This document shows positions 1 to 64,000 of a stretch of DNA of 64,000 bases, piece by piece. This DNA is from Propionivibrio soli (GTDB lineage Bacteria > Pseudomonadota > Gammaproteobacteria > Burkholderiales > Rhodocyclaceae). The notes beneath the pieces are model-generated. The model made no database searches, was not told the DNA's origin, and saw nothing but the letters and a program-made list of their open reading frames with translations. Every line of letters begins with the position of its first letter. Position 1 is the first letter of the stretch. The translations under genes were made by a program, and so were the position numbers. The DNA lies in NCBI RefSeq assembly GCF_025770765.1, contig NZ_JANZKY010000007.1, positions 186,001-250,000 of the forward strand. The letters are read 5' to 3'.

Positions 1-809
1 ACGAGAACCCGGCGTGTCTTGATCGGCGCGCCGACCAGCATCTGGTGCAGCAGGCCTGCAGCGATACGCCCCATCTTGCGCGTGCCCTGCGTGACGGAAC
101 TGATCGGGATCCGGGTCAGCATGCGAAGTTGCGCATCATCGTCGATGCCGGCGATGGCCACCTCTTCGGGAACCGCGATGCCATCCATGATGCACGCCTG
201 CAGGATCTGGCGTGCGCGGGAGTCGGTGACAGCGATGATGCCAATCGGCTTCGGCAAGGCGCGCAGCCAATCGATCAGGTTGTCGAGGATCGCGCCCCAG
301 TCGAGAGCGAACGTCGGCAGGCCATCGAATACCTCTGCCTGTAGGCCGTCGGCTTCCACGAGGCTGACGAACGCCTTGGCGCGTTCTTGTGCCCAACGGT
401 TGGTCGGCGCGGGCGGCATGCTGTAGAGCGCGAAGCGCTGCAGGCCCATGTCTATCAGATGCTGGTAGGCGGCCGCGACGAGCTTGGCGTTGTCGGTGGC
501 GACGTATGGGATCCCGGGCGGGTAGTCGGCGGCGAGCTGGTACGAGCCGCCAACTCCGATCACCGGCATATGGCGCTGCTCGAGTAGAACGTCCATCGCC
601 GGATCGTCGAAATCGGCAATGACGCCGTCGCCGGCCCAGGAAAAGACGCTTTGCGGCTCCGAGCGGAAATCCTCATAGAGCAGCATGTCCCAGACGATGC
701 GGGTTGAGCGCACGTAGTCGCAGACACCGGAAATGATGTCGCGGCCATACGCGCCTTTCCCCTTCAGCATGAGAGCGACTCGGAACGCCTTGACCTTGTT
801 TGACCCCAT
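1..809 (-). CDS. xylR: XylR, AraC-family xylose activator (3' part outside window)
   Basis: This is the N-terminal 269 residues of a xylose-responsive transcription activator. The visible part is the periplasmic-binding-protein-like sugar domain. Motifs shared with E. coli XylR, recognised from memory, include GDGVIADFDD, GVGGSYQLA, VATDNAKLV and AVTDSRARQIL. The AraC-type helix-turn-helix region should lie beyond base 1 and is not seen. The start at 809 is supported by GGAG about 7 bases upstream. The gene is read away from the sugar ABC importer and GH43 xylosidase at 2.1-7.9 kb, which it probably controls. The three gene remnants between them suggest that the original promoter region has been rearranged. 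Confidence 0.9.
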   Translation of the reverse strand, partial: MGSNKVKAFRVALMLKGKGAYGRDIISGVCDYVRSTRIVWDMLLYEDFRSEPQSVFSWAGDGVIADFDDPAMDVLLEQRHMPVIGVGGSYQLAADYPPGIPYVATDNAKLVAAAYQHLIDMGLQRFALYSMPPAPTNRWAQERAKAFVSLVEADGLQAEVFDGLPTFALDWGAILDNLIDWLRALPKPIGIIAVTDSRARQILQACIMDGIAVPEEVAIAGIDDDAQLRMLTRIPISSVTQGTRKMGRIAAGLLHQMLVGAPIKTRRVL

Positions 810-910
810 GGTTTCTCCGTATCCGCTTGAGGTGACGCCTGCGTCGAGAGAGTCAGTATAAGCCGCCAAAAAACGAAGTTTCCGAAAATCGGCGTTAGCG
901 TGCATTGCTT

Positions 911-941
911 GAAAAAAACGTAAAGCCGGTTGCGAAAACGT
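911..941. promoter_or_regulatory. candidate XylR operator (direct repeat)
   Basis: AAAACGT occurs at 915-921 and again at 935-941. The 20-base step puts both copies on one face of the helix, and each is preceded by a GA-rich run. XylR of enterobacteria binds direct repeats spaced about two turns apart, and this pair lies about 100 bases upstream of xylR. The assignment is inferred from position and spacing only. Confidence 0.3.
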
Positions 942-1056
942 GCGGCGTAGAATCGGCCACACTAAGTTGTTAATCAGGGATGCGACGGCTGTACGGCGGT
1001 GGTTTTACCAGGCGCGTCGCTTGGGCAAAAACACGGAGCAGAACAAAGGAAACGCT

Positions 1057-1250
1057 ATGAGGATCAGCAGGTTCGTCGTTCAATCGGCGCTCGCCGCGTC
1101 GGTATTGCTTTCCCGCTTGCTCAGGCCGAAACCGTGAAGACGTTGCTGGTGGAACCCGACACGGTGGCGAGCAAGGATTACTGCAATGCCGTGCAGAAGG
1201 CATTCGAAGCGCGCAACCCGGGTATCACGGTCGAGACGCAGTACTTCTGA
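1057..1250 (+). pseudogene. remnant of a sugar-type extracellular solute-binding protein
   Basis: An ATG at 1057 opens a signal peptide (MRISRFVVQSALAASVLL) that ends in a stop at 1135-1137. The +1-shifted frame continues through a typical mature N-terminus (AETVKTLLVEPDTVAS, then EARNPGITVETQYF) to a stop at 1250. Together these look like the first 65 or so residues of a family 1 solute-binding protein of about 400 residues, broken by a frameshift and lacking all the rest. GGA lies upstream of the start. It does not match the intact binding protein at 2099 closely, so it is probably the relic of a different importer. Confidence 0.6.
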
Positions 1251-1560
1251 AGTGCTCTAGCCAAGAGGCTACTGCAACACCCAATTCGATGTTCCACGAA
1301 GAATCTACTGCCTTCGTAATCTTTGCCTCTTTGCGCCTTTGAGGTGGACGTAGGTTTTTCGTCTGTCATTCATCGCCCTGGATTACGTAATTGACGAACA
1401 AAGATCAGTCTGATGGCGTCGAAACGTTATCTAGTAAGTCCTTGAATGTAAAGAATTTTATGTGTATCCGTGCTTGTGAATAAACGTTAAAGCCGCTGAG
1501 CGTTGCTCTTGCTCGTTCGCCCCTTAATCCGGGGTGCGCTGCCGTCTCCGGAATGCGTAC
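1251..1560. other. gene-free stretch, relatively AT-rich
   Basis: About 310 bases between two gene remnants. It is visibly richer in A and T than its surroundings, especially 1380-1500. I find no convincing frame, hairpin terminator or mobile-element end. It may hold the old promoter of the truncated lacI-type gene that follows. Confidence 0.5.
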
Positions 1561-1737
1561 ATGATTACCCTCAAGGAAATTGCCGAAGTCGCAAGAGTCT
1601 CCCGGGGAACCGTGGAACCGGTGCGGCAACTCGTTGACTACTTGATGCACGGCGAGCTTCCCGAGGAACCCATTCAATATACGCGGGCCGAAATCCTTAT
1701 CCGGCAAAGCCTTTCGAATTTGACGCAAACCCCATGA
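1561..1737 (+). pseudogene. LacI-family regulator with internal deletion
   Basis: The first 16 residues after the ATG at 1561 (ITLKEIAEVARVSRGTV) are the start of a LacI-family helix-turn-helix. The same frame then jumps to what reads as the extreme C-terminus of such a regulator (RQLVDYLMHGELPEEP, then YTRAEILIRQSL) and stops at 1737. The product would be 58 residues against about 330-350 for the family. Roughly 280 codons, including the whole effector domain, are missing without loss of frame. A functional peptide is unlikely. Confidence 0.65.
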
Positions 1738-1801
1738 CCTGGCGCCAGCCGGGAAAAGACCCTGGCAGACCCAAGAACTACGCCTGAACGAGGAAACCGT
1801 A

Positions 1802-1997
1802 ATGTCATCAATGATCAATATGCCCGAAGTGAAACTTGGCGTCGTTGGAGTTTTCCGGGATTTTTCCGGCAAGCCTGACCGCCAAGCGCCTTGCGGCACT
1901 CGCCGATTTTCTCGCCGAGCAGAAGCTGGCTTTTCACGTTTGTTCGACCGTCGTCGAGAACGAAAATGATGTCGTGGCAGGGCAGCCACGAAGATGA
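1802..1997 (+). pseudogene. N-terminal fragment of an L-fucose-isomerase-like protein
   Basis: From ATG 1802 the frame reads MPEVKLGVVGVFRD. A frameshift near 1860 then moves the similarity to another frame (FPASLTAKRLAALADF, then LAFHVCSTVVENENDVV), which stops at 1997. The two halves together resemble the N-terminus of the L-fucose/L-arabinose isomerase-like family, as recalled from family patterns. The rest of an expected protein of about 450 residues or more is absent. With the neighbouring binding-protein and LacI remnants it points to a lost sugar-utilisation locus. Confidence 0.5.
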
Positions 1998-2098
1998 GGT
2001 GATCTGCCCCGATGGGTCCGAGGGGGGCTGCAAGAAAGCACGCTAACCGTTGAACGTTCAGCCGCCGCAGTGCGGCCAATTACCACAGGAGGAAAAAG

Positions 2099-3358
2099 AT
2101 GAAGAAACTGCTTTTAGCCGCCGCTCTGGCCATGTCAATGAGCATGACGAGCAGCCTCGCCGTTGCCGAAACCGTCGTCAAAATTCTCGATCACGAACCA
2201 ACGACCAAAGAAGAGAAGGAATTCCTCTTGCGGGTGGCGAAGAAATACGAGGAAAGCAACCCCGACATCAAGATCAAATTCGATTTCCTCGACGACGTTT
2301 CGTACAAAGCCAAATTACCGACGCTCCTGCAATCCTCCGAGCGTCCCGATGCCTTTTTCACCTGGACCGGCGGCGTCTTCTATGAGCAAGCCCAGACTGG
2401 CATGCTCAAGGACATCACCGACATGATGACGCCGGCGGTCAAGGCCCGCTACGCCACGATCGGTCTTGACGGCTTGAGCTACAAGGGCAGGCTTTACGGC
2501 GTGCCGATGTACGCCTCGAACATTCTTATCTGGTACAACGGCGATCTCCTGAAACAGGCCAACGTCGATCCCAAGGCGATCAAGACCTGGGACGATTTTC
2601 TCAATGCCTGCGCGGCGCTCAAGAAGGCCGGCATCACACCGATCACCATAGGCGGCAAGGACAAGTGGCCGATCGCCTTTTTCTACGGCCCGCTGGCGCT
2701 GCGCATCGCTGGTCAAGACGGGATCAACGCGGCCAATCGCGGCGAAAACGGCGGTTTCAACAACAAGGACTTTGTTCGCGTCGGCAAGGAATTTGAGCGT
2801 CTCGTCAAGCTGGACCCTTTCCAGCCCGGCTTCATGGATACCGGTTTTCACAAGTCGGTCGGCCTGTTCGGCGACGGCAAGGGCGCTTTTCTCCCGATCG
2901 CCCACTACGTCATCGACATGAACGCCAAAAACTCGACTTCCGGCAAAGGTATCGGCGATAGCCTCGACTTCATCCCCTTCCCGGCGGTGACGGGAGGCAA
3001 GGGCGATCCGAAAGACACCTTCGGTGGCATCAACGGCTGGCTACTGACCAAGAGCGCCAAACCGGAAACGCTCAAGTTCCTTGAGTACCTGACCAACAAG
3101 GAAAACCAGATGGAAAGCGCCCGTCTCGGCCTCTGGCTGCCCATCGTCAAAGAGACCCAAGCCAACATCAAGGATCCGAGGGTGCAACGCGTTGCCAAGC
3201 TCCTTGAAGAGGCTCCGCACCACCAGCTCTACCTCGATCAGGCCCTGGGTGCCGTCGTCGGCGCGGCAGTCAACGACGCCGCCGCCGAACTCGCCACCAA
3301 GGAAATTACCCCGGAAAAAGCCGCCAAAAGGATAGAAGAGGCGCGCGAAATCCGCTGA
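2099..3358 (+). CDS. ABC importer solute-binding protein (xylo-oligosaccharide type)
   Basis: Periplasmic family 1 extracellular solute-binding protein of 419 residues. The signal peptide is about residues 1-23, ending around VAETVV. The mature start (VVKILDHEPTTKEEKEF) and the segments FFTWTGGVFYEQAQ and WDDFLNACAALKKAGITP are typical of carbohydrate importers. AGGAGGAA six bases before the ATG is a strong ribosome binding site. It is the first gene of a five-gene run with two permeases, a GH43 glycosidase and an ATPase, next to xylR. Its ligand is therefore most likely xylose oligomers; this rests on context, since binding proteins of this family do not reveal their sugar by sequence. Confidence 0.88.
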   Translation: MKKLLLAAALAMSMSMTSSLAVAETVVKILDHEPTTKEEKEFLLRVAKKYEESNPDIKIKFDFLDDVSYKAKLPTLLQSSERPDAFFTWTGGVFYEQAQTGMLKDITDMMTPAVKARYATIGLDGLSYKGRLYGVPMYASNILIWYNGDLLKQANVDPKAIKTWDDFLNACAALKKAGITPITIGGKDKWPIAFFYGPLALRIAGQDGINAANRGENGGFNNKDFVRVGKEFERLVKLDPFQPGFMDTGFHKSVGLFGDGKGAFLPIAHYVIDMNAKNSTSGKGIGDSLDFIPFPAVTGGKGDPKDTFGGINGWLLTKSAKPETLKFLEYLTNKENQMESARLGLWLPIVKETQANIKDPRVQRVAKLLEEAPHHQLYLDQALGAVVGAAVNDAAAELATKEITPEKAAKRIEEAREIR

Positions 3359-3419
3359 GCGTTCGAGCAACCGGAGGGGGCACGCCTTCCCTCCGGTTTC
3401 GGCACAGGGTCATAAAGCC

Positions 3420-4355
3420 ATGACGACAACAACGAGAGCAGAAGCTCAAAGCAAGGGGCCGGTTGCGAGGCTCAAACGCATGTATGACGACGGCAAGCTG
3501 ACGACGATATTTCTGTTTCTGCCGCCAGCGCTGGTGCTGTTCACGATTTTCGTCATCTGGCCCATCCTCAACGCCACCAACTTCAGCTTTTACAAGTGGA
3601 GCGGCTACGGCGAACTGACCAATTTCGTCGGAATGCAAAATTTCCAGCGGCTCGCCAATCATTCGATCTTCCATCAATCGATCTGGAATTCGGTGAAGCT
3701 GGTTTTGGTCTCGCTACTCATTCAGATTCCCCTGGCCTTGACCATGGCACTTCTCATTTACAAGAAGACCAGCGTCAATACCGCTTTCCGCCTCATTTTC
3801 TTTGCTCCCTACATCCTCGCCGAGGTCGCCACCGGCCTCATTTGGAGCTTCATTTTCGACGGCGACTACGGCGTAACGGCCCAGATCACCCAGGCGCTCG
3901 GCATCGACCCGATCTATATTCTGGCGGACAAGAATTACGCGTTCCTGACCATCATCACCGTCATCATCTGGAAATACTTCGGCTACCACATGATGATTTT
4001 CATCGCCGCGCTGCAAGCGGTTCCCCATGATCTTCTCGAAGCGGCGGAGATAGATGGCGCAAGCCCCTGGCGCATCGTCTGGTACGTCAAGATTCCCCTC
4101 ATCGCCCACGCGATCAAGTTGAGCGCCTTTTTCGCCATCGTCGGCGCGCTGCAGGTCTTTGACATCATCATCCCGCTGACGAACGGCGGACCGTCCAATT
4201 CGACGCACTCGATCGTCAGCTATCTCTATTACTTCGGCCTCGTCCAGCTCAACGTTGGGTACGGCAGCGCGGTTGGCGTCGTGCTCTTCTTGCTTTGCAT
4301 CGTGACCGCCTTCAGCTACAAACGCTTCGCCATCGACAAGGGAGGCGAGTTGTGA
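3420..4355 (+). CDS. sugar ABC importer permease (MalF-type)
   Basis: Inner-membrane permease of 311 residues with about six hydrophobic segments. The binding-protein-dependent EAA loop is seen as DLLEAAEIDGASPWRIVWYV, which contacts the ATPase. The N-terminal cytoplasmic arm and the first membrane segment (LFLPPALVLFTIFVIWP) are typical of the MalF/UgpA class. It follows the binding protein after 61 bases and overlaps the next permease by four bases, so the two halves of the channel are probably translated together. It should pair with the 4352 product to carry the sugar recognised by the 2099 protein. Confidence 0.9.
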   Translation: MTTTTRAEAQSKGPVARLKRMYDDGKLTTIFLFLPPALVLFTIFVIWPILNATNFSFYKWSGYGELTNFVGMQNFQRLANHSIFHQSIWNSVKLVLVSLLIQIPLALTMALLIYKKTSVNTAFRLIFFAPYILAEVATGLIWSFIFDGDYGVTAQITQALGIDPIYILADKNYAFLTIITVIIWKYFGYHMMIFIAALQAVPHDLLEAAEIDGASPWRIVWYVKIPLIAHAIKLSAFFAIVGALQVFDIIIPLTNGGPSNSTHSIVSYLYYFGLVQLNVGYGSAVGVVLFLLCIVTAFSYKRFAIDKGGEL

Positions 4356-5227
4356 AAACGGTGACAACTGCGACAACAGCGACCGCGGCGAGAAAAATCA
4401 AAAAGGCCTCGCTCTCCGGAACGCTTGCCCGCGCGGCCGCGCTTTCGATCGTCGCGGCGCTCGTCATCCTGCCGCTCTTGGCCACCTTCCTCGGCGGTTT
4501 CAAAACGGTCGGAGAGCTGCGCACCTCGCCCTTTAGCATCCCGGCCGTGTGGCACGGCGATTTTTACGCCAGGATCCTCGGCGATGGCGCATTTTGGCGC
4601 TTCCTCGGCAATTCGCTCGTGATTTCGCTGGCGTCCGTTTGCCTCACGCTGTTTTGCGCCTCGATGGCCGCCTACGTCTTCGCGCAAATCCGCTTTTTCG
4701 GTTCGAAGTACCTGCAGTCCTACCTCCTCCTCGGCATGATGTTTCCATTCGCGACAGCCATCGTGCCGCTCTTCCTGCAAGTCCGCGATTTCGGCCTCCT
4801 CGATAATGCGTTGGGGGTGATTCTGCCGCAGACGGCGTTTTCCATGGCTTTTGCCATCGTCCTGTTCCGGAGCTTTTTCCGGCAGTTGCCGAAAGAACTC
4901 TTCGAGGCGGCGCACGTCGACGGCTGTGGCTATATCGGCTTCTTCTTCCGTTTCACCCTGCCGCTATCCACGCCCATTCTGGCGACGGTCGGCACCTTCG
5001 CTTTCGTCCAGAGTTGGAACAACTACCTCTTGCCGCTCATCATCCTGAACGATCGGGCGCGCTATACCTGGCCCCTTGGGATCATGCAGTTCCGCGGGGA
5101 GTTCCTCGTCGAGTGGAACATGATTCTCGCCTTCGTTTCGCTGACCATCGCGCCGGCGCTGATTTTCTTCGTCATCACGCAAAAATATATCGTCGCCGGC
5201 CTCACCCGCGGTTCGGTCAAAGGCTGA
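4352..5227 (+). CDS. sugar ABC importer permease (MalG-type)
   Basis: Second inner-membrane permease, 291 residues from a GTG at 4352. I prefer this start over an upstream one at 4295 because GGAGGCG lies just before it and because it gives a four-base overlap with the preceding stop. The EAA loop is ELFEAAHVDGCGYIGFFF. The segment MMFPFATAIVPLFLQ and the C-terminal KYIVAGLTRGSVKG are characteristic of MalG/UgpE-class subunits. It forms the channel with the 3420 product. Confidence 0.9.
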   Translation: MKTVTTATTATAARKIKKASLSGTLARAAALSIVAALVILPLLATFLGGFKTVGELRTSPFSIPAVWHGDFYARILGDGAFWRFLGNSLVISLASVCLTLFCASMAAYVFAQIRFFGSKYLQSYLLLGMMFPFATAIVPLFLQVRDFGLLDNALGVILPQTAFSMAFAIVLFRSFFRQLPKELFEAAHVDGCGYIGFFFRFTLPLSTPILATVGTFAFVQSWNNYLLPLIILNDRARYTWPLGIMQFRGEFLVEWNMILAFVSLTIAPALIFFVITQKYIVAGLTRGSVKG

Positions 5228-5264
5228 CGCCAACTTCAACTTCCAATCTCCGAGGGGGCTTGCC

Positions 5265-6899
5265 ATGCCGTCGTCGCAACACTTTATCCAGAACCCGATC
5301 CTGCCCGGCTTCAACCCCGATCCTTCGATCGTCCGCGTGGGTAGCGACTACTACATTGCCACCTCCACTTTCGAATGGTATCCCGGGGTGCAAATCCATC
5401 ATTCGCGGGATCTAGTCAATTGGCGCCTGGCTTGCCGCCCGCTGTCCCGGGCGAGCCAACTCGACCTGCGCGGCGAACCGGACAACTGTGGCATCTGGGC
5501 GCCCTGCCTCTCCTATGCTGACGGGTTGTTCTGGCTGATTTACACCGACATGAAGCGCAAGAGCGGCTCGTTCCGGGATTCGCACAATTATCTGGTTACC
5601 GCCCCCGCCATCGAGGGGCCGTGGTCCGAACCAGTTTTCCTCAATTCGTCCGGATTCGACCCGTCGCTGTTCCACGACGATGACGGACGCAAGTGGCTGG
5701 TCAACATGCTGACCGACTACCGCGCAAGACCCTCCCGCTTTGCCGGTATCGTTCTCCAGGAATACGACGCAGCAAGTCAACGGCTGGTCGGTCCGGTGAC
5801 GAACATCTTCAAAGGGTCTCACTTCGGGTGGACCGAAGGGCCGCACCTCTATAAGCGCGGCGGCTTCTACTATCTCATCGCCGCCGAGGGCGGCACGGGT
5901 TACGAACACGCGGTAACGATGGCCCGCTCGGCCTCGATTACGGGTCCCTACGAACTGCATCCCGATCTGGCAGTCGTCACCTCGCGCTACGCGCCCGATG
6001 CCGAACTGCAACGCGCCGGCCACGGCGATTTCGTCGAGACTGCCCATGGCGAAACCTACCTCGTCCATCTGGCAAGCCGCCCCATCCCCGGCCTGCGCCG
6101 TTCACCGCTGGGACGAGAAACCGCGATACAAAAATGTGCGTGGAGCGAAGACGGGTGGCTCCGGCTTGAATGCGAAAAATATACGCCGCAAATGTGCGTA
6201 CCCGCGCCCGATTTGCCTATCCACACATTCCCAGTTGAGGCCGAGAAGGTAAGGTTCGCCCCCGGCGATCTGCCGGCACCCTTCCAGTGGCTGCGCACGC
6301 CGTATCCGGAACGGCTTTTCTCGCTGACTGAGCGCCCTGGTTATCTGCGCCTCCACGCACGCGAGTCGGTCGGTTCGTGGTACGAACAGTCGCTGATCGC
6401 CCGCCGCCAGACGGGATTTGACTACGACGCCGAAACCGAGGTCGAGGCCGACCCGAAAAACTTCATGCAACTCGCCGGGCTGATAGCCTACTACAACCGC
6501 TCGGCCTACCATTACCTGGCCCTGACCTGGGACGATAGCGTCGGTGCCTGCCTGCAAGTCATCACGTGCAACGGTGAGTGGCCAAACGCAGCGACCTACC
6601 TTGGTCTGGAAGAGCCGGTGGCAGTGCAGGCAGGCAAGCCGGTCGCAATGCGCATCGAAGTTCGGGGAACCGCACTGCGCTTTTTCTGGCGGCAGGACGG
6701 GCGCTGGCAGCGGATCGGACCAGTCCTCGATGCCTCGGCACTGTCCGACGAATGCGGCGAGGGGCAGAACACACGCTCCCCCCTGTCCTTCACCGGCGTT
6801 GGCAACTTCACCGGCGCTTTCGTGGGGATGGCAGCCAATGACGTGGGCGGCTTGGCCATGCCCGCAGACTTTTCCTATTTCTCCTACGTGAATCTGTAG
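5265..6899 (+). CDS. xynB: GH43 beta-xylosidase
   Basis: Glycoside hydrolase family 43 enzyme of 544 residues, the usual size of XynB-type beta-D-xylosidases. The five-bladed propeller carries the expected catalytic triad: general base D19 in NPDPSIV, pKa modulator D132 in GFDPSLF, and general acid E191 in WTEGPHLYK. The C-terminal third (from about residue 330) is the beta-sandwich domain found in this subfamily. There is no signal peptide, so it acts in the cytoplasm on oligomers brought in by the adjacent ABC importer, releasing xylose. Related GH43 enzymes also cleave arabinofuranosides, so side activity is possible. It sits between permease and ATPase genes, 37 bases after the former. 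Confidence 0.9.
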
Positions 6900-6913
6900 C
6901 AAGGACGACGGCG

Positions 6914-7912
6914 ATGGCAGCTCTCGAGTACATCAACATCAAAAAATGCTTCGGTCCGGTGACGGTCCTTCCCGACATCTCGCTGACCATACCGCACGGG
7001 TCGTTCACGGTGTTCGTCGGCCCGTCCGGCTGTGGAAAATCCACGCTCCTGCGCCTGACCGCGGGTTTGGAGGACGTCACCGCCGGCGTGCTCAAGATCG
7101 ACGGCGAAGACGTGACGGACAAACAGGCCTCGGCCCGCGGCATTGCCATGGTGTTCCAGTCGTACGCCCTTTATCCGCACATGACGCTGGCGGACAACAT
7201 CGGCTTCGCCCTGAAAATGGCCGGCCTGCCAAAAGCAGAAATCCGCCGCAAGGTGGAAAGCGCGGCGGAAGTCCTGCAATTGACGCCGCTCCTCGCGCGC
7301 AAACCCGGCGAACTTTCCGGCGGGCAGCGGCAGCGCGTCGCGATCGGCCGTGCCATTGTCCGCGAACCCAAGGTATTTCTTTTCGACGAACCGCTATCCA
7401 ATCTCGACGCGGCCTTGCGCACGCAGATGCGGGTCGAGTTGGCGCAACTCCACAAACGCCTCGGCGCGACCATGATCTATGTCACCCATGATCAGGTCGA
7501 AGCGATGACCCTGGCCGATCGCATCGTCGTCCTCAACAAGGGGGTCATCGAACAGACCGGTACGCCCATGGAGCTCTATACGCGTCCGCAAACGCTGTTC
7601 GTCGCGGGTTTTATCGGCTCCCCGAAAATGAACCTTTTCTCGGGCAAGGTCGCCGCGGCAGCCGGCGCGCATACTTTCGGCGTGCGGCCGGAACACATCG
7701 ACGTGAGTGAAAACGGCGGTGAATGGCGCGGCGAGGTGCGCTTCGTAGAGCGCCTCGGCAGTGACACCTTCCTGCATGTCGAGGTACCCGAAATCGGCTT
7801 GATCATCGTCCGGATGGATGGAACATCGACCTATTCGGGCGGAAGTACCATAGGACTGACCCCGCGCGCCGGTTTTACGCACCGCTTCAACGAACAGGGG
7901 GCGGCAATTTGA
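6914..7912 (+). CDS. sugar ABC importer ATPase (MsmK/UgpC type)
   Basis: Nucleotide-binding subunit of 332 residues. Walker A is GPSGCGKST (36-44), the signature LSGGQRQR (134-141), Walker B FLFDEP (155-160), and the H-loop histidine H192 in THDQVEAM. The C-terminal TOBE-type regulatory part is present ([10 protein letters not shown]) but short; relatives are usually about 360 residues. The gene begins 15 bases after the xylosidase stop and is the only ATPase near the two permeases, so it should energise them. It ends the module, and I see no clear terminator after it. Confidence 0.9.
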
Positions 7913-8091
7913 GCGACGAAGAAGATGGCCGCTAACACACGAACAGTCCTCGGGATCGAGCCAGTACCCAAAGTCTGAGTGCGGTATTGTTACGGGGCGG
8001 TACCCGGAAAACCGTCTGGAGTCACTCACTTACCGAACGGCCGCCGCTTATAGTCCGGCAGCCCGTGCGGCATTCCGCCGCGCTCGTCGAT

Positions 8092-8571
8092 TCAACTTCC
8101 GCCATTCGTTGGCAGTTGGCATACGTCCACCCACTCTCCTGCGGTCACTTCCGCCAGGCGACGCGGTGTGATGCGCACGGCGCTATGGATTGCCCCCGCC
8201 GCGGGCAACACTTCATCGAAGTCCTTTAAGGATACGTCGAGGTAGACTGGAACGGGTGTGGCCAAGCCGAATGGGCAGACGCCACCTACTGGATGTCCGG
8301 TGAGGGTCGACACTTCCTCGGCTCCGAGCATCTTTCCCTTGCCGAAGGCATCCTTGAATTTCCGATTATCAATTCGTACGTCGCCGCGAGCGACAACGAG
8401 GATAGCTCGGCCATCGCCAAGGCGGAACGCCAACGTCTTCGCGATTCGCCCTGGCTCGACCCCGTGAGCTTCGGCCGCGAGAGCAACGGTGGCCGTGCTG
8501 ACATCGAGTTCGATGATCGGGATGTCCGCATTGCGCGCAGCGAAGAAATTCCGGACCGATTGCAAGCTCAT
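8092..8571 (-). CDS. YbaK/EbsC-family aminoacyl-tRNA deacylase-like protein
   Basis: Small YbaK/ProXp-like protein of 159 residues. The start at 8571 (MSLQSVRNFFAARNADI) is preferred over one 28 residues upstream because it matches the usual N-terminus. The segments GRIAKTLAF, DGRAILVVARGD and the PVGGVCPFG loop are hallmarks of the family, which hydrolyses mischarged aminoacyl-tRNAs. The C-terminal half contains YLDVSLKDFDEV and the AGAIHSAVRITP strand typical of these proteins. The gene stands alone and divergent from the IclR regulator, and nothing ties it to the sugar genes around it. Confidence 0.85.
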   Translation of the reverse strand: MSLQSVRNFFAARNADIPIIELDVSTATVALAAEAHGVEPGRIAKTLAFRLGDGRAILVVARGDVRIDNRKFKDAFGKGKMLGAEEVSTLTGHPVGGVCPFGLATPVPVYLDVSLKDFDEVLPAAGAIHSAVRITPRRLAEVTAGEWVDVCQLPTNGGS

Positions 8572-8638
8572 GATTTCGTCCACAAAAGCAAAAATTCTAG
8601 CGCGCTCCTGGATATAGAAAATCTTTCCAAGATGATGT

Positions 8639-8651
8639 GGAAAACATTTCC
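8639..8651. promoter_or_regulatory. candidate IclR-family operator
   Basis: GGAAA-ACA-TTTCC is a perfect five-base inverted repeat in the divergent region between the ybaK-like and iclR-like genes. Many IclR/KdgR-type operators have GAAA...TTTC symmetry. The assignment is inferred from symmetry and position only. Confidence 0.3.
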
Positions 8652-8771
8652 TCATTGAGCTAGACTACGCGCCGTTGCTGTTCCGCTACTGTGGGCGGGC
8701 TTGATGTTTCAGCCCGGAAAGGCTGGCGGGCAGGGCATCGGCGGCGTATATCACGCATGTGGAGGGCCTTC

Positions 8772-9572
8772 ATGGCGAATATGAGCACCTCGTCGGTAGA
8801 ACGGGGGTTGGCGATACTCGAACTCTTGATCGAGAACAACGAAGGGCTGCAAATCAGCGAGATCGCGCGGTATCTCGCACTCCCGCTCAGCGCTACTCAC
8901 CGGTTGCTGCAGGCATTGATCAACGCGCACTACGTGAAGCAGGAAGTTCTCAGCGACCGTTACGTGCTGACGCTCAAGCTCGGTGCCATGGGGCTGCGCC
9001 AAGTGTCCGGAATGAACCTCACGGAAGCCGCGCAGCCGATACTCGACGATCTCGCACGCAAGACCGGCGAACTGGTGCGCCTGGCCGTGGTTGAAGACGA
9101 TGAGATGACGTGGGTGGCCAAGGCGCAGGGGGCTACAAGCGCCATCCGCTGCGATCCAATCAGTGGCCGCCATGTACCGCTTCATACCACTGGCATGGGG
9201 AAGGCGTGGCTTGCCAGCATGCCGGAGAAGGAAGCGGTCGCCCGCGTCGTGGCGACTGGTTTCGAGGCTGAATTGTTGGGGCCCAACGCGATCCGTACCG
9301 TCGCCCAATTGCGGCGCGAAATCCGGAGGACGCGTGAAATGGGGTTCGCGCTCAACGAGCAGGAATCCGAGCTCGGGTTGTCGGCGATCGCCATGCTGGT
9401 CAAGGATCCGAGTAAGGCCAACCGCGTGGTCGGCGCCGTATCGATCGGAGGTCCGACTTTCCGACTCAATACCGAGAAGCTCATGTCGTTCGCGCAGCCA
9501 CTTCATGAAGCCATCTGCCAGATCGAGCAGATATGGCCGGCGCGAGCGCACACCAACATCAGAAACGGCTGA
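8772..9572 (+). CDS. IclR-family transcriptional regulator
   Basis: Regulator of 266 residues. The N-terminal winged helix-turn-helix is at about residues 8-70 (SVERGLAILELL, LQISEIARYLALP, ATHRLLQAL). The C-terminal effector-binding GAF-like domain includes GRHVPLHTTGMGKAWLA and a GAVSIGGPTFRL strand, both canonical. The ATG at 8772 is chosen because GGAGGG lies five bases upstream. It is followed after 46 bases by a KDPG-type aldolase and the rest of a sugar-acid module in the same direction. By analogy with KdgR it probably represses that module and responds to a 2-keto-3-deoxy sugar acid; the ligand is inferred. Confidence 0.88.
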   Translation: MANMSTSSVERGLAILELLIENNEGLQISEIARYLALPLSATHRLLQALINAHYVKQEVLSDRYVLTLKLGAMGLRQVSGMNLTEAAQPILDDLARKTGELVRLAVVEDDEMTWVAKAQGATSAIRCDPISGRHVPLHTTGMGKAWLASMPEKEAVARVVATGFEAELLGPNAIRTVAQLRREIRRTREMGFALNEQESELGLSAIAMLVKDPSKANRVVGAVSIGGPTFRLNTEKLMSFAQPLHEAICQIEQIWPARAHTNIRNG

Positions 9573-9618
9573 CCGGACGACCCGGAGGCCAACGACCAGA
9601 ACGAGACAGGGAGAAACG

Positions 9619-10266
9619 ATGCAAGCCTACAAGCCCACGATGCGCCAGATTCTCGCCCGCGTGCCGGTGATGCCGGTGCTGACGGTGCATGACGCGGTCG
9701 TCGCGGCCGATCTGGCACAGGCATTGGTCGACGGCGGCATTTTTACCTTCGAGGTATTGATGCGTACGCCAGCCGCTGCAGATGCCATCCGTGCCATGGT
9801 CGCCGCCGCGCCCGAAGCGCATGTCGGAGCAGGGACGCTATTAACGCGTGACGATGTCAAGCGTGCCGTGGACGCAGGCGCGGCGTTCGGGGTTTCGCCG
9901 GGATTGACCGATACCTTGGCGCGTGCTGTGAATGAGGCGCACCTTCCTTTTCTTCCCGGGGTCTCGACGGCGGGCGAAATCATGGCGGCCATCGAGCATG
10001 GTTTCCTGGAGCAGAAGCTGTTTCCGGCGCACGGTGCAGCCGGAATCACGTGGCTGCAAAGCATGGCCGGGGTCTTCCCGCGGGTGACTTTCTGTCCGAC
10101 CGGCGGCATCAAGGTGGGTGACGTGGCCGGATATCTGGCTCTGCCGAACTGCAACACCATCGGGTGTTCGTGGGTTGCCCCGACGACGCTGGTGCAAGCC
10201 CGCGACTGGTCGGCAATTACCACGCTCGCACGCCAGGCAGCGGCGATGACGGGGGCCAGCGCTTGA
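9619..10266 (+). CDS. eda: KDPG/KHG-type class I aldolase
   Basis: TIM-barrel aldolase of 215 residues in the Eda family, which cleaves 2-keto-3-deoxy-6-phosphogluconate to pyruvate and glyceraldehyde 3-phosphate. The catalytic base E45 (in FEVLMRT) and the Schiff-base lysine K133 (in QKLFPA) fall at the same numbers as I recall for E. coli Eda. GAGTLLT, LPGVSTAGE and FCPTGGI are further family motifs. Its stop overlaps the start of the following PfkB kinase by one base, so kinase and aldolase form a translationally coupled pair. Substrate stereochemistry (gluco or galacto) cannot be read from sequence. Confidence 0.88.
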   Translation: MQAYKPTMRQILARVPVMPVLTVHDAVVAADLAQALVDGGIFTFEVLMRTPAAADAIRAMVAAAPEAHVGAGTLLTRDDVKRAVDAGAAFGVSPGLTDTLARAVNEAHLPFLPGVSTAGEIMAAIEHGFLEQKLFPAHGAAGITWLQSMAGVFPRVTFCPTGGIKVGDVAGYLALPNCNTIGCSWVAPTTLVQARDWSAITTLARQAAAMTGASA

Positions 10267-11243
10267 TGCAGACGGTCGAGTCGCCGAACGAGGCTCCGCG
10301 CAAGCGGATGGCTGCGGTCGGAGCCATCTGCAACTCCAGCATCTATCGCGTTGCCAACATCCCGCCGCTGCCGTCCAAAGTGCTCGCCGATGAGATGTGC
10401 CAAGTGGTTGACGGTATGGCGCTTTCGGCCGCGTATGCATTTGTGCGCCTCGGCGGCCATGCCGGAATTTGTGCGCGCGTGGGTGACGACGACCTGGGCG
10501 TTTCGATGCGACGCACGCTCGCGGCGGAGGGACTCGACACCAGCGGGTTGCGCAGCATCCCGGGAACCGTGACGTCGCAGGCCGCCGTGATTGTCGATCA
10601 TCACGGGGACCGGCTCGTCGTTCCTTACCACGACCATCGCGTCGACAAATCGCCGGATTGGCTGCCTTTTGCCGACTTGGCAAGAGCCGATATCGTGCAT
10701 TGCGATGCTCGGTGGGTCGAGGGGTCAGAGGCGGCCATGCGGGCCGCCAACGCAGCCGGTGTGCCGTGCATGATCGACGGCGATGTGGCACCTCTCGACG
10801 TGCTTGAGCGGCTTGTCCCGCTCGCCACCTACGCCGTATTTTCCGACGCGGGCTTGTCCATTTATGCCGGATGCAACGACGTCGAGACGGCGCTGATCCG
10901 AGTCGGGTCCCGACATCCGGGGCACGTCGGCGCGAGTTGCGGGAGGGAAGGTTACGCCTGGTACGAAAACGGGCGTGTTCGCCGGGTTCCGGCGCCGGAG
11001 ATCGAGGTTGTCGATACGCTGGCTGCCGGCGATGTTTTTCATGGCGCCTTTGCATTGGCGCTGATGGAAGGGCGGGGCATCACTTATGCGGCGGAGTTCG
11101 CGTGCGTTGCAGCTTCGTTGAAATGCATGCGCTTCGGCGGCCGACTCGGTTGCCCGACTCGAGCCGAAGTTGACGAAGGTATGCGAATCGCGTACGGGCC
11201 GCGCGGCTCTGGGAGGCTCAACCGGTCGTGCCTTGCCTCATGA
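10266..11243 (+). CDS. PfkB-family sugar kinase, 2-keto-3-deoxy-acid kinase candidate (copy 1)
   Basis: Ribokinase/PfkB-fold kinase of 325 residues. The C-terminal PfkB signature DTLAAGDVFHGAF (250-262) carries the catalytic base D256 and the anion hole. The N-terminal glycine-rich substrate motif is LGGHAGICARVGDD. It is coupled to the upstream aldolase by a one-base overlap, which suggests it makes the 6-phosphate the aldolase cleaves. It is clearly paralogous to the kinase at 15217, roughly 60% identical by eye. The sequence does not resemble the best-known KdgK closely, so the exact substrate (KDG, KDGal or another ketose) is inferred from context. Confidence 0.82.
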   Translation: MQTVESPNEAPRKRMAAVGAICNSSIYRVANIPPLPSKVLADEMCQVVDGMALSAAYAFVRLGGHAGICARVGDDDLGVSMRRTLAAEGLDTSGLRSIPGTVTSQAAVIVDHHGDRLVVPYHDHRVDKSPDWLPFADLARADIVHCDARWVEGSEAAMRAANAAGVPCMIDGDVAPLDVLERLVPLATYAVFSDAGLSIYAGCNDVETALIRVGSRHPGHVGASCGREGYAWYENGRVRRVPAPEIEVVDTLAAGDVFHGAFALALMEGRGITYAAEFACVAASLKCMRFGGRLGCPTRAEVDEGMRIAYGPRGSGRLNRSCLAS

Positions 11244-11271
11244 GCTGAGAAGGAATTGGAGGGAAATAACA

Positions 11272-11757
11272 ATGGATGAAACGACAAACGAAGCAAGCAG
11301 AAAAGGCTTTTCCGGCTGGGTCCGGCGGCAAAACGCGGGGTTATGGTTTGGTATGGGTTTTCTCGCGTTCTCGATCCTCTTTTTCAAGATGTCTTTCGAC
11401 TTGCCCTATCAATCGAAGCTGGGTGCCGGTCCTGGCATGTACCCCCGCTGGTTGTCGGGACTGTCGATTGTCGTCGCTTTGATTTACATCTGGCAGTCGT
11501 GCTCGATTCAGGTCTTTCGTGTCGGCGACTGTTTTCCTGGACGGCAGGCGCTACTCAACGTCGCCACGATCTTTTTTTCGTGCCTCGCGTTCCTGTTTCT
11601 GCTCAACACCGTGGGGTTCATCATCGCCGGCTCGGTTCTGATGTTCATCACGTTTGTCCGCAACTATCGGTTGGTGCCCGCGTTGGCCTTGTCGGTCGGC
11701 ATCACGCTGATCTGCTACCTCATTTTCAAGGTGTGCTTCTCGGTGCCCTTGCCGTAA
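11272..11757 (+). CDS. tctB: TctB-type small membrane subunit of TTT transporter
   Basis: Small membrane protein of 161 residues with four hydrophobic segments, the usual shape of TctB. The ATG at 11272 follows GGAGGGAAAT. LGAGPGMYPRWLSG matches the conserved periplasmic loop of the family. It precedes tctA by 35 bases and tctC lies beyond, giving the order tctB-tctA-tctC. Members of this transporter family import carboxylates by a cation-driven, binding-protein-dependent mechanism. Placement inside an aldolase/kinase cluster suggests a hexonate or uronate substrate. Confidence 0.85.
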   Translation: MDETTNEASRKGFSGWVRRQNAGLWFGMGFLAFSILFFKMSFDLPYQSKLGAGPGMYPRWLSGLSIVVALIYIWQSCSIQVFRVGDCFPGRQALLNVATIFFSCLAFLFLLNTVGFIIAGSVLMFITFVRNYRLVPALALSVGITLICYLIFKVCFSVPLP

Positions 11758-11792
11758 GACCGAATTCGAAAATCTGAACCAGGAGTCAGTCA

Positions 11793-13295
11793 ATGGAGTC
11801 ATTGATGGGATTGTTGTCGGGCTTCGCCGTCGCGATGACCTGGCAAAACCTCTTGTACTGTCTGATCGGCGTCACCGTCGGGCAACTGGTCGGCGTGTTG
11901 CCGGGAATCGGGCCGACGACGGCCACAGCGCTTCTGATTCCGCTGACCTACGGAATGCAGCCCGTGTCGGCCATCATTATGCTCGCCGGGATTTATTACG
12001 GCGGGATGTATGGCGGGACGATAACGTCCGTTCTGATCAACACCCCCGGCGAGGCGGCCTCGGTGATCACGTGTCTTGACGGTCACGAGATGGCGAAGCA
12101 GGGCCGCGCCGGCGTGGCGTTGGGGGTCGCGGCGCTGGGATCGTTTGTCGGCGGTATCGCCTCGATCCTCGGTCTCGTATTGATCGGGCCGCCTCTGGCG
12201 GATTTCGCCCTGCGCTTCGGCCCCACGGAAATGTTCTCGTTGATGCTCTTCGGCCTCACCATGGTCGTGGGCTTGATGGGCGCGTCGATCGTTCGCGGCC
12301 TGGTGGCCATGTTCATCGGGTTGAGCCTCTCCATCATCGGCATGGACCCGATCTCGGGCGTGCTGCGTTACACCTTCAACCAGCCATTCCTGATCAACGG
12401 CCTCGATCTCGTTACCATCGCCATGGGTCTCTTCGGCCTGTCCGAGATCTTCCTCGGCATGGAAAACCTCGCGGCCGTCGGCAAGCCGGAGAAACTGACG
12501 AGCCTCCTTCCCAACCGAGACGAACTCAAGTCAACCACCGGCGCTGTCCTGCGAGGAACAGGTCTCGGCTTCCTGATCGGATTGATTCCGGGGACCAACT
12601 CGGCGATTCCGGCGCTGCTCTCGTATTCGATGGAAAAGAAACTGTCGAAGACCCCCGGCAAGTTCGGCAAGGGAGCCATCGAAGGCGTCGCCGGTCCGGA
12701 GACGGCCAACAACTCATACTGCGGTGGCGCCATGATTCCGCTGCTGACACTGGGTATCCCGAGTTCGCCGACGATCGCCATCCTGCTTGGCGCGTTCATC
12801 ATGCACGGACTCACGCCCGGGCCGATCCTGTTTACGCAGAATCCGACTTTCGTCTGGGGCGTGATTGCCAGCATGTTCGTTGGCAACGCCATGCTGCTCA
12901 TCATGAACCTGCCGCTCGCCGGCTTGTGGGCCAAGATCGCTCTCGTGCCGGCAAAGTTGCTCTACCCGATCGTGCTCATCATTTCCATCATCGGCGCCTA
13001 CACGGTATCCAACGATCTTTGGGACGTCGGCGTGATGCTCGTCTTCGGGGTTATCGGCTACATCATGAAGAAGATCGACATTCCGATGGCGCCCATCGTC
13101 CTCACCTACGTGCTCGGCACGATGATGGAAAAGGCCTTGTTGCAGTCAGTGAAGATGAACAACGGCAGCCTCGTCGGCCTGATCGAGAGCCCGATCTCGC
13201 TGACGATGATCATTCTTGCGGCGGTTGTTCTGAGCGGCAGCGTGTACGCCGAGATCAAGCACAAGAAGTCGGCTATCGCGGGGGAGATTGATTAA
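11793..13295 (+). CDS. tctA: TctA-type large membrane subunit of TTT transporter
   Basis: Large integral membrane protein of 500 residues, the standard size of TctA. Family landmarks are GVLPGIGPTTATALLIPLT near residue 35, the INTPGEAASVITCLDGHEMA loop, GLIPGTNSAIPALLSYSME, and VAGPETANNSYCGGAMIPLL. It provides the transport channel, and TctB and TctC are encoded on either side. A paralogous TctA lies at 53.2-54.7 kb and the C-terminal relic of another at 17.2 kb. The three do not appear to be recent copies of each other. Confidence 0.93.
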   Translation: MESLMGLLSGFAVAMTWQNLLYCLIGVTVGQLVGVLPGIGPTTATALLIPLTYGMQPVSAIIMLAGIYYGGMYGGTITSVLINTPGEAASVITCLDGHEMAKQGRAGVALGVAALGSFVGGIASILGLVLIGPPLADFALRFGPTEMFSLMLFGLTMVVGLMGASIVRGLVAMFIGLSLSIIGMDPISGVLRYTFNQPFLINGLDLVTIAMGLFGLSEIFLGMENLAAVGKPEKLTSLLPNRDELKSTTGAVLRGTGLGFLIGLIPGTNSAIPALLSYSMEKKLSKTPGKFGKGAIEGVAGPETANNSYCGGAMIPLLTLGIPSSPTIAILLGAFIMHGLTPGPILFTQNPTFVWGVIASMFVGNAMLLIMNLPLAGLWAKIALVPAKLLYPIVLIISIIGAYTVSNDLWDVGVMLVFGVIGYIMKKIDIPMAPIVLTYVLGTMMEKALLQSVKMNNGSLVGLIESPISLTMIILAAVVLSGSVYAEIKHKKSAIAGEID

Positions 13296-13405
13296 CGCGC
13301 GTCGCACGACTCGTCAAAGCGTGACTGGTCGGCAAGTCGCCGCGTCGACCGGAAAGCAGTTCTTCATCATGAGTCCAGCAATTTTCTAACTTGGAGGGAA
13401 TCGCA

Positions 13406-14368
13406 ATGAAAAAACTATCCGTTCTATCCGCTGTTATGTCGGCGTGCGCAGTGTTCGCCGCGGCACCCGCTGCTGCGCAGGGAGCTTTCCCTCAGCGCGA
13501 AGTGACGATCGTTGTCCCGTTCAATCCGGGCGGTGCTTCGGACATGACGGCTCGCATCATCGCCAAGGGGATGGAAGCTGAGCTCGGCAAGCCGGTCGTC
13601 GTGGTCAACAAGGCCGGTGGGTCGGGCGGCGTCGGCATGTCGCAGGTGGCTCGCAGCGCTCCCGATGGCTACACGCTGAGCTATATCCCGGTCGAGCTCG
13701 TGATGCATAAGGCGCTCAAGCTCTCGGATCTTGAACCGAGCTCGTTCGAATTCATCGGTCAGACGACGATGGTTCCGTCGGCGGTGACCGTTCCCGCCGA
13801 CGCACCGTTCAATACCATCAATGACCTCATCAAGTACGCGAAAGCCAACCCAGGCAAAGTCCGTGTCGGCAACTCCGGCGCCGGTTCGATTTGGCACATC
13901 GCGGCATCCGCCCTCGAAGGCAACCAGAAAGTCACGTTCAATCACATTCCGTTCGAAGGCGCAGCGCCGGCCGTTACGGCGCTGATGGGCAAGCATATCG
14001 AAGCCGTTACGGTCAATGCCGGCGAGGTCAAGGCGGGCGTCGATGCCGGCAAGCTGAAGATCCTCGCCATCATGACCAAGGAACGCGACCCGGCTTTCCC
14101 GAAGGTTCCTACCCTGATCGAGAGCGGTATCAACCTTGAGTTTGTCGGCTGGGGCGCCTTTGGCGCTCCGAAGGGGACGCCAAAGGCCGTTCTCGACGTG
14201 CTCGGCGCCGCGCTGAAAAAGGCGGCCAGCAGCGATGAATTCAAGCAATTCATCACCTCACGCGGAATGGTCGTCAAGTACCGCAATCCGGAGGAGTGCA
14301 AGGAATTCGTCAACAACCAGTATGTGTTCTTCAACGATCTCTTGTCGAAGATGGAGCTCGGCAAGTAA
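13406..14368 (+). CDS. tctC: TctC/Bug-family periplasmic binding protein
   Basis: Periplasmic receptor of 320 residues. The signal peptide ends near APAAAQGAFPQRE. The mature start VTIVVPFNPGGASDMTARI is the signature first strand and ligand loop of Bug/TctC proteins. I chose ATG 13406 (MKKLS) over a TTG five codons earlier because GGAGGG is spaced correctly and the signal peptide then begins with basic residues. The ligand is expected to be a carboxylate. The module around it argues for a sugar acid degraded through 2-keto-3-deoxy intermediates. Confidence 0.92.
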   Translation: MKKLSVLSAVMSACAVFAAAPAAAQGAFPQREVTIVVPFNPGGASDMTARIIAKGMEAELGKPVVVVNKAGGSGGVGMSQVARSAPDGYTLSYIPVELVMHKALKLSDLEPSSFEFIGQTTMVPSAVTVPADAPFNTINDLIKYAKANPGKVRVGNSGAGSIWHIAASALEGNQKVTFNHIPFEGAAPAVTALMGKHIEAVTVNAGEVKAGVDAGKLKILAIMTKERDPAFPKVPTLIESGINLEFVGWGAFGAPKGTPKAVLDVLGAALKKAASSDEFKQFITSRGMVVKYRNPEECKEFVNNQYVFFNDLLSKMELGK

Positions 14369-14487
14369 TCACCCTGCCGGTGCAGCGAGCTAGCGACACG
14401 TTGCGCCGGCCTTGTCCGCGGCGGGGAGGTGGCCGTCCTGGCATCTCTGCCCGCCTCGGCGTTCTAGTCAGGAATCGAGCATTACCG

Positions 14488-15183
14488 ATGGGAATCAACA
14501 TGAATTCAGAAGCGAGCCTTGGGGAACGCTTTAAGGCGGCGGTGGGGCGTTTGCCATTTGTTGCCGTTCTGAGAGGTATCAAGCCGGAGGAGGCCGAAGG
14601 CATCGGCCGTGTCCTCTACGACGCCGGTTTCCGGCTGATCGAGGTGCCACTCAACTCGCCCGACCCGTTCTCCAGCATTACCCGTTTTCGCCAATCACTG
14701 CCGGGAGATGCGCTTGTCGGCGCGGGGACTGTGATGAGCGCCGACCAAGTGCGACAACTCAAGACATGTGGCGGTGAAATGGTTTTCATGCCGCACTCCG
14801 ACCTCAACGTCGTGCGAGCGGCCAAGGCGCTTGGATTGCTTTGCGTCCCGGGCGTGGCGACGCCGACGGAGGCGTTTGCAGCGCTCGGTGCCGGCGCGGA
14901 CGGATTGAAGCTGTTTCCGGGGGAGATGATCACGCCTAAGGTCGTCAAGGCACTGGGTGCCGTGATCCCGAAAGGTACCTTGCTGTTGCCCTTTGGCGGC
15001 ATAACGCCGGAAACGATCAAGCCATACGTCGAGGCTGGCGCACGTGCGTTCGGCCTCGGGTCGGCACTGTATTCACCGGGTTTGAGCTGCGAACAGGTAG
15101 CCGCTCGGGCGGTGTCGTTCGCCGAAGCCTGGCAGTCGATTTGTCCGAAGACAATTCCATGCGCAATCCCCTGCGCGGCATGA
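14488..15183 (+). CDS. dgoA: 2-keto-3-deoxy-6-phosphogalactonate-type aldolase
   Basis: Class I aldolase of 231 residues that resembles DgoA more than Eda. VAVLRGIKPEEA, LIEVPLNSPDPF and GAGTVMSADQVRQL are DgoA-like. The catalytic glutamate is E52 and the Schiff-base lysine K141 in LKLFPGE. DgoA cleaves 2-keto-3-deoxy-6-phosphogalactonate to pyruvate and glyceraldehyde 3-phosphate. ATG 14500 is an equally possible start. A kinase of the same family as copy 1 follows after 33 bases, so the cluster holds two kinase-aldolase pairs around one transporter. The last ten residues (CPKTIPCAIPCAA) are a cysteine-rich tail I do not recognise. Confidence 0.87.
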   Translation: MGINMNSEASLGERFKAAVGRLPFVAVLRGIKPEEAEGIGRVLYDAGFRLIEVPLNSPDPFSSITRFRQSLPGDALVGAGTVMSADQVRQLKTCGGEMVFMPHSDLNVVRAAKALGLLCVPGVATPTEAFAALGAGADGLKLFPGEMITPKVVKALGAVIPKGTLLLPFGGITPETIKPYVEAGARAFGLGSALYSPGLSCEQVAARAVSFAEAWQSICPKTIPCAIPCAA

Positions 15184-15216
15184 TCGCTGCATGCACTCTC
15201 GGCAAGGGGTTTCTGA

Positions 15217-16167
15217 TTGGCGCCTGAGATGACTTCTGCTCCCCAGCGGAAACGCATGATCGCGGTCGGCGCGATATGCTCAGCCACGATCTTCCGTGTC
15301 GAGAACATTCCGCCGCTTCCGGCTAAGGTGTTGCCGACCGAGCGATATCAGTTGGTAGACGGCATGGCGGTCTCAGCCGCTTTCGCCTTTTCTCGCCTAG
15401 GTGGCTGCGCACAGGTCTGGTCGCGCATCGGGGATGACTGGTTGGGGAAAATGGCGCGCCAAGGTCTTGTTGACGAAGGTTTCGACGTGGCTGGAGTGCA
15501 CGTTGTTCCTGGCGCGGCGACCTCCCAGGTGGCGGTGATCGTGGATAAGCGCGGCGATCGTCTCGTCGTTCCGTTCCACGACCCGAATGCCGATCCGTCG
15601 GCCGTGTGGTTGCCACTGCAGGAAGTGGAACATGCCGATTTTGTGCATTGCGAGACGCGTTGGGTCGAAGGCGCCGAGGCGGCACTCCGAGCAGCACGTG
15701 CGCACAACGTTCCATGCATGGTGGACGGGGAAGTGGCGCCGATCGAGACGCTACAGCGGCTTGTTCCCCTCGCCGACTATGCTGTCTTTTCCGATGCGGG
15801 TCTCGCTATCTACGCCGGTTGCCACGATGTGGAAGCGGCGCTTCTCAAGGTGGGCCCGGTGCATCGCGGGCATGTGGGTGCGAGCTGCGGCGCGAAGGGC
15901 TACTCGTGGTATGAGAACGGCCGCGTGAGACATGTCGAGGCACCGAACGTCGAGGTAGTCGACACGTTGGCGGCCGGCGATGTCTTTCATGGCGCCTTCG
16001 CACTGGCGTTGCTCGAAGGCAAGGAGATCGAGCAGGCGGCGCGTTTCGCCTGCGTGGCGGCGTCGCTCAAGTGCACGCATTTCGGCGGACGCATGGGCTG
16101 TCCGACGCGGGCGGAAGTGGAGAACTTCTTGGCCCGCTTTGACGCACCGAGCGATAGACCTGGTTGA
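15217..16167 (+). CDS. PfkB-family sugar kinase, 2-keto-3-deoxy-acid kinase candidate (copy 2)
   Basis: Second PfkB-fold kinase, 316 residues from a TTG at 15217. AAGGGG at a good distance favours that start; ATG 15229 is the alternative. It shares with copy 1 the signature DTLAAGDVFHGAFALAL, the HVGASCG motif and the near-identical RLVVPxHD, CxxRWVEG and FxGRxGCPTRAEV segments. Unlike copy 1 it sits with a DgoA-type rather than an Eda-type aldolase. The likely role is ATP-dependent phosphorylation of 2-keto-3-deoxygalactonate or a related ketose; the pairing is the only evidence for that. Confidence 0.8.
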   Translation: MAPEMTSAPQRKRMIAVGAICSATIFRVENIPPLPAKVLPTERYQLVDGMAVSAAFAFSRLGGCAQVWSRIGDDWLGKMARQGLVDEGFDVAGVHVVPGAATSQVAVIVDKRGDRLVVPFHDPNADPSAVWLPLQEVEHADFVHCETRWVEGAEAALRAARAHNVPCMVDGEVAPIETLQRLVPLADYAVFSDAGLAIYAGCHDVEAALLKVGPVHRGHVGASCGAKGYSWYENGRVRHVEAPNVEVVDTLAAGDVFHGAFALALLEGKEIEQAARFACVAASLKCTHFGGRMGCPTRAEVENFLARFDAPSDRPG

Positions 16168-16274
16168 TCGGAGAACAAACGATCGCCTTCCTGGCTGGGA
16201 TGCGGGGATAGCCGGCGGAAGTAGGACGAAAGGATTTGCCTCGTTATCGGTAGTGACAATAAAAGGGAGGAATC

Positions 16275-17138
16275 ATGCTGGTTTCGAATGCGGTGCCTTT
16301 CTCGGGTATGGATCGCCCGAAGCGCAATTTCTTGGCGGGTCGACGCGCCGTTATCACGGGTTCAACAGCCGGCGTCGGCTTCGGCATTGCCCGGGCGCTT
16401 GCCGGCGCCGGAGCGGAAGTGGTAGTCAATGGCCGTCGCCAGGAGGCCGTCGAGGAGGCGGTCGCCAAACTGTCGGCGGAGTTCGGCGAAGCACGGATCT
16501 TCGGCGCCGCGTGCGATGTAGGTACGGCCGCCGGATGCAACGAACTCGTTGAGAAACAGCCATCCGCCGACATTCTCATTAATAACGTTGGCGTGTACGG
16601 GGTCAAGGATTTCTTCGATATTCCGGATAGCGAGTGGGCGCAGTACATCGACGTTAATGTGATGTCCGGAATTCGTCTTTCGCGTGCTTATGTTCCCGGC
16701 ATGTTGAAACGTTACTGGGGACGGGTCGTCTTCATGTCGTCGGAGTGGTGCCTCGACATACCCCAGTCGATGATCCATTATGGCTTGACCAAGGGGGCGG
16801 CGCTTTCGGTGACGTATGGGCTCGCAAAACGAGTGGTCTGTACGGGAGTGACCGTTAACGCAATCCTTCCCGGTCCCATCCTGCCCGACCTGTCGTCCGT
16901 CAAGAACGAAAAGGATGTCTGCCTGACGATGGAAGAACGGATGTTCGCCATCGAAGAGCAGAAGCGGCCTGCCATAAAACAGCATGCATCCTCGATCGAC
17001 GAGATCGCACAGCTCGTTCTTTACCTGGCATCGCCGGATGGGGCCGGAACGAATGGTGCTACCCTAAGGGTCGATACCGGAAAAACGGAACAGGTGGCCT
17101 GGAGGTCTGCGCGTCGCCCCGATCGTCGTTGCAGATAA
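16275..17138 (+). CDS. short-chain dehydrogenase/reductase
   Basis: Classical SDR of 287 residues. The nucleotide motif is TGSTAGVG (28-35), NNVG is at 103-106, the catalytic serine is in MSSEW (about 155), and the YxxxK pair is Y169/K173. AAAGGGAGG lies before the ATG. It is the last intact gene of the sugar-acid module and may oxidise or reduce the imported acid, as gluconate or galactonate 5-dehydrogenases do; the substrate is inferred. The segment after GATLRVDTGKTEQ (WRSARRPDRRCR) is an unusual basic tail, and the TctA relic begins only about 50 bases later. The original 3' end may therefore have been altered by the same rearrangement. Confidence 0.83.
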   Translation: MLVSNAVPFSGMDRPKRNFLAGRRAVITGSTAGVGFGIARALAGAGAEVVVNGRRQEAVEEAVAKLSAEFGEARIFGAACDVGTAAGCNELVEKQPSADILINNVGVYGVKDFFDIPDSEWAQYIDVNVMSGIRLSRAYVPGMLKRYWGRVVFMSSEWCLDIPQSMIHYGLTKGAALSVTYGLAKRVVCTGVTVNAILPGPILPDLSSVKNEKDVCLTMEERMFAIEEQKRPAIKQHASSIDEIAQLVLYLASPDGAGTNGATLRVDTGKTEQVAWRSARRPDRRCR

Positions 17139-17185
17139 GGTGTCGGCGTCTAGCCTCCAGCCCCGCTACGAGCTTTGGCATTTGC

Positions 17186-17410
17186 GGATGCTTCGTTAAG
17201 ATGTATGGCTATCAGGTTGGCCCGGCAATCCTCGGCATCATTCTCGGTACCTTGCTTGATACCAACTGCCGACGCACCATGACCTCGGCTGGTGAAGAAC
17301 CTGTTCAGTTCATGCCGGAGTTCTTCACTAGCCGTGTGTCGATTGTCGTCCTTCTGTCGACACTTACCATCCTTAGCCAGATTCGGTTCTGGGGTGCGAT
17401 AATCGGAGCG
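17186..17410 (+). pseudogene. C-terminal remnant of a second tctA
   Basis: One frame reads MYGYQVGPAILGIILGTLLD and then NCRRTMTSAGEEPVQF, MPEFFTSRVSIVVLL. This corresponds to the last 70 or so residues of TctA proteins, which typically end with a GxxLGPxxExNxRRALxxSxGD pattern. No start codon with a ribosome binding site and none of the upstream 400 residues are present. The frame runs on to 17536 without further similarity. It differs in sequence from the tctA at 11793, so it marks a transporter gene deleted from this spot. Confidence 0.6.
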
Positions 17411-17591
17411 TTGGCAGGGCATGTCCAGCACCTTGCAATTTGGCTGTATCCCCCGGTGGTGATGGTGAGACGGCTTTCCCTTGGAAGCCTGGGGTGTTTG
17501 CGACAAAATTCCGGCGACGGATTTCACCAGGGATAGGTGAGATGTCCAAACATGAAACGGATGGGAACGGGTATAAGGAGACACTATTCAG

Positions 17592-18509
17592 ATGGCTGTA
17601 AGACCGGGTCAATTGACGAAATGGGCAACGCCGTTTGGCGGTAGCGAGTTGTCGTCGTTCTACAACACAATAGATGAGAGCGGGGTGCTGGGCCTTGCCG
17701 TCCAGCGCCCAGATGGTACGCAGGAATCGGCGTGTCTTCTAGTTAACCGGTCGGAGCATACGCAAAGCGTAATGTTCGAACTGTTTCGTTCAGGAAGCCT
17801 GTATGAGCCTTACACGACGGCGATTGCGGTCGGGGCGCTGCGCTCCGGAGATATGGCCATTGATGTAGGTGCGCACGTGGGTTATTTCGCCGTGCTGTTC
17901 CGCCTCTGTGCCGGTGAACGTGGTAGCGTTCTCGCTTTTGAGCCAATGCCAAACACATACCGAGGGTTGTTGAGAAACGTGCTAGGCAATCGGTTCCGCA
18001 ACTTAATGGTGCTTCCGCTTGCTTTGTCCGATACAGGCGGCGAAGCTACGTTTTTCCTTGATTCGAAGAACGAGGGGGAGAGCTCTTTGGTACCTCGGGA
18101 TGGAAAGTCCTGTGTGGTACAAGTATCGAGCCTCGACGACTTGTTCCGAGATGGCTTAGAGCAGCGACCTCGCGTATTGAAGCTTGACGCGGAAGGCGTC
18201 GAGTTGAAGATCCTCAAAGGCGGGGCTCGTTTTTTCGCCTCGCACGCACCCGATCTCGTTATCTGCGAGCATAACAGGGGGGCGCTCGAGAACGGCGGTG
18301 CCAGCGCGGACGATCTACGCCACTTCTTTACGGAGCGCGGCTATCGTTGTGGGATCATCAACAACGGCCACGGTATGGATATGCGCGGTGCGACGTTCTA
18401 TCGAACGATCGAACCGGGAGAGCCAGCACAGCCAGCAGATTACGCCTACGTGTTCAACCTCATGTTCGTGCGCGAGGGGAGCGGGCTTTATCCGGCTCCG
18501 CAGATGTAG
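17592..18509 (+). CDS. FkbM-family SAM-dependent methyltransferase
   Basis: Methyltransferase of 305 residues. The SAM-binding motif I is AIDVGAHVGYFAVLF (89-103), the acidic strand is VLAFEPMPNTYR, and the FkbM hallmark is LKLDAEGVELKILKGG (196-211). These enzymes O-methylate sugars, lipids or secondary metabolites. AAGGAG precedes the ATG. It is isolated: the TctA relic lies upstream and about 530 gene-free bases downstream, and no glycosyltransferase or polysaccharide gene is near. No substrate can be inferred. It may be a solitary acquisition at the same junction where the second tctA was lost. Confidence 0.82.
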   Translation: MAVRPGQLTKWATPFGGSELSSFYNTIDESGVLGLAVQRPDGTQESACLLVNRSEHTQSVMFELFRSGSLYEPYTTAIAVGALRSGDMAIDVGAHVGYFAVLFRLCAGERGSVLAFEPMPNTYRGLLRNVLGNRFRNLMVLPLALSDTGGEATFFLDSKNEGESSLVPRDGKSCVVQVSSLDDLFRDGLEQRPRVLKLDAEGVELKILKGGARFFASHAPDLVICEHNRGALENGGASADDLRHFFTERGYRCGIINNGHGMDMRGATFYRTIEPGEPAQPADYAYVFNLMFVREGSGLYPAPQM

Positions 18510-19041
18510 GTTGCGGAAAGAACAGGCAGTTATCGGCTCGTCCATTCAGCATTTCGGCCTTGCCGCTTTTCAGTGGTGCAGAGCGAGAAAGCGGACATTG
18601 GGCATCTTCCGGGCATGGTGGACAAACTAAGTCACCCGATGACGCACCTTATAAGGTATTCGAAATAAAGAACAGCGTGGCGGGGCGGCAGTGGTAAAAC
18701 CGGCGGAACGCTATGGGGGACGTTCAATGAACTGCTGTATGCCCGAAGCGTAATTTCTTGCATTGTGCCAACGGATACGTCCGGGTTCGTGGTTTGCTCT
18801 GCCGTTTCAATTCGCCGATTGCCCAAAAAACAGGCGAGCCGAAAATCTCTCTCTCCGACATCGACTTAAGGGGCTTGTCCAGATCTTATCCACAGAGTTG
18901 GCACATGAATCTGTGAGTAAGTGCGGAATAGTTCCCGTCATTCCTGGTTCTCCGGTTGGGATCGGCCAGAAACCGTCCTGTCGGCAGAGATGCAACAACG
19001 AGCAACCTAGGAAGTCTTTAGTGGTGCGGGAAAGCTCCTGC
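18510..19041. other. gene-free stretch between convergent genes
   Basis: About 530 bases between fkbM and the 3' end of efeU. I see no frame with coding character and no clear hairpin followed by a T-run. It contains one perfect DnaA-box word (TTATCCACA, 18886-18894), which is not clustered with others and is probably chance. Confidence 0.5.
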
Positions 19042-20868
19042 TTACCGCGAGCTATATCGGACGTCATTCGGGGATTGGAGCTGCCCTTGTACCATTCTTT
19101 TGCTGACCACGATCTGGATGAGCCCGATCACGGCGAGGTAAACAGCCTGCGCCGCCAGTGTTTCGAGAGTGGAATAGAGCCCTAGCGTTGAACTTTCCAG
19201 CCCGGCGGTCTGCAGCGACGTCATGCGCAGATAACCGGTGAGCTGCAGAGCATGCAAGCTCACGCCGAGGATCTTGAAGCCGAGCGCGTAGATCACCCAA
19301 GTGAGGAGCTTGAACATGCTGGCGATCGGGAGCTTGTAGCTGGTGCGGAAGAGGACGACGGCGATGACCGTCAGAATGGCGGTAGCCGTGCCGATACCGG
19401 TAAGGAAATCGCCAGTGTCGATCCGGGGCAGGATACCGGCATAGAACAGGATCGTTTCTGCGCCTTCGCGGAACACCGACAGAAAGCTCAGGCCGAACAG
19501 CGATACGAGGCTGCCGGTTGTCAGCGCGCGGCCCACGTGCCGTTTGAGATAACGGTTCCAGGCCTGCAAGCTCGATTTGCTGTGCAGCCAGGCTCCCACA
19601 GCCACCATCATCAGGACCGTGAACACGCCCACCACGCCTTCGATCATCTCCCGATTGCTGCCGGCGGTGGCGATGGGGAAGAGTCGTTGCAGGGCGAGTG
19701 CGCTCAGTACACTGGCGAGGATGCCGGTGAGTACGCCGCTGTAGATCCACCGCTTGCCGGACTCTTGCCGAGCAACGTTGAGAGCGCTGAGTAGCGCCAT
19801 GACGATGAGCAGCGCTTCCAGGCCTTCACGGAGCAGGATCAGCATGGCGTCGATCGCAGAGTACTGTGCCTGCGGATCGATCTGCGCAAGCTCGTTGATC
19901 AAGGCCTGCAGCTGCTTCAGCTGGGCAGGAGATTCTCCGTGCGCCACCACTACAGGAATCTGGTTTTCGACACGGCTGTAGAGCCCCGGCGCGCGAGTAC
20001 TTACCTCGCCTTCGATGACCGGCCAGATCTCGATGAATCGAATAAGCCTAGCCTGGCCTTCAGGCAGATTCTTCGACTCGAATGCAGCCAGTCCCTCTCG
20101 CAACAACTGCAATCCATCGGAAAGCTTGAGTTCGTTGTCTGCGGCTGCCGCAGACGCGCCGGCATTGTAGTCGTCGATGGCCTGCTTTAGCCGGCTGGAT
20201 TGGTGGCGAACTTTGCCTAGATCTACGGGTTGGGTTTCGATGGCCACTCGCATGAGGGCCATGGCCGTTTCGATGGTGCCGTAATGACCGATACTTGTAC
20301 TGCGTACGATCCGTTCGGAACTAACCCAGATGCCATTGAAGCGCCGGTAGGCCGGAACAAGCGCGGAGGTGTCGTCGGCGCTCGATTGGGCTATCGCTCG
20401 CTCGAGTTGCAGATAGGCGGGTGTGATCTTGCGCTTAAAATCGGCTCGCTTGGTGGAGTAATCCACAGGGTTCTGTTCCCGCTCGAAGGCTAGGAGAGCG
20501 TTCGATAGGGCAGCGAGTTGCTGGCTGTTGGGTTGGGCAATCGCCAGCCCCAAGCGCTGTTCAACCAGGCGCCCTTTTTCTGAATGACGCGATTCGATCC
20601 GTTCGAAATCAGCCCGCAAACGTTCGAGTGATGCCGCAGCGCCTTTCGCATCGTCGTTTTTGGAGGCGCCCATTGCGTCCGACAGCGTGATGTACAGATG
20701 GTTGAGCAGCAACGCCTCGCGTTCGCCGGATTGCGCCCAAACTGTCGCCACGCTGGCGAAGAAGGCAGCGGCCACAAGAACGCTGATTCTGAAGAGCTTG
20801 CGCATCAGATTGATGCGCATCGAATGCAAACACCGCGCAAATGCGGTGGCCAGCACACCGCTAACCAT
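19042..20868 (-). CDS. efeU: FTR1-family iron permease with long periplasmic N-terminal domain
   Basis: Iron permease of 608 residues. The FTR1 hallmark REGLEALLIVMALL and a second REGAETILFYAGI give the two RExxE iron-binding motifs in a C-terminal block of about seven membrane segments. An N-terminal membrane-targeting segment (FRISVLVAAAFFASVATVW) is followed by about 330 residues of helical periplasmic sequence without CxxCH haem motifs. E. coli EfeU lacks this part and is about 276 residues. ATG 20868 is chosen because GGAG lies seven bases upstream and the codon overlaps the efeB stop by eight bases, implying coupling. It imports iron with EfeO and EfeB. Confidence 0.88.
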   Translation of the reverse strand: MVSGVLATAFARCLHSMRINLMRKLFRISVLVAAAFFASVATVWAQSGEREALLLNHLYITLSDAMGASKNDDAKGAAASLERLRADFERIESRHSEKGRLVEQRLGLAIAQPNSQQLAALSNALLAFEREQNPVDYSTKRADFKRKITPAYLQLERAIAQSSADDTSALVPAYRRFNGIWVSSERIVRSTSIGHYGTIETAMALMRVAIETQPVDLGKVRHQSSRLKQAIDDYNAGASAAAADNELKLSDGLQLLREGLAAFESKNLPEGQARLIRFIEIWPVIEGEVSTRAPGLYSRVENQIPVVVAHGESPAQLKQLQALINELAQIDPQAQYSAIDAMLILLREGLEALLIVMALLSALNVARQESGKRWIYSGVLTGILASVLSALALQRLFPIATAGSNREMIEGVVGVFTVLMMVAVGAWLHSKSSLQAWNRYLKRHVGRALTTGSLVSLFGLSFLSVFREGAETILFYAGILPRIDTGDFLTGIGTATAILTVIAVVLFRTSYKLPIASMFKLLTWVIYALGFKILGVSLHALQLTGYLRMTSLQTAGLESSTLGLYSTLETLAAQAVYLAVIGLIQIVVSKRMVQGQLQSPNDVRYSSR

Positions 20869-22147
20869 GGCGTGTCTCCAATAAAGCCTGGCCGATGTAC
20901 TGTCCTTCTGAAATGCCGCCGAAGCAGGCAAACAGGCCGCTGCCGATGTGGGTAATGTACTCGTTCATCTTGTCGATTCGCCCCAATGCCGATTGGATGC
21001 CAATGAACTGACTGGGAGATTTCTGGAAAGACACGAACAACAGTCCGGCATCGAACTGACCCGTTACGGGATCGATACCGTTGGCGTAGGAGAACGAACG
21101 CCGGAGGAGTTGGCCTCCAGATCTTTTGGAGAGGCCCATGTGGGAATTCTCCGGGATGACGTACTGTCCCTTGGCGTCTCGCGCATTGACGTCGGCGGCG
21201 TCGAATTCAGCTCTGGCGCCGATGGGGGCGCCGCTTGCACGGCTCCGACCGAACGTCTCTTCCTGTCCCTTGAGACTGGTCCGATCCCAGGTTTCCAAAT
21301 GCATTTGGATTTTGCGGGCGACCAAGTAACTGCCTCCTTGGAGCCAGTTCGGCGCACTAGCCCAGACCCAATCGTTGGCCTTCTTTAAGGTCTCTTGGTT
21401 AGCCGTGCCATCACGGAACCCGAAGAGATTACGCGGCGTATCCTGGCCATCGTCGTAGGCATTGAAACCAGCTTGGCTCCATTTCATCGTGACCGAAGAG
21501 CGCGCCTGTCGTACGAGTTGGCGAACCGCATGAAAGGCCACCTGCGGATCGTCGGCGCAACTCTGGATACAGATGTCGCCACCCGAAATCTCCTTGCGGA
21601 TCTGATCGCGTGGGAATGCCGGGAGGTGGGTGAATTCGGGCGGCAGTTGTTCGCTCAGACCGAGCTTGCGCAGGAAGGATGGCGCTACGCCGAAGGTGAG
21701 CGTAAGGCTGTACGCGTTCAGGCTTTCTGCTTCGCCGGTATCCGCGGGGGGTATAAAGGGGTTGTCGCCATAGGGTAGGGCATTTTCGCCTCTGGTTAGG
21801 CGGATGGCATAGGCTGTCCAGCGTTTGAAGACTTCGCGGATTTCCTGCAAATGCGTGGTATGAAGATCGAGTACGAGGAAGTAGATATGACGTTGAGCGG
21901 GCGTCACGATACCGGCCTGGTGCTCGCCGTAAAAAGGAACGGTGGCGGAGGCCCGTGCATTGACTTCGTGCGCGGAATCGGTTGCCGCCGAGGCGGCAGG
22001 CGTTGGTTGGAGAACCTGCTGGACCGGCTTCCTGGAGCAGCCGGCGAGCAGGCCGCCACCCACGGCGAAGCCAAGAGAACCTGCGCCAACGCGGCCTAAA
22101 AAGCGCCGGCGATCCGGCATCGTATCGGTCGTTTTGTCCTGTTTCAT
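20861..22147 (-). CDS. efeB: EfeB, Tat-exported DyP-type haem peroxidase
   Basis: DyP-type peroxidase of 428 residues, the usual EfeB length. The N-terminus has a twin-arginine signal (RRRFLGRV, 13-20). It is followed by GGLLAGC, a lipobox-like end, so the protein may be a Tat-exported lipoprotein. The family motif GxxDG appears as FGFRDGTANQ, and the C-terminal QFIGIQSALGRIDKMNEYI is typical. EfeB is thought to oxidise ferrous iron or act on haem for delivery through EfeU. It lies between efeO (137 bases upstream) and efeU (overlapping). Confidence 0.93.
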   Translation of the reverse strand: MKQDKTTDTMPDRRRFLGRVGAGSLGFAVGGGLLAGCSRKPVQQVLQPTPAASAATDSAHEVNARASATVPFYGEHQAGIVTPAQRHIYFLVLDLHTTHLQEIREVFKRWTAYAIRLTRGENALPYGDNPFIPPADTGEAESLNAYSLTLTFGVAPSFLRKLGLSEQLPPEFTHLPAFPRDQIRKEISGGDICIQSCADDPQVAFHAVRQLVRQARSSVTMKWSQAGFNAYDDGQDTPRNLFGFRDGTANQETLKKANDWVWASAPNWLQGGSYLVARKIQMHLETWDRTSLKGQEETFGRSRASGAPIGARAEFDAADVNARDAKGQYVIPENSHMGLSKRSGGQLLRRSFSYANGIDPVTGQFDAGLLFVSFQKSPSQFIGIQSALGRIDKMNEYITHIGSGLFACFGGISEGQYIGQALLETRHG

Positions 22148-22284
22148 GCGGCCTTGTTCAGAGTGGTACTTACCAGTGGAAAATCAGCTTCGTCGAGTCA
22201 GCGACCGCAGGGAAGCGACGCTCTGTCGTGCCGCGCCGAGGGGGGGACGCAACGTCATCCACGGTGGCTCCGACAGTTCGTTGG

Positions 22285-23148
22285 TTACTTGAGAATCGCG
22301 CCCATCTGCGCGAGGGGTTCCCCGAGTTTGTTGACCGCTTCGGCCAGCGCCTTCGTGTCGTCCTTGGTGAGGGCCGTGTAGGGCTTGTAGCCTTCGCCGT
22401 CCTGGTGCTTTGCGAGCAGGTCATTTACGGCTTTGAACTTGCCCGTCAACTCCGCGACGAGTTCCGGATTTTTCGCCTGCAGCTTCGGTGTGAAGATCTC
22501 GAAGATCTTCTCCGCGCCTTCGATATTGGCCTTGAAGTCATACAGGTCGGTGTGCGAGAAGATTTCTTCTTCGCCGGTAATCTTGGTCGTCGACACTTCG
22601 TTGAGCAGGTCCACCGCGCCTTGCACCATCAGTTCTCCGGTAACCTCCGCCGTCGGGATCTTTGCGCGTAGTTCTTTGATGTCGTTGATGAGTTGATCGG
22701 CCAGGGCCTCCGTGCCTGCCGTAGTGTTTTTCGTCCAGAGGACTTTCTCTATCGTATGGAAACCCGTCCAGTTCTCGTCTTTTTCCAGGTCGGCTTCGCG
22801 GTTATCGATGCGCGGGTCCAGGTCGCCGAAGCTCTCGGCGACAGGCTCTGACCGCTCGAAATACATGCGTGACGGGGCATAGAGTCTTTTGGCTTCGACG
22901 AGATTGCCAGCTTTCAGGGCGTCCACAAATCTCTGGGTTTCGGTGAGCAGACCATCGATTTGTCCCTCGACCCACGCCTTGTAAGCACTGGTTTCAACTG
23001 CTAGATCAACGGCGGTAGGGGTGTCTGGCGGGGCAGACTCGGCGAGAGAAGCCGTTGCTGCCGGCGCCGCTGGTTCTTGCTTGCTGCAAGAGGCCGCGGA
23101 CAAGGCAAGAAGAGCCGCCGCGAGGAGAGAGAACGACACGGGTTTCAT
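22285..23148 (-). CDS. efeO: EfeO-like imelysin-family (M75) periplasmic iron-binding protein
   Basis: Periplasmic protein of 287 residues. The start at 23148 (MKPVSFSLLAAALLALSAASC) gives a normal signal peptide and has AAGGA upstream. The cysteine after LSAAS suggests a lipoprotein, although position -3 is not the usual leucine. The M75/EfeO HxxE metal motif is seen in GFHTIEKVLW. The E. coli protein has an N-terminal cupredoxin domain; it is absent here, as in shorter EfeO variants. It is the first gene of the efeO-efeB-efeU operon behind a Fur box and probably hands iron to the permease. Confidence 0.9.
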   Translation of the reverse strand: MKPVSFSLLAAALLALSAASCSKQEPAAPAATASLAESAPPDTPTAVDLAVETSAYKAWVEGQIDGLLTETQRFVDALKAGNLVEAKRLYAPSRMYFERSEPVAESFGDLDPRIDNREADLEKDENWTGFHTIEKVLWTKNTTAGTEALADQLINDIKELRAKIPTAEVTGELMVQGAVDLLNEVSTTKITGEEEIFSHTDLYDFKANIEGAEKIFEIFTPKLQAKNPELVAELTGKFKAVNDLLAKHQDGEGYKPYTALTKDDTKALAEAVNKLGEPLAQMGAILK

Positions 23149-23193
23149 CTGGATTCCTTGGATGAACGTTACGGAAACGTAGATCTTACAATA

Positions 23194-23214
23194 GAAATGA
23201 GAATCATTCGCATT
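23194..23214 (-). promoter_or_regulatory. Fur box upstream of efeO
   Basis: The 21-base word GAAATGAGAATCATTCGCATT closely follows the Fur consensus, with overlapping NATNAT-type hexamers around the central GAGAATCATTC. It lies 46 bases before the efeO start, where Fur-iron would block the promoter of the iron operon. Confidence 0.7.
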
Positions 23215-23676
23215 AGAGGTTGAAAAAAGAACGACGACTCTCACTCAAACATCAGGGTGAATTCCATCCGAGACACCAAATCGAATCGATCAAGGGGCTT
23301 CGCGCGTGACGGTGTGACTCGTGTTCTTCGTCATCGCACGGTGAATTCCGGATACGCCTGGGATCGAAAGATCTATCGTTCCCGCATGCCGGTTAGCCGG
23401 GGCCGACAACGATAGCTTTTTCGGCGGCGCTGGAAACGAGCTATTCGACGAGATTGCCGGGGAAGAGTGGGGATTCTCTTCATACGCTGGAACTGAGGTG
23501 CCAATTTCTTGCTCAGAGCAAACACTGCAGGGCGGTGAATCATCAGTTGGCTTGGCCGCGGTTTCTTGTGGCGGGTTGCTGCGGATAAGGGATGCCGGAA
23601 TGCGCCTCGAATGGATTTCGAAGCGGTTGTTAGTCTTGAATCGCGATATCGCAAGTCTCGCCCACACGGGGTGACC
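23215..23676. other. divergent intergenic region before the NIT-domain receptor
   Basis: About 460 bases between the Fur box and the chemoreceptor start. Long open frames exist on the minus strand here, but they lack family character and cross the receptor start, so I do not call them genes. I see no sigma-28 promoter (TAAA, 15-base spacer, GCCGATAA) in front of the receptor. Confidence 0.45.
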
Positions 23677-25662
23677 ATGGCTAATCACAGTACGATCAAA
23701 CAACGACTCCTGCTGTTGCTCGTCGTGCCCTTGATCTCGCTAGGTATCTTTGGCGGGAAACTAATCGCCGACAGCTATTCCGAGTATCGGAGCGCTCAGC
23801 GAACGCAATCGGTCTTGCGTCTTGCTGTCGCTGCCGGCAACCTGGTGCATGCGCTGCAGATCGAACGCGGTGCAACAGCGGGGTTCCTGCAGTCGAAAGG
23901 TGGCAATTTTTCCGACGTGCTGCCTGGCATCCGGGCCAAGACGGACGAACAGAGAAGCGCCTTCTCCGCAGAGGTTTCCGGAATCGACCGCGCCGCGATG
24001 CCGGCGTTGGGAGCCGTGGTCAAGCGGGCAGAAAGCGCACTTGAACGGATTCCCGACCTAAGGGAGCGTGCCAAGTCCCAGCAAATACCCGTCAAGGAAC
24101 ACATGGCCGCCTATACGGGGACCATCTCCAGCCTCATCAACATCATTGCTTCCGGAGGACAGTTCAATTCGGACGCGACTATGGGCCAGCAGCTTCTGGC
24201 TTACCTATCGTTTGTGCAAGCCAAAGAACAGGCTGGCCAGGAACGCGCACTCACGACCGCCGCTTTCTCGGCGGACCTGATTGAAGCTGCGCTCTTCCGT
24301 CAAATACTCGAAAGGCATTTCCGGCAGGAAGCCTATCTCGACGTCTTCCGGTCCACGGCGGGAAAGGCGGAAAACGCCGCATTCGAGAAAGTGCTGGGTG
24401 AGAACGCGGCGAAGGAAGTGCAATCAATGCGCAACATCCTTTATGAGAAGTTTTCAATGAGCGGTTTCAAGGCCGACCCACAGACGTGGTTCAGGACCAT
24501 TACCGACAAGATCGACGCCATGCTTGGCGTCGAACGCCTGATAAGCAGAACAATCGATGAACGTGCAAGCCAAGTGGTGGCAGGCGAGAGGAACCTTCTC
24601 GTCGCTTGCATCGTGCTGACAGTGCTCGCCATGGTTGTGATGCTTAGCGTTGCCGCCTGGGTCTCCGCCAGCGTGAGCAGGCCCCTCAAGGAAGAAGTGA
24701 GGGTCGCCGAGTACGCTATACGGGAAAACGATTTTTCCCGCAGTGTCCCAGAAGCCGGGCCCGCGGAAGTTGTTCGCGCAGGCAAGGCGTTCAATGACCT
24801 GATGAGTGAGTTTCGCGAGATTATCATCGACGTCAAGCGGTCCAGCGAACGCATATCGGGAGCGGCCCACGACCTGGCGTCGTCCAGCCAGCGAGTCCAG
24901 GAAAGCTCGGCGTCGCAATCGGAAGCGGCCTCGGCGGTTGCGGCTGCGGTTCAGGAAGCGTCGGTCAGCGTCAGCGAGACGGCGTCGAATGCGAAGAGTG
25001 CGACCGACGTTGTGAACCGGGCAAGTCAGGAGACGACAAAAGCAATGGCGGTAACGAAAGAGGCCGTCTCTACGATGAAGTCCATTGCCGAGCTGATCGC
25101 CCACTCTGCCGGGGGCGTAAGAGATTTAAGTACGCGTTCCGAAATGATCGGTGGAATCGTCGGCGTCATCCGTGAGATCGCGGATCAAACCAATCTGCTT
25201 GCTTTGAATGCCGCTATCGAAGCGGCTCGTGCCGGCGAGTCCGGACGGGGATTCGCCGTCGTCGCGGATGAGGTCAGGAAACTGGCCGAACGCACCACGA
25301 AAGCGACCTCCGAGATCAGTTCGCTTATAACGATCATCCAGGAAAGAGTGAGGACCACCGCCAGTTCGATGCAGGAAGCCGATGGGCAGGCGACCGAGAG
25401 TCTGAAGTTGGCGGGACGCGCCGAAGAAGGGCTTGCGCGTATCAGCGAAGGATCGGATCGAGTGGCGGACTGCGTGTTCGCCATTTCAGGCGCGTTGAGC
25501 CAGCTGGATTCGGCGATTCGCGAGGTCGCTCAGAATGTGGAACGGATCGCTCAAATGACTGAAGTGAACAACAGTGCGGCAGAGTCGAACTACTCCACAG
25601 CAAGATCTCTGGACGGCCTATCTGCGCAATTGCGGGAATCCGTGATCAAGTACCAGACGTGA
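23677..25662 (+). CDS. methyl-accepting chemotaxis protein with NIT sensor domain
   Basis: Chemoreceptor of 661 residues. After one N-terminal membrane helix ([16 protein letters not shown]) comes a large periplasmic region matching the nitrate/nitrite-sensing NIT domain pattern ([20 protein letters not shown]). A second membrane helix lies at about 309-332, followed by HAMP and the cytoplasmic signalling coiled coil. Its hairpin tip ([20 protein letters not shown]) is near residue 500. ATG 23677 is preferred to an upstream in-frame start because it gives a short cytoplasmic N-terminus. No che genes are adjacent. NIT domains sense nitrate or nitrite in some proteins, but the ligand here is unproven. 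Confidence 0.87.
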
Positions 25663-25979
25663 AGGCGTCCGGCGCAAAGCGGTGCGCGGTCGGTTGAACG
25701 ACCGAGTCCAAATGCGTTTCGGCACATCGGCTGCGTCTGCCGGAGAGCCGGCATCGGCGACTGCCAGGTGATCGATTCCTGGATGGATCGGGTGATTCGG
25801 AAGAATCGTCGGCATAGCGCAAGCTTTACGCGAACGCTACCTGGCGGAACCGGTGGGGCTTGGGCGCGTCTGATGGCCGGACGTTACGGGATCGATGGCC
25901 AGATTCGTAGCCAAACTACGCCATACCGCATCGCGTGCGTAATTGCTCTGCGTTATGGCTGTTACGGGCGGACTCCACA
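25663..25979. other. gene-free stretch
   Basis: About 317 bases between the chemoreceptor and the DMT transporter. A six-base stem with a four-base loop (TGCCGG-AGAG-CCGGCA, 25738-25753) lies 76 bases after the receptor stop. It has no T-run and is at best a weak terminator. Confidence 0.4.
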
Positions 25980-26822
25980 TTGAGCAAGATCGGAATTGTT
26001 TTGCTGACGGCGGGTACGATGGTTGCCTTTGCCGCCAACTCGCTGTTGTGCCGCCTCGCGCTGCGGGAGGAGCACATCGATGCGGCGACCTTCACGTCCG
26101 TCCGGCTGGCTTCCGGGGCCGTCGTGCTCTGGCTCCTCTTGCTCCTTCAAGACCGACCCGTCCGTCAGCACGGAAGTTGGCGTTCCGCTCTAGCCCTATT
26201 CGTTTATGCGGGCGCGTTCTCCTATGCCTACCTTTCCTTGCCCGCGTCGACCGGCGCGTTGCTGCTTTTCGGTGCCGTGCAAGCGACGATGATTGGTTAT
26301 GGATTCTGGCGGGGAGAACGACTTGGTCGTTTTCAGTCTGTCGGGCTGGTGGTTGCGTGTGTCGGGTTGGTCGCTCTGCTAATGCCAGGTCTGTCGGCTC
26401 CATCCCCAAGCGGCGCGGCCTTGATGCTCACCGCTGGTGTTTCTTGGGGAATCTATTCGTTGCGTGGTCGTGGCGGCGTCAATCCAACGGAAAGCACCGC
26501 GAGCAATTTGATTCGTACGCTGCCTTTTGCGGCCTTGCTCAGTGTCGTCATGGCGTCACGTTCCGCTTTCGACCTGCAAGGCATCGGCTATGCAATTGCC
26601 TCAGGTGCGCTCGCATCCGGTGTTGGGTATGCCATTTGGTATCGTGTTCTGCCGAGCTTGAAAGCCACCACGGCCGCGACCGTACAACTTAGCGTCCCCG
26701 TTATTGCTGGATTCGGAGGAGTCATCGTTCTTGGTGAGACCATCACCCAGCGACTTGTGCTTTCAGCAATCGCCATTCTCGGCGGTATCGCGCTCGTCAT
26801 CGCTGGACGAAGGAGCCGTTGA
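25980..26822 (+). CDS. EamA/DMT-superfamily transporter
   Basis: Integral membrane protein of 280 residues with about ten hydrophobic segments in two homologous halves, the EamA pattern. Landmarks are AANSLLCRLAL near the N-terminus and GGVIVLGETITQRLVLSAIAILGG near the C-terminus. No ATG begins the frame. TTG 25980 gives a normal DMT N-terminus (SKIGIVLLTAG) and GTG 25935 is the alternative. Such proteins export amino acids or metabolites; the substrate is unknown. It converges on amtB and has no partner gene. Confidence 0.82.
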   Translation: MSKIGIVLLTAGTMVAFAANSLLCRLALREEHIDAATFTSVRLASGAVVLWLLLLLQDRPVRQHGSWRSALALFVYAGAFSYAYLSLPASTGALLLFGAVQATMIGYGFWRGERLGRFQSVGLVVACVGLVALLMPGLSAPSPSGAALMLTAGVSWGIYSLRGRGGVNPTESTASNLIRTLPFAALLSVVMASRSAFDLQGIGYAIASGALASGVGYAIWYRVLPSLKATTAATVQLSVPVIAGFGGVIVLGETITQRLVLSAIAILGGIALVIAGRRSR

Positions 26823-26970
26823 AGCGGCAAGACGATTTCCAGCCGGGAAAGGAGTGTTCAAGAAATCGATGGTTATCGGACCGACGGTTCCTTTGAATCC
26901 TTTGCTGCTTAGCTTCCCGCCTGCGACAAATCGGTAGTGCCTGGTCCGAATAGCAGAAGCAGCGAAAGTA

Positions 26971-26996
26971 CGAAGCCCGGCGTTGGCCGGACTTCG
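26971..26996. terminator. hairpin between convergent DMT and amtB genes
   Basis: CGAAGCCCGGC-GTTG-GCCGGACTTCG is an 11-base stem with one mismatch and a four-base loop. It sits midway between two convergent genes, 148 bases past one stop and 65 past the other. No long T-run follows on either strand, so a bidirectional terminator is likely but not certain. Confidence 0.5.
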
Positions 26997-27060
26997 ATCA
27001 TCTATTGTCCGAGAGAATCCATTTTCGCCGGATAGATTCTCTTGTTTCCGATCATTACCC

Positions 27061-28263
27061 TTACCAGTTCGACTCGTTCTCCGGCGTGGCGCTGATCTTG
27101 TGGATCGATAGGTCGGCGCCTTCAAATTCTTCTTCGCGGTCGAGACGTAGGCCGACAAGTGTCTTCAAGGTCCCGTAGACGATGGCGCTGCCTGTCAGCG
27201 CTATGGCGACGGCCATCCCGGTCATGATCAGCTGCGGCAGGAAGGCGATGCCGCCGGCTCCGCCCAGCGCCTTCTGCCCGAAGATGCCCGCCGCGATGCC
27301 GCCCCATGCGCCGCAAAGCCCATGCAGCGGCCAAACACCGAGGACGTCGTCAATCTTCCAACGGTTCTGGGTCAAGGTAAACATGAAGACGAACAGAGCG
27401 CCGGCGACGCCGCCGACGGCGAGGGCACCGATGGGGTGCATCAGATCGGAACCGGCGCAAACGGCGACCAGTCCCGCGAGGGGGCCGTTATGCACGAAGC
27501 CGGGGTCGTTCTTGCCGAGGAGCAGGGCGACCAAGGTGCCGCCGACCATCGCCATCAGTGAGTTCATGGCGACGAGTCCGGAGATCTTGTCCAGTGTTTG
27601 GGCGCTCATGACGTTGAAGCCGAACCAGCCGACGGTGAGTATCCAGGCTCCGAGTGCAAGGAAAGGGATCGATGAGGGCGGGTGCGCGGCGATGCGGCCT
27701 TCTTTTGTATACCGTCCATGCCGGGCGCCGAGCAGTAGGACGGCGGGCAGGGCGATCCAGCCGCCCATGGCATGCACGACAACCGATCCGGCGAAGTCAT
27801 GAAACTCTTCACCAAAGGTCGCTTTCAGCCAGGCCTGGATACCGAAAGCCTGGTTCCACGCGATGCCTTCGAAGAATGGATAGATGAAGCCGACGATGAC
27901 GAAGGTCGCAATAAGTTGCGGATTGAAGCGCGCACGCTCGGCGACTCCGCCCGAGATGATGGCCGGGATGGCCGCAGCGAAGGTAAGCAGGAAAAAGAAT
28001 CGCGTCAATTCGAAGCCGTTCTTTGCCATCAATGTTTCGGCACCGGAGAAAAAATTGACGCCGTAGGCAATCGAGAAGCCAACGAAAAAGTAGGCGATCG
28101 TCGAGATCGAGAAATCGACGAGGATTTTTACCAGGGCGTTCACTTGGTTCTTCTTGCGCACCGTTCCGAGTTCTAGGAACGCGAATCCGGAGTGCATCGC
28201 GAGCACCATGATCCCGCCGAGAAGAATGAACAAAACGTCGCTACCCGTTTTTAGTGCTTCCAT
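27061..28263 (-). CDS. amtB: ammonium channel AmtB
   Basis: Ammonium transporter of 400 residues with eleven expected membrane helices. The conserved pore histidines are H164 (VVVHAMGG) and H314 (WPLHGLCGAWGG). SGGVAERARF and GWFGFN are other Amt landmarks. There is no signal peptide extension; the start MEALKTGSDVLFILLGG goes directly into the first helix, as in many short Amt proteins. No glnK is adjacent, which is unusual because amtB is generally cotranscribed with it. A sigma-54-like promoter lies about 120 bases upstream, consistent with nitrogen control. Confidence 0.93.
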   Translation of the reverse strand: MEALKTGSDVLFILLGGIMVLAMHSGFAFLELGTVRKKNQVNALVKILVDFSISTIAYFFVGFSIAYGVNFFSGAETLMAKNGFELTRFFFLLTFAAAIPAIISGGVAERARFNPQLIATFVIVGFIYPFFEGIAWNQAFGIQAWLKATFGEEFHDFAGSVVVHAMGGWIALPAVLLLGARHGRYTKEGRIAAHPPSSIPFLALGAWILTVGWFGFNVMSAQTLDKISGLVAMNSLMAMVGGTLVALLLGKNDPGFVHNGPLAGLVAVCAGSDLMHPIGALAVGGVAGALFVFMFTLTQNRWKIDDVLGVWPLHGLCGAWGGIAAGIFGQKALGGAGGIAFLPQLIMTGMAVAIALTGSAIVYGTLKTLVGLRLDREEEFEGADLSIHKISATPENESNW

Positions 28264-28384
28264 GAGCCCCTCCGAAAGAGATTGGGTGGCGAAAGCAATT
28301 AGTGGGCCGTTTTTATCATTTCAATAGAATCATAATCTTAAAGAAATTCTCGTTGTGGCTGGTCACTCTATTAGTGCGAACAAG

Positions 28385-28399
28385 GCAAATTGAGCACCA
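28385..28399 (-). promoter_or_regulatory. sigma-54-type promoter candidate for amtB
   Basis: On the minus strand the sequence TGGTGCTCAATTTGC has GG and GC dinucleotides at the exact -24/-12 spacing, and eight conserved positions match TGGCAC-N5-TTGC. It lies 120 bases before the amtB start. Nitrogen-regulated sigma-54/NtrC promoters are the rule for amtB. Confidence 0.45.
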
Positions 28400-28529
28400 T
28401 ATTGGGTCGCAGAGGGGCCCTAGCCGCGAACGTTCTCCGTTTCGGTGCATAGCGTCGATGGTCGTGGTGCGCGAATCTGGACCCGGCATCGGTCTGGCAG
28501 GGGATACCGGGACCAAATGGGCGAAACAA

Positions 28530-30143
28530 CTAAACGCGGAACCGCGAGACGGTTCCCTTTAAGCCCGTAGAAATCTCTTCGAGGCGTTTCGCCGTGCTGG
28601 CAACCGCGGAGACCGAGGAAGAGTTTTCGTCTGACATCTGCGCAATGGATTCAACATTGCGCGATAGCTCGCTTGAGGCGCTACGCTGCTCGCGCATCGC
28701 TTCGGAGATGCCGGCGATGGCCTCGCACACCGTCCGCGTAACGTCTTGAATGGCGGTCATCGACGCGCTCGCCGTCTGCGCCGCGGTCACTACCTCGGCG
28801 ACCTGTTCGCGGCTCTCCGACATGCTTTGCACGGCGCTGGCGACACCTTCCTGAATTGTCGAGATGACCTTGCTGATTTCTTGTGCGGAAGCTGTCGTCC
28901 GTTCAGCAAGCTTGCGCACTTCGTCAGCGACGACGGCGAAACCTCGTCCTTGTTCTCCGGCGCGCGCGGCTTCGATCGCTGCATTGAGCGCTAGCAGGTT
29001 CGTCTGGTCGGCGACATCGCGTATCACGGTGGTGATGCTGCCGATTTCATGCACGCGCTCCGAAAGCTTGTGAATCTCTCGCGCTGTCTCGTCTACGTGA
29101 GTAGCGACCTTGCCGGTTTTCGACGCGGCAAGCTCCGTTTCTTGACCGCTTTGGCGCGCGAGTTCGCCGGCGGACTGAGCACGCTCGTTGGCTTCGTCGG
29201 AATTGGTGGCCACGTGGTCAATGCTGACCGTCAGTTCCTCGACCGCGGCGGCGGCGGAAGCTGTCGAGGTCGATTGGTGGGTTGTGCTTGCCGATACTTC
29301 CTGCGCGGCCGACGAGAGATGCGCGGCGGACGCGGTAATCTCTTCGCTTCCACTCATAATGCCGCGCACGGTTTCCGAGAGATCGCGACGCATCAGTTCC
29401 ATCGAGCCTAGCAGGTTGCCGATCTCGTCGTTCGACCTCGTGTTTGACGCGCCGTTCGCCGTCAGGTCGCCTGAGGCAATCGCCTTGGCCATGCGATTGG
29501 CGACTTCGAGCTGGCTCCTCACGGTTCGCCGGATCTGGAAGATGAGTCCCGCAACGAAGACGATCGCCACGAGCGAAACACCTAGCGAAACCCAACTGGC
29601 CATGCGTTGCGCAGCGCGACCATCCGTGGAGGACATTTCACCCAGTTTCTCATTGAACTGCATATGCGCTTCAAGTGCCTCATTGAAGTGCTCCGCGACC
29701 TGGGCTGCGTCGATCAAGTGTTGGCGCGCTTCGGCTTGTTGATTCGCACGCGAGAGCTTTAAGGTGTCCTCGACGCTCCTCATATAGTTCGTGAACGTCT
29801 TGGTGTCTTCCGCCAATAGACGTTTGTCCTCATCGTTCATTACCAGCGGCTCATAGTCCTTCAACGCCTTGGCGAGCGATTTCTCCGCTTCCGAAATCTT
29901 GCTTTCGAGGTCCGTCTTGCTCTTCGCGTCTTCGACAAGCGCATGGCGGTAGCTACGCACACGGATATGGCTGAATTCGAGAAGCGCCTTGTCCAGCAGA
30001 ATGACGCTTGGGACAACGTTCTCGTTGCCGAAATTGGCCGCTTTGAAAATGCGTTCCATTTGCGTCAGGTTGAGAATTGCGATGAAAAGTATCGCCAGGG
30101 TCGAGGCGATCATGGTCATCATCAGCCGTTTTGAAATTGTCAT
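28530..30143 (-). CDS. methyl-accepting chemotaxis protein, four-helix-bundle sensor
   Basis: Chemoreceptor of 537 residues in the Tar-like class. It has an N-terminal membrane helix (10-30), a periplasmic 4HB_MCP-type bundle to about residue 190, a second helix ([19 protein letters not shown]), HAMP, and the signalling domain with hairpin tip [20 protein letters not shown]. There is no C-terminal NWETF pentapeptide for CheR/CheB docking, so it may rely on other receptors for adaptation. It is unrelated in its sensor part to the NIT receptor at 23677. It lies upstream of amtB in the same direction but 266 bases away. Confidence 0.9.
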
Positions 30144-30454
30144 TCTTTCCTCTCGTCGTAGGGGCTGGCTCTATTGGACGATCATGCGGCCGGCACGTGG
30201 GGAAAGCCTCGGGACCGGCTCATTTACCGTGGCTCCGGCGGCGTAATCCACAGACTTTTCTTCGCCATGACGCTTTGGGGAGCGCTCTCATGCTAAGTGG
30301 TTGCCGAGCGCGACGACATCGGTAATTTCCCGATCACTCGCTTCTAAATACCCTATATCACCAGATGGTTTTAGCCGATGTGATTGGTGAGGTGCCATGC
30401 CAGGCGGCCGAGCCATTAGCCGAGTACGGCTCTCGCCGAACGAGACGTGGAGCA
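30144..30454. other. gene-free stretch
   Basis: About 310 bases between the chemoreceptor start and the 3' end of the first LysR gene. It includes an AT-rich patch at 30340-30380 that could hold the receptor promoter. I see no hairpin with a T-run after the LysR gene on its strand and no RNA-gene signature. Confidence 0.4.
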
Positions 30455-31411
30455 TTAAGACGCGTTGGCTTGGGAATGCAAGAGATCAAGGAATCGCTGT
30501 GCGATTGGAGTAACTGTCCGATCGCGGTGAACGAGACTTCCCCAGTTGGTCAGGGAATGTTTGAACGTATAGGGCAAGGTTTTCAGAACGCCCGTCGTCT
30601 CGTACATCGCTGCGATGGAATGCGGGATGGCGGCGATCATGTTTTCGTAGGCAAGCAGGTTGGTGGCGACGAGGATCGATGTCGTCTCGATCAGCCCGAG
30701 CGGCAGGGCGGCGTGATGGGCTAGGAATTCTTGTTCGATAACTTCGCGCGAAGGGCTTCCCCGCGGTTGCAGAATCCATGGGTAGGCGAGGAGCGAGGTG
30801 AAGTCGAGACGCTTCTTTGCCGACTTCGCCAGAGGGTGCCCGGGCGCGACGGCGATCGCGATGTTCTCGTCGGCGATCGGGCGAAATAGGCAGTCTTGCT
30901 CGGACAAGCCGGTGATTTTCGGCAAGCGACCGATGACGACGTCGATCGTCCCGTCGCGTAGTTGCTCGACCAGACGGTCGCTGGTGTCGATGAGCACTTC
31001 CACCGACAACAGTGGATAGCGCCTCTTCAGTTCCACGAGCGCCGAGCATAGGTGCGTCGGTACCGCGACCATGATGCAGCCGATGAAGAGCTTTCCGGCG
31101 CTGCCCTGACGGAGTTCTTCTAGCTCGTGGGTGAGTGCGGCGACGTTATTGCGCAGATTGCGGAAACTGTTCATCACCAGGTGCCCGGCCGGATTGAGCT
31201 GCAAGCCGCGACCGACGCGATCGAACAACCGTTCGCCGAGTGCGTCTTCGAGTTCTTGCAGCATCTGGCTCGCCGCCGACTGGGTCATGCCCAGCGAATC
31301 GGCGGCGCCGCGCAGCGTCCGGCATTCGTGGATCGCGAGCAGCAGGGCCACTTGGCGTAGGCGCAGGCGATTGAGCAACGGGGGAATCGGGGTGGTGCCG
31401 GTTTTGGTCAT
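30455..31411 (-). CDS. LysR-family regulator, GbpR-like (copy 1)
   Basis: LysR-type regulator of 318 residues. The winged helix-turn-helix is at about residues 17-75 (RQVALLLAIHECRTLRGAA, MTQSAASQMLQELE) and the remainder is the effector domain (LLSVEVLIDTSDRLVEQL, DVVIGRLP). The sequence style matches GbpR-type regulators, which respond to sugars. It is divergent from the denD gene, and a distinctive AT-rich operator lies just upstream of its own start. It is paralogous to the regulator at 33860, about 60% identical by eye over the first half. Confidence 0.9.
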   Translation of the reverse strand: MTKTGTTPIPPLLNRLRLRQVALLLAIHECRTLRGAADSLGMTQSAASQMLQELEDALGERLFDRVGRGLQLNPAGHLVMNSFRNLRNNVAALTHELEELRQGSAGKLFIGCIMVAVPTHLCSALVELKRRYPLLSVEVLIDTSDRLVEQLRDGTIDVVIGRLPKITGLSEQDCLFRPIADENIAIAVAPGHPLAKSAKKRLDFTSLLAYPWILQPRGSPSREVIEQEFLAHHAALPLGLIETTSILVATNLLAYENMIAAIPHSIAAMYETTGVLKTLPYTFKHSLTNWGSLVHRDRTVTPIAQRFLDLLHSQANAS

Positions 31412-31427
31412 GATCGTTCTGTTTTAC

Positions 31428-31456
31428 TTATCAATGTATCAAATACTTTAAATATA
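31428..31456. promoter_or_regulatory. conserved LysR operator, copy A
   Basis: This AT-rich block, starting 17 bases upstream of LysR copy 1, contains TATCAATGTATCAAATACTT. The equivalent place before LysR copy 2 contains TATCAATATATCAAATAGTT. The match is 18 of 20, inside otherwise dissimilar intergenic DNA. This supports a shared binding site; which regulator binds it is inferred. Confidence 0.6.
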
Positions 31457-31625
31457 CGTAAACAAAAGCGCTTGCTAGGATTTCTTCCGTCGTGATGGAA
31501 GTACGGCGGAGGCCGGCCTAGGGCTGGTGCTGAATAACGAGGCCTCCCGGAAACGTCAGGATCAAAGCTGGGACCGGCCCACGGGACCAGAATAGCTAAC
31601 CTCAAAAGACAGGGCGGAAAAGACC

Positions 31626-32600
31626 ATGAAAGTACTGATCACTGGTGGTGGCGGTTTTCTGGGTTACCGTTTGGCGCAAGCGTTGCTCAAGAAGGGCACG
31701 CTGGTCGACGTTGAGGGCAAGCAAGAGGCAATCTCGCAAATCGTTCTGTTCGATATGGCGTTTCCGGAGAATGCCGACACACGTTTGAAGTGCGTGAAGG
31801 GCGACCTCACCGACAGGGCGTGCGTCGAAGCCACGCTGGGCGGCGACACGAACGCGGTCTTCCATCTGGCGTCCGTCGTCAGTGGGGGGGCCGAAGCCGA
31901 TTTCGATCTGGGCATGCGCGTCAATCTCGACGGCACGCGCGGGCTGCTTGACGCGTGCCGCAAGCAGGCCAAGCCGCCACGTTTTGTTTTTACGAGCTCG
32001 GTTGCCGTGTTTGGCGGTGAGCTTCCCGAGGTACTCGATGACAGTACGACGCCGAACCCGCAAGGTTCCTATGGCGCGCAGAAGGTGTGCTGCGAATACC
32101 TCGTTACCGACTATTCGCGCAAAGGTTACATCGATGGACGCTCCCTGCGTTTGCCGACCATTTCGGTGCGCCCGGGCAAACCCAATCTTGCGGCATCGTC
32201 GTTTGCCAGTGGCATCATCCGCGAACCGTTGAACGGTGCGGTGTCAGTCTGCCCGGTGGGCCGCGACGCACGAATCTGGCTACTCTCTCCGGGCAAGGTG
32301 ATTGAGGCGCTCATTCACGCCTACGAATTGCCCTCGTCGACGTGGGGCGTCAAACGTGTCGTCAATTTGCCGGGCAATACGGCGTCCGTCGGAGAGATGA
32401 TCGACACGTTGCGTCGGATTGCTGGCGACAAGGTTGCGGACCTTATCCAGATCAAACCCGATCCGCGTATTGAAGCCCTCGTGCTCTCGTGGCCAGCACG
32501 CTTCCGTAACGACCGCGCGCACCAACTCGGTTTCTCGGCAGACAAGGACGTCGAGTCGATCATCCGCGCATATATCAGCGATCAGCGCATCAAGGTCTGA
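31626..32600 (+). CDS. denD: D-erythronate dehydrogenase-type (DenD) NAD-dependent epimerase/dehydratase-fold enzyme
   Basis: Extended SDR of 324 residues. The nucleotide motif is TGGGGFLG (6-13), catalytic serines are in TSSVAVFGG (123-131), and the YxxxK pair is Y149/K153 in SYGAQK. DFDLGMRVNLDGTRGLLD and LRLPTISVRPGKPNLAASSF are, from memory, nearly invariant in DenD enzymes that oxidise D-erythronate at C2. The gene heads a plus-strand run with a TIM-barrel isomerase after 33 bases. The usual downstream partners for tetronate breakdown (OtnK kinase, OtnC decarboxylase) are absent here. The true substrate may therefore be another short sugar acid or aldose. Confidence 0.85.
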   Translation: MKVLITGGGGFLGYRLAQALLKKGTLVDVEGKQEAISQIVLFDMAFPENADTRLKCVKGDLTDRACVEATLGGDTNAVFHLASVVSGGAEADFDLGMRVNLDGTRGLLDACRKQAKPPRFVFTSSVAVFGGELPEVLDDSTTPNPQGSYGAQKVCCEYLVTDYSRKGYIDGRSLRLPTISVRPGKPNLAASSFASGIIREPLNGAVSVCPVGRDARIWLLSPGKVIEALIHAYELPSSTWGVKRVVNLPGNTASVGEMIDTLRRIAGDKVADLIQIKPDPRIEALVLSWPARFRNDRAHQLGFSADKDVESIIRAYISDQRIKV

Positions 32601-32633
32601 TCGTTTCTTGTAAAACAGATGTGAAAGCACCCT

Positions 32634-33581
32634 ATGTCAGATAACCAAACAAAAGGCTGTACGCAGCTCAACCGAGACAACTGGCCGATCGCCGCGGCGA
32701 TGATCAACTTCCCCGGCATTCTGCCTGACGGCAGCTTGGTCCAGGAACAGTCGGTCGATCAATGGGCCGAATCATTACAACAGGTGGTCGATGCCGGCTT
32801 TACGGAACTCGATCCGACGGATAGCTGGCTCCGCGTGGCGGATCTTTCGCCCAGCCGACGGCGCGAATTCATGTTCCTCGTGAAGAGCCTTGGGCTCACC
32901 ATTCCGGCGATCTCAACGTCACGTCGCAGCCCGATCGATCCGGTACACGGCGATGACTATCTTACGTACGGCCACCGCGTAATCGACACGGCAGCTGAAA
33001 TTGGTGCGAAGGCCGTTTGCTTTGGCCTCTTCGGTGGGCTTACCGACGAGCAGAAAAAGCAACTGTGGTTCTGGACGGCCGACGGTGTAAAGAATCCTGA
33101 CGATCCCGCTACCTATCAGAAGGCGGTGACACGCATCCGTGAGCTCGGCAAGCACGCCGAGGAATACGGCATCGAGGTCTCGCTCGAAATGTACGAGGAC
33201 ACGTACATCGGTACGGCCGACGGCGCGGTTCGCTTCGTCAATGACGTCGATGTGCCGGCGGTAGGCATCAACGCGGATATCGGTAACTTGGTGCGTCTGC
33301 ATCGCCCGGTCGAGCATTGGCTCTCGATGATCGAGAAGGTTGTGCCGTATGCCAAGTACTGGCACGTCAAGAACTACATGCGTATCGAAGACCCGGCGAA
33401 GAATCTGATCGTCTCGTATCCGACATCGCTGGCACTGGGCATCATCAATTACCGTGTGGCGATCCAGAAAGCCATCGCGTGCGGATTCAAGAGCGCATTC
33501 CTCTGCGAGCACTACGGCGGCGATGGCCTCAGCGTGTGCGCGATGAACCGCGAATATCTAAAAAGCATTCTGCCCCGATAA
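32634..33581 (+). CDS. sugar phosphate isomerase/epimerase-like TIM barrel (AP endonuclease family 2)
   Basis: TIM-barrel protein of 315 residues. The metal-site residues of the xylose-isomerase-like superfamily are visible: E185 in SLEMYED, D215 in NADIGNL, H244 in WHVKN and E292 in LCEHYGGDG. Members isomerise or epimerise small sugars; OtnI, which isomerises 2-oxo-tetronates, is a more distant relative often found with DenD. It follows denD by 33 bases with no strong ribosome binding site, so coupling to denD is likely. A terminator lies about 220 bases beyond. The product of DenD is the natural candidate substrate, by inference. Confidence 0.82.
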   Translation: MSDNQTKGCTQLNRDNWPIAAAMINFPGILPDGSLVQEQSVDQWAESLQQVVDAGFTELDPTDSWLRVADLSPSRRREFMFLVKSLGLTIPAISTSRRSPIDPVHGDDYLTYGHRVIDTAAEIGAKAVCFGLFGGLTDEQKKQLWFWTADGVKNPDDPATYQKAVTRIRELGKHAEEYGIEVSLEMYEDTYIGTADGAVRFVNDVDVPAVGINADIGNLVRLHRPVEHWLSMIEKVVPYAKYWHVKNYMRIEDPAKNLIVSYPTSLALGIINYRVAIQKAIACGFKSAFLCEHYGGDGLSVCAMNREYLKSILPR

Positions 33582-33803
33582 GGATACGCTGCGTACCGAT
33601 CGCCAAGGGGGGCGAGGCAAGGGGAGAAAAGGCGCCACCGTGCGGCTTTTCGACCTTTGCCTCCATAATCCGCTCCGCATCGGCGCGCTCTCCAACGCGT
33701 AGTACAGCGCACTGGCCAGCCTATCGATTTCTCTCCTCAGCGGTCTCCGTCTCTCGTTATCGTCTCCATGAAACGCTAGTTTTCGCCGGAACATAGCGAG
33801 CTT

Positions 33804-33846
33804 CGGCCGACGACGGGAACCCCACCCGAACGTCGGCCGTTTTTTT
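33804..33846 (+). terminator. rho-independent terminator after the denD pair
   Basis: CGGCCGACG at 33804-33812 pairs perfectly with CGTCGGCCG at 33831-33839, with further GGG/CCC pairing inside. Seven T's follow (33840-33846). It lies 223 bases past the isomerase stop. The sequence is almost the same as the terminator at 47.79 kb. Confidence 0.8.
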
Positions 33847-33859
33847 GTGTGCCTTTCTC

Positions 33860-34825
33860 TTATTCCGCCTGGTGCTTGGTGCCGGCATGCATAAGATCAA
33901 GAAAGCGTTGCATGACCGTATTGATATGCCGATCGCGCTGAACGAGCGTGCCCCACGACGTCAGCGAATGCGTGAAATCGTAGGGAAGAATGCGCAGCAG
34001 ATTGTGGCGTGCGAAACGATCGGCCATCGAACGCGGGATGACGGCGATCATCCGGCTGTGGGCAATGAGATCAGTGGCCGTGAGAAACGACGAGGTTTCC
34101 ACGGGGCCGGGAGGCACCGCGGCATGGTGGCTGCGGAACTCCTGCTCGATGATCTCGCGCAACGGACTTCCACGCAATTGGAGAACCCAGGGGTAATCGA
34201 GCAATGCGCGAAAATCGAGACGTCGTCGACTTTTTGGGGCAGGGGTCAGTGGATGATCACAGGCGACCACCACGGAGAGTGCCTCTTCGCCGACCGGCGT
34301 GAACACGCAATCCTGGTTGGCCGGACTGGTCGGGTCCGGCATGCGGCCGATGACGACATCAAGCCGCCCGTCGCGCAGCATTTCGATCAGACGGTCACTG
34401 GTATCGACGCTCAACTCGAACGACAACAACGGGTACTCCTGCTTCAGTGCCAACATGGCGGCGCTGAGATAGGTAGGCGCGGCCGCTGTGATGCTGCCGA
34501 CGAGAAGTTTGCCAGAGCTACCGAGCCGCAGTTCATGCAACTCCCGACCCAATGCGGCCATGCTGTTACGCAAGCCGCGAAACGTATTCATCACCGCATG
34601 GCCGGCCGCGTTCAAGACCAGTCCTCGGCCGATGCGATCGAACAGCGGTTCTCCCAGCGCATCCTCGAGTTCATGCAGCATCTTGGTTGCCGCCGGCTGG
34701 CTCATCCCCAAATGCTGTGCCGCCGCGTGCAGGGTGCGGAATTCGTCGACGGCCAGCATCAGCGCCACTTGGCGCATGCGCAGACGATTCAGCAGTTGTT
34801 CGGTGCGAGAGGAATGAGCAGGCAT
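33860..34825 (-). CDS. LysR-family regulator, GbpR-like (copy 2)
   Basis: LysR-type regulator of 321 residues. Its helix-turn-helix (RQVALMLAVDEFRTLHAAA, MSQPAATKMLHELEDALGE) and effector domain (LLSFELSVDTSDRLIEMLRD) closely parallel those of copy 1. It is transcribed divergently from the amidohydrolase and TRAP genes. Its own upstream region carries the same operator word as copy 1. A simple reading is that both regulators arose by duplication and control two adjacent halves of one catabolic locus. A long plus-strand open frame opposite this gene is only its shadow. Confidence 0.9.
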   Translation of the reverse strand: MPAHSSRTEQLLNRLRMRQVALMLAVDEFRTLHAAAQHLGMSQPAATKMLHELEDALGEPLFDRIGRGLVLNAAGHAVMNTFRGLRNSMAALGRELHELRLGSSGKLLVGSITAAAPTYLSAAMLALKQEYPLLSFELSVDTSDRLIEMLRDGRLDVVIGRMPDPTSPANQDCVFTPVGEEALSVVVACDHPLTPAPKSRRRLDFRALLDYPWVLQLRGSPLREIIEQEFRSHHAAVPPGPVETSSFLTATDLIAHSRMIAVIPRSMADRFARHNLLRILPYDFTHSLTSWGTLVQRDRHINTVMQRFLDLMHAGTKHQAE

Positions 34826-34840
34826 ATTGATAACCTCGGG

Positions 34841-34870
34841 ATATCAATATATCAAATAGTTTCAATATTC
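34841..34870. promoter_or_regulatory. conserved LysR operator, copy B
   Basis: Contains TATCAATATATCAAATAGTT starting 17 bases upstream of LysR copy 2 and about 70 bases before the amidohydrolase start. It matches operator copy A at 18 of 20 positions and lies at the same distance from its regulator. Confidence 0.6.
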
Positions 34871-34939
34871 GGGAATCAATCCGGTTGTTACGATTTGCTT
34901 CGCCGCGCGGATCAATTTGCGATAAGGATAATTTCCGCC

Positions 34940-35911
34940 ATGAACGAAGTTTCGCCCGACCTGGCACACGCCCGTGACGAGTTCCTCGCTTCGGGGGACG
35001 ATGCGTTGCTGCCGATCGTCGATGCTCACCACCACTTCTGGGATCTTCGCAATCCGCATCCCTGGCTTACCGAATTGCCGCGGATACCGTTCCGTTACGG
35101 GGACTATGAGGCGATCTGCAAGGATTTCCTGCCTGCCGACTATGCCGCAAACTGTGCTCCTCACCGGGTGCTGCGCCATGTGGTGATGGAAGGGGAGTGG
35201 ACGCCGCAGAATCCGGCCGGAGAGGTCGTCTGGATGAAGTCTTTGGCTACGCGCTGCGGTAAACCGCACGCGATGGCCGCCCAAATCTGGCTCGATCGTG
35301 ATGACGCCGAAGACTTGATGCGGCTCTACGCCTCGGAGCCATTTCGCGGGTTCGTACGCAGCGTCCGCCACAAACCCGCCTGCGCGGCGCGCGAGGACTA
35401 CCGGCCGGATTGGGCGCCGCCCCGGTCGATGCGTTGCCCTCTCTGGCGCCAAGGCTATGCCAGACTGGCGAGCTTCGGACTGATGTTCGAACTCCAGGCC
35501 CCTTGGTGGCATATGGCCGAGGCGGCCGAACTGGCACGCGATTTTCCGGAAACGCCTCTTGTCATCAACCACGCGGGCTTGCCGGGAACGCGAGATGAAG
35601 AGACCTTGCGGCGATGGAGAGAGGCAATGGCCCTCCTGACGTCGTATCCCAATGTGCACGTGAAGATATCCGGCATCGGCGTACGCGGTGAAGCCTGGAC
35701 CCCCGAGCAGCAAGCGCCGGTGGTCGATGCGTTGATCGCCGACTTCGGCGTTGCCCGTTGCCTGTTTGCCAGCAACCATCCAGTCGATGCAATTGTCGTG
35801 AAGCTGGATCGTCTATGGAGCGGGTTCAAGGAACTGACCCGCCAGTTGATTCCCGAACAACGTCTGGCGTTGTTCTGTGATAACGCGGTCGCTCTTTATG
35901 GTCTGCGTTGA
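34940..35911 (+). CDS. amidohydrolase-2 family lactonase/hydrolase
   Basis: Metal-dependent TIM-barrel hydrolase of 323 residues in the COG3618 type that includes fuconolactonases. The first metal motif is VDAHHHFWDLRNPHPWL (28-44). VINHAGLPG and CLFASNHPVDA are the later family motifs (histidine and terminal aspartate). The start at 34940 follows AAGGATAA; longer upstream frames are the LysR shadow. It is the first gene before dctP, 47 bases away. With a DenD-type dehydrogenase nearby, a role in opening a sugar lactone formed by oxidation is attractive, but this is inferred. Confidence 0.83.
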   Translation: MNEVSPDLAHARDEFLASGDDALLPIVDAHHHFWDLRNPHPWLTELPRIPFRYGDYEAICKDFLPADYAANCAPHRVLRHVVMEGEWTPQNPAGEVVWMKSLATRCGKPHAMAAQIWLDRDDAEDLMRLYASEPFRGFVRSVRHKPACAAREDYRPDWAPPRSMRCPLWRQGYARLASFGLMFELQAPWWHMAEAAELARDFPETPLVINHAGLPGTRDEETLRRWREAMALLTSYPNVHVKISGIGVRGEAWTPEQQAPVVDALIADFGVARCLFASNHPVDAIVVKLDRLWSGFKELTRQLIPEQRLALFCDNAVALYGLR

Positions 35912-35958
35912 TTCGATGTGCCGTAGCCCAACCAAGCGAACAAAGTCAGGAGGACTTA

Positions 35959-36975
35959 ATGAAAGCGTTGAAACTACTATCACTGCGCGGTGCGCTCGCC
36001 ATCACCGTCGCTGTACTTTGTCTCGGAACGGCGGCGGCATCCGCTGACGAAATCAAGGCCAAGTTCGGCACGTCGCTGCCGGATAGCCACCCGCAGACGT
36101 TGGGTGCAAGAAAGTTCGCCGAACTCGTCGACAAAAAGAGCAATGGCCGCATCAAGATCACCGTCTACTCCGGCGCGCAGCTAGGCAGCGACCAACAAAT
36201 GCAGGCGGCCTTGCGCGGCGGCACGCAGGAATTCACAGCGCCGTCGACCGCGACGTTGGCCAACCTGGTGAAGGAGTTCGGCGTCTTTGGGCTTCCCTTC
36301 TCGTTCGCTAGCGAGAAGCAGGCGGACGCCGTATTCGACGGACCGTTCGGGCAGAGCATGCTGGCCAAGCTGGCCGACAAGGATCTCGTCGGACTGGCCT
36401 ACTGGGAGAACGGGTTCCGCCACTTCACGAACAGCCGGCGTCCCATCGTCAAGGCCGAAGACCTGGCCGGGCTGAAAGTGCGCACGATGCAGAACACGTT
36501 GTACATCGACCTCTTTTCCGGGTTGGGGTCGAACGCCATTCCGATGCCGGTCAATGAACTGTATTCGGCACTGGAAACGAAGGCGGTCGACGCTCAGGAA
36601 AACCCTTTCACGGTCGTGCAGGCGCAGAAGTTCTTCGACGTGCAGAAGTACCTCTCAACGACGGGGCATGCGTATGACGCTCAAGTGCTGATCGCGTCTA
36701 AGAAGTTCTGGGACAAACTGAGTGCAGCCGACAAGAAACTGATTCAGGAGGCCGCACGCGAAGCCACGCTATACCAACGCCAGACGAGCCGTGAGCTTAA
36801 TGCCAAGGCACGCGAGGAGTTGGCGAAAGCCGGAATGCAGATCAACGACGTGTCCGATGCCGAGCGGCAGCGCATGCGGGAAAAATTGCAGCCCGTGATT
36901 GCCAAACACCAGGCCGCGGTAGGCGAGGAAACAGCCAAGGAATTCTTCGCCGCCATTGCCAAGGCACCGAAGTAA
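35959..36975 (+). CDS. dctP: TRAP transporter binding protein DctP (module 1)
   Basis: Periplasmic binding protein of 338 residues. The signal peptide ends near TAAASADEIK, and TSLPDSHPQTLGARKFAELV is the typical mature start. The conserved carboxylate-binding arginine is in LKVRTMQNTLY, and NELYSALETKAVDAQENP is the DctP family motif. AGGAGGA precedes the ATG. It probably delivers a sugar acid or related carboxylate to the DctQM pair encoded 290 bases later. It is clearly homologous to the binding protein at 41122 but far less similar than the two DctQM pairs are to each other. Confidence 0.92.
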   Translation: MKALKLLSLRGALAITVAVLCLGTAAASADEIKAKFGTSLPDSHPQTLGARKFAELVDKKSNGRIKITVYSGAQLGSDQQMQAALRGGTQEFTAPSTATLANLVKEFGVFGLPFSFASEKQADAVFDGPFGQSMLAKLADKDLVGLAYWENGFRHFTNSRRPIVKAEDLAGLKVRTMQNTLYIDLFSGLGSNAIPMPVNELYSALETKAVDAQENPFTVVQAQKFFDVQKYLSTTGHAYDAQVLIASKKFWDKLSAADKKLIQEAAREATLYQRQTSRELNAKAREELAKAGMQINDVSDAERQRMREKLQPVIAKHQAAVGEETAKEFFAAIAKAPK

Positions 36976-37061
36976 GCCTTGTTGGCCGGCGGGCGGAATC
37001 GCGGCGGCCACGCCGGCCATCGATGCTGTGCAAAAGAACGTTGCGTCTCCGGAGAGGGCAA

Positions 37062-37268
37062 ATGATGAAAAACACATTGATGTGGCGGCTGGCCGCATTT
37101 GATGTTGCTGCCCGAAGCTTGAAGCACGGACGTCGAAACAACATGAATCGGAGGCAAGGGATGGTTGAGCAGGCGGCATCAGCGGGCATGGCCGCGACGG
37201 GCCGAGCGACTAACGGGGAAGGTGGGTACGCGGCGTTTGCGCCGTATTCCGGTGGAGAACGGCGATGA
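37062..37268 (+). CDS. possible small protein translationally coupled to dctQ
   Basis: A frame of 68 residues begins at ATGATG (37062/37065), six to three bases after GGAGAGGG, and ends in TGA inside the dctQ start (ATGA, four-base overlap). The sequence is basic at first (MWRLAAFDVAARSLKHGRRN) and then Ala/Gly-rich. No membrane segment or family is recognisable. The ribosome binding site and overlap are what a real leader gene would show, but a chance frame filling the 290-base dctP-dctQ gap is quite possible. The second TRAP module has no counterpart. Confidence 0.3.
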   Translation: MMKNTLMWRLAAFDVAARSLKHGRRNNMNRRQGMVEQAASAGMAATGRATNGEGGYAAFAPYSGGERR

Positions 37269-37771
37269 AGATTCTCGACAAGCTGGTCAAGGGCGTCGAG
37301 GTCGTGCTCGTTGTCATGTTCGGCATCATGGCCGTCCTGGTGTTCGGTAACGTCGTTCTGCGTTACGGGTTCAACTCGGGGATTGTGTTTTCCGAGGAAG
37401 TTTCCCGCTTCATGTTCATGTGGCTCACGCTGATCGGGGCGCTGATCGTGATGAAGGATCACGGCCACCTCGGTATGAGCAGCGTCGTCGCCCGGTTGGG
37501 CGAACGGGGACAACGCATCTCGCGCTTCCTCGCCGATTCCATGACTTTGGCCTGTTGCCTGCTGTTGGTGCACGGGACGTGGCGCCAGGTGATCATCGGT
37601 CTCGACGATCGGGCTCCCGTGACTGGCATACCCATGGGATATATCCAGCTGTGCCTGCTCATCTCTAGCGTCGGCATGTCACTGGTTCTTGCCTATTCGC
37701 TGTGGCGGCAGATTACCGGACGTATGCCGCGCGAAGAACTCGTCCCCTACAGCGGCAGCGTCGGCGAATGA
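37265..37771 (+). CDS. dctQ: TRAP transporter small membrane subunit DctQ (module 1)
   Basis: Small membrane subunit of 168 residues with four hydrophobic segments. NVVLRYGFNSGIVFSEEVSR and the MWLTLIGALIVMKDHGHLGM segment are the DctQ signature. GGAGA lies upstream of the ATG. The gene ends 19 bases before dctM. About three quarters of its residues are the same as in the DctQ at 45965, and both share the C-terminal SGSVGE. It associates with DctM in the inner membrane. Confidence 0.92.
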   Translation: MKILDKLVKGVEVVLVVMFGIMAVLVFGNVVLRYGFNSGIVFSEEVSRFMFMWLTLIGALIVMKDHGHLGMSSVVARLGERGQRISRFLADSMTLACCLLLVHGTWRQVIIGLDDRAPVTGIPMGYIQLCLLISSVGMSLVLAYSLWRQITGRMPREELVPYSGSVGE

Positions 37772-37790
37772 ACGGGAAGAGGGAACAACA

Positions 37791-39068
37791 ATGACTATCG
37801 CCACCTTCCTCGTCGCGCTGCTCGGTGCCATGGCGCTTGGGGCACCGATCGCTTTTGCGCTGCTCATCTGCGGCGTGGCGCTGATGATCCAGATGGACAA
37901 CTTCGATACGCAGATCATCGCGCAGAATCTGCTCGAAGGCGCCAACAACTATCCGCTGATGGCGGTTCCTTTCTTCATGCTCACCGGCGAGTTGATGAAC
38001 GCCGGCGGCCTCTCGCGGCGCATCGTGGAAGTCGCCGACGCGCTCGTCGGCCACGTACGGGGCGGGCTCGGTTACGTCGCGATCATCACGGCGGCCGTCG
38101 TCGCCAGCATCTCCGGCTCGGCGGTTGCGGACACAGCGGCCGTGGCGGCTTTGCTTATCCCGATGATGCGCAATGCGGGCTACAACGTGCCGCGTTCAGC
38201 GGGGTTGATCGCCTCCGCCGGCTGCATCGCGCCCGTGATTCCGCCTTCGATTCCGTTGGTCGTCTTCGGGGTGACGACGCAGCTGTCGATCACCAAGCTC
38301 TTTATCACGGGGATATTCCCGGGCCTGCTGATGGCGTTGACGCTCGCCGTCACGTGGCGGATCGTGGCCAAAAAAGAGCCGGGCGGAAGCCAGCATGCGT
38401 TCGATTTCGGCCGTGTCCTGGTTTCGCTACGCAACGGAGTGTGGGCGCTCGTGCTGCCGTTCGTCATCATCGGCGGCATGAAAGCCGGCGTTTTTACGCC
38501 GACGGAAGCGGCGGTCGTTGCCGTCTTCTACTCGCTGCTGACCGGGCTTTTCGTCTATCGCGAACTCGACTACCGCAAGGTTCCCGGACTCATGCTGGCT
38601 GCGCTGAAGACGTCAAGCACGATCATGTTCCTGGTGGCTTGTGCGATGGTCTCAGCTTGGTTGATAACGATCGCCAACATTCCGGCGCAAGCGATTGCCA
38701 TACTCGAACCCTTCATGGGCAGCCCGATTCTGCTGATGTTCGTGATCATGGTGTTGATCGTCATTGTCGGCACCGCGCTTGATCTAATGCCGACGGTACT
38801 GATTCTCGGGCCGATCCTCGTTCCGGTCGTCAAGCAGGCGGGAATCGACCCGTACTATTTCGGCGTGATGTTCATGATGAACAATGCGATCGGACTGCTT
38901 ACGCCGCCGGTGGGCACAGTCCTCAATGTTGTTGCCGGTGTCTCGAAAGAAAGTCTTGACAAGGTGATCGGTGGAGTGTGGCCTTTCCTGCTCGCGGAGA
39001 CCGCCTTGATGTTCGTTCTCGTTTTCTTCCCTTCGCTGGTGACGGTTCCGATGAAGTGGTTGATGTAA
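37791..39068 (+). CDS. dctM: TRAP transporter large membrane subunit DctM (module 1)
   Basis: Large permease of 425 residues, the normal size for a separate DctM with about twelve helices. Landmarks are PFFMLTGELMNAGGLSRRIV, SISGSAVADTAAVAALLIPM, PPSIPLVVFGVTTQLSITKL and LLTPPVGTVLNVVAGVSK. By eye roughly 90% of residues are the same as in the DctM at 46491. Both genes have the same length and the same 19-base gap from dctQ. Ion-coupled uptake of the DctP ligand is the expected function. Confidence 0.94.
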   Translation: MTIATFLVALLGAMALGAPIAFALLICGVALMIQMDNFDTQIIAQNLLEGANNYPLMAVPFFMLTGELMNAGGLSRRIVEVADALVGHVRGGLGYVAIITAAVVASISGSAVADTAAVAALLIPMMRNAGYNVPRSAGLIASAGCIAPVIPPSIPLVVFGVTTQLSITKLFITGIFPGLLMALTLAVTWRIVAKKEPGGSQHAFDFGRVLVSLRNGVWALVLPFVIIGGMKAGVFTPTEAAVVAVFYSLLTGLFVYRELDYRKVPGLMLAALKTSSTIMFLVACAMVSAWLITIANIPAQAIAILEPFMGSPILLMFVIMVLIVIVGTALDLMPTVLILGPILVPVVKQAGIDPYYFGVMFMMNNAIGLLTPPVGTVLNVVAGVSKESLDKVIGGVWPFLLAETALMFVLVFFPSLVTVPMKWLM

Positions 39069-39100
39069 GTAGCTAAAAGTTTCCGACCCTGCCAACTCGG

Positions 39101-39140
39101 CCGGCCGACGGGCGCTCCTCCCGTCCGCCGGCTTCTTTTT
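39101..39140 (+). terminator. rho-independent terminator after TRAP module 1
   Basis: CCGGCCGACGGG (39101-39112) pairs with CCCGTCCGCCGG (39120-39131) with a single mismatch and a seven-base loop. CTTCTTTTT follows. It lies 33 bases past the dctM stop. Confidence 0.8.
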
Positions 39141-39264
39141 GCTTCCTTGTCCGTTGAGGATCGGGTTCTACCGTACCATCAGTGGGTCGGCAGGGCGGAA
39201 AGCGAACGTAATGAAACTGAGCGATGAGCCATCGGTCTATTGCATGGTCCACTGGAAAGAAAAC

Positions 39265-39846
39265 ATGCGTTATACATATCTTGCCGCTTGTTGCGCAATT
39301 GTCATCGCTTCAGGCGCGGCCACCATGGCACGTGCCGGGGATGATGGCCGGACACCGGTTCATCCTCCGCTTGTTCCGATTGCATCGCTCGATGTGCCGC
39401 GTTACATGGGAAGGTGGTACGAGATCGCGAAGTATCCGAACCGTTTCCAGAAGAAATGTGCGAGCGATACGCGTGCCGAGTATTCGCTGTTGGCTGACGG
39501 GCGGGTCAAGGTGCTGAACCGATGCCGCACTGCGAGTGGCGAGCCGGACATCGCGGAGGGTGTCGCGCGGCAGGTTGGCGGAAAGGAGTCGGCGCGACTC
39601 GAAGTACGATTCGCGCCGGCGTGGCTGTCGTTTCTCCCGGCTGTTTGGGGTGATTACTGGGTCATCGATCTCGATGCCGACTACCGGTTGGTGGCGGTGA
39701 GCGAGCCCAAGCGAGAATACCTGTGGATACTAGCGCGCACGCCGGAGGTGGACCAAGTGGCGTACGCGAGCTTGCTGAAGCGGTTGAAGGGCAGGGGTTT
39801 TGATCCCGAGCGTCTGGAAACGACGTTGCACATCAATGGCGAGTGA
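39265..39846 (+). CDS. blc: bacterial lipocalin (Blc-like)
   Basis: Outer-membrane or periplasmic lipocalin of 193 residues. The GxW lipocalin motif is in YMGRWYEIAKYPNRFQKKC, and EYLWILARTPEVD matches the C-terminal motif of E. coli Blc. The start at 39265 (MRYTYLAACCAIVIASGAAT) gives a signal peptide and has GGAAAGA upstream. Blc of E. coli is a lipoprotein. Here the only cysteines lie too early in the signal for a convincing lipobox, so a soluble periplasmic form cleaved after ARA is more likely. It binds lipids and is unrelated to its sugar-transport neighbours. Confidence 0.87.
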   Translation: MRYTYLAACCAIVIASGAATMARAGDDGRTPVHPPLVPIASLDVPRYMGRWYEIAKYPNRFQKKCASDTRAEYSLLADGRVKVLNRCRTASGEPDIAEGVARQVGGKESARLEVRFAPAWLSFLPAVWGDYWVIDLDADYRLVAVSEPKREYLWILARTPEVDQVAYASLLKRLKGRGFDPERLETTLHINGE

Positions 39847-39952
39847 GGTCGGATTCCGCTCCCGCCACGCGATCGCTAATGAAAGATAACACTGTACATA
39901 ATGAGTGCCGGAGCGACCGAAGGCGAGCTGCACCGATACCTGACACCTTTGC

Positions 39953-40897
39953 TCAAGAGTAGAGATCTGCCGCTACCGAGCGGACGTGCCTCAGTACCAA
40001 ATTGGCGCCCTCCGACAGAAGCTGATCACGGGAGGTGATGATACCGAAACGCTCCATTCGGCATGGAATGTCGATCGGCAAGATGGTCAATTCGCCGGTT
40101 TTTACGTAATAGCGCGCCACTTCCTGCGGCATTACGTGCAAGTAGTTCGTCTGTGACAACAAACTCATCGTCACTGACATCGCGGTGGTTTCGACAACGT
40201 TCGACGGCATATCGAGGTCGGCGCGACGAAACAACATGTCAAAGCGGTTGCGCAGAATGCTTCCGCGCGCCGAAAGAATCCATGTGGCATTTGAGAGGTC
40301 TCTCAATGTCAGGTCTTTTCGGCCAGACAGCGGATGCTTCCTGCGGCCAACAACACACACGACTTCCTCACTCATGTCTTCGTAGAGGAGGTTAGGTTCA
40401 TCTTCTTGTTCCAAGATCCGTGCGATCAAGAAGTCGTGACGCTCCTGCTTCAATTTCACGACCAGGTCATTGCTGGTACTTACTTCAACGCCGATACACA
40501 GGTTCGGCGCTTCCTCCTTGGCGCGTGCAATTGCTCTCGGTATCAGGGTCAGGGCAGGGGCCACGATTGCCCCAATGCTGACGTAACCCGAGAGTCCCGA
40601 CTGCAACGTTGCGATCGATTCCTGGCCGTGCGCGAGGTGCGCCAATGCCATGCGAACATGACGAATTAATGTCTCTCCGTAGGCCGTGGGCCGGATACCA
40701 CGTGGAAGGCGTTCGAAGAGCATGACCCCCATCAGGTCTTCGATGTCCTTGAGCATCTTCGAAGCACCGGGCTGGGTCATGTTTGTTTCTGCTGCGGCTT
40801 GATGCATGTTGCGCGTTTCATCGAGTGCGATCAGAAGAAACAAGTGCCTGGTCTTAAGCCTTGTACGCACACGACGTGCGGCATCGTTCTCGTTCAT
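39953..40897 (-). CDS. LysR-family regulator of the transketolase/TRAP module
   Basis: LysR-type regulator of 314 residues. The helix-turn-helix is at about residues 16-75 (RHLFLLIALDETRNMHQAA, MTQPGASKMLKDIE). The effector domain includes GYVSIGAIVAPALTLIP and a distinctive LIARILEQEDEPNLLYEDM. It is divergent from the dctP at 41122 with 224 bases between, the standard arrangement for a regulator of the adjacent operon. It belongs to the same broad subgroup as the two GbpR-like regulators but is clearly more distant, and its upstream region lacks their shared operator. Confidence 0.9.
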   Translation of the reverse strand: MNENDAARRVRTRLKTRHLFLLIALDETRNMHQAAAETNMTQPGASKMLKDIEDLMGVMLFERLPRGIRPTAYGETLIRHVRMALAHLAHGQESIATLQSGLSGYVSIGAIVAPALTLIPRAIARAKEEAPNLCIGVEVSTSNDLVVKLKQERHDFLIARILEQEDEPNLLYEDMSEEVVCVVGRRKHPLSGRKDLTLRDLSNATWILSARGSILRNRFDMLFRRADLDMPSNVVETTAMSVTMSLLSQTNYLHVMPQEVARYYVKTGELTILPIDIPCRMERFGIITSRDQLLSEGANLVLRHVRSVAADLYS

Positions 40898-40953
40898 CCT
40901 CCATTCCCCTCCTGAAAGAATTTCCTTCCGCTCTCGTTTGATGAGCAGAAGAT

Positions 40954-40973
40954 CGATACGAAAAATGGTATCG
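40954..40973. promoter_or_regulatory. candidate operator of the divergent LysR
   Basis: CGATAC and GTATCG form a perfect six-base inverted repeat separated by GAAAAATG. It lies 57 bases upstream of the LysR start and 149 before dctP. The symmetry fits the T-N11-A pattern of LysR sites. Confidence 0.45.
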
Positions 40974-41121
40974 GAAATTACTATTTATTCATTTGTTTTG
41001 TATTTTACGTCTCCTTAATCTTCCTCCCACAAAAACAACGACGGCGTGCAACGCCGCGATTGCGGTTGTTGCCGTACCGGCTTCTTCGCATCACCGACCT
41101 ACTATTCTTGGGAGGCAAGAC

Positions 41122-42147
41122 ATGACTTACGGTTTTCGCACCATCGCTACTCTTGTCGCCGCTGTCGCGGCAATGCTTCAGGCTCCATCGCTTCTTGCGC
41201 AGACTGCTCCCGAACGGAGCCTGCGTCTCGGCATCTGCATCGCCGAGGAACACCCACTCGGGCAAGGCTCGATCAAGTTCTCCCAGATCATGGACAAGTT
41301 GAGTGGGGGCAAGACGAAAGTGAAGCTTTATCCAGCCTGCCAGCTTGGGTCTGAGACGCAGCAAATAGCCGCCGTGCGCGGCGGTGTTCAAGATCTGACG
41401 ATCGTGTCGTCCGCGCCAGTCGCCACCATCATCAAGGAGTTCATGCTGTTCGATCTTCCTTTCCTTTTCCAGACAGAAAAAGAGACCGACACGGTTCTCG
41501 ACGGGAAACTTGGGCAGCACATGCTCGATCTTGCTCAATCGAAAGGAATGATTGGCCTGTGCTACTGGGAAAATGGATTCAGGCAACTGACCAACAGCAA
41601 GCGGCCCGTGGCGACCATGGATGACATGGTGGGACTCAAGGTGCGCGTGATGCAAAACCCGGTCTATCTCGATACGTTCAAGGCGATGGGTGCGAACGCT
41701 ATCCCGATGCCCATGCCTGAGCTCTATTCGGCGCTCGAGACCAAAGCGATGGATGCGCAAGAGAACCCGATCGCGAACATCCACGCCAACAAGATGCACG
41801 AGGTTCAGAAATACCTCAGCCTGACAAACCACGCCTACGCCCCTTATGTCGTGCTCATCAGTAAGGCGTTGTGGGAAAAGATGGACTCCAAGGAGCGCGA
41901 CAACATGCGGACGGGTTGCAATGAGGCCCGGGATTATCAACGCAAGCTGATCCGGACCCTATCCGCAGACCTTCTTCAAGACCTCAAGGCCAAAGGCATG
42001 ACGGTCACCGCCGTATCCGACGCCGAAATGGCCAGGATGCGTGAGCGGACGAAACCGGTTGTCGATAAGTTCATACAGGAAATCGGTAAGGACATCGTTG
42101 CCCAGGCACAGCAGGAAATCGCGGCAGTGCGCAAGAACGGCAACTGA
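41122..42147 (+). CDS. dctP: TRAP transporter binding protein DctP (module 2)
   Basis: Periplasmic binding protein of 341 residues. The signal peptide ends near PSLLAQTAPERS. LKVRVMQNPVYLDTF holds the ligand arginine, and PELYSALETKAMDAQENP is the family motif. GGGAGGCAAG precedes the ATG. It differs from the module 1 protein over most of its length (for example GICIAEEHPLGQGSIKFSQI at the mature start), so a different ligand is likely. Its membrane partners are encoded 3.8 kb downstream, beyond four enzyme genes, which makes this a single enzyme-bracketing operon. Confidence 0.92.
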   Translation: MTYGFRTIATLVAAVAAMLQAPSLLAQTAPERSLRLGICIAEEHPLGQGSIKFSQIMDKLSGGKTKVKLYPACQLGSETQQIAAVRGGVQDLTIVSSAPVATIIKEFMLFDLPFLFQTEKETDTVLDGKLGQHMLDLAQSKGMIGLCYWENGFRQLTNSKRPVATMDDMVGLKVRVMQNPVYLDTFKAMGANAIPMPMPELYSALETKAMDAQENPIANIHANKMHEVQKYLSLTNHAYAPYVVLISKALWEKMDSKERDNMRTGCNEARDYQRKLIRTLSADLLQDLKAKGMTVTAVSDAEMARMRERTKPVVDKFIQEIGKDIVAQAQQEIAAVRKNGN

Positions 42148-42218
42148 TCAATCGAACGGGCAGGGTAATGCTCTGGCTTTACGCCTGCCGGTGCGAAACG
42201 CTTCATTGGGCAAGGAGA

Positions 42219-43256
42219 ATGAATTTGAAAGCGCTCTACTACGTCGGCGAGAAGGCAATGGAACTCAGGGATGTGCCTGAGCCGCCCGCACAGGCCAACA
42301 AGTATCGGGTAAAGGTACGCTCGAACGGTATCTGCGGTTCAGACTTCGAAGGTTATCTGGGCAAGACGGGGCGTCGATTGCCGCCGATGATCATGGGCCA
42401 CGAAGCTTCCGGCGTTATCGATTCTGTTCCCGGCGGCGGCAAGCTTCGTCGAGGGGAGCGAGTCGTCATCTTCCCAAAGCCTTTCTGCGGGGAATGTTTT
42501 TTTTGCAAAAAAGGCATGGTGAACGTCTGCCCCGCCGGCGTCTGCATGGGCGTCATGGATCAAGACGGCAGCATGGCGGAGTTCGTCAATGTCGAAGAGA
42601 AGTACCTGATTCCGTTCGGCCCGACGCTATCGTTCAACGAGGCCGCGATGACCGAACCCCTGGCCGTGGCCTACCGTTCGGTGCAAAAAGTATCGGATAA
42701 CGAGATCGCCGAGTCGTCGTTCTGCATGGTCATTGGTGCCGGCACCATCGGTTTGCTTGTTGTCGCTCTGCTCAAACTCAGAGGTGCGAAGAACATCATC
42801 GTCTCCGATGCAGCCGATTTTCGCCTCGGCGTGGCGAGGAAGATGGGGGCGGATCATACGATCAATCCACGTAATGTGGATTTCCTCGATACGGTCAAGA
42901 CAATCACCCATGGCGCAATGTGCGACTTCGCGATCGAAGCCGTAGGAATAGCCCAGACCGCAAGCAATTCTCTCGATTGCCTTCGTATTGGCGGTACGGT
43001 GATCTGGATCGGGAACGCTCAGAAGATGGTCGAGGTAAATATGCAGAAGATAGTGACCACCGAGCTGACGATCAAAGGTAACTATGTTTATGACTTCCAG
43101 GGTTTTGTCGAAAGCCTGAAGCTTCTGGAGGCGAAAAAAATAGATATCGCGCCTCTCATGACCAACGTCTATCCGCTCAGCGAAGGCGTTCGTGCCTTTA
43201 AGGATCAGGAAGAGAACAAAGAAGGAAAGATGCTGAAAGTCTTCCTTGAGAACTAA
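42219..43256 (+). CDS. zinc-dependent medium-chain dehydrogenase (polyol/sugar dehydrogenase type)
   Basis: MDR-family dehydrogenase of 345 residues. The catalytic zinc ligands C39 (GICGSD), H61 and E62 (GHEASG) are present. So is the structural zinc lobe C90, C93, C96, C104 (PFCGECFFCKKGMVNVC). The NAD-binding motif is GAGTIGLL (173-180). It resembles sorbitol, threonine and galactitol-type dehydrogenases that oxidise a secondary alcohol to a ketone. AAGGAG precedes ATG 42219. Upstream of a split transketolase, its likely job is to create the ketose that transketolase can split; the substrate is inferred. Confidence 0.87.
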   Translation: MNLKALYYVGEKAMELRDVPEPPAQANKYRVKVRSNGICGSDFEGYLGKTGRRLPPMIMGHEASGVIDSVPGGGKLRRGERVVIFPKPFCGECFFCKKGMVNVCPAGVCMGVMDQDGSMAEFVNVEEKYLIPFGPTLSFNEAAMTEPLAVAYRSVQKVSDNEIAESSFCMVIGAGTIGLLVVALLKLRGAKNIIVSDAADFRLGVARKMGADHTINPRNVDFLDTVKTITHGAMCDFAIEAVGIAQTASNSLDCLRIGGTVIWIGNAQKMVEVNMQKIVTTELTIKGNYVYDFQGFVESLKLLEAKKIDIAPLMTNVYPLSEGVRAFKDQEENKEGKMLKVFLEN

Positions 43257-43291
43257 GGGTTCCTCACTTCACATCAACGAAGAGTACGGTA

Positions 43292-43954
43292 ATGAAAAAA
43301 GTCGTTTTACTACAAACTAGCATGGTGTCATTCGATACCTTCAATCGTTTGTTTCGAGAAGTGATACCCGAGGCCGAGGTCTCGAATCTCGTCGACGAAG
43401 ATCTCCTCGACACGTTGAACCGGAACCGGGGAATTACGCCCTCAATCATCCAGCGCATCGCCCAGTATTGTGTCGCTGCCGAGGCCGCGGGCGCTGACGT
43501 GATATTCAGCCAGTGCTCTTCGACTCGTGAAGGCATCGAATGTGCGCGGAAAATGACCCAGATTCCGATCGTGATGGTCGATGACGGCATGGCAGAGAAA
43601 GCCGTCACCATCGGCTCGCGAATCGGCGTTGCAGCTACCGCGGCGGCGACGCTCAAACCGACATCGGCGGCGCTCACGCAGGCGGCGCAGAGAGTGGGCA
43701 AGACGATTTCTGTCAAAACCTATCTGGCTGATGGCGCCTTGGACGTCTTGATGAAGGAAAAGAACCGCGAGAAACACGATCGGCTCGTTCTCGATTATCT
43801 CAGGGCGGCCGAGAAAGAGAATGACGTCATCGTTCTGGCGCAGGGCAGTATGGTCACCTTGGAGCCTTACCTTTCGGAGATGGCGGTTCCTGTGCTGACC
43901 AGTCCGCGCCTCGGCGTCGAGAAGGTACGCGAGATTCTGTTTCCCTGCCGGTGA
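43292..43954 (+). CDS. Asp/Glu racemase superfamily protein with a single active-site cysteine
   Basis: Protein of 220 residues with the Asp/Glu/hydantoin racemase fold pattern. The first catalytic cysteine is C75 in IFSQCSSTREG. Where racemases carry the second cysteine (after a VIVLxC-type strand) this protein reads VIVLAQGSMVTLEP, with no cysteine. Loss of one of the two thiols is known in arylmalonate decarboxylase-like and some isomerase members, so a racemase role is doubtful. It sits 35 bases after the dehydrogenase and 49 before the transketolase, clearly inside the operon. Its function is unknown to me. Confidence 0.75.
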   Translation: MKKVVLLQTSMVSFDTFNRLFREVIPEAEVSNLVDEDLLDTLNRNRGITPSIIQRIAQYCVAAEAAGADVIFSQCSSTREGIECARKMTQIPIVMVDDGMAEKAVTIGSRIGVAATAAATLKPTSAALTQAAQRVGKTISVKTYLADGALDVLMKEKNREKHDRLVLDYLRAAEKENDVIVLAQGSMVTLEPYLSEMAVPVLTSPRLGVEKVREILFPCR

Positions 43955-44003
43955 TGCACGCCCGAGCGCGGGCATCGGTTTGTACACAAGCGAGAATGAC
44001 TGA

Positions 44004-44849
44004 ATGGACGACCAAAAAATCAGGCACCTGCAGGCTACGGCTCAACAGCTTCGCCGCAACGTACTGGAAATGATCGGGATCGGAAAAGCCGGGCATTGGG
44101 GGGGCTCCAGCTCACTCGCGGAAACCATGGCGGTGCTCTATTTTCATGCCATGAGGGTAGATGCGCGTGAGCCATGCAACCCGGCGCGTGACAGGTTGGT
44201 TCTCTCGAAGGGGCATGCTGTGCTGATCCAGTACGCTGCGCTGTGCGAGCTGGGGTATTTCCCTCGTGAAGAGTTGAAGCGGGTAAAGAGCCTGGATGGC
44301 TTGCTCCAAGGGCACCCTGACCTGACGATCCCAGGCATCGAGGCGGTCACCGGGTCTCTTGGCCAGGGGCTCTCGATTGGCGTTGGCATGGCGTTGGCGC
44401 TTCGTCTTGAAAAGCGCCCGGCGCACGTCTTCGTGATCATGGGCGATGGAGAGCAATCAGAGGGCCAACTTTGGGAGGCAGCCATGGCTGCCAGCAACTT
44501 CGAGGTGGATAACCTTACGGCTTTCATCGATCTGAACCGGATTCAAGCAACCGGGCACACGGATGAAGTCTTCCGTATTCCCGATCTGGTGCAGAAATGG
44601 AACTCGTTTGGCTGGGAAGTGCTTAACGCGCGCGGGCACGACGTTACCAGCATTGCGGAGAACATCGACAAGGCAAGGTCCATCAAGGGCAAGCCAGCTC
44701 TGATAATCCTCGAGACGATCAAAGGGAAGGGGGTGTCGTTCGCCGAAAATACAGCGACATATCACAACGGGGTCTTTGACGATGCTCGATTCGCGCAAGC
44801 GATGCACGAAATCGCTCTGGCCACTGACATGAGAGAAGAGGTGGCGTGA
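44004..44849 (+). CDS. transketolase, N-terminal (thiamine-binding) subunit
   Basis: First half of a split transketolase, 281 residues. The catalytic histidines appear as H31 (AGHWGG), H71 (SKGHA) and H104 (LQGHPD). The thiamine diphosphate/magnesium motif runs from GDGE (147-150) to N178 in FIDLNRIQ. The C-terminal half is encoded by the next gene, which it overlaps by one base. Split transketolases of this kind usually serve dedicated catabolic routes rather than the pentose phosphate pathway, for instance apulose 4-phosphate or sulfofructose cleavage. No kinase accompanies it here. Confidence 0.92.
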   Translation: MDDQKIRHLQATAQQLRRNVLEMIGIGKAGHWGGSSSLAETMAVLYFHAMRVDAREPCNPARDRLVLSKGHAVLIQYAALCELGYFPREELKRVKSLDGLLQGHPDLTIPGIEAVTGSLGQGLSIGVGMALALRLEKRPAHVFVIMGDGEQSEGQLWEAAMAASNFEVDNLTAFIDLNRIQATGHTDEVFRIPDLVQKWNSFGWEVLNARGHDVTSIAENIDKARSIKGKPALIILETIKGKGVSFAENTATYHNGVFDDARFAQAMHEIALATDMREEVA

Positions 44850-45799
44850 TGGAGACAAAAAGCCTGCGGCTAGCGTATGGCGAGGCGCTCGTCGAAGAAG
44901 GACGAGCCAACACGGATATCGTCGTGCTCGAAGCTGACCTTGGCAAGTCGACAATGTCCTGTCTCTTCAAGGATGCCTATCCGGAACGCTATTTCGAGAT
45001 GGGCATTGCGGAGCAGAACATGGCATCGACGGCGGCCGGCATGGCGCTCGCCGGGAAAGTGCCCTTTTACAGCACCTTTGCTGTATTCGCGGCGGGGCGT
45101 GCCTACGACCAGATCCGTTGTGCCATCGCAATACCAGAGGCAAACGTGCGCATCTGCGGTTCAAGCTGCGGCCTTTCGGATTTTGGGGATGGCAAGACAC
45201 ACCAGTCGGTCGAAGATGCAAATATCATGTGTTCGATTCCCAACATGACCGTCCTTAATCCTTGCGATGCCGTTGAAACGCGCAAGATGGTTCGCGCGAT
45301 GTTGTCGCACAAAGGCCCGGTGTATATCCGGATCAACAGAAACGAACTTCCGGTTTACACGGCTGCGGATACCGACTATGAGATTGGTCGCATGTACCGA
45401 ATCCGTAAAGGATCGGATGTGGTGATCTTTGCCACCGGCTCCATGGTTTGGAAATCGATGCTCGCTGCGGACCTTCTCGAGGCCGCAGGAATTTCGGCCG
45501 AGGTGGTGAACGTGAGTTCGTTGAAGCCGCTCAGGAAGGAAGAAATCCTCAAATACACGCTCGGGAAGAAAGCGATTGTCACTGCTGAAGAGGCAAATCG
45601 CATCGGAGGTCTCGGCTGCGCGATTGCTGGCCTGATCATCGGCGAGGTTCACCTGCCTTTCGCCCAGGTAGCGATTGATGACCAATTCGGCACTTCGGCG
45701 TATGGCTACGATGAATTGCTTGAGCGTTACGGCTTGACGGAGCGACACATTGCTGAAGCGGCTTGCGGGGCGATAGCCAAACGGGCCATACGCCACTAG
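44849..45799 (+). CDS. transketolase, C-terminal (pyrimidine-binding) subunit
   Basis: Second half of the split transketolase, 316 residues. E55 in MGIAEQNMAS is the glutamate that activates the cofactor by contact with N1' of the pyrimidine. The C-terminal part is the transketolase C domain (IVTAEEANRIGGLGCAIA). ATG 44849 overlaps the preceding stop (TGATG), so the two subunits are made together and should form an alpha2beta2 enzyme transferring a two-carbon ketol unit. The acceptor and donor cannot be told from sequence. Confidence 0.92.
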   Translation: METKSLRLAYGEALVEEGRANTDIVVLEADLGKSTMSCLFKDAYPERYFEMGIAEQNMASTAAGMALAGKVPFYSTFAVFAAGRAYDQIRCAIAIPEANVRICGSSCGLSDFGDGKTHQSVEDANIMCSIPNMTVLNPCDAVETRKMVRAMLSHKGPVYIRINRNELPVYTAADTDYEIGRMYRIRKGSDVVIFATGSMVWKSMLAADLLEAAGISAEVVNVSSLKPLRKEEILKYTLGKKAIVTAEEANRIGGLGCAIAGLIIGEVHLPFAQVAIDDQFGTSAYGYDELLERYGLTERHIAEAACGAIAKRAIRH

Positions 45800-45964
45800 A
45801 AGATCAGCATTTTGGACAATCGGAGCAAAGGCGGAGGAACTCGATAACGCTCACGGGAGCGATGCCGGGAAAAGGACTTTGCGTCTTCAGGATTGCAGGG
45901 CGGTCTCGGTCGATTTGGCGGTTTTCAATCGAAACACGGTCAGTACTCATAAAAGGAGCGTCAC

Positions 45965-46471
45965 ATGGGAGCGTTGAACCGTCTGATCCATTTCGTGGAA
46001 TGGATCTTGGTGGGGATGTTTGGGGTGATGGCGATACTGGTGTTTGGGAACGTGGTGTTGCGGTACGGATTCAACTCCGGGATTGTGTTTTCGGAGGAAG
46101 TGGCGCGTTTCATGTTCATGTGGCTGACGTTGATCGGAGCACTGATGGTCATGAAGGATCATGGCCACCTGGGCATGAGCAGCGTGGTGAGCCACTTTGG
46201 CGAGGCCGGGCAACGGATATGCCGGTTCCTGGCGGACCTGATGACCCTGATCTGCTGCCTTCTGCTGGCACACGGCACCTGGAAGCAGATGATCATCGGC
46301 ATGGACGACCACGCCCCGGTGACCGGCATTCCGATGGGGATCGTTCAGTCCGCCCTGTTGATTTCCAGTGTCGGCATGTCGTTTGTCCTCGGATACGGCC
46401 TGTGGCGTCTTGTGACCCGGCGCATGAAGGCCGACGAACTTGTCCCCTTTAGCGGCAGCGTCGGCGAATAG
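45965..46471 (+). CDS. dctQ: TRAP transporter small membrane subunit DctQ (module 2)
   Basis: Small membrane subunit of 168 residues, exactly the length of the DctQ at 37265 and about three quarters identical to it. GNVVLRYGFNSGIVFSEEVA is unchanged and the C-terminus is again SGSVGE. AAAGGAG lies before the ATG. It is 165 bases after the transketolase, with no terminator between, and 19 bases before dctM. Its binding protein is the one at 41122. Confidence 0.92.
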   Translation: MGALNRLIHFVEWILVGMFGVMAILVFGNVVLRYGFNSGIVFSEEVARFMFMWLTLIGALMVMKDHGHLGMSSVVSHFGEAGQRICRFLADLMTLICCLLLAHGTWKQMIIGMDDHAPVTGIPMGIVQSALLISSVGMSFVLGYGLWRLVTRRMKADELVPFSGSVGE

Positions 46472-46490
46472 GTCAGCGGAAGGAATAGAA

Positions 46491-47768
46491 ATGACCATTG
46501 CCACCTTCCTCTTTTCATTGCTCGGAGCCATGGCGCTCGGAGCGCCCATCGCCTTCTCGCTTCTCATCTGCGGCGTTGCGCTGATGCTCCAGATGAACAA
46601 CTTCGATACCCAGATCATTGCCCAGAACCTGCTCGAAGGAGCCAACAACTACCCGTTGATGGCGGTTCCCTTCTTCATGCTTACGGGCGAACTGATGAAC
46701 GCGGGGGGGCTATCAAGGCGGATTGTCGAAGTGGCCGACGCTCTCGTTGGACATGTCCGGGGTGGGTTGGGCTACGTCGCGATCATTACGGCGGCCGTGG
46801 TCGCTAGCATCTCGGGTTCTGCCGTCGCGGATACCGCGGCTGTGGCCGCACTCCTTATCCCGATGATGCGCAACGCAGGGTACAACGTCCCACGGTCGGC
46901 TGGCCTGATCGCCTCGGCCGGTTGCATCGCCCCCGTCGTTCCGCCGTCGATCCCGCTCGTTGTCTTCGGAGTAACCACCCAACTTTCGATCACTAAGCTG
47001 TTCATGGCCGGCATCTTTCCCGGAATCCTGATGGCGCTGACTCTCTCCACCACCTGGTGGCTCGTCGCCAAGAAAGAACCGGGAGGCCGACAGCACGCCT
47101 TCGATCTTCGCCGTTTTCTTACGGCGTTGCGCAATGGCGTCTGGGCGCTGGTACTGCCCTTCGTTATCATCGGCGGCATGAAAGCCGGCGTATTCACCCC
47201 GACGGAGGCGGCCGTCGTCGCCGTTTTCTACTCACTGTTTACCGGCCTGTTTGTGTATCGCGAACTGGACTACCGCCAAGTGCCGAGCCTTATGCTCGCT
47301 GCGCTCAAGACCTCGAGCACCATCATGTTCCTGGTTGCCTGCGCGATGGTTTCCGCCTGGCTGATTACGATTGCCGACATTCCGGCACAGACCGTGGCCC
47401 TGCTCAAACCGTTCATGGACAGCCCGATCGTGCTGATGCTCGTGATCACGGTCCTGGTCATCATCGTCGGCACGGCGCTGGATCTGATGCCGACGGTGCT
47501 TATTCTGGGCCCTATACTGGTGCCGGTGGTCAAGCAGGCAGGGATTGATCCGTACTACTTTGGCGTCTTGTTCATCATGAACAATGCCATTGGCTTGCTC
47601 ACCCCGCCTGTGGGTACGGTACTCAACGTTGTCGCGGGAGTATCGAAAGAATCGCTCGACAAGGTGATCACGGGGGTTTGGCCCTTCCTGCTTGCTGAAA
47701 CCGTCCTCATGTTCATCCTCGTGCTCTTCCCCGCACTCGTTACCGTTCCCATGAAGTGGCTGATGTAA
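46491..47768 (+). CDS. dctM: TRAP transporter large membrane subunit DctM (module 2)
   Basis: Large permease of 425 residues. It is the same length as the module 1 DctM with about 40 differences by eye, most of them conservative and concentrated in the central loop (WWLVAKKEPGGRQHAFDLRR) and helix 9-10 region. GSAVADTAAVAALLIPMMRN and LLTPPVGTVLNVVAGVSK are unchanged. DNA-level synonymous differences are plentiful, so the duplication is not very recent. It ends the operon; a terminator follows 25 bases later. Confidence 0.94.
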   Translation: MTIATFLFSLLGAMALGAPIAFSLLICGVALMLQMNNFDTQIIAQNLLEGANNYPLMAVPFFMLTGELMNAGGLSRRIVEVADALVGHVRGGLGYVAIITAAVVASISGSAVADTAAVAALLIPMMRNAGYNVPRSAGLIASAGCIAPVVPPSIPLVVFGVTTQLSITKLFMAGIFPGILMALTLSTTWWLVAKKEPGGRQHAFDLRRFLTALRNGVWALVLPFVIIGGMKAGVFTPTEAAVVAVFYSLFTGLFVYRELDYRQVPSLMLAALKTSSTIMFLVACAMVSAWLITIADIPAQTVALLKPFMDSPIVLMLVITVLVIIVGTALDLMPTVLILGPILVPVVKQAGIDPYYFGVLFIMNNAIGLLTPPVGTVLNVVAGVSKESLDKVITGVWPFLLAETVLMFILVLFPALVTVPMKWLM

Positions 47769-47793
47769 CGCCGTAGCGCGCGTAATTAGACTT

Positions 47794-47836
47794 CGGCCGA
47801 CGACGGGAAACCCCATCCGGATGTCGGCCGTTTTTT
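47794..47836 (+). terminator. rho-independent terminator after TRAP module 2
   Basis: CGGCCGACG (47794-47802) faces GTCGGCCG (47823-47830), followed by six T's. The whole element, including the flanking CTTCGGCCGACGACGGGAA, is nearly the same as the terminator at 33804-33846. Confidence 0.82.
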
Positions 47837-47875
47837 GAGCAGCCGCTTATGTCATCTTATGCTTCTCCGTACGCC

Positions 47876-48928
47876 TCAGCGGTACGAGCCGCTGTACATC
47901 TCTACCTTGGCGGCGTTTGCGCGCGTAACGTATCCCGGCCCGGAATCGATGTGGCGTTTGCCGAAGGAGCGCAACTCGATGTCGTAGTCGGACATCCGCT
48001 TGTGCAGCTTCATGTTGGTGTATAGGGCGAGCTTGTTGATCGAGAGATCAAGGTTCTTGTTGCGCAGGGTGATGGCCATCATCGCTACAGAGAGGTAGCC
48101 CTGAAGGTAGGGCTGCTGGTCGATTGCAAAGGCTATTTGTCCCGCTTTCACTGCGCTCGTGATGGCGTTCGAAAGATCGAAAGTCACGATGTATGGCTTT
48201 TTCTCGAGCTTGACGCTCTTCAACGCGGCGAGCGTCGCATGTGCCGGCTGCGGGCCGAGGGCGAGCAGCGCGTCCGCGGAGTTGCCGTGGGTACTAAGGT
48301 AAGCCGAGATTGCCGCCTCGATGCCCTTGTCGTCGGTCGGTAGCGTCAGTTCGTTCGCCTTCGATAGTCCCAGTCCCTTGGCAAAACCCTGGCAGCGCTC
48401 ATGCGAGGCCGGGTTGTTGGAATAGTGGTTGAGGCACACGAACGACTTCACACCCTCCTGAGCGGCCCTTTGTCCCGCAAGAACACCAGCCTCGAATTCA
48501 GGCTGGCCGATATGCAGCAGGGCGCCGACCGACTCGCTCTGTTCGTACGTGCCGGAGTTGTAGGTGATGAGCGGAATCTTGTATTTCTGCGTGACGCGCG
48601 TCAGCGGGTCCTTGAGTACCTTGTAGTCACCGATCGTCGAGATGATGCCGTCCGGTTTCGATTCGGCCGCGGCGTCGATGATCTTTGCCATTTCCTCGAT
48701 GCTGCCGTCCTTTGGATTGCGGAACTCGACGCGGACACCGTAGTCCTCCGCCGCCTGTTTGATCGAGTTGCGGATCGTGTTCCACCACGAGTCGGCGTCG
48801 GGTGCGTGGGAGATGAAGACGATCCGCTCCTCGGATAGCGCCATACCGTGCGGCAAGGCCAGGAAAACGGCCAGGATCGGTACGGCGCAAATGCGAGCCA
48901 AGTCTAGGCGCGATACTGCATTGAACAT
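47876..48928 (-). CDS. orphan sugar ABC binding protein (RbsB/periplasmic LacI-like)
   Basis: Periplasmic binding protein of 350 residues in the ribose/galactose-binding fold (Peripla_BP_4 type). ATG 48928 is chosen because GGAGGGG precedes it, and it gives the signal peptide ICAVPILAVFLALPHGMALS. ERIVFISHAPDADSWWNTI and AESKPDGIISTIGD are typical. No permease or ATPase gene is near, so it must either serve a transporter elsewhere or act with a chemoreceptor or sensor kinase. It is divergent from putA and converges with TRAP module 2. Confidence 0.87.
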   Translation of the reverse strand: MFNAVSRLDLARICAVPILAVFLALPHGMALSEERIVFISHAPDADSWWNTIRNSIKQAAEDYGVRVEFRNPKDGSIEEMAKIIDAAAESKPDGIISTIGDYKVLKDPLTRVTQKYKIPLITYNSGTYEQSESVGALLHIGQPEFEAGVLAGQRAAQEGVKSFVCLNHYSNNPASHERCQGFAKGLGLSKANELTLPTDDKGIEAAISAYLSTHGNSADALLALGPQPAHATLAALKSVKLEKKPYIVTFDLSNAITSAVKAGQIAFAIDQQPYLQGYLSVAMMAITLRNKNLDLSINKLALYTNMKLHKRMSDYDIELRSFGKRHIDSGPGYVTRANAAKVEMYSGSYR

Positions 48929-49042
48929 GTTGTTCCCCTCCATTGTTATCAGCGAAAAAGCGGTGGGCGCCCGGCGCAAGTAGGCCGTTTCTTGTTTTAT
49001 GTGCCAAGACGCATGACGTTTGGCAGATTGATGCTCCCTCGG

Positions 49043-49057
49043 ATCGATTATATCGAT
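49043..49057. promoter_or_regulatory. palindrome in the orphan-SBP/putA intergenic region
   Basis: ATCGAT-TAT-ATCGAT is an inverted repeat with a three-base spacer, 115 bases upstream of the orphan binding-protein gene. It is a plausible operator, with no specific regulator to assign. Confidence 0.3.
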
Positions 49058-49167
49058 GGGTGATCGAACGGGAAAAAACTAATTCCCCCTCGATCTCGCA
49101 CCCGTTCCGGAGGCGAGAAGAGAACGATCGGCTAATGGGAGCAACCCGGATGCGTCTCCAAGCGGTA

Positions 49168-49186
49168 CGCGCAATTTTCTTGCGCG
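49168..49186. promoter_or_regulatory. candidate Lrp/AsnC-type operator upstream of putA
   Basis: CGCGCAA-TTTTC-TTGCGCG is a perfect seven-base inverted repeat with an AT-rich centre, 94 bases before the putA start. Lrp/AsnC regulators such as PutR bind sites of this shape, and this PutA lacks its own DNA-binding domain. The link to PutR is inferred. Confidence 0.4.
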
Positions 49187-49279
49187 AGTTTGGTCTACCT
49201 TATGGGTGAAGGGGGAGAAGTCCATGCGAAGCGATACTCATCGCGGCGCATGGCTGAGTGCGAGAGCAAGGAGACGACA

Positions 49280-52200
49280 ATGACAGCGGCGATCACGGCG
49301 GAACTGCGAAAGGCGATACGGGCCGCGTATCGCCGCGATGAAGCGGCCTGCATGGAGGACATCGGGCGCGAGGCCATGGCGGCCGAGTATGACCGGGGCG
49401 AGGCGCGTACCTTGGCCTTAACGCTGATCGAAAGTGTGCGCCGTCGGCGAGCGAGGGCCGGGGGCGCTGACCGCTTGATGCACGAATTCTCGCCCGATAC
49501 GCGGGAAGGGGTGGCACTGATGTGTCTTGCCGAGGCTCTCCTGCGCGTTCCGGACGCGCCAACGGCCGATCGGCTCATCCGCGACAAGATCGGGTACGCC
49601 GACTGGAAATCACACCTCGGCAATCCCTCGCTCTTCGTGAACGCCGCGACTTGGGGGCTGATGCTCGGCAGCAAGTTGCTGACCGCGGACGACCGCGACG
49701 GCGAACGCGGTGTTCTCGGCAGCACGCTTGGCGGCATTCTCGCCCGCGGCGGCGAACCGGCGGTACGAGTCGGCGTCGAGTTCGCTGCGCGGCGATTGGC
49801 GCAGCAATATGTGATGGCGCCGACGATAGAAGCCGCGCTGGTGCGTGCCGCATCAGCGGAAGCGCGTGGGTACCGCTACTCGTTCGATGTGCTCGGCGAA
49901 GCGGCGATGACCGCCGAAGAGGCAGAGCGTTATGAGCGGGACTACGCGAAAGCGATCGAAACCGTCGGGCGCGCGAGCCGCGGCCGCGGGGTAAAGCTGG
50001 GGCCTGGCATTTCGGTCAAGCTCTCCGCGTTGCACCCGCGCTACACCCACCGTCAGCACGACCGCGTAATGGCCGAGTTGCTGCCAAGGCTGGTCGGGCT
50101 TGCCCGGCTCGCCCGGGAACACGACGTCGGGATATCCATTGACGCTGAAGAGGCCGATCGTCTTGAACTCTCGCTTGATCTTTTTGCCGCGCTTGCCGAG
50201 GAAAAGTCACTGTCCGGTTGGGACGGCCTTGGCTTTGTCGTCCAGGCCTACCAGAAGCGTGCCCCGTTCGTCGTCGATTGGTTGATCGATCTTGCGCGGC
50301 GCCGGAAGACACGGCTCATGGTCCGGCTGGTCAAGGGGGCTTACTGGGATAGCGAGATCAAGCGAGCCCAGGCCGACGGGCTGAGTGACTTTCCTGTCTT
50401 TACTCGCAAAGTGCACACGGATGTCGTTTATCTCGCTTGCGCGCAGCGACTGTTGCACGCCGCGGAAGCGGTCTATCCGCAATTTGCCACGCACAATGCC
50501 TATGCTGTCGCTGCACTTGCGCATATGGCGCGTGCGGCCCGGGTTGAGGATTACGAGTTCCAATGTCTGCATGGCATGGGCGAGACCCTTTACGACGAAA
50601 TTGTCGGCAAGGAAAAGCTCGGAAAGGCTTGTCGGATCTATGCGCCGGTAGGTACCCACGACACTCTTTTGCCGTACCTCGTCCGTCGCCTGCTGGAGAA
50701 CGGTGCCAACAATGCGTTCGTCCGCCAATTGGCCGACGCCTCAATTCCGCTCGACCGACTGGTCGAGGATCCCCTCGATACGATGCGACGGGAAGGCGAG
50801 GGGCCGCACCCGGCGATTCTGTTACCTGGGCAACTGTATGGCCCACGGCGATTGAATTCGGAGGGCGTCGACCTTTCGGACGATCCGACCATCGACCGAC
50901 TCGGGGCGGCGCTGATGGGCCTGGCCGCGCAACGCTGGATCGCCGAACCGCTCGTCGCTGGGATGAACGCCTTCGGCACGGAACCGGGCCAAGCCGGCTT
51001 GGCTGCCGGCAGTTGTCGGGTCAGTCAACCCATCGTCAATCCGGCAGACCGGGACGATACCGTCGGCCGGGTTTTTGCAGCGACACCCGAACAGGCCGAT
51101 ATGGCCGTAACCCGGGCGGTCGAATTCGCCGACACCTGGTGGCGCACCCCGGTTGCGGAGCGCGCGGCGGCGTTACGCCGGGCAGCCGATTTGTTCGAGC
51201 GCGAACGCGACACCCTGATCAGCCTGTGCATTCGAGAAGCCGGCAAGACCTGGAGCAATGCAATCGCTGAAGTGCGCGAAGCGGTTGACGCCTGCCGTTA
51301 TTACGCCGAGCAATTGATCGAAAGCGGCGACCGACCGGGGTCGACATGGGCGGGTTCCGGCGAGGGAGTGGGACGACATCCGCAGGAAGGTGTTCGCCGT
51401 CCTGCCGGAAGCGGCTTCGCGCGGCACGAGGCCCCGCTTCCGCGCAACGCGGCGCGTACCGTGTTCGATGAGCTTCTCACCGAAACTCACGGTTCGCCGT
51501 TGCTCGCCTACCCCGAGCGCGGCCGCCTGCCCAGCGGAGAACCGGCCCCGGGGCCGGTGGTATGCGTCAGCCCGTGGAATTTCCCCTTGGCGATTTTCGT
51601 CGCGCAGATTGCCGGCGCATTGGCGGCCGGCCGTACCGTCATTGCCAAACCGGCCGGACAGACACCACTCGTTGCCAGCTTCGCCGTTGAACGTCTGCGC
51701 GAAGCCGGAATTCCCGACGCGGCGCTTCAGTTTCTTCCTGGCAGCGGGGCGAGTGTGGGGGCACCGCTGATTGCCGACGAGCGGGTCAGCGGTGTCCTGT
51801 TCACCGGTTCTACGGAAGTGGCGCGAGGTATCGAGCGAACGTTGGCGACCCGGCCTGGCAGTTGCCTCATTGCCGAAACCGGCGGGCAGAACGCAATGAT
51901 CGTGGACTCCACGGCGCTCCCCGAGCAGGTCGTGGCCGACGTGCTGGCCTCGGGCTTCGACAGCGCGGGTCAGCGCTGTTCGGCGCTGCGCGTGCTCTGC
52001 CTGCAGAACGACATCGCCGAGCGGACTTTGACGATGTTGCGTGCGGCGATGCGCGAGTTGGCCGTTGGCGATCCGGCTCGGTTGGATACCGATGTGGGGC
52101 CCGTGATCGACGCGGCGGCGCGCGCCGCGCTGCTTGCTCACGTGGAGACAATGCGCCATCGCGGAAAAAGAATTTATGAGGTCGATTTGCCCGATGCTTG

Positions 52201-53155
52201 CGGCGCGGGCTGTTTCGTTCCGCCGACGCTGATCGAGATCGATTCGCTCGCCGAACTTGAGCAGGAAGTGTTCGGGCCGATAGTCCATGTGCTGCGCTTC
52301 GACGCCGGACGACTCGACGAACTGATCGACGCGATCAATGCCACGGGATACGGCCTCACGCTCGGCATTCACAGCCGCATCGACGAAACCGTGCGACGTA
52401 TTTCGAGCCGGGTACACGTCGGGAACGTCTATGTCAATCGCAACATGATCGGCGCGGTTGTCGGCGTTCAGCCCTTCGGTGGCGAAGGGCTGTCGGGAAC
52501 CGGCCCCAAGGCGGGCGGCCCGCTTTACGTACACCGTTTGCTCGGCAGCGAGAACGTCCTGCCGGCCGATTACGGCGCCGTACGCGAAGCGGACCCGCTG
52601 CACGGCGACACGTTGTTCTCGCGTCTGACGAAGTGGGCATTCTCGAGCGGACGGCGCGATCTTGTTCGCTATTGCACGGCCTATGCCGAGCTAACGCCCT
52701 TCGGTGCGCGTGTCGACTTGCCCGGGCCGACGGGGGAACGCAACACGCTGACCTTCGCGCCGCGCGGGCGTTTGCTGTGCGAGGCGAGCGACGCGGGGAG
52801 GTTATTGAACGCCCTGGCGGCCGCTTTCGCCACGGGCAACGAAGTAGCCGTCCCCGACAACTCGGTGGCAAGGTCGATACTGGCGAACATCCTGCCGCGT
52901 GACATCGCTTCGCGGATCATGGTTCGTACAGTGGAAGAAGCCGCTGGCCTGGCCGGCGTCCTGTGTGCAGACGCCACGGCGGAGGCAGCTTGGCGAATGC
53001 GGTTCGCGGCGGAGGAAGGGCCGTTGCGCCCTGTTTACACGCCGGGACCGGCAACCGGCCTGTACCCCCTTTACCGGATGATGGTCGAGCGCGTGGTGAG
53101 CGTGAACACGACGGCGTCGGGAGGCAACACGAGCCTGATGATGCTCGGCGCCTGA
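49280..53155 (+). CDS. putA: PutA, proline dehydrogenase / P5C dehydrogenase fusion
   Basis: Bifunctional enzyme of 1291 residues that oxidises proline to glutamate. The N-terminal half holds the FAD-dependent proline dehydrogenase (RLVKGAYWDSEIKRAQADG, FQCLHGMGE). The C-terminal half is an aldehyde dehydrogenase with E866 (AETGGQNA) and nucleophile C900 (AGQRCSALR). The ribbon-helix-helix domain of trifunctional PutA is missing at the N-terminus, so it does not regulate itself. ATG 49280 follows AAGGAGA. Between YYAEQLIES (about 673) and SPWNFPLAIF (about 765) there is a stretch roughly 45 residues longer than I expect. It is rich in Gly, Arg and Pro. Confidence 0.92.
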   Translation: MTAAITAELRKAIRAAYRRDEAACMEDIGREAMAAEYDRGEARTLALTLIESVRRRRARAGGADRLMHEFSPDTREGVALMCLAEALLRVPDAPTADRLIRDKIGYADWKSHLGNPSLFVNAATWGLMLGSKLLTADDRDGERGVLGSTLGGILARGGEPAVRVGVEFAARRLAQQYVMAPTIEAALVRAASAEARGYRYSFDVLGEAAMTAEEAERYERDYAKAIETVGRASRGRGVKLGPGISVKLSALHPRYTHRQHDRVMAELLPRLVGLARLAREHDVGISIDAEEADRLELSLDLFAALAEEKSLSGWDGLGFVVQAYQKRAPFVVDWLIDLARRRKTRLMVRLVKGAYWDSEIKRAQADGLSDFPVFTRKVHTDVVYLACAQRLLHAAEAVYPQFATHNAYAVAALAHMARAARVEDYEFQCLHGMGETLYDEIVGKEKLGKACRIYAPVGTHDTLLPYLVRRLLENGANNAFVRQLADASIPLDRLVEDPLDTMRREGEGPHPAILLPGQLYGPRRLNSEGVDLSDDPTIDRLGAALMGLAAQRWIAEPLVAGMNAFGTEPGQAGLAAGSCRVSQPIVNPADRDDTVGRVFAATPEQADMAVTRAVEFADTWWRTPVAERAAALRRAADLFERERDTLISLCIREAGKTWSNAIAEVREAVDACRYYAEQLIESGDRPGSTWAGSGEGVGRHPQEGVRRPAGSGFARHEAPLPRNAARTVFDELLTETHGSPLLAYPERGRLPSGEPAPGPVVCVSPWNFPLAIFVAQIAGALAAGRTVIAKPAGQTPLVASFAVERLREAGIPDAALQFLPGSGASVGAPLIADERVSGVLFTGSTEVARGIERTLATRPGSCLIAETGGQNAMIVDSTALPEQVVADVLASGFDSAGQRCSALRVLCLQNDIAERTLTMLRAAMRELAVGDPARLDTDVGPVIDAAARAALLAHVETMRHRGKRIYEVDLPDACGAGCFVPPTLIEIDSLAELEQEVFGPIVHVLRFDAGRLDELIDAINATGYGLTLGIHSRIDETVRRISSRVHVGNVYVNRNMIGAVVGVQPFGGEGLSGTGPKAGGPLYVHRLLGSENVLPADYGAVREADPLHGDTLFSRLTKWAFSSGRRDLVRYCTAYAELTPFGARVDLPGPTGERNTLTFAPRGRLLCEASDAGRLLNALAAAFATGNEVAVPDNSVARSILANILPRDIASRIMVRTVEEAAGLAGVLCADATAEAAWRMRFAAEEGPLRPVYTPGPATGLYPLYRMMVERVVSVNTTASGGNTSLMMLGA

Positions 53156-53198
53156 GGTACGGTTCGGGCCCCGGGGGGCGGACAGCCGGAACCGTACC
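53156..53198. terminator. hairpin between convergent putA and tctA
   Basis: GGTACGGTTC (53156-53165) pairs perfectly with GAACCGTACC (53189-53198), extended by GG/CC. It begins directly after the putA stop and ends 17 bases before the tctA stop. No T-run is present, so a bidirectional terminator is probable rather than certain. Confidence 0.45.
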
Positions 53199-53215
53199 GA
53201 GTCGCAGGTGCGACT

Positions 53216-54721
53216 CTAGGCGTCGATGTCGTCGGCGAGCAAGCCGCGCTTGTTGCGGATACCGGCTATGGCGCCGGCAACGAAAATGACGAGCGCTACC
53301 ACCAGCAGGCCGCAGGCGAGCGGGCGACCGAGGAAGCCGAGCGGGCTGCCGTAGAAGTAGATCAACGACTGCACGAGCGAGTTCTCGATCATCTTGCCGA
53401 GCACGAACGTGAGCACGATGGGGGCCATCGGGATGTCGATCTTCTTCATGATGTAGCCGATGACGCCGAACACGATCATCACCCAGATATCCCAAATACG
53501 GTTGCCGGTGCAGTAAGCGCCGACCACCGACACAATGACGATGCCGGGATACATGAACGCCGGCGGGATCATGGCCACCTTGCCCCAGATGCGGGCGAGC
53601 GGCAGGTTCATGATCAGGAGCATGACGTTGCCGATGAACATGCTGGCAATCACGGCCCACACGAAGTTGGCGTTGTTCTGGAAGAGCATCGGTCCGGGCG
53701 TCAGGCCGTGCATGATGAACGCGCCGAAGAGGATGGCGATCGTCGGCGAACTCGGGATGCCGATCGTAAACAGCGGAATCAATGCGCCACCGCAGTACGA
53801 GTTGTTCGCCGTCTCCGGCCCCGCGACGCCTTCGATGGCGCCTTTGCCGAAACGCGACGGATCCTTGGCGAGCTTTTTCTCGATCGAGTACGACAGGATC
53901 GCCGGGATGACCGAGTTGGAACCGGGGATCAGGCCGATCAGGAAGCCGAGGCCCGTGCCGCGACCGATCGCCTTCAGCGTCGGCAGCCATTCTTCGCGCT
54001 CGGGGAGCAGCTTGCCGACCTTGGGCAGTGCACCGAGGTGCATGGCCTGTTCCATCCCGATCATGACTTCCGAGATGCCGAACAGCCCCATCGAGATGAC
54101 GACGAAGTCGAGGCCTTCGACAAGGTTCGGCTCGCCGAACGTGAAACGCAGGTTACCGGTGAGCGGGTCCATGCCGACCAGCGACAAGCTCAGGCCGATG
54201 AGCATCGAGATGAGGCCGCGCAGCAGTGACTTGCCCATCAGGCCGACAACCATGACGAGGCCGACGACCATCAGCGCGAAGAACTCCGGAGGACCGAAAC
54301 CCAGAGCCATTTCGGCGAGCGGCGGGCCGATGAAGACGATGCCGAACATCGAAATCGTCCCGCCGATGAACGAGCCGATCCCGGCCACTCCCAGCGCCGT
54401 ACCGGCCCGGCCTTGACGTGCCATCGGATACCCGTCGAAGCAGGTCGTCACGGAGGCCGCTTCACCGGGTGTGTTGATCAACACCGAGGTGACTGTGCCC
54501 CCGTACATCGCACCGTAGTAGATGCCGGAAAGCATGATGATCGCCGGGATGGCGTCCATCGAAAACGTGATCGGGAGGAGAAGAGCGATGCCGGTCGTCG
54601 GGCCGAGGCCGGGCAGAATGCCGACAAGCATTCCGATGGTGACGCCGAGCAGGCAATAGAACAGGTTCCACCCCATCATCGCCGTGTTGAAGCCGTCGAG
54701 CAACGGCATGATCGAATCCAC
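53216..54721 (-). CDS. tctA: TctA-type large membrane subunit of second TTT transporter
   Basis: Large membrane subunit of 501 residues. GILPGLGPTTGIALLLPITF, NTPGEAASVTTCFDGYPMA, GLIPGSNSVIPAILSYSIE and AGPETANNSYCGGALIPLF are the family landmarks. The GTG start at 54721 has GGAGGT eight bases upstream. It is the last gene of a minus-strand run beginning with a GntR regulator: gntR, SDR, NAL-type lyase, tctC, tctB, tctA. Sequence differences from the tctA at 11793 are spread through the protein, so the two systems probably carry different acids. Confidence 0.93.
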   Translation of the reverse strand: MDSIMPLLDGFNTAMMGWNLFYCLLGVTIGMLVGILPGLGPTTGIALLLPITFSMDAIPAIIMLSGIYYGAMYGGTVTSVLINTPGEAASVTTCFDGYPMARQGRAGTALGVAGIGSFIGGTISMFGIVFIGPPLAEMALGFGPPEFFALMVVGLVMVVGLMGKSLLRGLISMLIGLSLSLVGMDPLTGNLRFTFGEPNLVEGLDFVVISMGLFGISEVMIGMEQAMHLGALPKVGKLLPEREEWLPTLKAIGRGTGLGFLIGLIPGSNSVIPAILSYSIEKKLAKDPSRFGKGAIEGVAGPETANNSYCGGALIPLFTIGIPSSPTIAILFGAFIMHGLTPGPMLFQNNANFVWAVIASMFIGNVMLLIMNLPLARIWGKVAMIPPAFMYPGIVIVSVVGAYCTGNRIWDIWVMIVFGVIGYIMKKIDIPMAPIVLTFVLGKMIENSLVQSLIYFYGSPLGFLGRPLACGLLVVALVIFVAGAIAGIRNKRGLLADDIDA

Positions 54722-54729
54722 GCTACCTC

Positions 54730-55194
54730 CTACCAGCCAAAATCGTTAACGGGCAGTGATACGCCCAGCAGGGTCTGGAAGGCCACGAGAAGCAACACGG
54801 CCACCAACACCGACGACGCCAATGCGAAATACCATTTGAATTTGCGCATGGTCATGAGAAAGATGAGCTGAGTCGCCGCGACGACGAATCCAACCGTCTC
54901 GACGACCAGAGCGAAGATGCACAGCCCGCCGAGCATCAGGAAGATGTCAGCGCGTGCATGGGCGGGCGGCCACAGATCGGCGAGCTTCACGCTCTCGTCC
55001 TGCGCCGCACTCTTGGCCGAATCCCAGATGTAGCAAAGAGAAACGACAAACAGAATTCCGCTCAGCCAGAGCGGCAGGAATCCCGGGCCGGGGCCCATGG
55101 GATTCGAATAATTGAGCGTCAGGGACTGCTGGAACAGCACGCCTGAATAGGCCAGCAGACATACCCCCGCCCAGACACCGGCATTCTTGATCAA
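54730..55194 (-). CDS. tctB: TctB-type small membrane subunit of second TTT transporter
   Basis: Small membrane protein of 154 residues with four hydrophobic segments. No ATG fits. TTG 55194 is chosen because GGAGG lies seven bases upstream and it gives a normal TctB N-terminus (IKNAGVWAGVCLLAYSGV). MGPGPGFLPLWLSGILFV is the conserved periplasmic loop. Eight bases separate it from tctA and 115 from tctC upstream. Confidence 0.85.
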   Translation of the reverse strand: MIKNAGVWAGVCLLAYSGVLFQQSLTLNYSNPMGPGPGFLPLWLSGILFVVSLCYIWDSAKSAAQDESVKLADLWPPAHARADIFLMLGGLCIFALVVETVGFVVAATQLIFLMTMRKFKWYFALASSVLVAVLLLVAFQTLLGVSLPVNDFGW

Positions 55195-55309
55195 CGCTAA
55201 ACCTCCGAGAAGCGGCGCCCGCGCGGCGCCGCGCATTTCCCTGTTTCCGCTTCCGCCGGGCAGGCGGCGGTTTGAGCCACTGTCGGCCGCTTGCCCGGGG
55301 ACTTGCCTT

Positions 55310-56272
55310 TTATTTCTTGTTGATGCTTTCGACGACAGGCTGCAGAACTTTCATGTCGGCTTCGACCATCGCCTTGAAATCGGCGGGGTTCTTGTACTCG
55401 ATGCCGAGGAACGACTTGTTCATGAACTCCACGAACTTGGGATCCTTGACCGCCTGCGCGACGGCGTTCTCCAACACCTTGGTCACCTCGTCCGACGTCT
55501 GCGGCGGTACGGCGATGCCGCGATAGGTGCCGCAGAAGATGCTGAGACCGCGCTCCTTGAAGGTCGGTACGTCCTTCAGTCCTTCGACGCGCTTCTCGGC
55601 CATCACGGCGAGCGGGCGCAGCTTCCCGGCTTCCACCTGGGCCTTGATCTCACCCGGGTTGTAGATGCCGAAATCGGAACGCCCGCCGAGGATTTCCGTC
55701 ATTGCCGGCGCGGCACCCTGGAAGGGCACGGTAACGAAATTGACGCCAGCCTCGATGGAGAATTGCACGCCGTAGAAATTCGGGGCCGAGGCGGCAGCGA
55801 ACTTCAGCTTGCCCGGGTTGGCCTTCATCGCGGAGATCAGATCTTCGATCGTCTTGTACGACGACTCGGACGAAACCACGACCACTTCCGGATCGACGTT
55901 GACGTTGCCGACGTATTTGAAGTCGAGCGTCTTGAAGGGGGCCTGACCGAGCATCGGCAGGATGGCCACTTCACGCGTGACCATCGTGATCGTGTAGCCG
56001 TCCGGCTTGGCGCGCAGGCCTTCGTTCATGCCCACGGCGCCGGCGCCGCCCGTCTTGTTCACCACGACGACGTCCTGCTTCAGGATGTTCTTCATTGATT
56101 CGGCAAGCACGCGTCCGACAGCGTCTGTGCCGCCGCCGGCGGCGTAAGGCACGATAAGCTGAATCGGTTTGCTTGGGTACTTGTCCGCGGCTTGCGCCGT
56201 GGTCGTGAAAGCGGAGAACGCGGCCGAGATGGCCAACAGGCCGGCCGGCAACAACGACAATTTTCTTTTCAT
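55310..56272 (-). CDS. tctC: TctC/Bug-family periplasmic binding protein of second TTT
   Basis: Periplasmic receptor of 320 residues. The signal peptide ends near TTTAQAADKYPSKP, and IQLIVPYAAGGGTDAVGRVL is the characteristic first strand. The ligand-proximal segment is NPGKLKFAAASAPNFYGVQF. Gene order lyase-tctC-tctB-tctA suggests a keto-acid or sialic-acid-like carboxylate as cargo. That is inferred from the lyase and dehydrogenase upstream. Confidence 0.92.
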   Translation of the reverse strand: MKRKLSLLPAGLLAISAAFSAFTTTAQAADKYPSKPIQLIVPYAAGGGTDAVGRVLAESMKNILKQDVVVVNKTGGAGAVGMNEGLRAKPDGYTITMVTREVAILPMLGQAPFKTLDFKYVGNVNVDPEVVVVSSESSYKTIEDLISAMKANPGKLKFAAASAPNFYGVQFSIEAGVNFVTVPFQGAAPAMTEILGGRSDFGIYNPGEIKAQVEAGKLRPLAVMAEKRVEGLKDVPTFKERGLSIFCGTYRGIAVPPQTSDEVTKVLENAVAQAVKDPKFVEFMNKSFLGIEYKNPADFKAMVEADMKVLQPVVESINKK

Positions 56273-56386
56273 TTCGACACTCCTCTATCGGCTGGTTGAA
56301 TTACGGAGCGGGGGTTTGCCCGCTGGGGTTCGAACTCCGCTGGAAACACGCGGCACATGCCGCAGGCATTCCATCGCTCGGCAACG

Positions 56387-57271
56387 TCACAGGGCTTCTC
56401 CCAGATTCTTTTCGAGAATCGCCCGTACGCGCTTCTTGTCATTGTCCTGAAGCGGCTTGAACGGTCCGCGGCAGGCGCCGCAGTCGACGCCGCGCAAGGT
56501 CATCGCGTACTTGACGGCGCTGAAGACGCCAACCTCGACCATCGTCTCGATGATCTCGTTCGCTTCGCGCTGCAAGCGGAAAGCCTCGGCGTTGCGGCCC
56601 GCCTGGAACGCATCGCGGAGGATGATGAACTTTCTTGCCATGAAGTTCACCGTGCTGCCGATCATCCCCGTGGCCCCCATGGAGAGTCCGGAGAGGAAGG
56701 CTTCGTCATAACCGTTGAGCGCGATCAACTTGGGGTTGTGGGCCAGCACGCGCTCCAGTTCGTACATGTTGGTGTTCGTGTGCTTGAGCGCAACGACCCG
56801 CGGGTGCTTGAACAATTCGCGGATCGGCCCCTGCGTCATGTTGATCCCCGTAAATGCGGGGATGTTGTAGACGACGAGCGGCATATCGGAGGACTCGATC
56901 AGATCGAGGTAATACGCGATGACTTCCTCTGTCGTGTATTTGAAGTAGATCGGCGGCACGGACGATATCGCATCGGCGCCATTTGCCTTGGCGTGCAGTG
57001 TCAGGCGCCGCGCCGCGTCGGTGCCGCCAGCTCCCGTGTGCACGATGACGTTCACGCGGCCGGCCGCGTGGTCGAGTACGGTCTCGGCAACGCACTTACG
57101 TTCGTCTTCGGTGAGCAGGAACGATTCGGCAGTCGAGCCGCCGACATAAAGGCCGTCGACACCCTGATCGATTTCGAAATCGACAAGTGTCTTCAGGACG
57201 CTGTAATTGACCTCGCCGTTGGGCGCCATCGGCGTCGGCAGGGCAGGGTAGATGCCGTTCAGGTTCTTCAT
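56387..57271 (-). CDS. N-acetylneuraminate lyase-like class I aldolase (DHDPS/NAL family)
   Basis: TIM-barrel aldolase of 294 residues. The pyruvate-binding motif is GGSTAES (44-50), the catalytic tyrosine is Y135 in VYNIPAF, and the Schiff-base lysine is K163 in VALKHTN. LNGYDEAFLSGLSMGATGMI matches E. coli NanA far better than DapA. NanA releases pyruvate from N-acetylneuraminate. Other members of this subgroup act on different 2-keto-3-deoxy acids, and no nanK, nanE or sialidase gene is in view, so the natural substrate is uncertain. It lies 115 bases before tctC and 13 after the SDR. Confidence 0.85.
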   Translation of the reverse strand: MKNLNGIYPALPTPMAPNGEVNYSVLKTLVDFEIDQGVDGLYVGGSTAESFLLTEDERKCVAETVLDHAAGRVNVIVHTGAGGTDAARRLTLHAKANGADAISSVPPIYFKYTTEEVIAYYLDLIESSDMPLVVYNIPAFTGINMTQGPIRELFKHPRVVALKHTNTNMYELERVLAHNPKLIALNGYDEAFLSGLSMGATGMIGSTVNFMARKFIILRDAFQAGRNAEAFRLQREANEIIETMVEVGVFSAVKYAMTLRGVDCGACRGPFKPLQDNDKKRVRAILEKNLGEAL

Positions 57272-57284
57272 CGCGCGCTCCCGT

Positions 57285-58109
57285 TTACCAAGCCGTCCAG
57301 CCGCCGTCGACGACGAGGTTGGAGCCCGTCATGTAGCGCGATGCGTCGGACGCGAGGAAAACGAGCGCGCCGTTGAATTCGTCTTCTTCTGCCATGCGGC
57401 CCATCGGCATGCGCTGGCAATAGTTGGTCTGGAATTCCTTGTCCTGCGTGTCGCGGCGCACGCCCGACGGCGTGAGGATGTTGACGCGCACGCCCTTACG
57501 GCCCCAGTACGTGGCCAGATAACGCGTGAAGTTGTACAGGCCGGACTTCGATGCGCAGTAAGCCACCGGTTTGACGAAGGGGGTGCCGGTCTTTTCCGCC
57601 TTGTAGGCGTAGATGTCCTGAACCGGCGAGAGCATGCCGTAGATCGAACCGATGTTGATCACCGAGCCGCGCCCTTCGCGGGCCATTGCGCCGCCGATGA
57701 CCTGGCAGCACAGGAAGGTACCCGTCATGTTCACTTCAAGCACTTCACGCCACACATCTTCCGGGAATTCCTCGAACGGACCGGAGACTTCGGGCGGGGC
57801 ACTCGGCTGCGTATCGAGGCCGGCGTTATTCACCAGCACGTGCGGAACGCCCCATTTGGCGACCACTTGCTCCAGGCCGGCTTTCACGGAGGCCTTTTTC
57901 GTTATGTCTACGGGGCAGAAGATGACGCGTCCGGTATCGACTGGGAAACGCTCACGCAATACTGCTTCATCCGGGATGCGGCGGTTGAAGATGGCGACCC
58001 GCGCCCCGCGGTCGATGAGTTCCAGGGCGAACTGGCGGCCGATCTGGCCAAGGGCGCCGGTAACGACGACTATGCGGTCGGTGAGGTCGAAGACGTCTTT
58101 GCGGTTCAT
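57285..58109 (-). CDS. short-chain dehydrogenase/reductase of the NAL/TTT module
   Basis: Classical SDR of 274 residues. TGALGQIG (17-24) binds the nucleotide, NNAG is at 94-97, the catalytic serine is S155 in NIGSIYGM, and the YxxxK pair is Y184/K188. The C-terminus YMTGSNLVVDGGWTAW is typical. SIYGMLSPVQDIY resembles SDRs found in nonulosonic-acid and sugar-acid clusters. It probably oxidises the imported substrate or reduces an aldehyde product of the lyase. It lies 106 bases after the GntR regulator and 13 before the lyase gene. Confidence 0.85.
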   Translation of the reverse strand: MNRKDVFDLTDRIVVVTGALGQIGRQFALELIDRGARVAIFNRRIPDEAVLRERFPVDTGRVIFCPVDITKKASVKAGLEQVVAKWGVPHVLVNNAGLDTQPSAPPEVSGPFEEFPEDVWREVLEVNMTGTFLCCQVIGGAMAREGRGSVINIGSIYGMLSPVQDIYAYKAEKTGTPFVKPVAYCASKSGLYNFTRYLATYWGRKGVRVNILTPSGVRRDTQDKEFQTNYCQRMPMGRMAEEDEFNGALVFLASDASRYMTGSNLVVDGGWTAW

Positions 58110-58215
58110 TGGATACCTTTCTTTTCCTTTCTTGTTGCGTTGCGAGAGCCCTTCAGTGCCAGGGTAGCCGGCTACGGTTCTCGGTGTTTCGTGTCGTCGT
58201 CGGACGGGTAGGGCG

Positions 58216-58929
58216 CTATTGGCCAGCGCCGAGCGACATGTCCTCCAGCGCCTTGAACAGGTGGCTCTTCATGTAGCGCTGGGCCCCAGCCGAATCGCGT
58301 TTCTGCAAGGCGGCGACGATTTTCCGGTGCGGCCCCACGGCGTTGCGGGCGTGTGTTTCCACCCGGAACGTCCGTTCTCGGAAATCTCTGAACGCCTCGA
58401 TGACGAGGTTATTCAGGTCGATCAGGAGTAGGTTGTGGGAGGCTTCGCCGATCGCTCCGTGAAACCTCGCATCGAGGTCGCCGAGCTTTTCGCCGATGGC
58501 TTCGGTGAACGGTCCGGAAGCGAGTGTGGCTTCGTATTCCTTGCGGATGGCGTCGATCTGCGTGATGTCTTCGTCGGTGGCGCGTTCCACGGCGAGGCGC
58601 ACGGCGAGCGGCTCGAGCTGCATGCGCACTTCGATCAGGTCGGCTACTTCGGTCTTGCGGCTGCCGAGCCACGAGAGAATCCGATGCACCGGCGTTTCAA
58701 GCGTCTTGCGCTTGAGGAAGGCGCCGCGCCCCGGCTCGATCTTGACGTAGCCCATCACCTGCAGAGCCTTGATCGCTTCGCGTACCGTCGAACGGCCGAC
58801 ACGTAATTGATCGCACAGATCCATCTCGGTCGGGAGCTTGTCGCCTTCCTTGATCGCATCCGTCAAGAAGAACTTTGTCAGTTCCTTCACCACCATGTCA
58901 GTTTGCGACACGCGCTTGATCGGTTCCAT
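58216..58929 (-). CDS. GntR-family regulator, FadR/FCD subgroup
   Basis: Regulator of 237 residues. The winged helix-turn-helix is at about residues 10-75 (EGDKLPTEMDLCDQLRVGRS, TVREAIKALQVMGYV, EPGRGAFLK). The C-terminal FCD effector domain has the metal-site pattern DLDARFHGAIGEASHN. It is the promoter-proximal gene of the minus-strand NAL/TTT module and is divergent from the aldo/keto reductase. An inverted repeat lies 19 bases before its start, suggesting autoregulation. Confidence 0.9.
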   Translation of the reverse strand: MEPIKRVSQTDMVVKELTKFFLTDAIKEGDKLPTEMDLCDQLRVGRSTVREAIKALQVMGYVKIEPGRGAFLKRKTLETPVHRILSWLGSRKTEVADLIEVRMQLEPLAVRLAVERATDEDITQIDAIRKEYEATLASGPFTEAIGEKLGDLDARFHGAIGEASHNLLLIDLNNLVIEAFRDFRERTFRVETHARNAVGPHRKIVAALQKRDSAGAQRYMKSHLFKALEDMSLGAGQ

Positions 58930-58947
58930 GCCCGTCCCGTTATTTTG

Positions 58948-58960
58948 TCAGATTGTCTGA
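58948..58960. promoter_or_regulatory. candidate GntR/FCD operator
   Basis: TCAGA-TTG-TCTGA is an inverted repeat inside TTTTGTCAGATTGTCTGATG. FCD-type GntR proteins commonly bind TTGTCnGACAA-like sites. It lies 19 bases upstream of the regulator and could control both divergent transcripts. Confidence 0.5.
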
Positions 58961-59343
58961 TGTCATGCTGTCGGGCGAAAGATTAGCGCTGGTTCCGATA
59001 CGAGGTCAATCGATTTCTTGCCGTACGCCACCCTTTTTGCTCTTGTATTCCAGGTAAAACAGTTGGTTACGTTTTGTTCGTCAAGCTTTGTCGAGGGTCC
59101 GAAACGTAAGTCTCGGCCGTTGGCGAGGGTCTGGAGTCCAGATCTTTCGTCAAGAACGTCGTTGAAGCGGGGTCTTACGCGGGGACAAATGGCCGGTTTC
59201 TCTTTCTCTTTCCTGGACGTCGTTTGCGGCTGAGGGGCGACCAGGCATGCAACTGAACGGCGCTTTTCGGGTCCGTCACTCCGCGAGATACTGAAGGCCG
59301 CACCGGTCACAACCGGAGCGGCGCATCTGACGGAGGAAACGAC
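58961..59343. other. divergent intergenic region, gntR / aldo-keto reductase
   Basis: About 380 bases without a convincing gene. Just before the reductase, CACCGGTCACAACCGGAGCGG contains CCGG-N6-CCGG repeats of unknown meaning. GGAGG gives the reductase its ribosome binding site. No further copy of the GntR repeat is seen. Confidence 0.45.
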
Positions 59344-60342
59344 ATGGAATACAGAAGACTGGGCAAGACGGGATACAACGTATCGTCGGTTTCCCTCGGT
59401 ACGTGGCAAGTCGGTGGCGGCTGGGGCGAGCCTTTCGACGACGCGCTGGCCGAGCGCATCATCGAGGGAGCGATCGAACGCGGCGTGAATTTCATCGATA
59501 CGGCCGACGTGTATGGCAACCGAGCCAGTGAAGCGGCGGTCGGCCGCGTCGTCCGCCGTGTCAAGGCGCGGCATGGTGACCGGGTTTACGTGGCTACCAA
59601 GTGTGGTCGTTTCATCAACCCGCACATTGATGCAGGTTACACACCCGCTGCGTTGCGCGGTTACGTCGAAGATAGTCTCCGCAACACGGGCCTGGAGGCG
59701 CTGGACCTGATCCAGTTGCATTGTCCGCCAACGCCTGTCTATTACCGTCCGGAAATATTCGAGTTGTTCGACACACTGAAGGCCGAGGGCAAGATCCGCC
59801 AACTCGGCGTGTCGGTGGAGAAGGTCGAGGAGGCATTGAAAGCAATCGAGTACCCGAATGTCGCCACGGTCCAGATCATTTTCAACATGTTCCGCCACCG
59901 TCCTTCGGATCTGTTCTTCCGCGAGGCGGAGCGCCGCGATATCGGCATCATCGCCCGCGTGCCGCTGGCGAGTGGCCTATTGACCGGGCGGTTTGGACGC
60001 GACACGACGTTCGGCGCGGATGATCACCGAACCTTCAATCGAGAAGGGGCCGCATTCGACAAGGGCGAGACGTTTTCAGGCGTCGATTATGGTCAGGGGC
60101 TTGCCGCCGTCGAGGCGCTCAAGGCAATCCTTCCTCCGCAACCCGGCCTCGCCGCGTGGGCTCTGCGGTGGGTATTGATGTTCCCGGAAGTGTCGACGGT
60201 TATTCCGGGAGCCTCGCGCGTCGAACAGATCGAAGCCAACCTCGCCGCCGCCGACTTGCGCCCGCTAACGCCTGCGGAGATGGACGCCGTGGCTGGCGTC
60301 TACGAGCGATTGATCAAACCAAGCGTACATCACCTCTGGTAA
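59344..60342 (+). CDS. aldo/keto reductase
   Basis: NAD(P)H-dependent oxidoreductase of 332 residues in the AKR fold. The catalytic tetrad is D52 (FIDTADVYG), Y57, K86 (ATKCG) and H126 (IQLHCPP). PLASGLLTGRF and VIPGASRVEQIEANLAA are late family motifs. GGAGGAAACG precedes the ATG. Placed divergently from the GntR module, it is probably an auxiliary enzyme for the same substrate, for instance oxidising an aldose to a lactone as some sugar AKRs do. The role is inferred. Confidence 0.88.
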   Translation: MEYRRLGKTGYNVSSVSLGTWQVGGGWGEPFDDALAERIIEGAIERGVNFIDTADVYGNRASEAAVGRVVRRVKARHGDRVYVATKCGRFINPHIDAGYTPAALRGYVEDSLRNTGLEALDLIQLHCPPTPVYYRPEIFELFDTLKAEGKIRQLGVSVEKVEEALKAIEYPNVATVQIIFNMFRHRPSDLFFREAERRDIGIIARVPLASGLLTGRFGRDTTFGADDHRTFNREGAAFDKGETFSGVDYGQGLAAVEALKAILPPQPGLAAWALRWVLMFPEVSTVIPGASRVEQIEANLAAADLRPLTPAEMDAVAGVYERLIKPSVHHLW

Positions 60343-60432
60343 CGCGGTCGGCGAGCTATGGCTACGGGCTTGCTTATACCGCCGCCTATGCGGCCGGTGT
60401 GCAGCACGTGAGGTTGTGCCCGGCTTCAAAAT

Positions 60433-60515
60433 GCGGTTGAGGAGGACGCGCGCGTCCTCTTTGGGTGGAACTGTGTGGCTTCTTGCCGCAAATGCTTGCA
60501 GTCCTCCTCAACCGC
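60433..60515. repeat. 15-bp inverted repeat with nested 18-bp palindrome
   Basis: GCGGTTGAGGAGGAC (60433-60447) is exactly repeated in inverse orientation at 60501-60515. Inside the left arm begins a second perfect palindrome, GAGGACGCGCGCGTCCTC (60442-60459), followed by TTTGGG. The left arm can pair with either partner but not both, so the RNA would have two mutually exclusive folds. It lies 90 bases after the aldo/keto reductase stop. No flanking target duplication is seen, which argues against a small transposon. Confidence 0.7.
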
Positions 60516-60912
60516 GTGTTTTGGTAAATTTCTTCTGATACGGTTCGATTTCGGAACTATTTTTCGCGAATTCGTTCTGAAAGCATTGCACACGTGTGCT
60601 TCGTCTTCTAACATCAAGAAAACAGAGTGCAGAAGCGGTCTAGAAGAGCGGTGCATGAATGATAGGACTCGGGCAGGGAGTTGAAAAAAGCCAAAATTAG
60701 GCGCTAAATCCTTTTTTATAAAGGGATAAAAGAGGGCGTAAGCAACAGAGTTGAGGTCGGTCAAATCGCAGATCGTGGGCAAGAGCGGCATCCTGTAACC
60801 GGTTCGTAACCTTCGTCTGCCACGCTGTCGGCATTGGACAGGTGTGCAATCTACGAAAAGAACGGCGAACAAGATGCGAACGGTAGTCGGCGGCAATGAA
60901 TCGGGGGGAACG
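60516..60912. other. upstream region of the 3' ABC operon
   Basis: About 400 bases with no convincing gene. It contains an AT-rich patch (60690-60735) in which ATCCTTTTTTATAAAGGGAT forms an imperfect inverted repeat around TATAAA. This could be a promoter or a weak terminator. The ABC ATPase begins at 60913 after GGGGGGAA. Confidence 0.4.
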
Positions 60913-62016
<1,104 letters not shown>

Positions 62017-62086
62017 GCCGTCACCCCAACGCCTCGCGACGACTGCATTTGCAGCACGGCAGCACTCAACTCCGAAGGAGAGAACT

Positions 62087-63238
62087 ATGAAACGGTTGCA
62101 CCGAACGCTGGTCGTCTCAGCCCTTATGACGCTGGGCGTATTGTCGGGAAGCGCGAATGCGCAAGTCACGCTCAATGTCATCAGCGGCGGGTCGCAGAAC
62201 ATGGTCGACTATGTGACCGACTATCTTGGCCCGCTATTCGAGAAGCAGAATCCGGGCGTTAAGGTGAGCGTGGTCGGGACCGGCCCCGACGACGCCGGTT
62301 CGCAGAAGATGCTGGAAAAACTGCTGGCGCAGAAGAACGCGGGTCTTGCCGTATGGGATACCGACGTCATTGTCCCGAACCAGCAGAAGACGGGCGAGAT
62401 GGTCAAGGAAGGCTTGTTGATGAAGTACCGCGACAGCATTCCGACCGGCAAATACGCCATCAGCCAGTCGGCCAAGCAGGCGCTCGGCGTGAACGTCGAC
62501 GGTTACGTAATGCCGATGTTCGAAAGCCAGACGGCCCTCGCGTACAACCCGGATCTGATCAAGACGCCGCCGTCCTCCTTCGATGAATTGCGCGCCTTCG
62601 TCGCCAAGAACCCGAAGAGTTTCGGCTACAACGGGCTGAAGGGTGGCATGTCGGGCGTGGCCTTCGTCGTCGGCTGGATGTATGCCTACGGCGGCAACCC
62701 CGAGGTCATCCAGCAGGGGCCGTACGACCAGAAAGCGTTGGCCGGTTGGGACAAGGCGTTTTCCGAACTGAAGGCGTTCAACCAGCAGGTGGTGTTCACG
62801 CCGGGTAACGCGGGCACGCTCGACATGCTCAATCGCGGCGAGATCGCCATGGGCCCGGTGTGGGTGGATATGTTCCAAACGTGGAAGGCCGAAGGCCGCC
62901 TGGCGCCGAACCTGAAACTCAAGATCCTCTCGCCGGGAATGCCCGGGCAGCCTTACTACTACGCGATTCCGGCCAAGGCGAAGAACGTCGAGCTGGCGAA
63001 GAAGTTCATCGCGCTGGCGACGAGCCCCGAAGTACAGGCTGAAGGCATCGTCAAGCGCTTCAATTGGTATCCGGGCATCGATGCCAACGTCGTCAAGCCG
63101 GCACTCGATACGAAGACCTGGAACCAGCTGTTCGTCGATGTGACGCCGGAAGACCTGGCGAAGAATGCCAAGCCCTTCCCGCTGGCGCCGTTCTTCAAGG
63201 ACATGCGCGAACAATACGAAGCCAAGGTGCAAAACTGA
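62087..63238 (+). CDS. ABC importer solute-binding protein of the 3' operon
   Basis: Periplasmic binding protein of 383 residues. The signal peptide ends at GSANAQVTLNVIS. GPLFEKQNPGVKVSVVGTGP and the ALAYNPDLIKTPPSSFDELR hinge are typical of the family 1/PotD-like fold. AAGGAG lies before the ATG. Its stop overlaps the permease start by one base. The C-terminal FPLAPFFKDMREQYEAKV is ordinary. The ligand is unknown. Confidence 0.88.
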   Translation: MKRLHRTLVVSALMTLGVLSGSANAQVTLNVISGGSQNMVDYVTDYLGPLFEKQNPGVKVSVVGTGPDDAGSQKMLEKLLAQKNAGLAVWDTDVIVPNQQKTGEMVKEGLLMKYRDSIPTGKYAISQSAKQALGVNVDGYVMPMFESQTALAYNPDLIKTPPSSFDELRAFVAKNPKSFGYNGLKGGMSGVAFVVGWMYAYGGNPEVIQQGPYDQKALAGWDKAFSELKAFNQQVVFTPGNAGTLDMLNRGEIAMGPVWVDMFQTWKAEGRLAPNLKLKILSPGMPGQPYYYAIPAKAKNVELAKKFIALATSPEVQAEGIVKRFNWYPGIDANVVKPALDTKTWNQLFVDVTPEDLAKNAKPFPLAPFFKDMREQYEAKVQN

Positions 63239-64000
63239 TGGATACGCCCCGCCTGCGCAAGAATCTTCCGCTCGTAGCCCTGCTGCTGCCGGCTTTGCTG
63301 ATGGTGGGGCTGCTGTTCGTCTATCCGCTGCTGTTCTCGCTCGCCTATGCCTTTCGCAACGAAGGTACGGGCGGGTGGGATCTTAGCAACTTCACCAAGG
63401 CGTTTGCTCTCTACGGCGCCGACGTATCGCTGACGATCGGCGTCACGCTGCTGTCGACGGCGCTTGTCGGCGTGCTTGCGGTGGCGGTCGCCGGCTACCT
63501 CACGCTTGGTGAGAATCCTCGTGCCGTCGCGGTGCTGCGCTGGATCTACCGCTGGCCGATGTTCATTCCGTTCGTTGTCGCCGCACAGCTCATGCGTACT
63601 TTCCTCGCCAAGAGTGGCATGCTCAATAACACCTTGATGTCGCTTGGGCTCATCGAGCCGCTCAACGCCATGAGCCTTCTCGACTGGCGCGGCGTCGTCG
63701 TCACTTTTGTCTGGAAACAGCTGCCGTTCGCTGCCTTGCTGATTGCCGGCGCCATGGCGTCGATGGATCGATCGCTGATGGAATCGGCGCGCGGGCTCGG
63801 CGCAGGGCGCTTGCGGATCCTGATTGAAATCGTCCTTCCGCAGGTGAGCGCGACGGTTTGGGTGAGCCTCATCCTGTCGTTCGTCACCATGCTTTCCGCA
63901 CTGTCGGTGCCGATGATGATCATCGCCGGCACGCCGACCATGATCACCGTCGACATGGCGTGGCGGGTCAATTCGTACGGCGACTACGGCGTTGCCAACG
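63238..64000 (+). CDS. ABC importer permease, 5' part (cut by window end)
   Basis: The first 254 residues of an inner-membrane permease starting at ATG 63238 in TGATG, one base overlapping the binding-protein stop. It has a first membrane segment LVALLLPALLMVGLLFVYPL and several more. The EAA-type loop is read as MESARGLGAGRLRILIEIVL. The style matches PotB/CysT-like subunits. The second permease expected for this importer must lie beyond the window. Confidence 0.85.
   Translation, partial: MDTPRLRKNLPLVALLLPALLMVGLLFVYPLLFSLAYAFRNEGTGGWDLSNFTKAFALYGADVSLTIGVTLLSTALVGVLAVAVAGYLTLGENPRAVAVLRWIYRWPMFIPFVVAAQLMRTFLAKSGMLNNTLMSLGLIEPLNAMSLLDWRGVVVTFVWKQLPFAALLIAGAMASMDRSLMESARGLGAGRLRILIEIVLPQVSATVWVSLILSFVTMLSALSVPMMIIAGTPTMITVDMAWRVNSYGDYGVAN

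Follow-up and report, generated by a model that had tools for sequence, protein, structure and literature searches.

In the sulfoglycolytic transketolase (TK) pathway, an isomerase makes sulfofructose, on which the split TK SqwGH acts, yielding an aldehyde that subsequently undergoes reduction or oxidation. AptAB, the TK of apulose 4-phosphate, is also a split enzyme encoded in a sugar-specific operon and acts on the product of a kinase. In the gcl-hyi-glxR operon of glyoxylate and tartronate semialdehyde (TSA) metabolism, TSA is handled by hydroxypyruvate isomerase and TSA reductase. Cleavage of a ketoaldonate by a TK has been obtained by engineering, as the accessible part of the source describes an E. 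coli R358I/H461S/R520Q enzyme (TKTA_M) that converts 5-ketogluconate into tartaric semialdehyde (PMC12016104). A natural TK has been proposed to cleave 5-ketogluconate during tartaric acid synthesis in grapevine, a step that the accessible portions of the same literature call enigmatic (PMC12016104, PMC7970118). No bacterial catabolic route of this kind was found in the mostly non-subscription literature on TK sugar-acid pathways that was covered.

The locus described here lies in a 64,000-nucleotide stretch of DNA from Propionivibrio soli, the whole of which is hereafter called the window. A LysR-type regulator gene on the minus strand (39953–40897; PF03466, PF00126), whose product is 83% identical to its counterpart in locus L035, is followed on the plus strand (41122–47768) by dctP, a zinc MDR dehydrogenase gene, a gene for an Asp/Glu-racemase-fold protein (RAC), the genes for the N- and C-terminal TK subunits, dctQ and dctM. 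Open reading frames and family matches thus agree with the self-contained unit of the preliminary description, and the survey of this exact gene set suggested there found it to be rare, the window and L035, which belongs to one further genome of the genus, being its only carriers among the loci searched. At E ≤ 1e-65, the TK C-terminal subunit had matches in 1 of 369 genomes of the class, the genome of the window itself, and at E ≤ 1e-60 in 4 of 199 genomes of the family; plasmid records held no match to this subunit or to RAC at 60% identity or more. The divergent intergenic region (40898–41121) is presumed from position alone to contain the promoter and operator, and a consensus scan found no sigma-70 consensus site in it. 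Downstream of dctM, a hairpin with a T6 tail on the plus strand (47794–47836), seen in the letters and by folding, is a probable intrinsic terminator. The hairpin and T6 tail of the strong terminator previously claimed are indeed present, but its strength is plausible rather than proved, since 29 of 200 shuffled sequences fold at least as well as the 77-nt stretch around the hairpin (−27.2 kcal/mol) and the hairpin is absent from the output of the consensus scan.

Compared with the sulfoglycolytic pathway, the locus appears to share a catabolic split TK that works apart from the pentose phosphate pathway and yields an aldehyde for further processing, but the place of the isomerase is taken by a zinc dehydrogenase, and relatives of the locus pair the TK with a TSA reductase; family profile searches detected in the window operon no isomerase of the sulfoglycolytic type that could supply a ketose. 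As with AptAB, the split TK belongs to a sugar-specific operon, whereas AptAB uses a kinase product, and the same searches found no ketose kinase in the window operon. The OtnIKC pathway for four-carbon acid sugars is also a poor match, as neither a DUF1537 kinase nor a decarboxylating aldolase is among the eight genes of the operon; the DUF1537 kinase of that pathway is present in L114.

The N-terminal TK subunit (44004–44849, plus strand; PF00456) keeps H26, H66, H100, G114, D155, N185 and H261, and the C-terminal subunit (44849–45799, plus strand; PF02779, PF02780), whose frame overlaps the preceding one by one base and whose best solved relative is the split TK 6yaj, keeps R358, S385, E411, D469, H473 and R520. 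The cofactor (ThDP) and substrate residues of a TK, as judged against E. coli TktA, are therefore in place (H26, H66, H100, H261, E411, H473). The phosphate-binding His461 (E. coli numbering) is replaced by Ser, so that the canonical sugar-phosphate set of His461 with R358, S385 and R520 is incomplete, although the last three are retained. Ser occupies this position in all six orthologous TKs, and His461 is missing from all eight MDR-associated TKs and kept in eight other split TKs of the genus; in L116 and L118, a TSA reductase is present yet the TK retains His461. The alphaproteobacterial TRAP-TK-SDR loci L091 and L092, which together with L090 were left out of the counts of 21 split-TK loci given below, encode TKs with Tyr, Ser and Leu at positions 26, 100 and 461, respectively. 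The His461-to-Ser change is shared with TKTA_M, which cleaves a ketoaldonate, as is proposed here for the window TK; according to the accessible part of its description, however, TKTA_M is a laboratory variant acting on a C6 acid, whereas the window TK keeps R358 and R520 and its context suggests a C5 acid (PMC12016104). The grapevine route differs, in what is available of its description, as a plant biosynthesis from a C6 acid with no operon (PMC12016104).

What the TK releases is suggested by its neighbors. A gene passing the curated family cut-offs for TSA reductase lies directly 3′ of the gene for the C-terminal subunit in five of the six orthologous TK loci (L035, L051, L109, L110, L111), the window being the sole exception; no remnant of such a gene was detected in the gap between this gene and dctQ (45800–45964), which in L035 is the site of the TSA reductase gene. 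Among eight genomes with 24 TSA reductase genes over the cut-offs, 11 of these genes lie within 10 kb of a split-TK locus, and 11 of the 21 split-TK loci have one at that distance against about 0.3 expected, counts that are not independent because the loci are related by descent. The other 10 loci have none in the visible stretch, which on some contigs is short. The paralogous TRAP-MDR-TK loci L053, L054, L120 and L121 carry homologues of hydroxypyruvate isomerase, TSA reductase and glycerate kinase, and the copies of all three in L121 exceed their family cut-offs. The product of the TK is most likely TSA, given the TSA reductase beside its orthologues and the glycerate kinase and hydroxypyruvate isomerase similarly placed in paralogous loci. 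Glyoxylate carboligase was considered as a source of TSA and set aside, as it passes its cut-off in only two of the eight genomes. A further point in favor of the reading set out below is that the TK module of L131 adjoins homologues of UlaG and of L-ribulose-5-phosphate 3- and 4-epimerases.

Uptake of a polyol or sugar acid had been suggested, and the sugar acid is the likelier of the two. The solute-binding protein DctP (41122–42147, plus strand; PF03480, 297 bits) has as nearest solved chains 7bbr (E 3.1e-85), which we take to be CxaP, the TRAP binding protein of Advenella, and, equally near, 4p47 (E 3.8e-85). CxaP binds xylonate, fuconate, galactonate and gluconate according to the accessible part of its description (PMC12076931). 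The comparison with the Advenella system covers this protein. DctP is accordingly of the sugar-acid type and is predicted to bind a sugar acid. The permeases DctQ (45965–46471, plus strand; PF04290) and DctM (46491–47768, plus strand; PF06808; with the YiaN model it scores 517.6 bits, short of the required 800) resemble those of a neighboring acid-sugar cluster. This second TRAP cassette lies upstream (35959–39068), its DctM and DctQ being 91% and 76% identical in protein sequence to those of the operon, and the first enzyme of its cluster passes the D-erythronate dehydrogenase cut-off (470.9 vs. 325). Because both the binding protein and the permeases resemble sugar-acid systems, a polyol is the less likely substrate. 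DctP was rejected as a means of telling C4 from C5 acids because 4p47 and 7bbr are the nearest solved chains for the DctPs of the window, L035, L114 and the erythronate cluster alike. The zinc MDR (42219–43256, plus strand; PF08240, PF00107), in which both zinc motifs were seen, matched 24 NCBIfam models, each with a score under the respective cut-off; to L-idonate 5-dehydrogenase (IdnD) it bears a resemblance only (163 bits vs. a cut-off of 469).

RAC (43292–43954, plus strand) belongs to the Asp/Glu racemase superfamily by its PF01177 score (53.6 bits vs. a cut-off of 31) and by its fold (model pLDDT 90.6; Foldseek E 5.3e-9; TM scores reaching 0.80 with the Asp/Glu racemase 5ell). It shares with that superfamily the first catalytic Cys and lacks the second, the position of which reads AQGSM (Q184-G185-S186), unlike two-cysteine amino-acid racemases. 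The single cysteine attributed to it holds for the catalytic positions, where only C75 is found, and not for the whole protein, which has four Cys; of these, only C75 (SQCSS) is unchanged throughout when the window protein is aligned with eight relatives. RAC is nearby in only two of the six orthologous TK loci. In genomes G856 and G397 it accompanies LysR-MDR away from the TK, and in L040 and L042 it stands beside a TSA reductase, a kinase and a class II aldolase, the L042 reductase exceeding the cut-off for one of two TSA reductase models. No TSA reductase homologue was found near the RAC relatives of L077 and L080–L084, or by eye near that of L038. Hydroxypyruvate isomerase (Hyi) acts in the gcl-hyi-glxR operon where the window and L035 have RAC, and TSA comes from glyoxylate carboligase there and from the TK in the present proposal. 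A simple replacement of hydroxypyruvate isomerase by RAC is argued against by the two distant RAC relatives in L031 and L032, since a gene resembling that of hydroxypyruvate isomerase lies no more than about 6 kb from each.

The general scheme previously proposed, in which uptake and oxidation to a ketose-like compound precede ketol transfer, is supported. What the sequences show is which genes are present, how they are conserved and placed together, and which active-site residues are kept, whereas the substrate, the product, the direction of the reactions and the role of RAC are inferred. Our best reading, held tentatively and at slightly less than even confidence, is of a LysR-controlled sugar-acid catabolic operon in which the TRAP transporter would import an aldonic acid, a pentonate being the likeliest, and the MDR would oxidize its penultimate hydroxyl (C4) to give a 4-ketopentonate. 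The split TK would use this 4-ketopentonate as ketol donor, breaking the bond beside the carbonyl and transferring the two-carbon unit, for instance to an aldose phosphate from the pentose phosphate pathway; 2-hydroxy-3-oxopropanoate (TSA) would be released. TSA would be reduced to D-glycerate and phosphorylated by TSA reductase and glycerate kinase, both encoded outside the operon (the genome of the window has three TSA reductases and one PF02595 glycerate kinase). RAC would probably racemize TSA or interconvert it with hydroxypyruvate, the task of hydroxypyruvate isomerase in the paralogous TRAP-MDR-TK operons. One reason for a racemization is that, by the known stereochemistry of TK, a D-threo 4-ketopentonate would give TSA in the enantiomeric form whose reduction makes L-glycerate. 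The full combination of a natural catabolic ketoaldonate TK (4-ketopentonate + aldose phosphate → TSA + ketose phosphate) with RAC as TSA racemase or isomerase is possible, though doubtful. The absence of a sugar kinase pointed out in the preliminary description is real; the strangeness ascribed to it is lessened, since a keto acid that is cleaved directly calls for neither a sugar kinase nor an aldose-ketose isomerase, and MDR genes are close to 8 of the 21 split-TK loci of the genus.

A C4 acid of the threonate or erythronate type is the main, if rather unlikely, contender: the MDR would make 3-oxotetronate, from which the TK would transfer the ketol unit and release glyoxylate, with RAC racemizing the C2 of 3-oxotetronate and the TSA-reductase-like enzyme acting on glyoxylate or in other routes. 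Such a substrate is suggested by the 65% identity between the DctPs of the window and of the tetronate operon L114 (L-threonate dehydrogenase and 3-oxo-tetronate kinase both over their cut-offs) and by close MDR relatives (72–78%) that adjoin tetrulose-phosphate and IlvD-MhpEF genes elsewhere. It is also in keeping with the neighboring TRAP cassette within the D-erythronate cluster and with a RAC paralogue in L085 that adjoins 3-oxo-tetronate kinase and 3-oxo-tetronate 4-phosphate decarboxylase. The adjacency of TSA reductase in five of six loci and the paralogous glycerate kinase and hydroxypyruvate isomerase homologues nevertheless indicate a C3 product, and six of the eight genomes are without a glyoxylate carboligase over the cut-off. 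A C3 product, for which TSA reductase and glycerate kinase are the better fit, likewise makes it highly improbable that a 5-ketohexonate is cleaved to tartaric semialdehyde, which would then be reduced to a tetronate and consumed by the adjoining D-erythronate cluster. In favor of this version are the presence of that cluster, the engineered TK of E. coli and the route proposed for grapevine (PMC12016104), and the binding of C6 acids by CxaP (PMC12076931).

Only a little less improbable is an ordinary TK of the pentose phosphate pathway that was caught in a transport operon and performs no keto-acid chemistry. The catalytic residues and R358, S385 and R520 would suit it, but not the loss of His461 specifically from the MDR-associated TKs, nor the non-random link to TSA reductase. 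As to RAC, it may, though this too is doubtful, epimerize the keto acid at the carbon beside the ketone before TK cleavage, a role compatible with any of the substrates considered. That carbon is also acidic, the RAC gene lies directly between those of the MDR and the TK, and MDR and RAC are paired without a TK in L078 and L079. The paralogous operons, however, have homologues of hydroxypyruvate isomerase rather than epimerases, and RAC accompanies TSA reductase without MDR or TK in L040 and L042.

If cleavage of 4-ketopentonate to TSA is correct, sugar acids would be linked to the pentose phosphate pathway with no need of a dehydratase, a kinase or a decarboxylation step, a kinase-sparing route would be added to those for sugar acids, and the engineered TK that makes tartaric semialdehyde would have a natural bacterial counterpart. 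RAC, acting on 2-hydroxy-3-oxo acids, would be a non-homologous counterpart of hydroxypyruvate isomerase, and the racemase subfamily that has a single catalytic cysteine would gain a function open to experiment. A function would also be offered for the genes of unassigned substrate annotated as “transketolase family” and “aspartate/glutamate racemase family” in sugar-acid operons.

Profile searches of the window recovered all eight genes of the preliminary description, with the positions and families claimed for them: a LysR regulator (39953-40897, minus strand) and, at 41122-47768, dctP, a zinc dehydrogenase (MDR), an Asp/Glu-racemase-fold protein (RAC), the N and C halves of a split transketolase (TK), dctQ and dctM. 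A simple gene finder based on codon usage, for which these genes formed part of the training set, returned all eight with the same starts. The reading frames of TK N and TK C share a single base, dctQ is preceded by a 165-bp gap, and a hairpin with six T lies downstream of dctM. Upstream, a second TRAP cassette has permease proteins 76% (DctQ) and 91% (DctM) identical to those of the operon, and the first enzyme of its cluster scores 470.9 with the D-erythronate dehydrogenase model, whose cut-off is 325. This adjoining acid-sugar cluster (30455-39068) comprises a LysR regulator, the D-erythronate dehydrogenase, a TIM-barrel protein under every cut-off seen, a second LysR, a possible amidohydrolase frame and the TRAP cassette. 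A sugar-binding-protein-like gene lies at 47876-48943 (minus strand), with a rhizopine-binding model as its closest match (205 bits, below the cut-off of 420). The genome containing the window (G000) measures 4.76 Mb.

Within what was searched, the whole set is rare; its component genes are not rare. Among the loci searched, the full LysR-DctP-MDR-RAC-TKN-TKC-DctQM set was found only in the window and at L035/L076. In genomes G856 and G397, a LysR-MDR-RAC unit (L078 and L079, respectively) stands apart from a unit made of TK, tartronate semialdehyde (TSA) reductase and SDR (L110 and L051), while G857 has a TRAP-MDR-TK-TSA reductase-SDR arrangement (L111). Across 28 genomes of the genus, at an identity of at least 70%, RAC occurs in 5, TK C in 6 and MDR in 6; TK and MDR share 5 genomes, TK and RAC 4, and MDR and RAC 4 (hypergeometric p = 0.0004, 0.003 and 0.003, which are indicative, the genomes being related and partly incomplete). 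A scan of named genomes gave RAC relatives 51-85% identical (79 stretches with a pattern match, nine loci confirmed). Of 300 genomes from the wider order, 26 carry a RAC relative (E <= 1e-15), with identities of at most 37% among the matches listed, the window's own excepted; at the five such places fetched (L030-L034), a distant MDR relative was found at one and a TK match at none. Adjoining the LysR-MDR-RAC unit of G397, L079:10452-10910 (minus strand) encodes a D-erythrulose-4-phosphate isomerase (242.8 against 240). A 75% identical RAC at L038:10001-10657, in a Clostridia metagenome bin, would reflect recent transfer or a binning error, and has different neighbors, a LacI regulator and a Gfo/Idh-type oxidoreductase (by likeness). 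In a Subdoligranulum plasmid record, a Cas9-like ORF of 1084 aa, recognized by eye, occupies L090:3023-6277 (minus strand), ~1 kb away from a split transketolase.

Transketolases remove a two-carbon ketol unit from their donor. Applied to 4-ketopentonate, this chemistry would leave TSA; alternative donors would be a C4 keto acid, giving glyoxylate, or a C6 keto acid, giving tartaric semialdehyde. At L035, a gene separating TK C from dctQ passes the cut-offs of two models for TSA reductase (488.8 against 397; 412.3 against 340.75), and a gene over both models also lies directly 3′ of TK C at L051, L109, L110 and L111; the window, where it is missing, is the sole exception among the six orthologous TK loci. 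Elsewhere in its genome are three TSA reductases and one PF02595 glycerate kinase. Two of these reductases adjoin genes of glucarate/galactarate type, and the third (L064) adjoins genes of dihydroxyacetone-kinase type and a TRAP transporter, all by likeness. In eight genomes, 24 genes pass the TSA reductase cut-off, and split-TK loci number 21; a reductase lies within 10 kb at 11 of these loci, against 0.3 expected under random placement (related loci being counted repeatedly), and 10 show none in the stretch seen, some stretches being short. The loci of paralogous TKs (about 41-47% identical) L053, L054, L120, L121 and L123 all include TRAP, MDR and glycerate kinase homologues, and the first four additionally TSA reductase and hydroxypyruvate isomerase homologues; cut-offs were tested on the L121 copies, which exceed them (hydroxypyruvate isomerase 363.1 against 353.45, TSA reductase 494.5 against 397, glycerate kinase 492.6 against 168.45). 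Glyoxylate carboligase, the usual source of TSA, is over cut-off in just two of the eight genomes. Given its scarcity and the TSA reductase, glycerate kinase and hydroxypyruvate isomerase context, the likeliest TK product, as predicted from sequence, is TSA or a close relative. Three genomes encode a protein of 344-345 residues in the neighborhood of a TSA reductase or TK module (L064:7774-8808, L111:8665-9699 and L131:5163-6200, all minus strand); at the thresholds used, the L064 copy has no Pfam or NCBIfam match and the L111 copy no NCBIfam match.

The pathway would most likely start with import of a pentonate, oxidized by MDR to the 4-ketopentonate that TK would cleave to TSA and a two-carbon unit; the main alternative is a tetronate, leading to glyoxylate. 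The solved structures nearest to DctP are 7bbr, which we take to be CxaP of Advenella, and 4p47, equally close. Reported CxaP ligands include D-xylonate, D-fuconate, D-galactonate and D-gluconate (PMC12076931), and acetic acid bacteria are reported to make 4-keto-D-arabonate and 4-keto-D-ribonate (PMC9171043). An island with the TK module in G865 encodes homologues of L-ribulose-5-phosphate 3-epimerase (407.5 against 200) and 4-epimerase (367.7 against 257), UlaG (642.6 against 306) and an FGGY-type kinase under its family cut-offs; G857 has a similar island by sequence likeness, with UlaG absent from the stretch seen. Against a C5 substrate, the window DctP shares 65% identity with the DctP of the L114 tetronate operon, and MDR has close relatives in other acid-sugar contexts; on balance, C5 is given about twice the weight of C4. 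The region containing this tetronate operon also encodes, at L114:9529-14288 (minus strand), an MDR 76% identical to that of the window, adjoining a dihydroxy-acid dehydratase, a 4-hydroxy-2-oxovalerate aldolase and an acetylating acetaldehyde dehydrogenase, each over cut-off.

RAC has the fold of the Asp/Glu racemase superfamily (model pLDDT 90.6; Foldseek), with invariant residues including C75 and a second catalytic position reading AQGSM. By standard TK stereochemistry, the TSA left from a D-threo 4-ketopentonate would be the enantiomer whose reduction gives L-glycerate. Glycerate kinases of this kind act on D-glycerate, which would give a racemase or isomerase a reason to be present. The TK operons of the window and L035 have RAC without a hydroxypyruvate isomerase homologue, and those of L053, L054, L120 and L121 the reverse; six loci are too small a sample to establish exclusion, and the distant RAC relatives of L031 and L032 each lie within about 6 kb of a hydroxypyruvate isomerase homologue. 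What the RAC contexts have in common may be a 2-hydroxy-3-oxo acid; we infer that the hydrogen at C2 of such an acid would be acidic enough for a one-cysteine enzyme. In two Clostridia records (L040:2479-8105, L042:2027-7245), RAC relatives adjoin a GntP permease, a TSA reductase, a DUF1537-family kinase and an FBA-type class II aldolase, plus a cupin in L040; the L040 kinase and aldolase are under equivalog cut-offs; of the two TSA reductase models, the L042 enzyme passes one (411.9 against 397) and narrowly misses the other (338.1 against 340.75). Conversion of a 5-ketohexonate 6-phosphate to dihydroxyacetone phosphate and TSA would fit this cluster. At L085:7107-13089 (minus strand), a RAC paralogue adjoins 3-oxo-tetronate kinase and 3-oxo-tetronate 4-phosphate decarboxylase; no isomerase gene was recognized in the stretch listed, and the paralogue is a candidate replacement for OtnI. 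A beta-keto acid cleavage enzyme stands beside RAC relatives at L030 (Pfam BKACE) and, by sequence likeness, at L087 and L085. The 2-hydroxy-3-oxo acid reading leaves unaccounted for the loci where RAC is solitary or accompanied by a cupin and an aldo-keto reductase (L077, L080-L083, L038).

Compared with E. coli TktA, which sets the numbering, the window TK conserves the catalytic residues as well as R358, S385 and R520. His461 contacts the substrate phosphate (PMC3657141); the six orthologues have Ser at this position, and seven paralogues, including all five with MDR nearby, have Tyr. Within the genus, His461 is absent from all eight MDR-associated TKs, and among the other 13 it is absent from five and kept in eight (Fisher 0.007, uncorrected for relatedness). 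L116 and L118, which retain His461 yet have a TSA reductase, count against a strict link between the two. The E. coli R358I/H461S/R520Q enzyme was engineered to cleave 5-ketogluconate to tartaric semialdehyde (PMC12016104), and H461S by itself improved activity on glycolaldehyde (PMC3657141). The authors of the latter study state that networked residues were changed to amino acids not found in natural sequences at that position (PMC3657141); the Ser of H461S occurs naturally in the window TK. A natural TK that cleaves a ketoaldonate is not an entirely new idea: such an enzyme was proposed to act in the formation of tartaric acid in grapevine (PMC12016104). The operon is a real acid-sugar module, and sequence comparison makes a good case for its TK as a predicted ketoaldonate transketolase.
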